DNA from: an uncultured Saprospiraceae bacterium
GTDB lineage: Bacteria; Bacteroidota; Bacteroidia; Chitinophagales; Saprospiraceae
Direction: 5' to 3'
Assembly (NCBI GenBank): GCA_905480605.1
Contig: CAJQRD010000093.1
Location: 1-39,431, forward strand
DNA length: 39,431 bases
Shown: piece by piece, positions 1-39,431 of the stretch
How the letters are laid out: every line of letters begins with the position of its first letter
Numbering within the stretch: the stretch's first letter is position 1
Notes under the pieces: model-generated
Database searches by the model: none
Told to the model about the DNA's origin: nothing
Seen by the model: only the letters and a program-made list of their open reading frames with translations
Made by a program: the position numbers and the translations under genes

Positions 1-817
1 AGGTGAATTTGAGGATATTACCTACCATAAAAGGAATGGTGTAGCAAGAATTGCTTTCAATAGACCAGATGTTAGAAATGCTTTCAGACCCCAGACGGTA
101 TTTGAACTTTACGATGCCTTTTTAGATGCACGTGAAGACCCAAGTATAGGTGTTGTTTTGCTATCAGGCGAAGGCCCTTCTAGTAAGGACGGAATTTATG
201 CATTTTGTTCAGGTGGAGACCAAAACGCTAGAGATAAAACTGGATATAAAGGTAAAGATGGTGTAGCAAGGCTTAACATCCTTGAAGTACAACGTCTTAT
301 CAGGTTCATGAATAAGGTTGTTATAGCAGTTGTACCGGGTTGGGCTGTTGGTGGTGGACATAGTTTACATGTAGTTTGTGACCTCACTTTAGCAAGTAAA
401 GAACATGCTATATTTAAGCAAACAGATGCTGATGTTGCAAGTTATGACGCCGGGTATGGGTCTGCATATTTGGCCAGGCAAGTTGGTCAAAAGAGAGCAC
501 GAGAAATATTTTTCCTCGGCAAATCCTATTCAGCTCAAGAAGCATTTGATATGGGAATGGTCAATGCCGTTATACCTCATGATGAGTTGGAAGAAACTGC
601 TTATGATTGGGCTCAAGAAATATTAAAGAAAAGTCCAATGGCCATAAAAATGTTAAAGTTCGCCTTTAACTTAATAGATGACGGTTTGGTTGGACAACAA
701 ATATTTGCGGGTGAGGCCACAAGACTAGGTTATATGACAGATGAAGCGGCCGAAGGACGAAATGCCTTTTTAGAAAAAAGAGATCCTGACTTTTCAAAAT
801 TTCCTAAGTATCCATAA
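1..817 (+). CDS. menB: 1,4-dihydroxy-2-naphthoyl-CoA synthase, 5' end outside window
   Basis: Crotonase-fold enzyme of menaquinone synthesis that closes the second ring, turning o-succinylbenzoyl-CoA into 1,4-dihydroxy-2-naphthoyl-CoA in the cytoplasm. The frame is open from base 2, so the gene enters from the left; an internal Met at 158 is not the true start. The visible 271 residues include the N-terminal RIAFNRPDVRNAF block, the CSGGDQ motif, the oxyanion-hole segment VPGWAVGGGHSLHVVCDLTL and YDAGYGSAYLARQVG, which together separate MenB from other crotonases. The C-terminus ends in RDPDFSKFPKYP, usual for the family. The next gene starts 4 bases downstream, so menB, the acetyltransferase and galE are probably co-transcribed. 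Only the extreme N-terminus is missing. Confidence 0.95.
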   Translation, partial: GEFEDITYHKRNGVARIAFNRPDVRNAFRPQTVFELYDAFLDAREDPSIGVVLLSGEGPSSKDGIYAFCSGGDQNARDKTGYKGKDGVARLNILEVQRLIRFMNKVVIAVVPGWAVGGGHSLHVVCDLTLASKEHAIFKQTDADVASYDAGYGSAYLARQVGQKRAREIFFLGKSYSAQEAFDMGMVNAVIPHDELEETAYDWAQEILKKSPMAIKMLKFAFNLIDDGLVGQQIFAGEATRLGYMTDEAAEGRNAFLEKRDPDFSKFPKYP

Positions 818-821
818 CGGT

Positions 822-1421
822 ATGTCAAAGTGGTTATCAGAAATAGAATTAAAAGGAAGTCATGTGACATTAACACCTCTCAAGCAGAGCCATTCTCAGG
901 AATTACTAATTGCAGCCTCTAACAATAATTTAAATGACTTATGGTATACTAATATTCCTGATAGAGACAGTATAGATCAATATATTCAAAATGCTATTTC
1001 AGAGCAAGAAAATGGAACAATGTTACCTTTTATAGTCATTGATAATAAAAGCAATAAGATAATAGGAACAACAAGGTTCTTAAATTCTGACTCTGACAAT
1101 AAACGCACTGAAATTGGTTATACTTGGTATGCAAAGGCGTTTCATAAAACTGCTGAAAATACAGAATGTAAGTTGCTGCTTTTATCACACGCTTTTGAAG
1201 AACTTAATGCAATTGCGGTTGAATTAAGAACTCATTTTCATAACCATCAATCTAGAAATGCTATTCTGCGGTTAGGTGCAAAACAAGATGGAATTTTAAG
1301 AAGTCATAGTATTACACAAGGAGGATTAATCAGAGATACTGTCGTTTATTCTATTATAAAATGCGAATGGCCAACAGTAAAACACAATCTTAAATTTAAA
1401 TTGAAAACATATATTAATTAA
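822..1421 (+). CDS. GNAT family N-acetyltransferase (RimJ/RimL-like)
   Basis: Predicted cytoplasmic acetyl-CoA-dependent N-acetyltransferase of 199 residues. The order of blocks fits the RimJ/RimL-type GNAT fold: an N-terminal LKGSHVTLTPLKQSH strand, PFIVIDNKSNKIIGTTRFLN (strands 2-3), EIGYTWYAKAFHKTAENTE (strand 4), then a helix and strand with IAVELRTHFHNHQSRNAILRLGAKQDGILR, where the N-x-x-S-R-x-A-I-x-R-L-G-A pattern is diagnostic. The acetyl-CoA loop is not a clean Q/RxxGxG/A; instead there is AFHKTAENTECK, which is usual in this subgroup. The substrate cannot be read from the sequence. It lies 4 bases after menB and 6 bases before galE, so an operon is likely, though no pathway link between the three is evident. 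Confidence 0.85.
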   Translation: MSKWLSEIELKGSHVTLTPLKQSHSQELLIAASNNNLNDLWYTNIPDRDSIDQYIQNAISEQENGTMLPFIVIDNKSNKIIGTTRFLNSDSDNKRTEIGYTWYAKAFHKTAENTECKLLLLSHAFEELNAIAVELRTHFHNHQSRNAILRLGAKQDGILRSHSITQGGLIRDTVVYSIIKCEWPTVKHNLKFKLKTYIN

Positions 1422-1427
1422 AATATC

Positions 1428-2456
1428 ATGAAGAAAGTTATAGTAACAGGGGGAATGGGTTTTATAGGTTCACATACTGCAGTCGAATTGGCGAATAAAG
1501 GTTACGACCCAATAATCATTGATAACTTATCAAATTCATCTTTATCTGTTCTTGATGGTATAAATAAAATAACCAATAAGAATGTAACTTTTGAAAAATT
1601 TGATCTTACAGATTCTATTGCGACAGAACATTGTTTTCAGAAGCACAAAGATGCTATTGGAGTTATTCATTTTGCAGCATACAAAGCAGTTGGTGAAAGT
1701 GTTAAGTTACCTAACAAATACTATAAAAACAATATACTTAGTTTAATAAATGTTTTAGATTCAATGTATTCTAACAATATTCCTAATTTAATTTTCTCAT
1801 CATCTTGCACTGTATACGGCCAACCAGATGTACTACCGGTTACTGAAAGTACACCAATAAAAAAGGCCAATTCACCATACGGTTTTACCAAACAAATTGG
1901 AGAGCAAATAATAAACGATTTTGTGAATGTTAACAATGAAATTAGTGCCATTTCTCTAAGATATTTCAATCCAATTGGTGCACATGATAGTTGTTTAATC
2001 GGAGAATTACCAAATGGTATACCCAACAATCTTTTACCATATATAACACAAACAGTATATGGCATTAGAGAAAAACTTCATGTATTTGGAGGTGATTACA
2101 ATACACATGATGGGACTGCTATCCGCGATTACATTCATGTTGTTGATTTGGCCAAAGCACATGTAAAATCAATAGAAAGGCTAGAGAAGAAAAAGAATGA
2201 AGCCAATCATGAGTTTTTCAATCTTGGAACTGGAATTGGTTATTCCGTTCTAGATGTAATTAATGCATTCGAAAAATCGACTGGCCGCAAAGTAAATTAC
2301 GAAATTGTTGCCAAAAGGTCAGGTGATGTTGAAGCTGTTTATGCAAACACAGAAATAGCCAATAAGCACTTAGGCTGGAAAGCCAAATTAAACATAGAAG
2401 ACATGACCAAATCTGCTTGGGATTGGGAAGAAAAACTTAACAGTACTAAGTCCTAA
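1428..2456 (+). CDS. galE: UDP-glucose 4-epimerase
   Basis: NAD-dependent short-chain dehydrogenase/reductase that interconverts UDP-galactose and UDP-glucose, feeding galactose into metabolism or supplying UDP-galactose for surface glycans. The 342 residues match the usual GalE length. The Rossmann motif is TGGMGFIGSH (residues 7-16), followed by IDNLSNS, HFAAYKAVGES, SSSCTVYG (124-131) and the catalytic YxxxK at Tyr151/Lys155. RDYIHVVDLAKAH and the C-terminal R-x-G-D motif (KRSGDVEAVYAN) are present, as expected for a full-length active enzyme. The start ATG follows the acetyltransferase stop by 6 bases. It converges with glpD, leaving only 44 bases between the two stops; no strong hairpin terminator is visible there. 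Confidence 0.95.
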   Translation: MKKVIVTGGMGFIGSHTAVELANKGYDPIIIDNLSNSSLSVLDGINKITNKNVTFEKFDLTDSIATEHCFQKHKDAIGVIHFAAYKAVGESVKLPNKYYKNNILSLINVLDSMYSNNIPNLIFSSSCTVYGQPDVLPVTESTPIKKANSPYGFTKQIGEQIINDFVNVNNEISAISLRYFNPIGAHDSCLIGELPNGIPNNLLPYITQTVYGIREKLHVFGGDYNTHDGTAIRDYIHVVDLAKAHVKSIERLEKKKNEANHEFFNLGTGIGYSVLDVINAFEKSTGRKVNYEIVAKRSGDVEAVYANTEIANKHLGWKAKLNIEDMTKSAWDWEEKLNSTKS

Positions 2457-2500
2457 ATATTCGGTAGTACGATGAATATCTAAAACGTAAAATAATATTA

Positions 2501-4159
2501 CTAATCTTTTATTATAAGAACATCTTCAATGTGTTCTCTTGATGCTAACTCTATCCTTTTCCTCTGACTTGTGCCCCATGCAAATATTTCAGAAAAACAT
2601 TCTATAATGAAATCAAAATTAATTCTTAATCTGCTGGGATCAAAATACAACATTCCAGTCCTTCTGTTAAAAAAATCATCTGGATTAAAAATACATTCAT
2701 ACTCGACACAAAAATCAATTTCTGCTTTTATCAATGCTTTCTCAAATGGCCATCCACTTTCCAAATGAAGTTTAAAAGACTCTAAAATAGTATCAGCAGA
2801 TCTTCCATAATTACTAACCAGATACAAACCATAATAAGAATCTTCCTTTATTGATTTAAAATATGACGATAATTCAGTTATATATTCTTCTACTTTATTG
2901 TAATTGCTTAATGGAAATCTAGCAAGAGGAATAGATTCAGTAATACAATCATCCTGAGATAAACTGTCATCACGTTCTTGTATTAAATCAACTATACGTT
3001 CTGCCATTTTTCGATAGCCAGTGAGTTTACCACCAGCAATAGAAATAAAGCCAGAATCAGATTCAAATATTTCATCTTTTCTAGACAATTCGGATGGCGG
3101 CTTACCTTCTTCTTGAATTAAGGTGCGCAATCCAGCCCATGATGAAATTACATCACTTGCTTCTAATTTATCTATCTCCAACATATGATTAATAGCATCC
3201 AAAATATAATTCAAATCATCCTGTGTGCACACTACCCTATCTTTATCACCATCATAATCAGTATCAGATGTTCCAACGTAAGTCACCCGACCTCTTGGTA
3301 TTGCAAACAACATACGGTCATCAAACGCATCAAAATAAATAGCCTGTTTTATTGGAAGTTTTTCTTTTTCAAAAACCAAATGCACTCCTTTTGTTAATCT
3401 TAGCATGTTGCCATCAAGTGAGTTATCCTTTTTACGAATTATATCAACCCAAGGTCCGGCAGCAGAAACTACATGTTTGCTTTTAAATTCTAATGAGCGG
3501 CCTGAAACTATATCTATAACTTTAACTCCGCAAACCTTACCGCCATCGTATAATAGATTAATTACCTCACAATAATTAAACACTACAGCTCCGTTTCGAT
3601 GAGCTGCTTTGATGTTTTCAATAGTAAGCCTTGCATCATCCGTTCTGTACTCTGAGTATTCAACACCACCCTTTAAAATGTCTCTTCTTAATAGAGGCTC
3701 ATGTTCGAAAGTTTGCGCTTTCGATAAAGTCTGTTTCTTGTCTTCTTTCTCTACGCCTGCCAGCAAATCATAAACTGAAATTGCAACTGAGGCAGTAAAT
3801 TTACCAAACGTACCATCCTTTACAATTGGCAATAGCATTTTTTCAGGATGAACAAGATGAGGTGCCAATTTGTGTACTACCGCTCGTTCTGTTCCTGTTT
3901 CTCTAACCAATCCTATTTCCAGTTGTTTCAAATACCTTAATCCCCCATGAATCAATTTTGTACTCTTGCTACTTGTTCCTGAAGCAAAATCTGATTTTTC
4001 TACAAGCAACACAGACATACCACGTGTTACAGCATCCAACGCAATACCTGCGCCAGTTATACCTCCTCCTATAACAACTAAGTCAAAAGTTCTATTCTTT
4101 GCATCATCAGACTCTTCGTTTCTATTTAAAACAGAAAAAATTTCACTCAGTTCATTCAT
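2501..4159 (-). CDS. glpD: aerobic glycerol-3-phosphate dehydrogenase
   Basis: FAD-linked enzyme that oxidises sn-glycerol 3-phosphate to dihydroxyacetone phosphate and passes electrons to the quinone pool at the inner membrane. The 552-residue protein has the dinucleotide motif [10 protein letters not shown] (residues 29-38), [20 protein letters not shown] (FAD/substrate region), SAAGPWVD, the [20 protein letters not shown] segment and [18 protein letters not shown], all typical of GlpD/GlpA. The C-terminal DUF-type cap with [13 protein letters not shown] at the extreme end is also typical. The start codon overlaps the end of glpK by 8 bases, which indicates translational coupling. Glycerol is thus phosphorylated by GlpK and oxidised by GlpD from one transcript. 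No disruption is seen. Confidence 0.95.
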
Positions 4160-5645
4160 CTATATCAATCCAGTTTATTGTTCTCTCAACAGCTTTCTGC
4201 CATTGTTTGTATAACTTCACTTGTTCTTCTTTGCTAATTTCGGGTTCAAATACGCGATCAATTGTTCTATTATTTATAATCGTATTGTGATCCCAAATTC
4301 CTAAATAAATTCCTGCCAAATAAGCGGCACCTAATGCAGTTGTCTCTACAACCCTGGGACGTTCAACTTGTGTTTGTAGAATATCAGACTGAAATTGCAT
4401 CAGGTAATTATTGGCTACTGCCCCACCATCTACTTTTAGTGTTTGCAAGATTACCCCTGAATCTTCAACCATGGCATCAAGGACATCTTTTGTCTGATAT
4501 GCCAATGCATCAAGAGTGGCTTTGGCAATGTCATCCTGCCCTGAACCTCTTGTTAGGCCAAATATGGCACCTCTTGCATACATATTCCAATAAGGCGCCC
4601 CCATTCCCGCAAACGCAGGCACAACAACTACATCATGATTGTGTTTAACATTCATTGCCATACTTTCTGTCTCGGAGCTATCTTTTATTATTTTCAAACC
4701 ATCTCTCAACCATTGGACTGCTGCCCCAGCAATAAAAATACTACCTTCTAGTGCATATCCCACTCCTCCCCTTTCATTACAACACAATGTAGTTAACAAA
4801 CCATTCTCTGAGGCTAAAAATTCTTCTCCAATATTCATCAACATGAAACAGCCTGTCCCATATGTATTCTTAGCCATTCCTTTATGAAAACATGCTTGTC
4901 CAAAAAGTGCTGATTGTTGATCACCTGCCACTCCACAAATTGGAATGTCAACATTGTTATAATTAAATAACCCGAAGTTAGAAGAGGAGGCTTGAACGGT
5001 AGGTAACATACGATCAGAAATATTTAACTCTTTACATATCTTTTCATCCCATCTTAATTCTTTTATATTATAAATGAGAGTACGTGAAGCATTGGTAAAA
5101 TCTGTAACATGATTAGCACCTTTTGTCATTTTATAAATCAACCATGAATCAATTGTACCAAAGCACAATTCACCATTTTCTGCCCTTTCTTGGGCTCCTT
5201 CAACATTATCTAAAATCCACTTTATCTTTGTACCAGAAAAATAAGCATCAACAACCAAACCTGTAGTATTCCGAATATACAGCTCTAATCCTTTTTCTTT
5301 AAGGTTTTCGCAAATAGATGCGGTTCTGCGATCCTGCCATACTATGGCATTGTAAATCGGTTCTCCTGTTACTTTATCCCAAACTATAGTTGTTTCTCGT
5401 TGATTCGTTATACCAATACCCAGTATTTGGTCCGCGTCAACCCTGTTTAATTCCAATAGCTGTTTAAAGACACCAAACTGAGTTTTCCAAATTTCATTGG
5501 CATCATGTTCAACCCAACCAGACTGAGGAAATATTTGAGTAAATTCTTTTTGCACTATATCAATGATTGTACCTGTTGTATCCACAAGAAGTGCTCTACA
5601 ACTGCTTGTACCTTGATCTATTGCAACTAAGTATGAGTCTTTCAT
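4152..5645 (-). CDS. glpK: glycerol kinase
   Basis: FGGY-family kinase that converts glycerol and ATP to sn-glycerol 3-phosphate in the cytoplasm. The 497 residues match the family length. The N-terminal phosphate-1 motif [13 protein letters not shown] (residues 8-20), [20 protein letters not shown] with the glycerol-contacting Arg-Glu pair, [36 protein letters not shown] (catalytic Asp) and [19 protein letters not shown] are all seen. The C-terminal [19 protein letters not shown] and [12 protein letters not shown] segments correspond to the second FGGY signature region. It starts 3 bases after galM stops and overlaps glpD by 8 bases. No glycerol facilitator (glpF) is adjacent, so uptake is presumably encoded elsewhere. 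Confidence 0.96.
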
Positions 5646-5648
5646 AAT

Positions 5649-6695
5649 TTAAAAAGTTGAAAAAACATAACTGGTAAAATAATCATATTCTTCGTCGGCA
5701 TTTAGAATCACGCTCGGGAAATTATTATGGTTTACGGAATCTGGAAAAGATTGAGTTTCCAGACACAATGCATGAAAAGCCTTAAACTCTTGATCTATAC
5801 GACCAAGACTACCATCCAAGTGATTTGATGCATAAAATTGAACACATCTCTTATTCGTATAAATTTCCAATTGCCTTTTTGAAATATCACATCTTACGGT
5901 CGCAGCAATTGGTGACTCTTCTGATAAAACAAAATTATGATCTATTCCATTTTTTGCAGAAATTTCGCCATATAACTCTTTAATTCCTGTTCCAACTTTT
6001 TTAAATGAAGAGAAATCAAAAGGTGATTTATTAACACTTATAATTTCCCCTGTTACACATTTGTCATCTTTGGTTGGTGTATATTTTTTTGCACTGATCA
6101 TCACCAAATGATCTAAAATATTAGTGCCTCCCCCATCAGTCAAATTAAAATAATCGTGATGTGTAATATTTACAGGAGTTGATTTATCTGTGGTACCAAA
6201 ATAATTCAAATCAATTCTATTGTTTTTATAAACTGTCATTGAAAACTTAAAGTCCAAGTTACCAGGATAACCCATTAATCCGTCCGGTCGTAAGTAGGCT
6301 AAATTAACTTGAATAAAATTTTCATCTTCAACTATTGAAACTTCTCTCCATAGCATCTTGTCAAACCCCATTGAACCTCCATGCAATTGGTTTTTACCTT
6401 CATTGGCATCTAGGGATATCTCTTCATTGTTAAAAACATATTTGGCACCAGAAATCCTATTGGCTACAGGTCCAACAATAGCACCAAAATAAGGGTGTGG
6501 TTTAAGGTAAGACTCAAGCTTGTCAAATCCTAGAACCACCTCACCCAGGTCATCATTACTATCAAGTACTTTCAAACTTGTAATAATACATCCGTAATTC
6601 GTAAGAGAGATCTCCATTGATTCATTGACTATTGTATACAAGTACACATCACTTCCATCAGGAAGTTTACCAAAAACATTCTTAATTAATTTCAA
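5649..6695 (-). CDS. galM: aldose 1-epimerase (mutarotase)
   Basis: Galactose mutarotase-like enzyme that interconverts alpha and beta anomers of hexoses; 348 residues, the normal length. Motifs: GAIVGPVANRISGAKY (71-86), the first active-site His in QLHGG (His105), the catalytic His in THHDYFNL (His180), IDHNFVL (substrate Asp) and the catalytic base Glu313 in CLETQSFPD. There is no signal peptide, so it should act in the cytoplasm. It is the first gene of an operon with glpK and glpD; galE lies beyond them on the other strand. Grouping a mutarotase with glycerol use is unusual, and substrate choice (galactose, glucose or another aldose) cannot be fixed from sequence alone. A promoter with both Bacteroidota elements lies about 55 bases upstream. 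Confidence 0.93.
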   Translation of the reverse strand: MKLIKNVFGKLPDGSDVYLYTIVNESMEISLTNYGCIITSLKVLDSNDDLGEVVLGFDKLESYLKPHPYFGAIVGPVANRISGAKYVFNNEEISLDANEGKNQLHGGSMGFDKMLWREVSIVEDENFIQVNLAYLRPDGLMGYPGNLDFKFSMTVYKNNRIDLNYFGTTDKSTPVNITHHDYFNLTDGGGTNILDHLVMISAKKYTPTKDDKCVTGEIISVNKSPFDFSSFKKVGTGIKELYGEISAKNGIDHNFVLSEESPIAATVRCDISKRQLEIYTNKRCVQFYASNHLDGSLGRIDQEFKAFHALCLETQSFPDSVNHNNFPSVILNADEEYDYFTSYVFSTF

Positions 6696-6749
6696 ATTCT
6701 AATATGTTGAATTTTGAAAAACACCAACTTAGTGGTAAATGTAGCGTCA

Positions 6750-6778
6750 CAAATATATTAAAGAAAACTATAATCCAA
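6750..6778 (-). promoter_or_regulatory. promoter of galM-glpK-glpD
   Basis: On the minus strand the sequence reads TTG, 18 bases, then TATATTTG, a full match to the Bacteroidota housekeeping promoter (-33 TTG and -7 TAnnTTTG). The -7 element is at 6750-6757 and the TTG at 6776-6778. The galM ATG is at 6695, giving a leader of roughly 45-50 bases. Transcript mapping is not available here, so this is a motif-based call. Confidence 0.65.
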
Positions 6779-6800
6779 TATATAGACAAATGAAAAATTG

Positions 6801-9071
6801 TTAATGATTGTGGTGTTCATGACCGCTCTTATTAGTACTGGTATTAAGATCAAATGATAAAGCATTTATTTCTAATTTTTTAGGTTCTGCTCCTTCAACA
6901 ATCAAGTACTTATTATTTGAATTCAGACCACTAGTATTTAACCATTCATTCTTACCATTAGGCCAATTTATCTCAACCTTTTCAATCTGACTATATTTAC
7001 CTAGTCCTATTTCTGCCCATAACGTGTTGGCTCCAAATGAAGCTCCAGAACTTACTCTTAAAAAGAAAATTTGAGATTGTCCATTATCATTTGATGCCTT
7101 AATTCGAATTTTTGCTCCGATAGCTGCTCGATTTGAAGATGTTCCCTCAAGTTTAAGTTTTAACCAATTATGGTCATTTGACAGGTTATTCAAATACAAA
7201 GCATTGGCAAATTTATCACCTTTAAAAGCACCACCCATAACTGCATAAACATCCTGGTCACCATCATTGTCAAAATCAGCAAACGAAATCCCATGACCTT
7301 TTTGAATATGCCCCATTCCCAAATCAAATGTTTTATCAGTATATGACTTTCCATTTTGACTAACATACATTCGGTTTGGGACAATAGCTCTATAATCAGG
7401 TGCCCCAGTTCCTAAATAAAAATCAAGAAAACCATCATTGTTTATATCTCCAAAATTACATCCCATTGATGCCAAGCTTTTTTCTTTAAAATAAGAATTT
7501 GTCGCTGTCTTAAATGTTCCATCTCCATTATTTAAATAAAAATAATTTGATTCTGCAGTCACAGGTTTGTTCAATAGGTCACTAGCCAATTACCCCGATT
7601 GATCTTTAAACGCAGTACCATCAAAACTAGCTACATAGATATCTTCATGTCCATCGTTATTTGCATCAAACGTCCAACATGGGAAGGAAGATATTGGATA
7701 AGTAACCCCAGCATATTTGGCCTTTTCATTGAATGTAAGAAGCTTACCATTAAACACTTCTGATTCAAAATACATATTATCACCTTTTAAATTCGATAAG
7801 TATATATCAAACCAACCATCATTATTTAAATCCGAAGTTGTAACTCCTTTAAAATAACCAACCTTATTTAAACCATAATTAGCGGCCACATTTTTAAAAG
7901 TATAATTGTCATTTTCAAATAATTCGCAAGGAAATTTCTCTCGTTGTGAATTAGTTTCATTGGCAACAAACAAATCCAAATCACCATCATTATCAAAGTC
8001 AAACCAAGAAGCTGATTGGGAGGGTGTAACACTATAAAGTCCAACCTCAATTGTTACGTCAGTAAATGTTTCATCGCCATTGTTTTTCAATAAACTATTG
8101 GGCATAATCCCCCAATTTCTTTCTGGCATCCATCCGCTTCTTAAAATATAAATGTCTAAATATCCATCATTATTATAATCTGTCTGTATTAGATTTAAGC
8201 CACCTTTGACAGATGACAAACCTGATGATTTTGTCACATTAGTAAAATTACCTTTACCATCATTTTTATAATAAAACATTTGCCCCTCTGTGCCCCAAGT
8301 TGAAGTAACTATATCTATAAACCCATCATTATCGAAATCGTCAGCGATTACACCTCCAGACAATCCAAATCCATCTATCCCCAATCTTGTAGAAACATTA
8401 TTCATTGCCCAGTCGGATTTATTAATGGATAAGGGAATTAAGTAAGCTTTAGGAACATCTTCTGGATACTTGCCCAATGTCATGTAAGCTATATTTAAAA
8501 GCCATCTGGATTGATTGTCATTAGGGAATATTTTCAATAATCTTGAGTAAATCTCTATGGCTTTTTGTGATCCATATTTATAATTATGAATCCCTTTGAC
8601 ATCAATAGGTATGATACATGAAGAATCATTATGATTTTCTTGACAATTCTTTTGCTCTCCTATTCTTAAGTAACAAACACCTAAAAATTCATGAAACATT
8701 TTTGACTGATCATTAACATTTTTCAAAGAAGGAATCAAATTTAGAATTGCTTCGATTTGACTAATAGCTTCTTGAGTATCACCGTTATTTAACAGCTCTC
8801 TGGCATAGCTAAATCTTGTATTAATATCGTCTGGTTTTTGATTTAACTTATTGCCCAGCATCTTAGAACGAGTCTCGTTTTCATAAATCGAATACATAAA
8901 AGAAGCATTTGCCAATATGTTATCTATGCTGTCATTTATTGCACTATCAATAACTATATTTTCAATCTTGGGTTCGGCAGAATCTTTACCAGAACCATTA
9001 TCATGCTCTTGGCTTGTACAAGCAAAAAACAAAAACAAACAAATACAAAGTCTAAAACTATTAATATACAT
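6801..9071 (-). pseudogene. FG-GAP/ASPIC (CRTAC1-like) lipoprotein, interrupted by in-frame TAA
   Basis: One reading frame of 757 codons is interrupted only by a TAA at 7590-7592 (codon 494). Before it: a lipoprotein signal with Cys18 in LFFACTS, a helical repeat region resembling TPRs (about residues 70-215), then FG-GAP/VCBS repeats with calcium-type motifs such as DFDNDGFIDI, DYNNDGYLDI, DFDNDGDLDL and DLNNDGWFDI. After it, with no frame change, the repeats continue (NNGDGTF, DINNDGFLDF, DFDNDGDQDV) and an ASPIC/UnbV domain follows (ANTLWAEIGLG, KVEINWPNGKNEW). The protein ends in a His-rich tail. An intact version would be an exported surface beta-propeller of unknown ligand. The piece after the stop could start only at a TTG and would have no export signal, so it is probably not made. 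A single base change would restore the frame, so the lesion is recent, or it is a sequence error. Confidence 0.85.
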
Positions 9072-9090
9072 TATCCACTCTATTTGACAA

Positions 9091-9098
9091 CAAAGATA
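9091..9098 (-). promoter_or_regulatory. -7 promoter element upstream of the FG-GAP gene
   Basis: The minus strand reads TATCTTTG here, a perfect TAnnTTTG element, 20 bases before the start codon at 9071. No TTG is found at the expected upstream distance, so only half the promoter is recognisable. Confidence 0.5.
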
Positions 9099-9189
9099 TA
9101 TTTCATAAATTCATTTCTATATTATATTTTTACTTTCGTTCAATAATCAAGAATTAATTTAGGTTATATGTCATTATTATAATTTTATC

Positions 9190-9585
9190 ATGGACAGTGC
9201 TACAATAATTAAAGATCCTAAAGTTGAGATTTCAAAAGAACTGCTTGAGGAGATTAAATCTCAAATACATGAACAGGGACAAGTGGTTGTACATTGTTTG
9301 CAGGATGCATTATATCCATCATTTATAAGAATATGGCCGACGACCTTCCTTTTTGATCAGCATTCATCGCACAGATCAGAATTGGTTCATGCAGAGAATA
9401 TCACATATTTTCCAAATTGGCAAATAGTTGATGAAGGAGAAAACTATTTCACATTAATATTTTCTGGGTTACCCAAGTCATGTTTAGTATTTGACCTGAT
9501 AGAACAATGCTCAAATGAAGGTGGTGCATTCAAAGCTTTGAATATTGTAAGAAACGACATTGATGTATATTTTGTAAGAGTTTAA
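9190..9585 (+). CDS. conserved-looking hypothetical protein, 131 aa
   Basis: I do not recognise this protein. It has 131 residues, no signal peptide and no membrane segment, so it is probably cytoplasmic. The composition is that of a compact alpha/beta domain: an N-terminal helix (SKELLEEIKSQIHEQ), a strand with VVVHCLQDALYPSFIRIWPTTFLFD, a middle HAENITYFPNWQIV block and a C-terminal IVRNDIDVYFVRV strand. Pro, Trp, Cys and His residues are frequent for its size. It stands alone, transcribed away from the FG-GAP gene and followed by a strong hairpin. The ATG at 9190 is the only sensible start, and codon use is like that of the neighbours. Confidence 0.75.
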   Translation: MDSATIIKDPKVEISKELLEEIKSQIHEQGQVVVHCLQDALYPSFIRIWPTTFLFDQHSSHRSELVHAENITYFPNWQIVDEGENYFTLIFSGLPKSCLVFDLIEQCSNEGGAFKALNIVRNDIDVYFVRV

Positions 9586-9756
9586 TAACAACTCAAATTA
9601 CAAATTTTCCAATCTGATTTTAAAATTTTATCAGAAGACAACTGAACTCCTGCTCTATCTTAGACATTTCTATATTTCTCGCCATAAAAAATAGTGAATT
9701 ATGTTAGTTTATGCGCGGGTATCCCCTAGTATAAAAACCAAGGGTATACCACTAAG

Positions 9757-9806
9757 AAAAGGACATGGCATGTCTTGAGACATGCCATGTCCTTTTGTCA
9801 TTTTTT
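9757..9806 (+). terminator. strong intrinsic terminator with a perfect 19-bp stem
   Basis: The arms AAAAGGACATGGCATGTCT (9757-9775) and its exact complement (9778-9796) are separated by only TG. The right arm ends in TTTT and a run of six T follows at 9801-9806. The hairpin lies 172 bases past the stop of the 131-aa gene, so it either ends a long 3' UTR or belongs to a separate short transcript from 9700-9800. Each arm is also a near-palindrome of its own (GACATG, one base, CATGTC). Confidence 0.8.
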
Positions 9807-9823
9807 ATTCCTTTGGTTTTATG

Positions 9824-9854
9824 CAAAAAAAGAAAGGCCTTCATGGCCTTTCTT
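9824..9854 (-). terminator. intrinsic terminator for the outer-membrane barrel gene
   Basis: AAGAAAGGCC (9830-9839) and GGCCTTTCTT (9845-9854) form a 10-bp stem with a five-base loop. On the minus strand it is followed by seven T (9825-9831 region), the correct polarity to end the gene that stops at 9981. Confidence 0.75.
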
Positions 9855-9980
9855 AGTAATCTAAATATTTAACTTCTTGATCTTTGGGTATTTATACAAG
9901 GTTAAATATCAAATTTAATTGACAATATAATACATACATACACGAGATGCAGAATTAATAGTCATGCTTAATTAAGAGGG

Positions 9981-10643
9981 TTAAAATGTTAGTCCTATCC
10001 CAAATACCAATCTGTTAGCACTCTTATTATAATTGAACTCATCAAATCCAAAAGCGAAGCCATCAGTGATACTTGAAAATTTATTTATATACTTGACATC
10101 AATATGAAATACACCAATTGAGTATCCAAGTAAGGCTTGAAATCCAAAATCAATTGATTTTGAAGTATCCTTGTAATCAATAATTGTTTCCAATTCAGAA
10201 TCGACATCCAATGCCAGATCCAAAATAGGTCCTACGCCTATTCTAAAATTATAAAATTTTAGTCCTGCAACGAAAGGTATTTCAATTTTGTAGTACTGCT
10301 CATGAAATATATGCTCTCCACTGCCCATTGATTTATAGCCAGAAACCATAAAATCTAGACCGTAAGTAGTAGCCATGATTCCTGATTGCAAAAAGACAGA
10401 TCCTAAATCATTTACAGCCATAAATCCTATAGATTTAACAGAAGTCGATCCAGCATACTCTAAGTTGTAATTTTGAAAATTATCCATTGCAAGGACATTA
10501 ATTTTTGCTGGTGATTGAGTTATGATCCCAATTGCCACGCTTGGTCCTACTTTCCATTGTGCAAAAATACACGTACTACAGGCGAGCATTACAGCAAAAG
10601 TTATTATAGGTTTCATTATCTTGTTAACTTTAGTACGTTTCAA
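9981..10643 (-). CDS. outer-membrane beta-barrel protein (PorT-like)
   Basis: Predicted exported small beta-barrel of the PorT/OMP_b-brl type. The signal peptide is MKPIITFAVMLACSTCIFAQ, best read from the second Met (ATG at 10616); the first nine codons from 10643 may not be translated. After cleavage the protein begins WKVGPSVAIGIITQ, the usual glycine-rich first strand. Later strands alternate hydrophobic and polar residues (VAGLKFYNFRIGVGPILDLAL, FGFQALLGYSIGVFHIDVKYI) and it ends RLVFGIGLTF, with the terminal Phe expected of outer-membrane proteins. Length 220 or 211 aa. Ligand or partner unknown. Its own terminator lies downstream, and a candidate promoter with a palindrome lies about 170 bases upstream, so it is probably a single-gene unit. 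Confidence 0.8.
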   Translation of the reverse strand: MKRTKVNKIMKPIITFAVMLACSTCIFAQWKVGPSVAIGIITQSPAKINVLAMDNFQNYNLEYAGSTSVKSIGFMAVNDLGSVFLQSGIMATTYGLDFMVSGYKSMGSGEHIFHEQYYKIEIPFVAGLKFYNFRIGVGPILDLALDVDSELETIIDYKDTSKSIDFGFQALLGYSIGVFHIDVKYINKFSSITDGFAFGFDEFNYNKSANRLVFGIGLTF

Positions 10644-10810
10644 ATTCAGCAGTTAATAGAAAGACAATGGAAAAGGGCTATTCCCTACAAATTATGAATT
10701 ATAAGTACTAAAATGACAAATAGATTGCTAAAACCGAGGAAACGCTGGTACAAGTATTAGACTTATAACTATTTCGATTATTTCAAAAACACCTATTATA
10801 CATATTTAAA

Positions 10811-10845
10811 CAAAGGTAAATGTCAACATTGACAGACTTTACCAA
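10811..10845 (-). promoter_or_regulatory. candidate promoter with overlapping palindrome
   Basis: The minus strand carries TACCTTTG (10811-10818), a TAnnTTTG element, and TTG at 10843-10845, though the 24-base spacing is longer than ideal. Between and over them lies an inverted repeat: GGTAAA-TGTCAA-CA-TTGACA-GAC-TTTACC at 10815-10843. A palindrome occupying the promoter spacer would suit an operator. The distance to the gene start (about 170 bases) is long. The rest of 10644-11010 holds no gene that I can support. Confidence 0.35.
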
Positions 10846-11018
10846 TCTACTTAATTGTTATTACGAAATTTAATTTGGACTATTATCACATCTAAGACTA
10901 TTTTCATAAAAATCCACTTTAGAATTTATTTAGAAGGCATTAAATTGGTTAAAAAAAGTCAAAAAATCATTTGAATAATATTTTATAAAAAAATAGTGAT
11001 TTACATATAAAAAAAATA

Positions 11019-11026
11019 TATCTTTG
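11019..11026 (+). promoter_or_regulatory. -7 promoter element of the ribosomal protein operon
   Basis: TATCTTTG matches TAnnTTTG exactly and sits 31 bases before the rpmB start, in a very AT-rich stretch. No TTG is found at the -33 distance. Strong Bacteroidota ribosomal promoters often look like this. Confidence 0.6.
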
Positions 11027-11057
11027 CACTCCTTTTAGTGAAATTAAAATAATATTG

Positions 11058-11315
11058 ATGTCTAGAGTGTGTCAACTTACGGGAAAGAGGCCAATTACTG
11101 GTAACAACGTTTCCCACTCAAATAGAAAAACAAAGAGAAGGTTTTTACCTAATCTTCATAAAAAAAGATACTACATTCCAGAATTGGATCAATGGGTAGA
11201 TCTTAAGATCTCTTCAACAGCAATGAGAACAATCAATAAGGTTGGTCTTTATGAGTTTTTGAAAAGACAAGCAAAAAAAGGATTTAACGTAGGAATCGAC
11301 CTTAACAAAAAATAA
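11058..11315 (+). CDS. rpmB: 50S ribosomal protein L28
   Basis: Large-subunit ribosomal protein of 85 residues. It begins [21 protein letters not shown] and has [19 protein letters not shown] and [14 protein letters not shown], the standard L28 blocks. A TTG one codon earlier could extend the frame, but the family starts with MSRVC, so ATG at 11058 was chosen. Only one cysteine is present and there is no CxxC pair, so this is the zinc-free form. It is the first gene of a three-gene cluster with L33 and a DUF4295 protein (gap 2 bases to each next gene), the normal order in Bacteroidota. Confidence 0.97.
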
Positions 11316-11317
11316 TC

Positions 11318-11506
11318 ATGGCAAAGAAATCAAAAGGTAATAGAATACAGATTATTCTTGAGTGCACAGAGCATAAAGCTACTGGTCAAGCGGGTACTTC
11401 AAGGTATGTTACGCAAAAAAACAGAAAGAATACTCCTGATAGATTGGAAATTAAGAAATTTAATCCGATCTTGAAAAAATATACAATTCACAAAGAAATT
11501 AAATAG
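11318..11506 (+). CDS. rpmG: 50S ribosomal protein L33
   Basis: Large-subunit ribosomal protein of 62 residues: [20 protein letters not shown], then [24 protein letters not shown] and a basic tail, all standard L33 features. The zinc-binding cysteine pairs are lost apart from Cys16, so this is the zinc-independent form. The start lies 2 bases after the rpmB stop, which indicates co-transcription. Confidence 0.97.
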
Positions 11507-11508
11507 TT

Positions 11509-11682
11509 ATGGCTAAAGTCAGTAAGAATGCGAGAGTTGCTCAAAGAGCTGCAAATGCCGGTTCCGGAAGAGACTTCGCAAAAGTTATCAAAAGCATGAA
11601 AGACCCTGTCACTGGCAAATACACTTATAAAGAAGTGATTATCCATAAAGACAAGGTTAAAGAATTCTTTGCTTCAAAATAA
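11509..11682 (+). CDS. DUF4295 family small protein, 57 aa
   Basis: Very basic protein of 57 residues starting MAKVSKNARVAQRAANAGSG and ending KDKVKEFFASK. The family is characteristic of Bacteroidota and nearly always follows rpmG, as here (2-base gap). Its size, charge and fixed position beside L28 and L33 suggest a ribosome-associated role, but that is inference; no function has been assigned as far as I know. It is shorter than common ORF-length cut-offs and easily missed. A clear terminator follows 18 bases after the stop. Confidence 0.9.
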   Translation: MAKVSKNARVAQRAANAGSGRDFAKVIKSMKDPVTGKYTYKEVIIHKDKVKEFFASK

Positions 11683-11700
11683 TTGAAGAAAAGTATTTAC

Positions 11701-11735
11701 AAAAAGGCAAAGTTTAATCGACTTTGCCTTTTTTA
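11701..11735 (+). terminator. intrinsic terminator of rpmB-rpmG-DUF4295
   Basis: AAAAAGGCAAAGT (11701-11713) pairs with ACTTTGCCTTTTT (11721-11733) around a seven-base loop, and the T-rich tail continues. It ends the ribosomal cluster before ftsY, which starts 100 bases later and therefore needs its own promoter. Confidence 0.85.
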
Positions 11736-11835
11736 TTTTATTTTCGATTCAATTTCATACTTAATAGTCCAATACTGAAACTAATCAAGCCATTTTAGTA
11801 TTAGCTTATACGTACAAATCAACAGTTATAAACAA

Positions 11836-12795
11836 ATGGGGTTCTTTAAAAAGTTTTTCACAAAAGAAGAAAAAAAGAAAGATTTAGACCAAGGTCTTGA
11901 AAAAACCAAACAAAGTATCTTTGGGCAAATCGCAAAAGCTGTAGCTGGTAAAGCTAGCGTAGATGAATCATTTCTTGATGAGTTGGAAGGTATTTTAATC
12001 TCATGCGATGTTGGGCTTGATACGACAATCAAAATCATTGAACGTCTTGAAGCCAAAGTATCTGAAGTTAAGTACTTTAACACCAACGAATTAAACAAAA
12101 TATTAAAGGATGTTGTTGTTGATATTCTCAGCGATAACAATACAGTTGATGTAGAAGACTTTTCATTTCCTGAAGAAAACAAACCCCACGTAATCTTAGT
12201 TGTTGGTGTTAATGGAGTCGGTAAGACAACTACAATTGGGAAATTGACTCACCAGTTTAAAAAGCGAGGTAAAAATGTTCTATTGGGGGCTGCTGATACT
12301 TTTAGAGCTGCCGCAGTAGACCAGTTGAGAATTTGGGCAGAAAGAAACGAAGTCGATTTCTTTGACAAAGGTATGCATGCTGACCCAGCAGCAGTCGCTT
12401 ACGAAACAGTTCAACATGCTTTAAAAACTGGGGCAGATGTTGCAATAATAGATACTGCTGGACGTTTACATACAAAGAAGCATTTGATGGATGAGCTGAC
12501 TAAAATCAGAAATTCTGTTAACAAAATGCTGCCAGGAGCTCCACACGAGGTCTTACTTGTACTAGATGCCACAACTGGACAAAATGCTATAGAGCAAGCT
12601 AATAAATTTACGGAGGCTACCAGTGTCACATCTTTGGCATTGACTAAACTAGATGGTTCAGCTAAAGGTGGTGTTGTTTTAGGTATCTCTGATCAATTCA
12701 AAATTCCTATCAAATATATCGGCGTTGGTGAAGGTATTGAGCAATTGCAAGTTTTCAACAAAATGGAGTTTGTAGAATCGCTTTTTGAAAAATAA
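11836..12795 (+). CDS. ftsY: signal recognition particle receptor FtsY
   Basis: SRP-type GTPase that docks ribosome-SRP complexes at the inner membrane for co-translational insertion. The 319-residue protein has a short N-terminal region starting MGFFKKFFTKEEKKK, an amphipathic basic segment suited to membrane contact, then the N domain (about 30-105) and G domain. G1 is GVNGVGKT (124-131), G2 is DTFRAAA (154-160), G3 is DTAGR (206-210) and G4 is TKLD (270-273), followed by GSAKGG. The long acidic A domain of the E. coli protein is missing, as is usual in Bacteroidota. The ATG at 11836 gives the expected N-terminus. The gene converges with the broken aminotransferase gene. Confidence 0.96.
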   Translation: MGFFKKFFTKEEKKKDLDQGLEKTKQSIFGQIAKAVAGKASVDESFLDELEGILISCDVGLDTTIKIIERLEAKVSEVKYFNTNELNKILKDVVVDILSDNNTVDVEDFSFPEENKPHVILVVGVNGVGKTTTIGKLTHQFKKRGKNVLLGAADTFRAAAVDQLRIWAERNEVDFFDKGMHADPAAVAYETVQHALKTGADVAIIDTAGRLHTKKHLMDELTKIRNSVNKMLPGAPHEVLLVLDATTGQNAIEQANKFTEATSVTSLALTKLDGSAKGGVVLGISDQFKIPIKYIGVGEGIEQLQVFNKMEFVESLFEK

Positions 12796-12817
12796 TTGAT
12801 AAAAGAACAACAGACAG

Positions 12818-14023
12818 TTAATTTTCATGCCTTTCCAAAATGGCTTTTGAAATTCTATTCAGTCCATCTGTTAATTTTATTCTTGGACATGCCAAATTGA
12901 GTCTGATAAATCCATCTGCATTAGAAACAAACATATTTCCACCTTCAAGCAATACACCCGCTTTTTCAGCAAAGAATAATGTCAGGTTTTCTTCATCTTT
13001 AATATACGCACTCACATCAACCCAAGCCAAATAGGTAGCATCTGGAATTTTAAAAACACTTAGTGGTAATTTCTTATTTAGGTAATCCCTCAAATAAAGG
13101 AAGTTGCTGTCTAAGTAATCTTTCAATTGTTTTAGCCATTCATGACCATCTTGATAAGCCGCCTATGTGGCAACGATACTAAATGGATTGTCTAATGAAA
13201 TTCTACCCTCTCCCCATTTCTGTCTTAATTTCTCATCTGGAATAATAATATTGGCCAACATAAAACCAGCCAGGTTAAAAGTTTTACTTGCTGCCATACA
13301 TATAATTATTCTATTCGAGTTAGGAAAGAGTTTTGACATAGGTGTAAAGCTCTTCCCATTTCTTAATAGATCACAATGCACCTCATCCGAAATTATTGTC
13401 ACCCCATTATCCAACAGGATTTTTCCTGTTCGTAAAAGCTCTTTATCACTCCATATTTTCCCTATAGGATTGTGTGGATTACAAAACATACAAAGTGTAA
13501 CTTTTTCATCTTTGGCCTTGCGCTCGAAATCTTACAGATCAATTTTGTAACCTTCGTTTTCATACAAAAGATTACTTGTTACCAATTCCAAGTTATTATG
13601 ATCTGCCGCATGTTTAAAAAACGCATATGAAGGTGTAACAATCAATATTTTTTCATCAGATTTACAGATGTAACCAGCCAAATCGAACAATGCAGGAATA
13701 ACCCCTTTTGAAGTTACCACATGATCAACATCAAAGGTCCAGTCATAAAACTTCTGCGCCCATTTAAGAAAGGCTTGAATATAATCTTCATCTGACGCCT
13801 GGGAATAGCAAAATATTCCATGATCTACCCTTTCTTTGAGAGCCTTGATAATTGCATCTGAAGTTTGAAACTCCATATCCGCTATCCACATGGATATCAA
13901 TTCATGATCTGGACATTTTAAGTCAAGTTGCTTTATATCACCAAATAGATATTCTCTGAATCCATCTGTGGCCATAGCATTTGTGCCGCTTCTATCAATT
14001 ACTTTGTCAAAGTCATATTTCAT
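12818..14023 (-). pseudogene. PatB/MalY-type PLP aminotransferase/C-S lyase, two in-frame stops
   Basis: One reading frame of 402 codons is broken by TAA at 13532-13534 (codon 164) and TAG at 13163-13165 (codon 287), with no frameshift. The whole fold-type I sequence is readable: DRSGTNAMATDGF near the N-terminus, MWIADMEFQTSDAI, the substrate loop, CNPHNPIGKIW, ISDEVHCDLL with the PLP-binding Asp, and the PLP lysine in AASKTFNLAG (codon 247). The C-terminal domain ends LNLACPRIKLTDGLNRI. The family contains cystathionine beta-lyases and C-S lyases. Each stop can become a sense codon by one base change, and nothing else is damaged, so inactivation looks recent. The middle and last pieces have no credible starts. 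Upstream lies the divergent satD regulatory region. Confidence 0.88.
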
Positions 14024-14058
14024 GGTGGTAATTTAAGATTATTATTTTGACTTTGTGG

Positions 14059-14102
14059 AGAAGATCTATGTCAGGGATTGCCCCTGACAGAGCTGAGCTT
14101 CT
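14059..14102. repeat. imperfect hairpin repeat, copy 1
   Basis: Outer arms AGAAG (14059-14063) and CTTCT (14098-14102), inner arms CTATGTCAGGG (14066-14076) and CCCTGACAGAG (14082-14092) with one mismatch. The right arm shares CTGACAGAGCT-NN-GCTTC with copy 2 at identical spacing. It lies between the divergent aminotransferase pseudogene and satD, so it is not in a place where a terminator is needed for either gene. Confidence 0.6.
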
Positions 14103-14178
14103 GCACCTGTATCCTTCCTCTTTTCCTTGTAATTTATACTAACCACCTGACAAGTAGTCGTTTATAACAATAGACTTA

Positions 14179-14217
14179 GCGGAGCTCTGTCAGAGCTTCT
14201 CTCTGACAGAGCTCCGC
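14179..14217. repeat. perfect 17-bp hairpin repeat, copy 2
   Basis: GCGGAGCTCTGTCAGAG (14179-14195) and its exact complement (14201-14217) are separated by CTTCT. No T-run follows on either strand, which argues against an intrinsic terminator. It is related to the hairpin about 120 bases upstream and lies 14 bases before the first SatD-type operator. The 14103-14178 spacer between the two hairpins shows nothing I can identify. Confidence 0.7.
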
Positions 14218-14231
14218 TTCCTCACAAAATT

Positions 14232-14251
14232 TATCGGCATAAAGAACGATA
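14232..14251. promoter_or_regulatory. predicted SatD operator, site 1
   Basis: The 20-mer TATCGGCATAAAGAACGATA has inverted ends (TATCG/CGATA) and shares its first seven bases and last six bases but one with site 2. It lies 28 bases (start to start) from site 2, upstream of satD. Binding by the SatD HTH is inference. Confidence 0.5.
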
Positions 14252-14259
14252 CTTGCATT

Positions 14260-14279
14260 TATCGGCTTATTTACCGATA
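14260..14279. promoter_or_regulatory. predicted SatD operator, site 2
   Basis: The 20-mer TATCGGCTTATTTACCGATA is a perfect inverted repeat, TATCGG-N8-CCGATA, 45 bases before the satD start codon. With site 1 it forms a tandem pair of equal-length sites, which is typical of autoregulated operons. Confidence 0.6.
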
Positions 14280-14324
14280 TTTAACAATATTGGCTTTAAA
14301 GCCTATAAAATTGTAAGTATTTAT

Positions 14325-14948
14325 ATGAAAAATGAGATTAAGGCCGTAATTACCGGAGATATAGTCAACTCAAGAAAGGAAATCACCAAAACCTGGATGC
14401 CATTATTAAAAGAAACATTTAATGAATTTGGCAACCAAACCACGCAATGGGAAATCTTTCGAGGTGATATGTTTCAACTAAAAGTTGAAGCAAAAAAAGC
14501 TTTGTATACCGCAATTTACATCAAAGCAAGTTTGAAAATGCTAAACAATATGGATGTGAGAATGGGCATAGGAATTGGCACAGAGACTTATAACTCAGAT
14601 CGAATAACGGAAAGCAATGGTACAGCTTATATAAATTCGGGAGACGCATTTGAGAAGTTGAAGAGAAAGAAAATATCATTGGTCACTCCTTGGTCAAATT
14701 TCAATAGCAATTGGAATTTGTATTTAAAGCTAGCGTCTTTGACTATGGATAATTGGACTGCAAAATCTGCAGAAGCATTTTTATATGCTATAAAAAATCC
14801 AAACTTAAATCAAAAGGAATTGTCTCAAATTCTAGGCGTCACACAAAGCACAGTAAGTGAGAATCTTAATCGATCTGGTTACTATCAATTGTCAGATATG
14901 ATCACTTGGTTTGAACATTGTTTACCATTACAAAACGAAGAAATATGA
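14325..14948 (+). CDS. SatD family protein with C-terminal HTH
   Basis: Member of the SatD family, 207 residues from the ATG at 14325; a longer frame from TTG at 14253 would run through the operator region and adds residues unlike the family. The N-terminal domain starts MKNEIKAVITGDIVNSRKEI and contains FRGDMFQL (45-52) and VRMGIGIGTE (78-87). The C-terminus has a helix-turn-helix: NQKELSQILGVTQSTVSENL (about 162-181), where the second helix starts after GVTQ. The protein is soluble. It is coupled by an ATGA overlap to the DUF3307 membrane protein gene, a pairing common in Bacteroidota. Two operator-like inverted repeats lie just upstream, so it may regulate its own operon. The biochemical role of SatD is not established; the family was named from a streptococcal gene near an SRP-linked locus. 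Confidence 0.85.
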   Translation: MKNEIKAVITGDIVNSRKEITKTWMPLLKETFNEFGNQTTQWEIFRGDMFQLKVEAKKALYTAIYIKASLKMLNNMDVRMGIGIGTETYNSDRITESNGTAYINSGDAFEKLKRKKISLVTPWSNFNSNWNLYLKLASLTMDNWTAKSAEAFLYAIKNPNLNQKELSQILGVTQSTVSENLNRSGYYQLSDMITWFEHCLPLQNEEI

Positions 14949-15667
14949 CTCTACTCTATCAATTGATTATAGCACATCTATTAGGAGACTTCGTTTTACA
15001 ACCAGACAGTTGGATTGCAGACAAGTCCAAAAATAAAGCTAAGGCAAAAACGCTCTATTATCATATAGTGGTACATATTGTATCGATGCTTATACTAACA
15101 CAAGGATTTAAGTACATTTGGACAGTACTTTTGATAGGAATAAGTCATTATATAATTGATTTGGCTAAACTATATGTGCAAACCAAAGAAAATGCTAGGT
15201 TGATATTTAGCATAGATCAATTCCTTCATCTCCTGGTGATTGTTCTTTTAGTCGAAAACACAGAATCCATTTTGCAGAATTTATCTAGCATAATAACAAT
15301 GGAAAATATTCTTCCATTGGTTTTGGCTCTTCTCATCATAACATTCGTTAGTTCTAAAATAATCAAAGTATGGATATCAAAATGGGCACCAGAAACAGAG
15401 GATAAGGATGAAGAATCCTTGTCCCAAGCAGGAGCATATATTGGAATCCTAGAAAGATTATTTGTATTTAGTTTTGTTGTTACAAACAATATCGAAGCCG
15501 TCGGTTTTTTACTTGCAGCAAAGTCAGTTTTTCGTTTTGGCGACTTAAAAGAATCAAAGGATAGGAAATTAACAGAATATATTCTTATTGGTACTTTAAT
15601 TAGTTTTGGAATAGCTATTTTAACAGCTTTGTTATACGCTTACAATCAAGGAATTAAAATTGGATAA
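14945..15667 (+). CDS. DUF3307 domain membrane protein
   Basis: Polytopic inner-membrane protein of 240 residues starting MTLLYQLIIAHLLGDFVLQPDSWIADKSKNK; the HLLGDFxLQ block and its His-Asp-Gln residues are the DUF3307 signature (residues 9-19). Several hydrophobic segments follow (LYYHIVVHIVSMLILTQG, YIWTVLLIGISHYIIDLAKLY, LLVIVLLV, LPLVLALLIITFVS, and two near the C-terminus). The repeated H-x-x-x-D/H-Y-I-I-D pattern in the membrane suggests a metal or acid active site, but no activity is known to me. The start was set at 14945, where the ATG overlaps the satD stop; a TTG at 14918 would put 27 extra bases inside satD. Function is probably linked to SatD by coupling. Confidence 0.85.
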   Translation: MTLLYQLIIAHLLGDFVLQPDSWIADKSKNKAKAKTLYYHIVVHIVSMLILTQGFKYIWTVLLIGISHYIIDLAKLYVQTKENARLIFSIDQFLHLLVIVLLVENTESILQNLSSIITMENILPLVLALLIITFVSSKIIKVWISKWAPETEDKDEESLSQAGAYIGILERLFVFSFVVTNNIEAVGFLLAAKSVFRFGDLKESKDRKLTEYILIGTLISFGIAILTALLYAYNQGIKIG

Positions 15668-15729
15668 GGATCTTATTTAGATTTAATATCAATAACAAAC
15701 CATTAACGTAATAGACGGGTTGAACCTGT

Positions 15730-15737
15730 TATCTTTG
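15730..15737 (+). promoter_or_regulatory. -7 promoter element of the ccmE operon
   Basis: TATCTTTG matches TAnnTTTG and lies 33 bases upstream of the ccmE ATG. A TTG at the right distance is not found. It marks the start of the ccmE-ccmF-DUF2520 transcription unit, separate from satD. Confidence 0.55.
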
Positions 15738-15770
15738 CGTCGGTTATATATCTATATAAAACCTAATAAT

Positions 15771-16163
15771 ATGAAAAAGACCTACATTTTAGGAGTTATT
15801 GCTATTGCAGCAGCAATTGTCATCATTTTAAATGGAGCAAAAGATGTTTCAACATATGCCACTTTTGCAGATGCTGCAAAAATAGAAGGCAGTGTTAAAG
15901 TAACTGGTGAACTCAATTTAGATGAAGAAATCATATTCAAACCAGAAATCGACCCTAATGTATTTACCTTTCATATGATAGACTCTGATGGAGTCTCAAG
16001 AAAAGTAGTTATGAACAAACCGAAACCACAAGATTTTGAGAGATCTGAATCTGTTGTTGTAACAGGAGAAATGAGAAACAATGAATTTGTGGCCAATGAG
16101 ATTCTAATGAAGTGCCCCTCTAAATATAAAGACGACGAAATTAGGATTCGCGCAGAACTTTAA
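15771..16163 (+). CDS. ccmE: cytochrome c maturation haem chaperone CcmE (CxxxY type)
   Basis: Periplasmic haem chaperone of System I cytochrome c maturation, 130 residues. One N-terminal membrane anchor (YILGVIAIAAAIVIIL, 5-20) is followed by an OB-fold domain with GSVKVTGELN and VVVTGEMRNNEFVANEILMKCPSKY. The haem-binding position is Cys115-Pro-Ser-Lys-Tyr119, a CxxxY motif in place of the His of the enterobacterial HxxxY motif. A longer frame from 15720 exists, but ATG at 15771 gives the normal MKKTYILG anchor and sits right after the promoter. It is followed 11 bases later by ccmF, its partner in haem delivery. The ccmABC export genes are not in the window. Confidence 0.93.
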   Translation: MKKTYILGVIAIAAAIVIILNGAKDVSTYATFADAAKIEGSVKVTGELNLDEEIIFKPEIDPNVFTFHMIDSDGVSRKVVMNKPKPQDFERSESVVVTGEMRNNEFVANEILMKCPSKYKDDEIRIRAEL

Positions 16164-16174
16164 AAAGCAAAACC

Positions 16175-18991
16175 TTGAACGAAAATATCCAATATATAGG
16201 AGAAACGCTTTGGCCAGGCCAAATCGGGCATTTCTTCATCATCTTATCTTTTATATCTATACTTTTTAGCATTTTCTCCTATTGGAGAGATACTAAAGAT
16301 CCTCTAACTGAACCAGTACGGAGTTGGAAGTTCTTAGGGCGCGTAGGCTTTATGACTCATGCTCTAAGTGTATTTGGTATCATCGGCATTTTGTTTTATG
16401 TCATGAGTCAACTGATGTATGAATACAGTTATGTATTTGATCACTGTTCGGATGACCTACCGATGAAATATATATTTTCAGCATTTTGGGAAGGACAAGA
16501 AGGTAGCTTTTTACTTTGGATGTTTTGGCATTCCATTTTAGGATTTGTGGTTTTAAAAACCGGCAAAAAATGGGAAAGTTCAGTCATGATGTTTGTCGGT
16601 ATTATTGAAGCTATAATCGCCTCGATGTTATTGGGAGTCTATGTTGAACTTGGAGATTGGATTTACAAAATGGGTAGTAATCCAACATTACTTGTAAGAG
16701 ATATTTTTGACGCGCCAATTTTTCAGCAAGCCGATTATTTATCATCATTAAAGGGTGATGGTTTAAATCCATTGTTACAAAATTATTGGATGACAATACA
16801 TCCACCGACACTATTCCTAGGTTTCGCCGCATGTACATTTCCTGCTGCTTACGCTGCTGCGGGATTCTACACTAAAGATTTCAAAGGTTGGTTGACACCT
16901 GGCCTTAAGTGGGGATTGTTTGCAGGAGGCATATTGGGCATTGGAATATTAATGGGTGCTGCCTGGGCTTATGAAGCATTAACTTTTGGAGGATATTGGG
17001 CATGGGACCCTGTTGAAAACATGTCACTCGTTCCTTGGATTGTTATGGTTGCCGCGATACATACAAATTTGATTGCAAAAAGTACTGGTAGAGCTATTAA
17101 GAGTACTTTTATATACTACTCACTTTCATTTATTTTGATTTTATATTCAACATATTTGACAAGAAGTGGAATTTTAGGAGATACTTCTGCTCATGCATTT
17201 ACAGAAATGGGTCTGGAGCCTCAACTTATATTCATGGTTGCATTCTCTGCACTAGTACCAATTATCTTATACATTTTACGCGCAGGAAAGGTTGAAGTTC
17301 ATAAAACTGAAGAGTCAATTTATTCAAGAGAATTTTGGATGTTTGTAGGTGCATTGGTATTGCTATTCAGTGGACTAATTATAGCAGCATCTACCAGCTT
17401 GCCAGTTATGAATGCGATCATAAGTATATTCAATCCAGAATTTGAAGGTACCGTAATCAAGGATCCAATACCACACTTCAACAAGTTCCAAATTTGGGTA
17501 TCGGTATTGGTTACGATATTATCAGCTAAGACAATTCATTTAAGGTATAAAACTAAAGAATGGAATACCAATCAAAAGAAGTCATTTGTAATTAAGACAT
17601 TAATATATGCTGCGATTGCTGGTGTATTGACTTTTGTTACCAGCCTCTTTATTGACTTTTACCATTGGAAATATGTTCTACTTACAGCATGTGCATTTTT
17701 TACTATAATTGCCAACTCTCATTATCTTGTGAGTTCAATTGGACGTAATTTAAAAATGGCTGGATCTGTTGTTTCACACTTGGGGTTTGCCATTATGATT
17801 ATCGGTACAATAGCGAGTGGGCTTAATGAATATACTATAACCAATATGCCATTTGCAATGCGTGAATTGGTAAAAGAAGATAACTTGAAAACAGTAGTTA
17901 ATCTTATCAAAAACGAAAAGCTATTTACAAAAGGTTACTGGCTAACGTATGAAGGAGATACGATTATAGATAAAACAAGAACATTTGATATTAAGTTTGA
18001 AAGGGAAAACCCAACAACAAAAGTAATCGAAGAGACTTTCCATGTGTACCCCAATGTGCTATTTTCAAATGACATGACCAAGGTTGCAGCCACGAACCCT
18101 GACACCAAGCACTATATAGAAAAGGATATATTCGTTACTGTAGCATCTTTACCAGCATCTCAGATTGATATCGAACTGGCAAAGGAGGAAGAAGACTCAT
18201 TAAAATATATACAGTATAATTTATCTGTAGGAGACACTATATTTACAAAAGACAAATTTGGAATTTTAGAATACTTAACCTTCGATCCAAAGAATGAAGA
18301 CTTCTTAAAAAGTGAAAGTGATTTAGGATTGGGACTGGGAATTAGATTCTATGACTTGGATAAAGAGTTTAATGAATTGATAGAACCCATAGTTGCATTG
18401 AAAGAAAATCTATTGTATCAATATCCTGGTCAAATAAACGCTTTAGGCTTGAAGGTAAAATTAAACGACAAAACGTTTGACAACTTCTTTACTCCTGAAG
18501 ATGAGCTGCAATATGAAAAATTTAATGTCAAACAAAATAAGTCCTTTGATTATGGCGACCTTAAAATAACATTGCTAGGATTCGATAGTGAAATCTCTAA
18601 TCCTAATTATAAAAAGGAAGAAGACGACATCGCCATAAAAGGTTTGATAAAAGTAGAGGGAGATGGATTTACTCACGTTCTTAATCCAATTTACGTCATA
18701 AGAAATAGCAGACCTTTTAGCATTAAGGATTATTTACCAAGTGTAGGATTACATTTAAGATTAAGTCAAATAGATCCTCAAACCGAAACATTCACAATGC
18801 AGTTGGCAATGGATGAAAGAACAAGTCAAGAGGTCATAATTGATGTTGCTGAAGATGTAACCAGAACAGATTTCTTGGGATTAGAAGCCAAAGTATTTCC
18901 AGGAATAAATATGTTTTGGGTAGGTGCATCGATGATGATGATGGGAATGTTATTGGCATTTTTCTATCGCATCAAACAAAAATATGCCTAA
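16175..18991 (+). CDS. ccmF: cytochrome c haem lyase subunit CcmF
   Basis: Large polytopic inner-membrane protein of 938 residues that attaches haem to apocytochrome c in the periplasm. The WWD-type haem domain is visible as GGYWAWDPVENMSLVPW (272-288), with the flanking periplasmic and membrane His-containing segments (MTIHPPTLFLGF, AIHTNLIAKSTGRAIK). About a dozen hydrophobic helices precede a soluble periplasmic region (about 570-900), and a final helix closes the protein (MFWVGASMMMMGMLLAFFY). The start is TTG at 16175, because no ATG or GTG in frame lies between the ccmE stop and the conserved NIQYIGETLWPGQIGHF. The stop overlaps the DUF2520 gene by 8 bases. CcmH-like proteins are not adjacent. 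Confidence 0.94.
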   Translation: MNENIQYIGETLWPGQIGHFFIILSFISILFSIFSYWRDTKDPLTEPVRSWKFLGRVGFMTHALSVFGIIGILFYVMSQLMYEYSYVFDHCSDDLPMKYIFSAFWEGQEGSFLLWMFWHSILGFVVLKTGKKWESSVMMFVGIIEAIIASMLLGVYVELGDWIYKMGSNPTLLVRDIFDAPIFQQADYLSSLKGDGLNPLLQNYWMTIHPPTLFLGFAACTFPAAYAAAGFYTKDFKGWLTPGLKWGLFAGGILGIGILMGAAWAYEALTFGGYWAWDPVENMSLVPWIVMVAAIHTNLIAKSTGRAIKSTFIYYSLSFILILYSTYLTRSGILGDTSAHAFTEMGLEPQLIFMVAFSALVPIILYILRAGKVEVHKTEESIYSREFWMFVGALVLLFSGLIIAASTSLPVMNAIISIFNPEFEGTVIKDPIPHFNKFQIWVSVLVTILSAKTIHLRYKTKEWNTNQKKSFVIKTLIYAAIAGVLTFVTSLFIDFYHWKYVLLTACAFFTIIANSHYLVSSIGRNLKMAGSVVSHLGFAIMIIGTIASGLNEYTITNMPFAMRELVKEDNLKTVVNLIKNEKLFTKGYWLTYEGDTIIDKTRTFDIKFERENPTTKVIEETFHVYPNVLFSNDMTKVAATNPDTKHYIEKDIFVTVASLPASQIDIELAKEEEDSLKYIQYNLSVGDTIFTKDKFGILEYLTFDPKNEDFLKSESDLGLGLGIRFYDLDKEFNELIEPIVALKENLLYQYPGQINALGLKVKLNDKTFDNFFTPEDELQYEKFNVKQNKSFDYGDLKITLLGFDSEISNPNYKKEEDDIAIKGLIKVEGDGFTHVLNPIYVIRNSRPFSIKDYLPSVGLHLRLSQIDPQTETFTMQLAMDERTSQEVIIDVAEDVTRTDFLGLEAKVFPGINMFWVGASMMMMGMLLAFFYRIKQKYA

Positions 18992-19772
18992 CCTACCAAC
19001 CATAGTAGCAATTGGTGCAGGTAATATTGCGTCACACATTATCCCAGCACTGGCTAGATTAGGATGTGATGTCAAGCAAGTATTTTCAAGGCAATTATTT
19101 AAGGCAAGAAGTCTGGCTCATCAGGTTAATGCAGAAGGCGTTGATTCAATTTCAGAACTTGTAACAAATGCAGATTGGTATATCCTTATGGTTTCTGATG
19201 ATGGAATTCAGGATGTCATTGTCCTGTTACCTGAATTGGATAATAAATCTATAATCTGTCATACAAGTGGCGCCACAGATTCTGATGTTTTAAAGAACAT
19301 TACTGATAATTATGGATCATTTTACCCACTGCAGTCCTTTAAGAAAGGTCAAGAATTAGATCTAGGTAAAACACCGTTTTTATTAAATGCCAATAACAAA
19401 GAAACACTGCGTACAATGCGGGTGATTGCACGTCAAATCTCAGAACACATATTTGATGTAACAGACGAGGAAAGGTTAAGATATCATTTGGCAGCAGTTT
19501 ATGTCAATAATTTCACAAATCACATGGCATGCATCGCAGATCAAATATTAGCCAGTAATGACTTAGATTCAGATGTACTACGCCCAATTATGGAATCTAC
19601 TTTTGATAAGATATTGAATAATAATCCATGTGAGATTCAAACTGGCCCAGCCGTTAGAAATGATATTCAATTACAAAGAAAACACCTAAAGCTTATCAAA
19701 GATTATGAGCATTGGACTAAAATATATAAGACAATTTCAGATAGTATTTCAAAATCAAATGAAACAAAATGA
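18984..19772 (+). CDS. Rossmann-fold DUF2520 oxidoreductase-like protein
   Basis: Soluble protein of 262 residues with an N-terminal NAD(P)-binding domain, VAIGAGNIASHIIPALARLG (8-27), and VFSR at the end of the second strand, where Arg suggests NADP(H). A CHTSGATDSDVL segment and YPLQSFKKGQELDL correspond to the F420-dependent reductase-like fold. The second half (about 150-262) is a helical DUF2520 dimerisation domain with AAVYVNNFTNHMACIADQIL. The fold resembles pyrroline-5-carboxylate reductase and ketopantoate reductase, but the substrate is not known. The start overlaps ccmF by 8 bases and the stop overlaps the next gene by 4 (ATGA), so it is translated from the ccm transcript. Confidence 0.88.
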   Translation: MPNLPTIVAIGAGNIASHIIPALARLGCDVKQVFSRQLFKARSLAHQVNAEGVDSISELVTNADWYILMVSDDGIQDVIVLLPELDNKSIICHTSGATDSDVLKNITDNYGSFYPLQSFKKGQELDLGKTPFLLNANNKETLRTMRVIARQISEHIFDVTDEERLRYHLAAVYVNNFTNHMACIADQILASNDLDSDVLRPIMESTFDKILNNNPCEIQTGPAVRNDIQLQRKHLKLIKDYEHWTKIYKTISDSISKSNETK

Positions 19773-20038
19773 GGGTTGTAAGCGAATGGAATTATAAGCA
19801 GTTGAAAGTGACTGTTTTTCATATGAATGAAAAATATTCGGTTAAATTAGAAGAAAACTTGCTTGAGCAAACGTACAAATTTAGAGATGGTCAAGTAACC
19901 GATTTGAAGCATCTTAAAACAATTCTAGACGAATCGTTTTATCAAAGCTGTATTGATCTATTTACCTCAATGTCAAGCAATAGGGATACTTTGCTGAAAG
20001 TATCTGACGAAGAATTTGAGTTTGAAGAAATCATTTAA
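19769..20038 (+). CDS. small hypothetical protein, 89 aa
   Basis: Soluble 89-residue protein with no signal peptide or membrane helix: MRVVSEWNYKQLKVTVFHMNEKYSVKLEENLLEQTYKF at the N-terminus, a helix around LKTILDESFYQSCIDLF and an acidic tail (DEEFEFEEII). I do not recognise a domain. The start codon overlaps the DUF2520 stop (ATGA), which makes translation very likely, and the next gene begins 6 bases after its stop. Similar short acidic proteins next to this type of oxidoreductase gene are plausible in related genomes, but I cannot confirm it from here. Confidence 0.75.
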   Translation: MRVVSEWNYKQLKVTVFHMNEKYSVKLEENLLEQTYKFRDGQVTDLKHLKTILDESFYQSCIDLFTSMSSNRDTLLKVSDEEFEFEEII

Positions 20039-20044
20039 ACATTT

Positions 20045-20920
20045 ATGAAATTCTTCTCATATATCATATTTCGCGCATTTTCTCTCAAAATTCGCTTCGT
20101 TCCCTTCGCCATACTGTACATAAGTTCTGATGTCCTTAGGTTTGTTCTTAAAAATGTATTTTGTTACCGTAATGGCGTAATTAAGAAGAATATAGCTTTT
20201 TGTTTTCCTGATCTATCGCCAGATCAAGTCAAATCTATTGCCAATTCTTTCTACGTCAATTTTGTAGATATAGTTCTTGAATCTATTAAGGGGTTTAGTT
20301 ATGACCCCAAAAAGATGATTTCTCGATACCGTTTAACGAATCCTGAAATATTAGACCCATATTTTGAAAATCAACAATCCGTTATAATTCTCAGTCAGCA
20401 TTATAACAATTGGGAATGGGGTTCGATTTGTTTAGGATTGCAAACACAACATCATATAGTTGGCGTTATTAAAAGAATTAGCAATAAATACATTCATAAT
20501 TTTGTTGAGAACGCAAGATCCCGAAATAATGTTTCTGTGGTTAACGCTGATCATGCCGCAAAATATATAAGATACCATAAGCCAAACAAACCAGAAGGCA
20601 TTGTCTTAATCGCAGATCAGTACCCTTACAATAAAAGACATCGTACATCTGCTCCATTCTTTTATCATGAGATAGATTTTCATTCAGGTACAGGATTGAT
20701 TGCCAGTTGGACAGACTACCCCATTTTTAGCATAGATATTCATAAAGTCAAACGTGGATATTATGAACTAGAATTGGTGAAACTTGTAGATAAAGCAAGC
20801 GACTCCTCACCACAAGAGATTACCAGTTTGTACGCCAGCCATCTTGAAAGTTTAATTCGAAAAAATCCACCTTCTTGGTTGTGGTCTCATAAGAGATTCA
20901 AGGATGATATTGAATATTAA
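20045..20920 (+). CDS. LpxL/HtrB-like lipid A acyltransferase
   Basis: Inner-membrane acyltransferase of 291 residues that would add a secondary acyl chain to lipid A or a related lipid. It has an N-terminal hydrophobic anchor region (FAILYISSDVLRFVL), then NIAFCFPDLSPDQVKSIANSFY and VDIVLESIKG, typical of the family. The catalytic H-x4-E motif is His119-YNNW-Glu124 in SQHYNNWEWG. GIVLIADQYPYNKRHRTSAPFFYHEIDFHSGTGLIA matches the second conserved block, where E. coli has ADQDxGP. It ends NPPSWLWSHKRFKDD, the usual W-x-H-K/RR-F/WK terminus. It is the last gene of the ccmE-led cluster, 6 bases after the 89-aa gene. The exact acyl donor and acceptor are not readable. Confidence 0.88.
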   Translation: MKFFSYIIFRAFSLKIRFVPFAILYISSDVLRFVLKNVFCYRNGVIKKNIAFCFPDLSPDQVKSIANSFYVNFVDIVLESIKGFSYDPKKMISRYRLTNPEILDPYFENQQSVIILSQHYNNWEWGSICLGLQTQHHIVGVIKRISNKYIHNFVENARSRNNVSVVNADHAAKYIRYHKPNKPEGIVLIADQYPYNKRHRTSAPFFYHEIDFHSGTGLIASWTDYPIFSIDIHKVKRGYYELELVKLVDKASDSSPQEITSLYASHLESLIRKNPPSWLWSHKRFKDDIEY

Positions 20921-20995
20921 ACTTTAGATTCAATTTTAATAGTTTTGTATAAAAATAAAACTGGAAAAGACTTTAATTAGATTTTGTTTTTAACA

Positions 20996-21749
20996 CTAAT
21001 CAATTAGTAAGGGATAACCAGGAATCATAAAGAAACCTGCCTGTAAGGTTACGTTACCTGCATTAAGGCCAGCCTCAAAATGATTTCTCTAAATATTTGT
21101 TTCTATTAAGGTTTGGCCTGTTACAAACAATTCAGACCCGTTAAACATATAAATAGCATCTCCGAGATCATTGGCCAAGCAAGCCGAAATATTCACCAGA
21201 TCGATATGACAATTTAAACCAAATCAAAACAAATGGCACCACCTAGATCAGCAGTACAATTCCAAAAATAATTGTTGATTAAATACAAATCTCCAGAAAA
21301 TTGCAAAATACCCCCTCCTTGCGAAATCACACTTGTATTATGATTAATGGAAAAAGATGCATTGTTAATTGTCACAGAACCACCAGCCCCAGGATGGCAT
21401 AGAAATACACCATTGTTGAATTGACCAAACTCAAAGTTATCAATTATTGTATTGTTGCCTAAATTAGAGAATCCACCTGAACCGGTACCTATGACTACAG
21501 TGCCTTTACCATCGATAGTCACATCTGAAATAGGAGGAAAATAATAACTTGCTGATTGACTTGTAACTAAGGTAATCGTGAAACTTGTGGTGAAATCAAT
21601 AATATCGTTACCTGCGTTTGAGTTTACATCCAACACGGCCTATTGAACGATCAAGCCCCATCGTCATTATTATTATTATTAACTAGGAAAGTAGCACCGC
21701 TGAGAACATCTGTAAAAAACACGAATACTTTTACAAACAAAAATCTCAT
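20996..21749 (-). pseudogene. decayed beta-helix surface protein (SLRQAILDAN type)
   Basis: Remnant of an exported right-handed beta-helix protein. It starts with ATG at 21749 (MRFLFVKVFVFF, a signal-like stretch), then reads TFLVNNNNNDDGA and stops at TGA (21651-21653). The next piece, after a frame change and a TAG at 21640-21642, begins AVLDVNSNAGNDIIDF. Together these match the family's N-terminal pattern TNTNDSGxGSLRQAILDANAN, with the GSLRQ part damaged. Beta-helix coils follow (SGGFSNLGNNTIIDNFEFG, GGSVTINNASFSI) up to TAA at 21214-21216; more homologous-looking sequence (DLVNISACLANDLGDAIYMFNGS, then NHFEAGLNAGNVTLQAGFF) continues in a shifted frame past a TAG at 21089-21091. At least four lesions, and no sorting domain. 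The start lies just before the stop of the HTH gene, suggesting a former operon. Confidence 0.7.
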
Positions 21750-21750
21750 T

Positions 21751-22002
21751 TTATACAATTTCCAATTTACTTGTAAAAGAACATTCAGAAGGAAATTTAA
21801 TTAAATCATAATGAAAAGCGAGTGACACCAAATGAGCAGTAATCTTGGCTTTGAACTTATGTAACAAATGACGCTTATGGGATATAGCGGTATGAGGTGA
21901 GACAAATAACTTCTCACCAATTTCACGCATTGTATAACCGTTAGCTATTAGCGCTAATACTTCGATTTCTCTTTTACTTACTTGGTAGTCTATTTTTTTC
22001 AT
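21751..22002 (-). CDS. stand-alone LuxR-type HTH regulator, 83 aa
   Basis: The protein is essentially a bare GerE/LuxR DNA-binding domain: VSKREIEVLALIANGYTMREIGEKLFVSPHTAISHKRHLLHKFKAKITAHLVSLAFHYDLI, with the recognition helix around SPHTAISHKRHLLHKF (residues 35-50). No receiver or ligand-binding domain precedes it; the frame opens with MKKIDYQ. It would bind DNA as a dimer, possibly under control of partner proteins. It lies directly upstream of the decayed beta-helix gene and near a LytTR response regulator. Its target is unknown; with its downstream gene broken it may be an orphan. About 300 bases upstream (22003-22301) carry no supported gene. Confidence 0.8.
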   Translation of the reverse strand: MKKIDYQVSKREIEVLALIANGYTMREIGEKLFVSPHTAISHKRHLLHKFKAKITAHLVSLAFHYDLIKFPSECSFTSKLEIV

Positions 22003-22301
22003 CTTAAATCAATTCATTATTAATGAGTAATCTAATTTAAAATATTATTCTTTTTTAAAAGCATATCTATGACTAACGGTTGATTTCGTCAGAGTATCGG
22101 TAAGAACAAGTATGAATGGTGCCAATAAATTAATTATAAGCTTTATTGAAGAAGAATTGGGAAAAAGCATTAGACTTTTTAAAAGCCAAACGTGCAGAAA
22201 CATTTTATTGAATTAGAAATGCAATGTTAAAAAACGAATCACTAAAATAATAAAAATATGATCTCGTTTATAAACGACTACGGTAAAGCCCACATGACGA
22301 A

Positions 22302-23057
22302 TTATTTCAATATTTTTCGAATAAATTTATCTAAGAATTCATCTTTCTTTCTACGAGAAACGGGCACTTGAGAATCATCTTTCAAAACAACAGAACCCTC
22401 TTTTAAATACCTTTTTATTTTGTCAGTATTGATAATATGGCTTTTATGACAGGTATAGAATCCATAAGGTTCTAGCAAGTCTTTAAATATTCCAATATTA
22501 TAGGAGCTCAATATTACTTCTGTATTTACAAGGTATATACGTGTATATTTATCCCATCCTTCGCATCTAATAATTTCAGAAATGGTTACGAATTCATATG
22601 CATTAGACCCAGGAATTGCGATTCTCCTATCTTTAGCTGAAGTACTTACCAAGTTATGCTTCAATACCTTGTACCGCTCCAACTCCATTTTGCTAGAAAT
22701 TCGCCCAATTGCCCGATCTACAGCCATTTTTAAATCTTCAGTATTGAGAGGTTTAAGAAGATAATCAACTGCGCTGACTTTTAATGCCTGAATAGCATAT
22801 TCACTGAATCCAGTAACGAAAATAATTTCAAAATAAATGCTGTCAATTTTTTTGAGAAGATCAAAGCCAGTCTCACCCGGCATGGAAATATCCAAAAATA
22901 AAATATCAATCTCAGTTGTTTTTATTTTAACGTATGCTTCTGATACGTTATTAGCCGATGCCACAACTTCTATATTGGGACAATATTTATTTAATTTAAT
23001 CTTTAGAACTTCTTGCAATTTGATTTCATCATCTACAATCATTGCTTTATACTTCAT
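22302..23057 (-). CDS. LytTR-family response regulator
   Basis: Cytoplasmic response regulator of 251 residues. The receiver domain (1-120) has the acidic pair Asp9/Asp10, phospho-acceptor Asp56 in ILFLDISMPGETGFDLL, Thr82 and Lys102 (LLKPLN). The LytTR DNA-binding domain (about 145-251) has IAIPGSNAYEFVTISEIIRCEGWDKYTRIYL and FYTCHKSHIINTDKIKRYL, the normal Bacteroidota pattern. The gene starts inside the end of the kinase gene (4-base ATGA overlap), so the two formed a two-component system of the LytS/LytR kind. The kinase is frameshifted, so phosphorylation of this regulator may have lost its normal source. Confidence 0.92.
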   Translation of the reverse strand: MKYKAMIVDDEIKLQEVLKIKLNKYCPNIEVVASANNVSEAYVKIKTTEIDILFLDISMPGETGFDLLKKIDSIYFEIIFVTGFSEYAIQALKVSAVDYLLKPLNTEDLKMAVDRAIGRISSKMELERYKVLKHNLVSTSAKDRRIAIPGSNAYEFVTISEIIRCEGWDKYTRIYLVNTEVILSSYNIGIFKDLLEPYGFYTCHKSHIINTDKIKRYLKEGSVVLKDDSQVPVSRRKKDEFLDKFIRKILK

Positions 23058-26022
23058 AGATTTATATTTAAATTATTAAACTCAATAAATACTTTTGTGC
23101 CAGGAAATTCTTTATCGTTGGTTACAGGTGTAATTAATATTTTCAAATCACATACTTCGGTACTTTTTAGGACTTCAACCCTTTTTAATATATTAGACAT
23201 GCCTCTACTGACATGTAATTTAGAGCTATACTTTTCAGCATTTTCCCGCCCAACACCGTTATCTACTATTTCGCAAATAAGATGCCCATTACGATTAAGT
23301 TTAAAATCAATTGATACTTTACCCTTACCATCTTTCCTCAATTGCAAACCATGATTGATAGCATTTTCTACAAACGGTTGAAGAAGCATAGAAGGAATTT
23401 TAATGCTTTGAATACTTACATCATCACTCACACGAATTTCATACTTAAACAAAAACTCAAATCTCATTATCTCTAAATCGAGATAATCCCTTAAAAGCTT
23501 AATTTCATTATCCAGCACAATCATGTTCTCTATAGCTGACTCTAAATACTGGCGCATAAGGTGAGCAAACTTGGTAAGATACAAATCAGCCTCATCTATT
23601 TTGTGCGTTTGTATATAATACTGAATTGAACCTAAGGCATTGAAAATAAAATGAGGATTCATTTGTGACCTTAAACTCTCCATTTGCAACTCAGCAATTT
23701 TACTATTTACAGCCTTTTCCTTCTTCATTTCCTCATTATAAAACCTCTCCCTCCGTTTTACTAAAAAATAAACAAATAGACTTCCAATAGAAAACAATGC
23801 AATAAAAAGCCAAGGTGATTTCCAGAACGCTAGCCGTATTGTAAATTTATAATCTTTTGAGGTGACATAAGAATTACCAAAAGCATCAGTTGCTTTTAAC
23901 CTCAATGTATAATTAGCAGATGGTAATTCATTATATTTCACCTCAAGTTGCTTGGTGCTGTTCCATGATTCATCAATAGGACTTAACTGATATTCGTAAA
24001 TTACGTTTCCTTTACTTTGGAAGTCTAACAACTTAAATTCTACCAACAGGTCATTTAAATTAGGCGAAAATGATTCTTGCGTATCAGGAACCAGGATTCT
24101 ATCTCCCATGTATACCTTATGTGTAAAACTAGAATCATCCATTGATACAACAGACTCTGGAAATTCATTTTTAAGAACGACAAGACCGTCCCCAGTCGCT
24201 AGTAATAACTCATTTTTTTCAATTAAAAAATCATATACTACATTAGAAGATAGACCATCTTTTCTATCAAAAATATAATTCTCATTAAAACCAACGCCTT
24301 CTAACTCTCCAACAATCAATCCATTCTTAGAAGCCATATAAATTAAATTATTATGAGATAGAATTTTACTTATTGAGTTCCTATTTGATACTAACTGAAA
24401 TTGATTATTAATTAAATATACAATCCACTATTTATGGTGCCCACCAACAAATTGTTCTCGTCTATAGAATAAATGCTACATATTTCATCAGGTAAAATTA
24501 GTTTAGGCTCTAATGAATCCCCATTAATAAGAATTAGGTTTTTAAAATTGGAACAATATATTCTATTACTGTAAGATGATTGATGGAGGGTAGTAAATTT
24601 ATTATAAGCTAAAAATTTAATTTCTTTATTACTAAAATTAATGACAATTAAAAAATTTGAATTATTAAAATAAATGTTGTTCGAAATCTTATCTACTAAT
24701 ACTTCTCTCATATTGGTAAAAATTCTGTTATTTCCCAACAATGTATCAATTGCAAAACTCTTGATATCAATATTAAATGACTGTTCAAAAGAATTAATAT
24801 TTAATTCCGATGAATTTAAAACAACTGCATTTTTTGTTTGGCTAAGAACAACATCTTGATTTAACAGTTGATAAGCATTATTAAATCTTACGTTGTCTTC
24901 AAGTTTATCAATTAATTCTAACTGTCTGTCAAATTCATACAAAGAAAATTTGTCAGTAACCAGAAATACCTTTTCCTTAATTTTAAATATTGACTTAAAT
25001 ATATTCTCCTTTGTGTCTTTAGATTTATAATTTCTTGAACCAACCTCTCTTGATGTAAAAAAGAACAGGCCACCTTCTTCTGATCCCACCCAATAGTTTC
25101 CTTTACTGTCCTTGTAGTAACGAAGTAGGGTATATTGATCAGTAATATTCTGGGGGACGAAGCTATTGATTAAACCCAAATCTTCGCCAATTTGGATTGT
25201 CCCAAGACTTGTGTCTAAAAAATATGAACCATCATAATTAACACTTAAAGCAATATCTTTTGGCTTACTTTTAAAAATTTCATCCCATAAGTAATACTCT
25301 ATTCTATTATCGATAACATTTCTCAGAATTAAAAAATTAGAATTGAACATTACATTTAAATTCATCTCAGCAATGTAATAAATCTTAACATTCCAATCAC
25401 ATTTATTTATGATAGACTCTGGTACATTCAATTTGGTTCTAATCAAACTTCCATTTATAGTATCTACATTTAAAAATTCAAATGAATCATCATTTTTAAT
25501 GAGGGCTGTTGATGGTAAAATATTGTAATTAAATTTAGCAGAACTTAAAGTATTTGCTAGTTTAGTAAACTTAGTGTTTAAAAGACGTGCCTTCCCATTA
25601 AACAATTCAAAATTTCTTCCTTCATTCATATACACTACTCCATCAAGTACTCCGGAAAAAACAAAAATAGAATCATTCCCATTTTTTAATGCAAACAATG
25701 AATCTTGCTTAATACAAGTAATCATAGAATTAAATGAATTGGCATACAAAACCCCCAAAGAATCCTTCATCATTAGAATTACATCATTTCCATTTAATCC
25801 ATCTAAAGTTGAATAATTCTTAAATTGATAACCATCAAATTTTGAAATCCCATTTTCAGTATAAGCCCAAATACTTCCATTATCATCTTCAATAACGCCA
25901 TATACGTAATTGGTTGGTAACCCATCTGCTATTGTATACTGTGCATAATTATACTCTTGACCCTGGCCAAGCAAATAGCCACTCCAACTGATAATCAAAA
26001 CCACAAATAATAGAAACCTCAA
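23054..26022 (-). pseudogene. propeller sensor histidine kinase of LytS type, frameshifted
   Basis: The first part (26022-24412) encodes a signal-like segment (RFLLFVVLIISWSGYLLG) and beta-propeller repeats with NYVYGVIEDDNGSIWAYTENGISKFDG, and stops at TAA 24412-24414. The second part continues the propeller in another frame (YLINNQFQLVSNRNSISKIL, then MASKNGLIV at 24337), a Y_Y_Y domain, one membrane helix (SPWLFIALFSIGSLFVYFLV), and a LytS-type kinase with the phospho-acceptor His in SQMNPHFIFNALGSIQYYI and N-box LLQPFVENAINHGL. Around 24409-24416 the frame would be restored by removing two bases of ATAT (giving GLYLINNQF). The first codon is TTG, with a stop immediately upstream. The second part could be read only if a frameshift occurs; from its own ATG it would start within the propeller and lack a signal peptide. 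Confidence 0.85.
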
Positions 26023-26169
26023 TTATATAATATTTAAGATGGGGTTAATTTAAAACTATAAATTATGAAATTAAATAGAATTCAACATTAAGTTTAGAGT
26101 ATCGATTAGAATGATTAAATTATCGGTATAGTATCATTCGAAATATTCAAACTGTTTGCCTCTGTAAAC

Positions 26170-26219
26170 AAAAAAACCTTACAAATCAGTTGACTAACAA
26201 GGGTTGTAGTGGCGGAGAT
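26170..26219 (-). repeat. degenerate copy of the tRNA 3' end and terminator
   Basis: This stretch resembles 26362-26410, which holds the tRNA-Met terminator and the 3' end of its acceptor arm: a run of A, CCTTACAAATCAGTTGACTA, ACAAGGGTTGTAGTGGCGGAG versus AAGCCTTGTAAATCAATGAC, TTACAAGGCTTATAGTAGCGGAG. The sequence stops matching just inside the acceptor stem. CTCCACT reappears at 26319-26325, where the tRNA 5' half would have it. It looks like the relic of a second tRNA copy. Confidence 0.4.
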
Positions 26220-26233
26220 GAACGAATGATACA

Positions 26234-26251
26234 TTCCGATAGTTATCGGAA
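26234..26251. repeat. palindrome TTCCGATAGTTATCGGAA
   Basis: Eight-base arms around GT form a perfect palindrome inside the relic region between the kinase pseudogene and the tRNA. Very similar CCGATAnnTATCGG palindromes are dispersed in Bacteroidota genomes in my experience. It also shares the TATCGG/CCGATA half-sites with the satD operators, but the two-base spacing differs from the eight bases there. Nothing else in 26023-26360 could be supported as a gene. Confidence 0.4.
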
Positions 26252-26361
26252 CTCGATAGAATGTACTAAATGTAATTTCTAAATAAGTGAACTGCAACAT
26301 CAATTGCAGAGCGATGGCATCCTTACTCCACTATCACGTAATTCATCTAAAACTTGTGTAT

Positions 26362-26397
26362 AAAAAAAGCCTTGTAAATCAATGACTTACAAGGCTT
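26362..26397 (-). terminator. intrinsic terminator of the initiator tRNA gene
   Basis: AAGCCTTGTAA (26367-26377) and TTACAAGGCTT (26387-26397) make an 11-bp perfect stem with a nine-base loop. On the minus strand seven T follow, giving a textbook terminator five bases past the tRNA 3' end. Confidence 0.85.
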
Positions 26398-26401
26398 ATA
26401 G

Positions 26402-26474
<73 letters not shown>

Positions 26475-26529
26475 ATATATTTTAATTTGGTAATTATCTA
26501 GTTGTGACCGCCTTCTTTCAAACGTGTGG

Positions 26530-26561
26530 CAAATATATGTTTTATTTCTACTATAAGTCAA
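26530..26561 (-). promoter_or_regulatory. promoter of the initiator tRNA gene
   Basis: The minus strand has TTG (26559-26561), 21 bases, and TATATTTG (26530-26537), both consensus elements. The tRNA 5' end is 56 bases further on. The remaining 26562-26710 region up to the next terminator shows nothing identifiable. Confidence 0.65.
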
Positions 26562-26710
26562 GTATAGATAAAAGAAATATCAATAAAATCACGCACAATT
26601 TTAACCAACAGTTCTATCTTCCTGATATTCAATAATATAGAATGCTATTCTTATAAACAATCGAAGAAACATTATAGTTTCATAGAAGAAACAGACTCCC
26701 TAAACAATAC

Positions 26711-26742
26711 AAAAAGGGCAGGAAAACCAACATCCTACCCTT
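26711..26742 (-). terminator. intrinsic terminator of the small-gene pair
   Basis: AAGGGCAGGA (26714-26723) and TCCTACCCTT (26733-26742) pair in a minus-strand transcript with one G:U pair, and five T follow. It lies 32 bases past the stop at 26775, which supports transcription of the two small genes upstream. Confidence 0.7.
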
Positions 26743-26774
26743 AAGCGAAACATAATAACCTCGGGTAAAGGCTA

Positions 26775-27053
26775 TCAAATTATTTCTAATTTATAACGTA
26801 ATTGTGTTTGTGCAATTTCTGACAATAATACAAAGCAGCATTTGTATTGCTTTATAATTTCCTTGGTCAATTTGTACAGGCGTTGTAGTTCATTTATACT
26901 ATTCGTTCCATCAACCAATATTGATAACTTGATGATAGAAGTCTTTCTCAACGGTGTAAGTATTGTAGCATCAGTCGTTACTATTTGTTCAACGACTACC
27001 CTATCTGAGTATATTTTATATTTAAATGATTTTACTATTTTTGGTTTCATCAT
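26775..27053 (-). CDS. small hypothetical protein, 92 aa
   Basis: Basic soluble protein with no signal peptide: MMKPKIVKSFKYKIYSDRVVVEQIV at the N-terminus, then ATILTPLRKTSIIKLSILVDG and a helical C-terminal half (SINELQRLYKLTKEIIKQYKCCFVLLSEIA). I do not recognise a family. Two ATG codons in a row (27053 and 27050) can serve as start. It starts 2 bases after the stop of the 55-aa gene and ends at a good terminator, so the pair is probably an expressed operon. Small paired genes next to a tRNA can be toxin-antitoxin, phage-derived or accessory genes, but no residue pattern points to one of these. Confidence 0.55.
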   Translation of the reverse strand: MMKPKIVKSFKYKIYSDRVVVEQIVTTDATILTPLRKTSIIKLSILVDGTNSINELQRLYKLTKEIIKQYKCCFVLLSEIAQTQLRYKLEII

Positions 27054-27055
27054 AT

Positions 27056-27223
27056 TTATGCTCTTATCGCTGTTGGTAAGTCAATTGAATAACCCATATA
27101 TATATCAGATCGCAACTCTTCCCATTCTCTTAAATTAGATAAGTTTTTAGTCAATCCTGTCTCATCAAAACTTAAGCCTTCTCTGATAGCTTGTATGGCA
27201 ATATACATTTCACTCCTATTCAT
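27056..27223 (-). CDS. small hypothetical protein, 55 aa
   Basis: Short frame from ATG 27223 to TAA 27056-27058, read as MNRSEMYIAIQAIREGLSFD, then ETGLTKNLSNLREWEELRSD and IYMGYSIDLPTAIRA. It is predicted mostly helical, amphipathic and near neutral, with no export signal. The composition is protein-like, and the tight 2-base junction with the 92-aa gene supports translation. I cannot assign a family. No consensus promoter was found in 27224-27360, which is AT-rich and borders the heptamer array. Confidence 0.5.
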   Translation of the reverse strand: MNRSEMYIAIQAIREGLSFDETGLTKNLSNLREWEELRSDIYMGYSIDLPTAIRA

Positions 27224-27360
27224 AATGTTATTTTTTAATCGGTTAAGAATTAAGTAACATTATCATTCTCTGTCGGTATTTATGATACAAATAAAGCATT
27301 CATAGTGCAGTGTAGATGCACGATGATATACTTTGTACTGGTATAATTAATAAAAATTAA

Positions 27361-27555
27361 GAATTATGAATTATGGATTAGGAATTAAGAATTATGGATT
27401 ATGAATTATGAATTATGAATTATGGATTATGAATTATGGATTATGAATTATGGATTATGAATTATGAATTATGGATTATGGATTATGGATTATGAATTAT
27501 GAATTATGGATTATGAATTAGGATTATGAATTATGAATTATGGATTATGGATTTT
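27361..27555. repeat. heptanucleotide tandem array GRATTAT, about 28 units
   Basis: About 28 consecutive 7-base units, each GAATTAT or GGATTAT, with the second base switching between A and G in no simple order; a few units at the left end and one near 27521 are imperfect (one base short or one substitution). The array has no coding content on either strand and lies between the small gene pair and the operon ending at 27882. Slippage-prone arrays of this kind change length readily. Confidence 0.9.
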
Positions 27556-27775
27556 AGGTATGAATGAATGTTCTTACAGAATGAAGTAAAACAATGCATC
27601 AAATGAAACACTATGAAATCAGAGATGTCTTACCAGTATTATGAATTTTAAGATTTATAACCTTTTTGCCGCTAAGAAATACATAAAGCCTTGAATGCCC
27701 AGACAAAACCTATGGCGACGTACAGCGAGGCAAAGAAATGAAAAAAGAAAAATATAATCGAAATACATTAAACAT
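27556..27775. other. non-coding stretch without recognisable features
   Basis: No frame of useful length and no RNA gene is seen between the heptamer array and the terminator at 27776. The segment around 27660-27730 (CCTTTTTGCCGCTAAGAAAT, then GCCCAGACAAAACCTATGGC) is richer in G and C than its surroundings and could be a remnant of an inserted element. Confidence 0.4.
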
Positions 27776-27809
27776 AAAAAAAGACCAGATGAAATAATCA
27801 TCTAGTCTT
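27776..27809 (-). terminator. intrinsic terminator of the sigma-factor operon
   Basis: In a minus-strand transcript AAGACTAGATGA and TCATCTGGTCTT pair over 12 positions (one G:U), around a five-base loop (27793-27797), followed by T residues (27776-27782 region). It lies about 70 bases past the stop of the giant gene. Confidence 0.75.
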
Positions 27810-27881
27810 AATAAACTGTATGGCTAGGATCTAATCGAATATCTAAATATTTCTAAATAGAATATTGATTAGAATATATAA

Positions 27882-30800
27882 CTATTGTTTTATTATACGT
27901 CCAGAGGTAAACTTATCCCCTACTGTAATTTTATATACATACATACCCGAAATCAAATGGGCAATACTAACTTGCTTTTGACTTATTGTATTTAATATTC
28001 TTTGACCTGTTACATCAAACAATTCAAAATGAATATCTTGACCCACAAATGTATTGTTGTCGTCAATTATCAAATAATCAACCGCAGGGTTAGGATAAAC
28101 ATCAATAGCCAAAGTGTTGTCTAAGTTTTCATTGTCAAGAATAATTTCACCTTCGATCAATCCATCGATTTTAATCAAATTGTATTCAGAATCTAAAATG
28201 AACGATTCGTCAATATCTGACACACCAAATACTTCTTTAAGAGTACCATTTTTTGTAGCCAGAATTTCAATTGTCAACAATGGTGTTTGACTATCTATTG
28301 TTTCAACACTCAAATCAGAATTTTCAGTGATCATCGCCAATCGATTATCATTTATAATATTGAAACTGATAGAACCAAATACTTGATCAGAATTTACACT
28401 TGTTATTTCTACCTTATCATTATTAAATGTCAGATTCAATTCAGTACCCAAGGCTTGCATATCACTTCCAATATACATAGGAACCAAATACAATTCACCA
28501 GCATTTAATAACCTGTCTTCAAATATCAAATTCTCTGTTAAGTAAACTGGATTATCCAAACCAATATCTGCAGAATCATCTACATCACCTGGCTTGATAG
28601 CTATGTAATGTCCTTTAGGTTCTAACCCTGATTCAATATCAGAAGTAACATCATTAAACTTCCAATCAATATCAGAATTTGAGTCAATACCCAAAAGTAA
28701 TTTTCTAATCTGAATCATGTCGATGGCATTTATAGCTCCATCATTACTGTAATCCGCCGCAATTTTTTGATTGTCTGATAACTCCATTTCGCCTAAGAAG
28801 GCCGCCTGGATCATCATCATATCTTTAATGTTTAATCCATTTCTCATGATGTCACTTCTGCTTGGATTGGCTTCCTCTTCAGTATAAGCAAAACCTTCCT
28901 GATTGGTCATATCTGACGCATTCAAAATCACATCAGACAATGGTCTTTTGTTAAGTGTGCTTACCGTAACCAATTTACCAAATTGAGTTAAATCAACATC
29001 AATACATTGTATATATTTCCATACCTGACCTGGGAAATCAACTCTGGTAACTGACCAAATTCTCTTAATATTCAAATTGGTTTGACTTAAGCCACCTATA
29101 CTATCCGCGTATGTCATCTGGTACAACTCAGGAACATTATAAAATATTGGCTTAGCATCTTCAGGATCAACGCCTGATGAAGTTACCAACTCTGAAGGCG
29201 TAATTCTATGATCAGCAATGTTAAGGTCATCAGGCCACTCTACATCATCTTCTAAAGTATGTCCAGAAGCACAATCTCCAGGAGGTGCAGAATTTGGAAG
29301 TGTATCACATATTCCCAAACCACTTAGATAGTTCTGAATAACTTGAGCAAAAGTAAAAACAGAACCTGTGTTCCAATCCAATACAGTCCATTCTCTTACA
29401 ACTTTGATCTGATCCTCACCTCCACTACCAGTAATCTGAAAAACAGTATCTTCATAAGTATAGGCAATTGAACCTTCACATTCTGGTGTAACATCAAATG
29501 TTGGATAAACATCTGCATATTCAATTCCTGCAAAGGTTAGAAGATTCGCTGGACTTAGTAAATTAAAAGAATTTGCCGAATTTGCATTTGGCTCATTTAC
29601 ATTAATTTGAGCTAATGGCCAGGTAATTTGAGATTCCTCAATACTACAGTTTGAATTTAATATTGAGAATGAACCGGAGACTAAATTAACAGCTTCTCCT
29701 CCAGGTGAACCAGGTTTAGTAACCTCAACGACTACTGGCGTATTTACCACTGAAACATTTGTCACATCACCAGGAGATCCAACAGCTTCAAAGCAAACTT
29801 CAAACAATCTAGATCCATCAGTCAGAGTTAACGGACTAGTACCTGTAACATCAAACCAAAGAAATGAAAGACTGCCTGAAGAACTATTTCCTGTATTAAA
29901 TAGTGATTCGCTCAATCCAGGTACATTAAAGCCATTTAAGTTTACAAATTCTGCTACTGTGGGATCCCAGTCAATTGAACCTTGAAATGTTTCAATATTA
30001 GAAAAGTTACCAACAGTCAAAGGCATGCAAATTTGGCCTCCAATATTTGTCGCAACATTTCCAAATTGTAAAGTTATATCATCACTTCCGCCTGTACCAC
30101 CATTATTGATCAAAGTTATACTGATTTGGCAATAATCCACATTATCGTTTTCATCCCAAACATACATACGTTCAGTTACCGTAGCACTTTGTTGATTGTT
30201 GATATCAGCAGCCGTATATATTTTACGTGATGACCTTCCTGCAAAATTTGGATCACTAGATGGATTTACATCTGTAAACGTAAATCTTAATTTATTGCCT
30301 GGTGTACAATTGTCAAAAGAACCTATGTCAAAATCTTGAGCCCATAATTCTACTTCCCCGTTTTGCATTACTGCCGTAGATAGATTAATACAATAAGGTG
30401 TAGGTGCTTTTGAATCTCCTGTGCAATTGTTATCACTTATTGTAATACTTCCATCATTTGTAACAAAGGGTAGATTAACAAAATTAGATGTTACTTCCAT
30501 CTCAGTTGGACTATCACTAAAAGATACTGCAGTTGATTGTCCAGTGTTTCCAACTAGATCAAAGCAAACACTAAATAAGGCCGAATCATCTGTTAAAGAT
30601 GCTGGTGTTGTCCCTGTCTGATCAATCCACAAGTAACTCAATTTACCATTGTCTGTATCAAACAAACCAAATGATGAATTATTCAATCCTGCTAAACCAA
30701 ATGAAGTAACATTTGAAAACGAAGCAATATTTTCATCCCAAGATAAACTCCCTTGAAGCGACTCAATCTCATTAAAATTAGAAACTCGAATAGGCAGACA

Positions 30801-32840
30801 AACTTGGTCACCTTGCTTTCCTGATATCTCCGCAGCAGAGAAGTTCACTTCACTTCCTCCTCCTATAATATTGGCTACAATGGTATAATTCCAAATACCA
30901 CCAGTATTAGAATCCGCTGGATCAAAATTGCACCAGTCAATGACAGTTAAATATTTAATGATTTTAGTGTCTCCATTTGCTAAAATAAAAGTATCAATAT
31001 CTGCAGAATAACCTAATAAAGAACATGCTGATCCAATAAAAAGTGGTTCTTCACATAATGCACTTCCACAAGTAGTTGTTAAACTACACCCCGTCAAAAC
31101 ACCATTGTTATCATAATCAAGAACTATATCATCTGCATCAATAGCACTACATCCATTTGAACAAGACAAACCCGAATCGTTATCACCGTTATCAACAACA
31201 GAATTCAAAGAATAAGGCCAGTCAATCATTGTTAGACCATCAAAAAGATCACCATTTTGTTGTATTCCAATCAATTGAACACACGTAGAGTCAGCAGTTC
31301 CCCAAGAAGACCAAGTTCTAACAACAGTACCTGATGGACAACCAAAATAACTTTCATTTATTGTTTCAGAACCTATCACATGCGTATCATCTAAGTCTCC
31401 ATCGTTGTTGGCATCATAACCAGCAACATCTGAATAAGGCAAAGCACATCCATCTTCTAGATAGGCTTGCCCAAGTATATTTTCTATAGTTTCTTGACTG
31501 GTTATATCAACTGTACAATCAACAACAACATCTTCCGGGCAAGTAACTGTTGAACCAGAATTTAACTTAAGTTCAATTGTAACGGTAGTCCATGTTTGAT
31601 TAAAATTACCATAAGCATCTGTTACTGTCAAAGTAACATCTTGTATGCCAATATCAGAACAATTAAATTCCCAAAAAGCAGGAGAGAAAGTAACAGCAGT
31701 ACAATTATCAAATGAGCCATTATCTACTGATTCAGCAAACAACTTCGCTTCAATTGGACCACCTGAAGGAGGTTGAGTTAATTCAACAACAATATTCTGT
31801 TTAGCAACTGCAACGGGAGGTGTTTTGTCTTCAACATTGACAACACCAAAACATGAAATACCCGTTTCATTATTCGTAACAGTGACTGATATAGGAGTAC
31901 CTATATCGTCGCATGAAATTTCAGAAGGAGAAATGCTCATAACACTAAAATCATATGGCCCTCCTTCCAATATCATATCAGGAGTTAAATCAGAACTTCC
32001 TCCCCATGGAGTAACAGAAACATTGACCAAAGAGTTACATGTCATTGTTTCAGAAAATCCATCACAATGAGCTCCCTGCACGTTTAAATTCCCCCAACAT
32101 GAACCACCTGTTGTACCATTTATTACTGTAACTAATACAGGTCCAAAATCATCGCAAGATACGCTAGATGGAGATACTGTCATGACAGAATAATCATAAG
32201 GTCCACCCTCCAGAATCATATCAGGAGTCACAAAATTATCCTCTTCGTTAGGATTTAGAGAAAAGAATATTTCATCATTACATACCATGGTATTTGCAAA
32301 ATTAGTACAATCTGTACCTGCTATTTCAATTGGCAATTCTAAATTAGAAACACCAATATCAATAAAGTCAGAATTGATTGCCTCTGTAACACCAAAAGCT
32401 ATATCGCCCATTTTGATACGTGTTGTATCACATGGTTGCCCAATCACTGAGAATTTCATTGTAAACAAAAATGAATTATCAGGCAATGAAGAGCCCAAAG
32501 TTGTTGGATCAGTCCATGCAAAATTAATTCGTCCCAATTCCATACTAGTCGTTTGGTTTGGCAAACTAAATGATGATTGATTGAGTCCTGAAAGTTCAGT
32601 TGTAATATGCGGCAAGCTATCAATTTGCAATACAGCTGAATTCCAAATCAACGTAAATTGTGCCGCAACTATATTTTCGAAATCAGACACTCTCACATCA
32701 ACTTCGAAATTGGTTTGCCCGGGTGCAGCCAAAGATTGACTAGGTGTATATTGAAATTGAATTTGAGCTGTTACTCCTGAGAAAATTCCAAGGCAGAGTA
32801 ACAGTAAAAAGGTTTTGACTAAAGTGAAATTATTTTTCAT
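27882..32840 (-). CDS. giant secreted protein with cohesin-like and dockerin modules and T9SS sorting domain
   Basis: Exported 1652-residue protein. A signal peptide (about 1-25, LLLLCLGIFSGVTAQ) is followed by a cohesin-like module (27-165), a tandem pair around two copies of TPDMILEGGPYD (near 205 and 284), a HYR-like region with TPPVAVAKQNIVVEL and DNGSFDNCT (near 345-420), and two more cohesin-like modules (about 662-801 and 918-1061; both have LSFLWFD/LSYLWID-like strands). A type I dockerin-like region (about 1330-1382) has NIKDMMMIQAAFLG and AADYSNDGAINAIDMIQIRKLLLG, two EF-like Ca-binding repeats. A fourth cohesin-like segment (about 1424-1560) and a T9SS type A sorting domain (VYPNPAVDYLIID, about 1577 to the end) close it. 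It should be displayed on the surface or released. Last gene of the operon, 58 bases after the anti-sigma-like gene. No enzyme domain was seen. Confidence 0.9.
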   Translation of the reverse strand: MKNNFTLVKTFLLLLCLGIFSGVTAQIQFQYTPSQSLAAPGQTNFEVDVRVSDFENIVAAQFTLIWNSAVLQIDSLPHITTELSGLNQSSFSLPNQTTSMELGRINFAWTDPTTLGSSLPDNSFLFTMKFSVIGQPCDTTRIKMGDIAFGVTEAINSDFIDIGVSNLELPIEIAGTDCTNFANTMVCNDEIFFSLNPNEEDNFVTPDMILEGGPYDYSVMTVSPSSVSCDDFGPVLVTVINGTTGGSCWGNLNVQGAHCDGFSETMTCNSLVNVSVTPWGGSSDLTPDMILEGGPYDFSVMSISPSEISCDDIGTPISVTVTNNETGISCFGVVNVEDKTPPVAVAKQNIVVELTQPPSGGPIEAKLFAESVDNGSFDNCTAVTFSPAFWEFNCSDIGIQDVTLTVTDAYGNFNQTWTTVTIELKLNSGSTVTCPEDVVVDCTVDITSQETIENILGQAYLEDGCALPYSDVAGYDANNDGDLDDTHVIGSETINESYFGCPSGTVVRTWSSWGTADSTCVQLIGIQQNGDLFDGLTMIDWPYSLNSVVDNGDNDSGLSCSNGCSAIDADDIVLDYDNNGVLTGCSLTTTCGSALCEEPLFIGSACSLLGYSADIDTFILANGDTKIIKYLTVIDWCNFDPADSNTGGIWNYTIVANIIGGGSEVNFSAAEISGKQGDQVCLPIRVSNFNEIESLQGSLSWDENIASFSNVTSFGLAGLNNSSFGLFDTDNGKLSYLWIDQTGTTPASLTDDSALFSVCFDLVGNTGQSTAVSFSDSPTEMEVTSNFVNLPFVTNDGSITISDNNCTGDSKAPTPYCINLSTAVMQNGEVELWAQDFDIGSFDNCTPGNKLRFTFTDVNPSSDPNFAGRSSRKIYTAADINNQQSATVTERMYVWDENDNVDYCQISITLINNGGTGGSDDITLQFGNVATNIGGQICMPLTVGNFSNIETFQGSIDWDPTVAEFVNLNGFNVPGLSESLFNTGNSSSGSLSFLWFDVTGTSPLTLTDGSRLFEVCFEAVGSPGDVTNVSVVNTPVVVEVTKPGSPGGEAVNLVSGSFSILNSNCSIEESQITWPLAQINVNEPNANSANSFNLLSPANLLTFAGIEYADVYPTFDVTPECEGSIAYTYEDTVFQITGSGGEDQIKVVREWTVLDWNTGSVFTFAQVIQNYLSGLGICDTLPNSAPPGDCASGHTLEDDVEWPDDLNIADHRITPSELVTSSGVDPEDAKPIFYNVPELYQMTYADSIGGLSQTNLNIKRIWSVTRVDFPGQVWKYIQCIDVDLTQFGKLVTVSTLNKRPLSDVILNASDMTNQEGFAYTEEEANPSRSDIMRNGLNIKDMMMIQAAFLGEMELSDNQKIAADYSNDGAINAIDMIQIRKLLLGIDSNSDIDWKFNDVTSDIESGLEPKGHYIAIKPGDVDDSADIGLDNPVYLTENLIFEDRLLNAGELYLVPMYIGSDMQALGTELNLTFNNDKVEITSVNSDQVFGSISFNIINDNRLAMITENSDLSVETIDSQTPLLTIEILATKNGTLKEVFGVSDIDESFILDSEYNLIKIDGLIEGEIILDNENLDNTLAIDVYPNPAVDYLIIDDNNTFVGQDIHFELFDVTGQRILNTISQKQVSIAHLISGMYVYKITVGDKFTSGRIIKQ

Positions 32841-32898
32841 AATTATTAGATTAAATTTAAGGCTATAACTTTATGTGTTTTATTTTTTTAATAACTTG

Positions 32899-34416
32899 TT
32901 ATGGTCTGTAACTAACGGTAAGGTTTAAACCCAAATGATTATCGTTTGTATTGTAAAAACTAGTTTCTTGTAAAATTGAATTTATTCTATATTGTATAAA
33001 TGGTGACACACCAATTCCAATAGCTTTATACCTCCACTCTACACTCATTCCTATTCTTCCTGACAAACCAGAATTTGATTTATAGCTACTATCTTCATTA
33101 GAATTAAATTTGACAATTCCTGAACTTAACTCATCAAAATAATATCCAGAATGATCACTTAGTAAATTGTAGTGAAAGCTTGTTTGTAAGCTTAAACCTA
33201 AAGCCCCAAAACGTAAAACTTCTTTTCCAACACCAAGTCCTACATCTATATACTTATGCCTTCTATTCCAATTTACATTGTTAAATGTAGTAGTCGTTTG
33301 CTGGAGTTCGACTCCTTGACTTTGTACAATTCCATTAGCATCAATATGTTGCCCAGTACCTGCAACCGTTTCCACAACCGTTACCACATCTGAGTTTTTA
33401 AATACACTATTTTGTGCATAGTATGAAATACCTCCAAATAGCTTCCATCCTTTATTATTTTCCAAACCAAATTCTAAACTATTAGAGAATCCATACAAAC
33501 CTGATTCTTTACTAAATTCATTTGTTTTAAAGTCTGAATTCGTACTTCTTATACGGGGACTAGATATACTCCTGTTAACACCAGCATTAATAGAAAAAAC
33601 AGGCAACCAACCATTATCTTTACGTTCAGTGACATCCACAAAAGTAAAACTCCCAGGTAGTGCATAAGAGTTCAAGCGATCATTTAATGAAAGACTTGAT
33701 AGATTGATACATTTCAGAAATGGGATTGAATTACTTTGCAGTTCATATGCATTATAATTATCTAATGAATCCAGATGCTTATTTGCATTTTTTTCTGTAT
33801 CAGAAATGCTGTTCAATAACAATTTACTGTATTCTGCATTCTGGATTAAAGCACCAAAACTATAATCACCATTAGTTTGTACATTCAAGTTATTTTGAGT
33901 TATATTAACTGTGTTACTTATATTTAATCCAGAATTACTGATACTATTTCTATTGTTGCTTAGTTTAAATTGACTTGCGTTATAAATACTGTTATTTGAT
34001 AATTCATCTTTATTGGTAAAAGAACTTTCCGCTTCATAACTTTCAGTCTCCAAACTATTAGAATCGGATGCCTCTTTTGTAGTTATATTAGTATTACGCG
34101 TTTCATGAGAGTTAGACAAGTTTAAACTATCAGTTGCTTTTATAGAACTTAATATATTTTCACTTTGACTATTGTGACTAAGTGATATTTTTCTGTCCTC
34201 AGAATTAATATAATCTGACATTGCCAAATAAACAATACCACCACCAATCATAACAGCCAAAGCCAATCCTAGCAAATAGAATAAAAACGGTCTGTCCTTC
34301 TCCTTACTATTAAGGTGAGGGGAAACTTTATCCCAGAGTTGCTCAGTATTGATTTCAAACTCAAGGTTTTCAAGTACTGATTTAAATTCTTTTTCTTTAT
34401 CATTTAATGATCCCAT
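32899..34416 (-). CDS. anti-sigma-like protein with inner-membrane helix and C-terminal beta-barrel
   Basis: 505 residues in four parts. Residues 1-42 form an acidic cytoplasmic segment (EFKSVLENLEFEINTEQLWD, then KVSPHLNSKE) like the sigma-binding end of small anti-sigma factors. Residues 44-65 (FLFYLLGLALAVMIGGGIVYLA) are one membrane helix. Residues 66-267 are a Ser/Asn-rich, low-complexity linker. From about 268 to the end (VFSINAGVNRSIS, SLEFGLENNKGWKLFGGISYY, YIDVGLGVGKEVLRFGALGL, GIGVSPFIQYRI, LGLNLTVSYRP) the strands alternate as in an outer-membrane beta-barrel. There is no signal peptide. The gene sits 18 bases after an ECF sigma gene. The layout agrees with dual membrane-spanning anti-sigma factors known from Bacteroidota, so it probably holds the sigma factor inactive until a signal reaches the barrel. 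The topology is a prediction. Confidence 0.75.
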   Translation of the reverse strand: MGSLNDKEKEFKSVLENLEFEINTEQLWDKVSPHLNSKEKDRPFLFYLLGLALAVMIGGGIVYLAMSDYINSEDRKISLSHNSQSENILSSIKATDSLNLSNSHETRNTNITTKEASDSNSLETESYEAESSFTNKDELSNNSIYNASQFKLSNNRNSISNSGLNISNTVNITQNNLNVQTNGDYSFGALIQNAEYSKLLLNSISDTEKNANKHLDSLDNYNAYELQSNSIPFLKCINLSSLSLNDRLNSYALPGSFTFVDVTERKDNGWLPVFSINAGVNRSISSPRIRSTNSDFKTNEFSKESGLYGFSNSLEFGLENNKGWKLFGGISYYAQNSVFKNSDVVTVVETVAGTGQHIDANGIVQSQGVELQQTTTTFNNVNWNRRHKYIDVGLGVGKEVLRFGALGLSLQTSFHYNLLSDHSGYYFDELSSGIVKFNSNEDSSYKSNSGLSGRIGMSVEWRYKAIGIGVSPFIQYRINSILQETSFYNTNDNHLGLNLTVSYRP

Positions 34417-34434
34417 AACTTCAATTTAAGGATT

Positions 34435-35022
34435 TTAACTTCTAATTATTTTAAGACTTGGTTCACTAGGTTTTGCTGATTTATTTAAGAATGAAATTTT
34501 CATACTTTCATTTGCAAATGCCTCAGTGATCATCTTTCTTGCTCTAGAAACCAGGGAGCGTGAACTGCTTTCCGTAATTCCTAAGTATACTCCAACTTCT
34601 TTATGTGAATAACCTTCAATCAAAAACATATTTATGGCAACTCTGTATTGATAAGGAAGTGTTTCTAAAAAACGCATCACATCATTTTGTTCCAATTTCA
34701 ACGAAATATTTTCATTGTTTGAAGGTTCAACTATTTTTTCAATTTCTGATGACAAGTGTCTTTTCTCTTGTCTCAATATATCAAGGCATTTCTTTGCTGT
34801 CACCGATCCCATCCAACTCTTAAACTTCCCTTGCTCTTTGTACAAATGAATTTTATTAATAATTTGAATCAAGGACTCTTGCAAACAATCTTGAGCCAAG
34901 GTGCTATCTGCTGCATACCTTCTACATATAGCAAAAAGATAGGTAGAATAGGTTTCAACCAAGGCTTTGTAAGCCAGTTGATTACCCGATAGACAACCTT
35001 TTATAATATCTTTTTCGCTCAA
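34435..35022 (-). CDS. ECF-type RNA polymerase sigma factor
   Basis: Alternative sigma factor of 195 residues. Region 2 spans about 10-80 (AYKALVETYSTYLFAICRRY, DSTLAQDCLQESLIQIINKI, FKSWMGSVTAKKCLDILRQ) and region 4 about 115-170 (LETLPYQYRVAINMFLIEGYSHKEVGVYLGITESSSRSLVSRARKMI), where the SHKEVGVYLGITESSSRSLVSRARK helix-turn-helix contacts the -35 element. It has no sigma 1 or 3 region, so it belongs to the ECF group. It lies between a lipoprotein gene (17-base gap) and the anti-sigma-like gene (18-base gap). Its likely targets include its own operon, but no ECF-type promoter could be read without related sequences. No SnoaL-like or other C-terminal extension is present beyond a short basic tail. 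Confidence 0.93.
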   Translation of the reverse strand: MSEKDIIKGCLSGNQLAYKALVETYSTYLFAICRRYAADSTLAQDCLQESLIQIINKIHLYKEQGKFKSWMGSVTAKKCLDILRQEKRHLSSEIEKIVEPSNNENISLKLEQNDVMRFLETLPYQYRVAINMFLIEGYSHKEVGVYLGITESSSRSLVSRARKMITEAFANESMKISFLNKSAKPSEPSLKIIRS

Positions 35023-35039
35023 TTTATAATTGCTTATTC

Positions 35040-36716
35040 CTACTTATTAATTTTGGACAATATTACTCCCGATATCGGGTAATTGCCTGCCACAGGTGGA
35101 TTTATCGTTTGCGCCCATAAAACACCTGAGAAACTTACTCTTAACCATCCTTCATTGGAATCATCAAAATGCGTAACATTAAAACTCTCAATACCACACC
35201 CTAACTCAGAATTCTCACATGATATTGCATAACCATTGTCACCAAAATCAGGCTCTTCAATGAATATGCGAACCTCTTTTTCGGTATACTCTCTCTCAAT
35301 CGATCCATCAAAATGCAATCTTAAACTTTGAGTACTGGATTTCAAACTTGTCATTTCCATCCCTGGTTCAACATCAAATGAATCATAAGCATGTTCTTCG
35401 CCATTTATAACTACATATCCAAACCCATTTTCAAATGATTCACAACTTGATACTATTGTCAATTCGTCTGAAATATCAATTGACCATGAAAACTGAGGCC
35501 CATTCTGTTGCAATGTCTTATCAGTACCTGAAATATCAAATTCATTTTTACAAATTGGTATCCATGTATCAATTTCTGCATCATTGAAAACATACACAAA
35601 TGAATTATCTTCAGAGCTTACATTAATAGCTTGAACATCCTCAATCTCCCCTTCACAATTAATGACCTTAGTTTTTATATTATAAATAAGATCCAAATCA
35701 TCATTGATCAGAATTGCATATTGGCTCTCACTTTCTTGAGTTTCTAAATTTTTAGATTCTAAAACATCCAAACAAGGTGTAAGAATATTCAATTCTACAT
35801 TTGAATTAATTGGGAATAAACTAGCCCAACGTCCATGAGCTGTTGAATAATACTTTTTCTCCTCAGATAAAAATGACATATAAGAAACTCTGTTTGATTC
35901 TTTAACCATTGTTCCTTCAGTGTAAACCCCAATTTGATAATCAGAAATAATAAAAACACCTAAGTCAGAAACAGCTATTTTATCATCACCAGTAATATTA
36001 TCATGAACCAGAGTTATTTGTCCAAACTGGTTGAGATGAAATATTGATTTGCCATTATACTTACTTCCTTTTATCACGATATGAGAACTTTCTTTTTGGT
36101 TTCTCACTTTTGTATTCTTAGTACTAGCATTTATAAATAGTAAAGTTGAATTATACAACATCACTTCATTTTCACCATCATAGGCCAAATTTCCCAATTG
36201 GTTGATAATCTCGACATCATTGGTAACAGTATAATCAATTAACAAATCACTTTTAACGACAGCATTATCTTGACCAATAAAAGCGCTGGCACCTAATTCC
36301 AAATCAACCCCAGTTGACATATTCGTTGTTAAAGCATTTGAAGGGCTGTATGAAAAAGATCTAGTCCCGGAAAACGAAGAGATTTCTATGTAATTGATGT
36401 CATTTTCTATCAAAAGCGGATTGGCTATACCAACCAACCTATTATCTCTAAACAACTCAAAGATTTGACCTTTTTTTGTTGCAACATCTAGGTAACTATA
36501 GAAGATATTTTGCCCTGAGACCAAAGTTTGTCCATCCATCATCAATTCAAAAGACGCAATGTCTTCTATACCGTAAGTGATGATTTTTCCAGTAATGCCA
36601 GTCTCCATCGTAGTTGTAGAAATTTCTTTTTCAACATGCTTCGAAGACCCGTCGAAGTCATCATAACAGCCCGAAAAAGCTAGGAAAGTAAATAAGATGT
36701 ATAATTTACGAATCAT
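35040..36716 (-). CDS. surface lipoprotein of unknown function
   Basis: Predicted lipoprotein of 558 residues with the lipobox FLAFSGC (Cys17), followed by YDDFDGSS, an acidic stretch like the Bacteroidota lipoprotein export signal, so surface exposure is likely. The next 100 residues (GITGKIITYGIEDIASFELMMDGQTLVSG, and DVATKKGQIFELFRDNRLVGIANP) resemble a carboxypeptidase-regulatory-like beta-sandwich, and the rest is beta-rich with many Asp, Ser and Asn and a few Cys near the C-terminus (ENSELGCGIESF). I do not recognise a defined family. It is the first gene of the operon with the sigma and anti-sigma genes and the giant T9SS protein, so it may sense a ligand for the barrel or support assembly of the giant. 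Confidence 0.7.
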   Translation of the reverse strand: MIRKLYILFTFLAFSGCYDDFDGSSKHVEKEISTTTMETGITGKIITYGIEDIASFELMMDGQTLVSGQNIFYSYLDVATKKGQIFELFRDNRLVGIANPLLIENDINYIEISSFSGTRSFSYSPSNALTTNMSTGVDLELGASAFIGQDNAVVKSDLLIDYTVTNDVEIINQLGNLAYDGENEVMLYNSTLLFINASTKNTKVRNQKESSHIVIKGSKYNGKSIFHLNQFGQITLVHDNITGDDKIAVSDLGVFIISDYQIGVYTEGTMVKESNRVSYMSFLSEEKKYYSTAHGRWASLFPINSNVELNILTPCLDVLESKNLETQESESQYAILINDDLDLIYNIKTKVINCEGEIEDVQAINVSSEDNSFVYVFNDAEIDTWIPICKNEFDISGTDKTLQQNGPQFSWSIDISDELTIVSSCESFENGFGYVVINGEEHAYDSFDVEPGMEMTSLKSSTQSLRLHFDGSIEREYTEKEVRIFIEEPDFGDNGYAISCENSELGCGIESFNVTHFDDSNEGWLRVSFSGVLWAQTINPPVAGNYPISGVILSKINK

Positions 36717-36920
36717 TTATATGTCTTTACACCAATATAAAGACTGAAAACTGAATAACGCTGCAAACAAATGAAAAAAAGTTTAATATTTCGTTATGAC
36801 ATACAATTCAAATAGATAATTGAGAATTGCAAAAGACATTTATATATTTATAAAGGTTAACTCATGGGACAAATGGGATCAAAAATGAACTTTATAGCTT
36901 AACAAGTATTTATATATGAC

Positions 36921-36928
36921 TATATTTG
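36921..36928 (+). promoter_or_regulatory. -7 promoter element upstream of the subtilase
   Basis: TATATTTG is a full TAnnTTTG match, 38 bases before the start codon at 36966. A clear TTG at the -33 distance is missing. The rest of 36717-36920 between the divergent genes is AT-rich and shows no other feature I can support. Confidence 0.5.
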
Positions 36929-36965
36929 GTGATATGACACACTTCCTTTAATTTAAATACATTTG

Positions 36966-38558
36966 ATGAAACGTATATATCTGATAATAGCTTTTGCCAC
37001 TTTGGTTAATATCACTTTTGCCCAACATTCTGACTGGATAGTAAAATTTGATAGAAAACCAGATATTTCACAGATAATCACGAGGTCTTCACTATTCTCT
37101 AGTATTGAAGTACTAAGTAAAACTTTGAATGTCTATAACCTTAAAACAAGCAAAGAGGTCTTAAGCAATGACATTTATAAGCTATTGCCTCAAGTACAAA
37201 ATGTTTCATACAACGCTCCCGTAGAGAAAAGAAGTGTAACACCAAATGATGTGCTATTTGATAGTCAATGGAGTTTAAAACTAATTGGGGCCGATAGAGT
37301 TTGGGAAGAAACAACAGGCGGAAAGGATTTCGCAGGCAAAGATGTCGTAGTGGCTATTTTAGATGATGGTTTTGATATAAACCATCAAGACTTAGTAGAA
37401 AACTATTGGATCAATGATGGTGAAATCCCTAACGATGATATAGACAATGACAACAATGGATTTACCGATGATTTTATGGGTGTGAACATTCAAGATAATA
37501 CAGGAATACATCCAGGTGTTTTACATGGCACTCAGGTAGCAGGAATTATTGGCGCAAGGGGAAATAACGCGAGGGGAATTGCAGGAATAAATTGGAATAC
37601 TAAAATCTTATTGGTTAGTGGCGTTTCAAATATTGGTCAAATAATAGAAGGACTTGAGTATCTGTATGATTTGAAAAAGAAGTACTTAGACACAAATGGA
37701 GCCGAAGGAGCAAACATTGTCGTAAACAATTTTTCAGGAGGTATAAGCTTCCGATTTCCAAGTGAATTTATGGATTGGTGTGATCAATATGATCTTCTTG
37801 GCACAGTAGGAATATTATCTGTTGGATCAGTTGCTAATGCAGACTTTGATGTTGAAGTGGAAGGTGACTTGCCTACACTTTGTGACAGTGATCACCTGAT
37901 TATGGTTACTAATAGTGATATTTCTGATACTAAAGTTTTGGCTTCAGCTTATGGTTTAACTTCTGTAGACCTGGCTGCACCAGGGGAGGAAATTATTAGC
38001 ACCGGTATTGGTAACGATTACAAAGCAATAAGTGGAACCTCAGCATCTGCTCCACACGTAGCTGGCGCTATAAGTTTGTTATATACGGTATCTTGTGATG
38101 GAATAGCAGAAGCCATAAATAACGATCCTTCCTCTTTTGCATTAACTGTCAAAAATGCAATTTTGAATAGTGTAGATGTACTTCCAACTTTAGATAAAAC
38201 ACTTTCAAAAGGAAGACTTAATATCTTCAATGCCATATTTGAATTAAATGAGATATGCGGTGAATCGAATTTGGAAGAATTAAGCATAAATGCTATTAGA
38301 CCAAATCTAATTTCGCGTAATGATATGTATAATGGTTTGTCAGTGGACTACAATACAAATGTTTTTAAAGAGCACCAAGTCTATATCCACAATACCTTAG
38401 GCCAACTTCTTCACAAATCATCCTTTAGTCCAAGTATTTTTGGCGTTCGGTCTATCAATGTTAATGTAGATAAAAGCTTTGCACCTGGTACCTACATATT
38501 GAGTATTGTAGAATCAGGAAAAGTCGCATCAAGTAAGTTTGTCGTATTTAATAAGTAA
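36966..38558 (+). CDS. T9SS-exported subtilisin-like serine protease
   Basis: S8 family peptidase of 530 residues from the ATG at 36966 (the preceding TTG is not needed). A signal peptide (KRIYLIIAFATLVNITFAQ) is followed by a short propeptide-like region (about 20-95), then the catalytic domain: Asp133 in VAILDDGFDINHQD, His187 in HGTQVAGIIGARG, and Ser359 in SGTSASAPHVAGA. At the oxyanion-hole position, where the family has Asn in SAGN, the sequence is ILSVGSVANAD with Ser288. Residues about 150-170 (NDGEIPNDDIDNDNNGFTDD) are an insertion typical of Bacteroidota subtilases. The C-terminal T9SS type A domain (about 430-530) ends SIVESGKVASSKFVVFNK. It is divergent from the lipoprotein-sigma operon, 249 bases apart, and could act on surface proteins such as its giant neighbour, but that is inference. 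Confidence 0.92.
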   Translation: MKRIYLIIAFATLVNITFAQHSDWIVKFDRKPDISQIITRSSLFSSIEVLSKTLNVYNLKTSKEVLSNDIYKLLPQVQNVSYNAPVEKRSVTPNDVLFDSQWSLKLIGADRVWEETTGGKDFAGKDVVVAILDDGFDINHQDLVENYWINDGEIPNDDIDNDNNGFTDDFMGVNIQDNTGIHPGVLHGTQVAGIIGARGNNARGIAGINWNTKILLVSGVSNIGQIIEGLEYLYDLKKKYLDTNGAEGANIVVNNFSGGISFRFPSEFMDWCDQYDLLGTVGILSVGSVANADFDVEVEGDLPTLCDSDHLIMVTNSDISDTKVLASAYGLTSVDLAAPGEEIISTGIGNDYKAISGTSASAPHVAGAISLLYTVSCDGIAEAINNDPSSFALTVKNAILNSVDVLPTLDKTLSKGRLNIFNAIFELNEICGESNLEELSINAIRPNLISRNDMYNGLSVDYNTNVFKEHQVYIHNTLGQLLHKSSFSPSIFGVRSINVNVDKSFAPGTYILSIVESGKVASSKFVVFNK

Positions 38559-38694
38559 TATAAACTATATTAATAGTAACCATTCGCTACAATTGTAAAG
38601 CTAGCTAGTTATATTTTACATTACAAAACTTTTCATTTGTTCAAGATATCTGTACTTTTCATCTTTTATTAAATTTTTGTAAAATAATCAACAA

Positions 38695-39252
38695 ATGTTA
38701 GACAAAATTATGGAGATGGTTGGAGGTCAAGCTCTAGAAGCTATCACTTCAAAAGCTGGAATATCAGCGGATCAAGCAAAGCAAATGCTTCCTCTTGCAC
38801 AAGACAGCTTACAAGATGGCATTATGTCCCAAATTACAGGTGGTAATATTGAAAGTCTTATAGGCATGTTCAATAGTGCTGGTGGAGATAGTTTGATGAA
38901 CAATCCAATCTTCGACAGCATAAAAGTTATGTTTATGAAAAAAATCATGACAAGTATTGGTTTACCAGAATCAGTAGCTGGTTTGGCAGCAGGTTCAGGA
39001 TTAGGCAGTATAGTTGGTAGCATTTCTGGTTTGTTAAAGCAAGACGGAGACAACAGTGACATCAACGCATCTAACATAATGAATGTGCTAGGTGGCGGAG
39101 GAGCTGCCGATACATTAGGGTCAATTCTTGGTGGCTCTGGCGGTGGAGTAATGGATAACATTGCTGATGTTGCAGGAGATCTTCTTGGAAATTCAAAACA
39201 AGCGAAAAAAGGTGGAATCGGTGGTTTATTAGGCAAATTGTTTGGTAAGTAA
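38695..39252 (+). CDS. glycine-rich small protein, DUF937/DUF2780-like
   Basis: Soluble 185-residue protein without signal peptide. It has helices such as KIMEMVGGQALEAITSKAG, SADQAKQMLPLAQDSLQDG and MNNPIFDSIKVMFMKKIMTS, and several Gly-rich turns (GLAAGSGLGSIVGSISG, LGGGGAADTLGSILGGSGGG) and ends GGIGGLLGKLFGK. Such helical, Gly-rich proteins in Bacteroidota are often annotated as DUF937- or YidB-like; the resemblance is one of pattern only. Role unknown. The gene lies between the protease and an insertion-sequence-like gene and has no close operon partner. AT-rich upstream DNA shows no clear promoter element. Confidence 0.6.
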   Translation: MLDKIMEMVGGQALEAITSKAGISADQAKQMLPLAQDSLQDGIMSQITGGNIESLIGMFNSAGGDSLMNNPIFDSIKVMFMKKIMTSIGLPESVAGLAAGSGLGSIVGSISGLLKQDGDNSDINASNIMNVLGGGGAADTLGSILGGSGGGVMDNIADVAGDLLGNSKQAKKGGIGGLLGKLFGK

Positions 39253-39342
39253 ATCGTAACTAATAATAAAAAAAAGAGGCTGTCTTATTGATTTAATACC
39301 AATTAATAAATAATTTGCCATATATTTTATGTATATTTAAAG

Positions 39343-39431
39343 ATGGGAAAGCAATTAAATATTACTATAAAAGAGACTAAAAAAGAGTTATTAAAAGAAT
39401 TAAAAACCCAAACAATAGATCGCAATAAAAC
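39343..39431 (+). CDS. start of a probable IS630-type transposase (runs off the window)
   Basis: The frame from ATG 39343 reads MGKQLNITIKETKKELLKEL, then KTQTIDRNK, and is open to the last base. The IT-IKET-x-ELLKEL-x6-RNK pattern resembles the N-terminus of IS630-family or related helix-turn-helix transposases in Bacteroidota, where the next helix carries the DNA-binding turn. The catalytic DDE domain is beyond the window, so the call rests on 29 residues. The 90 bases upstream (from 39253) have no gene; GAGGCTGTCTTATTG at about 39277 might belong to the left end of the element, but no inverted repeat can be tested here. Confidence 0.4.
   Translation, partial: MGKQLNITIKETKKELLKELKTQTIDRNK

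Follow-up and report, generated by a model that had tools for sequence, protein, structure and literature searches.

A candidate dual membrane-spanning anti-σ protein encoded with an ECF σ factor, a surface-type lipoprotein and a giant T9SS-secreted protein in an uncultured Saprospiraceae bacterium

A four-gene unit of an uncultured Saprospiraceae bacterium (assembly GCA_905480605.1, contig CAJQRD010000093.1) probably constitutes a self-contained surface-signalling operon of the Dma (dual membrane-spanning anti-σ) type, in which an event at the cell surface would free an ECF σ factor to transcribe its own operon, including a giant gene for a T9SS-secreted protein. The unit lies in the window, that is, the whole stretch of 39,431 nucleotides that was analysed. 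In the proposed mechanism, the 43-residue N-terminus of a 505-aa protein would hold the σ factor on the cytoplasmic side of the inner membrane; the same chain would cross this membrane, span the periplasm by means of a disordered tether and end in an OmpA-like barrel sitting in the outer membrane. The surface event would be sensed by the barrel, and probably also by the surface lipoprotein, and the σ factor would be freed because the chain is pulled, changes its conformation or has its tether cut. Free σ factor would then read the dyad TTGCAGCG-N16-CTTTATA and transcribe the genes for the lipoprotein, itself, the anti-σ protein and the giant. From the parts described below we infer σ binding, the signal, the release step and autoregulation, the 505-aa protein being the putative relay between surface and σ factor that a sequence-only reading of the locus had suggested.

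Gene content and order of the operon

All four genes lie on the minus strand, in the order surface-type lipoprotein, ECF σ factor, 505-aa protein and 1652-aa T9SS cohesin/dockerin protein (Table 1). The first three are located where the sequence-only reading had placed them, and the unit extends past the span of that reading, reaching from a promoter-like site on one side through the giant gene to a terminator-like hairpin on the other. The genes are separated by gaps of 17, 18 and 58 nt (18 nt between σ and anti-σ genes), and none of these gaps contains a terminator-like site.

Table 1. Features of the operon and of the 505-aa protein, in window coordinates
Feature	Position	Strand	Basis or remark
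Promoter-like dyad TTGCAGCG-N16-CTTTATA, proposed site of the operon's own σ factor	36736..36766	-	16 upstream regions
Surface-type lipoprotein, 558 aa, predicted multi-domain beta protein	35040..36716	-	Lipobox FSGC, then YDDFD; proposed surface sensor or antagonist
ECF σ factor, 195 aa, TTG start	34435..35022	-	Sigma70_r2 and Sigma70_r4_2 above cut-off
Candidate dual membrane-spanning anti-σ protein, 505 aa	32899..34416	-	ORF, relatives' profile, AF2, Foldseek, composition
Residues 1-43, proposed cytoplasmic σ-binding segment with Trp28 and two short helices	34288..34416	-	Trp aligned in 74/74 among the loci listed; AF2 helices of modest confidence
Residues 44-66, inner-membrane helix	34219..34287	-	Hydropathy; AF2 helix 44-70
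Residues 67-266, Ser/Asn-rich disordered periplasmic tether	33619..34218	-	Composition, length in 14 sequences, pLDDT mostly <50
Residues 267-505, OmpA-like outer-membrane beta-barrel (predicted)	32902..33618	-	AF2 strands 271-503; Foldseek
Giant T9SS-secreted protein, 1652 aa, cohesin domains, C-terminal sorting domain; proposed cargo/target	27882..32840	-	Pfam/NCBIfam
Terminator-like hairpin, 12 pairs and T tract, 3' of the giant gene	27781..27809	-	7 such sites in the region versus 4.5 expected by shuffling

The σ factor comprises only σ70 regions 2 and 4, has SigW (5wuq, E 1.6e-18) as its closest solved relative, and shares 36% identity over 170 aa with the σ factor of a Parabacteroides locus encoding σ factor, barrel and NigD. 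Across the genomes compared, σ genes start with TTG or GTG (16/16) and anti-σ genes with ATG (15/15), a difference that would hold the anti-σ protein in excess. As for the giant protein, a signal peptide is present, Cohesin (2.2e-18) and Por_Secre_tail (3.1e-10) match above cut-off, and a weak Dockerin_1 match of 19.5 bits falls below the cut-off of 22.9. Surface lipoproteins of Bacteroidota are described as carrying a lipobox followed by a polar/acidic export signal (LES), for example SDDFE (PMC5080379). The corresponding region of the window's lipoprotein, YDDFD, has Tyr at +2 where the SDDFE-type comparison has Ser, and its Asp at +4 is found in 15/16 genomes; a fold search with this protein gave no close match (best TM <0.25). 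A divergent S8 protease, considered as a further partner, was dropped because relatives have a different gene at that place.

The lipoprotein-σ-anti-σ trio recurs in 15/16 genomes, and the contig of the sixteenth stops within the σ gene; the σ gene is present in 16/16 and the anti-σ gene adjoins it in all 15 where it is visible. The search for the gene quartet that had been suggested for relatives placed the giant gene directly after the trio in 14 of 15 genomes. One relative, G006, seemed to encode barrel and N-terminus apart, which proved to be an assembly break, both frames running off contig ends (its contig, L016, is counted once among the 16 genomes).

One-chain architecture of the 505-aa protein

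The earlier description of this protein, with no signal peptide, one membrane helix and a 200-residue linker rich in Ser and Asn, agrees with hydropathy, composition and the AF2 model. Residues 1-35 hold no hydrophobic stretch (largest 12-aa mean 0.27), hydropathy gives a single transmembrane helix at 44-66, and the linker contains 18.5% Ser and 16.5% Asn. The AF2 model, built from a 13-row alignment and only fair in quality (mean pLDDT 59.3, pTM 0.48), has helices at 6-16, 24-34 and 44-70, with a modest pLDDT of about 55-70 in the N-terminal segment, drops below 50 across 110-266, and forms strands over 271-503 with ten-residue mean pLDDT of 54-94. When this model was compared with known structures by Foldseek, the best 50 of 98 rows at E <= 0.001 were all outer-membrane barrels; comparison with OmpA (9fzc) gave TMt 0.71 and rmsd 5.0, and with NspA (1p4t) TMt 0.75 and rmsd 13.0. 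Structure prediction, proposed earlier as a check, gives a predicted C-terminal barrel, and together with hydropathy it supports a predicted topology in which one chain passes through inner membrane, periplasm and outer membrane.

The same layout is found in 13 close full-length relatives, each a single chain of 463-505 aa (the window's protein included) with an identical order of parts, and, as judged from these sequences, is shared by more than chance. The linker measures 156-203 aa in these 14 sequences, its sequence being poorly conserved. A different reading, which we consider rather unlikely, is that proteolysis after synthesis parts the chain into a free outer-membrane barrel and an ordinary single-pass anti-σ stub under intramembrane proteolysis. 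The disorder predicted for the tether would suit such a cut, and in distant Algoriphagus (L036) and Pedobacter (L083) the barrel is encoded by a gene of its own, complete with a signal peptide, beside a short anti-σ gene, so that the covalent link is not essential in all versions; against it, the fused form is found in the window and 13/13 close relatives, with a tether of nearly fixed length. The sequence-only reading had named homologues with a separate, signal-peptide-bearing barrel gene as the finding that would count against a single chain: such a gene is absent from the window and the 13 close relatives and present in the two distant loci.

Coevolution between σ and anti-σ proteins was examined over 91 pairs, with a top-10 mean of 0.221 versus 0.135 in 12 shuffles, but the top pairs share the column of residue 7, which points to relatedness and not contact, and the signal was set aside.

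The promoter-like dyad and candidate targets

The dyad upstream of these operons is new. It is kept in 16 upstream regions at an about constant distance, the window's copy ranks 1 of 78774 window positions in a leave-one-out scan, and a perfect match occurs once in the 4.5-Mb genome, at the operon. Among 30 other loci, the majority carrying paralogous σ operons, zero matches preceded such an operon. In three relatives (L018, L019 and L021) the lipoprotein start was shifted by eye to an internal Met, and the sites of L019 and L021 were then hand-picked; that of L021 is weak (rank 45). A covariance-free model, R1, had the operon site as its top match in each of 11 genomes, these sites being those that trained it.

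The link to the giant protein, which the sequence-only reading had singled out, draws on operon structure and on one relative, G008, whose operon lacks the giant between the anti-σ gene and recQ, where G003 and G005 carry it. On another contig of G008 there are two one-mismatch copies of the dyad, one 5' of a dockerin gene and an 1160-aa giant, the other 5' of a cohesin gene. Since the dyad precedes dockerin and cohesin genes elsewhere in a genome whose operon has no giant, these genes are candidate σ targets, to which the sequence arrangement points. The probability of this arrangement by chance was estimated post hoc, assuming 30 target genes, at 8.8e-6 (2/3 sites) or 1.3e-4 (2/10). Beyond the operons, R1 ranked the G008 dockerin site first (E 0.0019), followed by sites in G012 (C188, 0.0048) and G003 (C120, 0.0114); it did not find the cohesin-side site of G008. 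Single candidate sites include one in G012 (L189), 23 nt 5' of a 126-aa ORF, and one in G003 (L190), 5' of a gene for an outer-membrane-like protein.

Weaker matches are more numerous. Five one-mismatch sites lie outside the operons in ten relatives, three of them within unrelated ORFs (L147, L148 and L154); at up to 2 mismatches the ten relatives have 115 sites versus 47 for a reversed-pattern control, and at up to 3 mismatches the window's genome has 174 versus 92. This excess could mean that the regulon is larger or could stem from composition, and, like the single candidate sites in G012 and G003, it favours the view that the giant gene is a mere passenger 3' of a self-regulating σ/anti-σ pair whose real targets lie elsewhere. 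We nevertheless regard that view as improbable: the giant adjoins the trio in nearly all genomes, the exception being G008 with its dyad before the relocated cohesin/dockerin genes, and the eight next-best R1 loci inspected have no gene in common.

Related loci, known systems and significance

The window's genome holds about 11 pairs of a σ factor and a long partner of this kind. For a broader comparison, 80 related σ loci were fetched out of a larger number, and 73 of the 80 have a complete downstream protein, giving 74 with the window. Left out were L020 and L025 (contig ends), L040 and L060, without a downstream protein by the rule used, and L016, L029 and L092, with a truncated one. A Trp aligned with Trp28 and an N-terminal transmembrane helix are found in all 74 downstream proteins among the loci listed, barrel-less ones included, and in 10 of these 74 a T9SS sorting domain takes the place of the barrel. 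It could be argued that the 505-aa protein belongs to the outer membrane, keeps an unusual N-terminal anchor that is not cleaved off and takes no part in σ control, as Pfam and NCBIfam scans gave it zero family matches, neither anti-σ nor barrel, and contact with the σ factor is a proposal. Such an explanation is very improbable in view of the N-terminal features common to proteins 3' of related σ genes and of an architecture equal to that of Dma1 and Dma2, which act through their own σ factors (PMC13088901).

The anti-σ profile matched nothing meaningful among solved structures, and viral contigs yielded no relatives of the system. Profile A6 aligned with five proteins of Tannerellaceae σ-barrel loci (hhalign 98.2%, E 5.1e-14), over the barrel only and at 8% identity, and the close-relative profile matched one of the five, L064, over residues 28-267 (E 1.4e-4). 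Two of the five Tannerellaceae loci have a NigD-like next gene confirmed by Pfam, and we infer that the five proteins are Dma1 orthologues.

The Dma family of Bacteroides thetaiotaomicron was reportedly treated by Pardue et al. (PNAS 2024). Its members, Dma1-Dma3 with Das1/Das2, are described in a further paper (PMC13088901, J Bacteriol 2026), in which Dma2 has an N-terminal anti-σ domain, a transmembrane helix, a long disordered tether and a C-terminal barrel beside an ECF21 σ factor, and its deletion raises expression of the genes of its own operon. The parallel drawn in the sequence-only reading holds in that the layout here equals that described for Dma2, the barrel being predicted; Dma2 chiefly induces its own operon (PMC13088901), as the σ factor here would do. 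In contrast with the Dma systems, the present operon opens with a surface-type lipoprotein and closes with the giant cohesin/dockerin protein, its barrel has no Pfam match, its promoter motif is defined, and one genome carries about 11 pairs against three Dma proteins in B. thetaiotaomicron.

Other systems share some of these elements. In FecA-FecR-FecI, the outer-membrane barrel and the inner-membrane anti-σ factor are two proteins that touch in the periplasm. Here too, a signal from the surface would reach a promoter by way of barrel, anti-σ part and ECF σ factor, but barrel and anti-σ part form one chain, and there is no TonB-dependent plug. RcsF-OmpA uses a surface lipoprotein and an OmpA-type barrel as a sensor, with no σ factor and not in one operon; the window encodes a surface-type lipoprotein and a predicted OmpA-like barrel, and an interaction between these two is a proposal. 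Finally, in PorXY-SigP of Porphyromonas gingivalis, the surface protein PorA with its T9SS-type C-terminal domain is described as feeding back on an ECF σ factor and T9SS output (PMC7712824). A surface protein with such a domain may similarly be tied to an ECF σ factor here, through a dedicated anti-σ protein encoded with the cargo and not through a two-component route (PMC7712824).

More speculatively, and only as a tentative extension, the operon may form a closed loop of quality control over surface display: the σ factor would make its own T9SS cargo, and the barrel end of the anti-σ protein, together with the lipoprotein, would sense arrival or assembly of the giant on the surface. In the same tentative vein, related σ factors may share a conserved inner-membrane anti-σ stub with an exchangeable outer-membrane module, be it a barrel fused to the stub, a barrel encoded separately or a T9SS sorting domain by which the anti-σ protein itself would probe the secretion machine. 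The loci with a T9SS sorting domain raise the question of how an inner-membrane-anchored protein uses an export signal, and whether secretion itself is sensed. If the proposed circuit is true, it would couple an ECF σ factor directly to one secreted surface protein, by a promoter motif short enough to make the circuit testable and portable; two-membrane anti-σ factors, with three members in a gut Bacteroides, would extend to an environmental family with about eleven in one genome, and would become linked to T9SS cargo.

An operon pairing an ECF σ factor with a putative two-membrane anti-σ factor

The genes for the surface-type lipoprotein, the ECF σ factor, the 505-aa protein and the giant protein follow one another on the same strand, with gaps of 17, 18 and 58 nt in which no terminator-like site was found. 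The sequence-only reading had placed the 505-aa gene directly downstream of the σ factor and lipoprotein genes, and both order and gaps agree. In a Pfam scan, the giant protein showed cohesin domains (2.2e-18) and a T9SS sorting domain (3.1e-10), together with a dockerin match below its cut-off. The assembly containing the window comprises 4.5 Mb in 125 contigs.

Coordinates of the features in the window and in related loci
Feature	Locus	Positions	Strand
Lipoprotein gene	window	36716-35040	-
ECF σ gene	window	35022-34435	-
505-aa protein gene	window	34416-32899	-
1652-aa giant gene	window	32840-27882	-
Terminator-like hairpin, 3' of giant gene	window	27809-27781
S8 subtilisin-like protease	window	36963-38558	+
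tRNA-Met(cat)	window	26401-26474	-
14-pair terminator-like hairpin after tRNA	window	26397-26367
Two ORFs	window	23054-26022	-
CHU_C-ending anti-σ-like protein	L030	9539-10663
CHU_C-ending anti-σ-like protein	L035	5893-7056
CHU_C-ending anti-σ-like protein	L037	9533-10429
CHU_C-ending anti-σ-like protein	L049	6218-7093
CHU_C-ending anti-σ-like protein	L051	7542-8681
CHU_C-ending anti-σ-like protein	L066	9524-10423
CHU_C-ending anti-σ-like protein	L070	9535-10488
CHU_C-ending anti-σ-like protein	L077	9537-10658
CHU_C-ending anti-σ-like protein	L085	9527-10465
CHU_C-ending anti-σ-like protein	L093	9527-10465
Split version: short TM anti-σ, then separate secreted OMP_b-brl_2 barrel gene	L036 (Algoriphagus)	1950-3834
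Split version, as above	L083 (Pedobacter)	9524-11071
σ/long single-chain partner pairs, window's genome (n=11, including the window's own)	L234-L244

The absence of a signal peptide, the single membrane helix and the Ser/Asn-rich linker of about 200 residues, all read earlier from the sequence, were borne out by computation: hydropathy and composition analysis gave no signal peptide, the TM helix spans residues 44-66, and the linker has 200 residues with abundant Ser and Asn. The barrel-like C-terminal part was likewise recovered, as AlphaFold2 (13 sequences) predicts a pair of short helices at the N-terminus, then the TM helix, disorder through the middle and strands at 271-503, with a mean pLDDT of 59.3 (54-94 by block in the barrel, ~55-70 at the N-terminus) and a pTM of 0.48. 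All 50 of the Foldseek matches listed are outer-membrane barrels, for instance OmpA (9fzc, TMt 0.71) and NspA (1p4t, TMt 0.75), and no Pfam or NCBIfam family matched the protein. At the sequence level, the operon and the architecture of the 505-aa protein are firm; its two-membrane topology is well predicted, and σ control by it is strongly suggested.

The parallel with the dual membrane-spanning anti-σ factors (Dma) of Bacteroides thetaiotaomicron holds for the features defined in PMC13088901, namely a TM helix, a tether, a predicted barrel and an adjacent σ factor. Common descent with the Dma1 type is suggested via the barrel only. A mostly open-access literature search on Saprospiraceae with cohesin and dockerin found nothing on topic; in another, on any two of Saprospiraceae, anti-σ and ECF, none of the 12 matches listed mentions Saprospiraceae. 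These results are no proof that the combination is unpublished.

Around the operon, the divergent S8 protease adjoins it and carries a T9SS tail (TIGR04183, 24.9 bits; cut-off 23); in relatives its position is mostly occupied by a CarboxypepD/Plug outer-membrane protein and a gene that we take to be epimerase-like. Of the two ORFs at 23054-26022, the one matching Reg_prop (regulator propeller) has its end at 24412 and the other begins at 24337; they are possibly a single sensor gene broken by a frame change.

Conservation in relatives and in the wider family

A protein search gave matches in 14 of 60 related genomes, and adding a scan of genome contigs with the σ alignment yielded 16 genomes with this σ type and the lipoprotein (the window's, G002, G003, G005, G006, G008, G009, G011, G012, G013, G030 and L017-L021). 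In L020 the contig ends within the σ gene, leaving 15 genomes, all with the anti-σ gene next to σ; the giant comes next in 14 of these, the window's included, completing the gene quartet whose search in other genomes had been proposed. Nine of these 14 loci are matches independent of the profile's five seeds, and the G006 locus, from the same genus, is interrupted by two contig ends. Compared with the window, σ is 49-78% identical and the anti-σ only 20-27%; in the window and 13 full-length relatives the anti-σ is one chain, 463-505 aa long, whose linker takes up 156-203 aa. Among six other giant-side proteins checked, cohesin exceeded its cut-off in three (L098, L101, L106), dockerin in four (L098, L099, L106 and a 195-aa protein of G008), and five carried the sorting domain, the 195-aa one being the exception.

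All 16 σ genes start at the same aligned place with TTG (nine) or GTG (seven), never ATG, and have no internal Met codon before residue 11, whereas all 15 visible anti-σ genes start with ATG; we therefore infer an excess of anti-σ over σ. In each of the 16 lipoproteins a short acidic motif comes after a lipobox-like Cys; 15 of them carry Tyr at position +2 and Asp at position +4. The window's version, YDDFD, is close to the Flavobacterium johnsoniae export consensus SDDFE (PMC5080379). The lipoprotein model is good (mean pLDDT 80.9), and a structure search with it returned no informative match.

In a set of 74 proteins directly downstream of related σ factors (73 of 80 loci listed, plus the window), a Trp aligned with Trp28, in the proposed σ-binding segment, is invariant (74/74) and is followed by a TM helix after a median of 19 residues. 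OMP_b-brl_2 occurs in 29 and the CHU_C T9SS signal domain in ten, all ten passing the Pfam cut-off; these ten have no N-terminal signal peptide by hydropathy and a TM near residue 50, and in four a PKD domain precedes CHU_C. An inner-membrane anchor and a type IX export signal make an odd pairing in one predicted protein. Such proteins may probe the T9SS; a mostly open-access search found no literature joining anti-σ, type IX secretion and the gliding-motility C-terminal domain. Of 24 short partners (<330 aa) scanned, 11 have an OMP_b-brl_2 barrel as the next gene. Since the outer-membrane part is a CHU_C domain in 10/74 and a barrel, fused or in the next gene, in others, this module seems exchangeable.

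The window's genome itself encodes 27 σ homologues (E <0.001), 12 of them at E <1e-25, whose 3' partners measure 382-525 aa in 11 cases and 139 aa in one. Barrel evidence, mostly weak, was obtained for ten of the 11 long partners. Large CarboxypepD_reg lipoproteins lie upstream of some of these pairs, and one locus (C82) repeats the order lipoprotein, σ, anti-σ and T9SS cargo with an unrelated cargo.

The promoter-like motif and the candidate targets

Regions upstream of the lipoprotein genes share TTGCAGCG-N16-CTTTATA at constant spacing, ~40-80 nt 5' of the start. Of the 16 regions, 10 contain this fixed pattern, while 300 Markov-type shuffles gave 0.07 on average and never more than two. 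With each locus left out in turn, the site ranked first among all positions of its own locus in 14 of 16 (L017 second, L021 45th); the sites of L019 and L021 were picked by hand. The motif predicts induction of the operon by its own σ, resembling Dma2, whose deletion strongly raises its own operon (PMC13088901).

In the window's genome a single site matches perfectly; six others carry two mismatches, and no site carries exactly one. Mismatched sites outnumber the reversed-pattern control there (174 versus 92 at ≤3 mismatches) and in ten relatives (115 versus 47 at ≤2), so either further weak targets or a composition effect may lie behind the excess. Across 30 other loci, most with paralogous σ operons, matches were only weak (E 0.035 or worse) and none preceded a σ operon.

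In G008 (78% complete), lipoprotein, σ and anti-σ are followed directly by recQ on the opposite strand; the recQ genes of G003 and G005 are separated from anti-σ by the giant (RecQ of G008 and G003: 54% identity). A separate G008 contig (L172:775-5521) carries dockerin and cohesin genes, each with its own one-mismatch copy of the motif: one 85 nt 5' of the 195-aa dockerin gene, which precedes a 1160-aa giant (profile E 3.9e-217), and one 269 nt 5' of a cohesin gene interrupted by the contig end. Motif model R1 found the dockerin-side site (E 0.0019) in G008, the cohesin-side site not being recovered. Because these copies precede the genes outside the operon, the motif is read as having accompanied the cohesin/dockerin genes when they left it. 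This case provides the best evidence that these genes are targets of the σ factor, which the sequence comparison strongly suggests.
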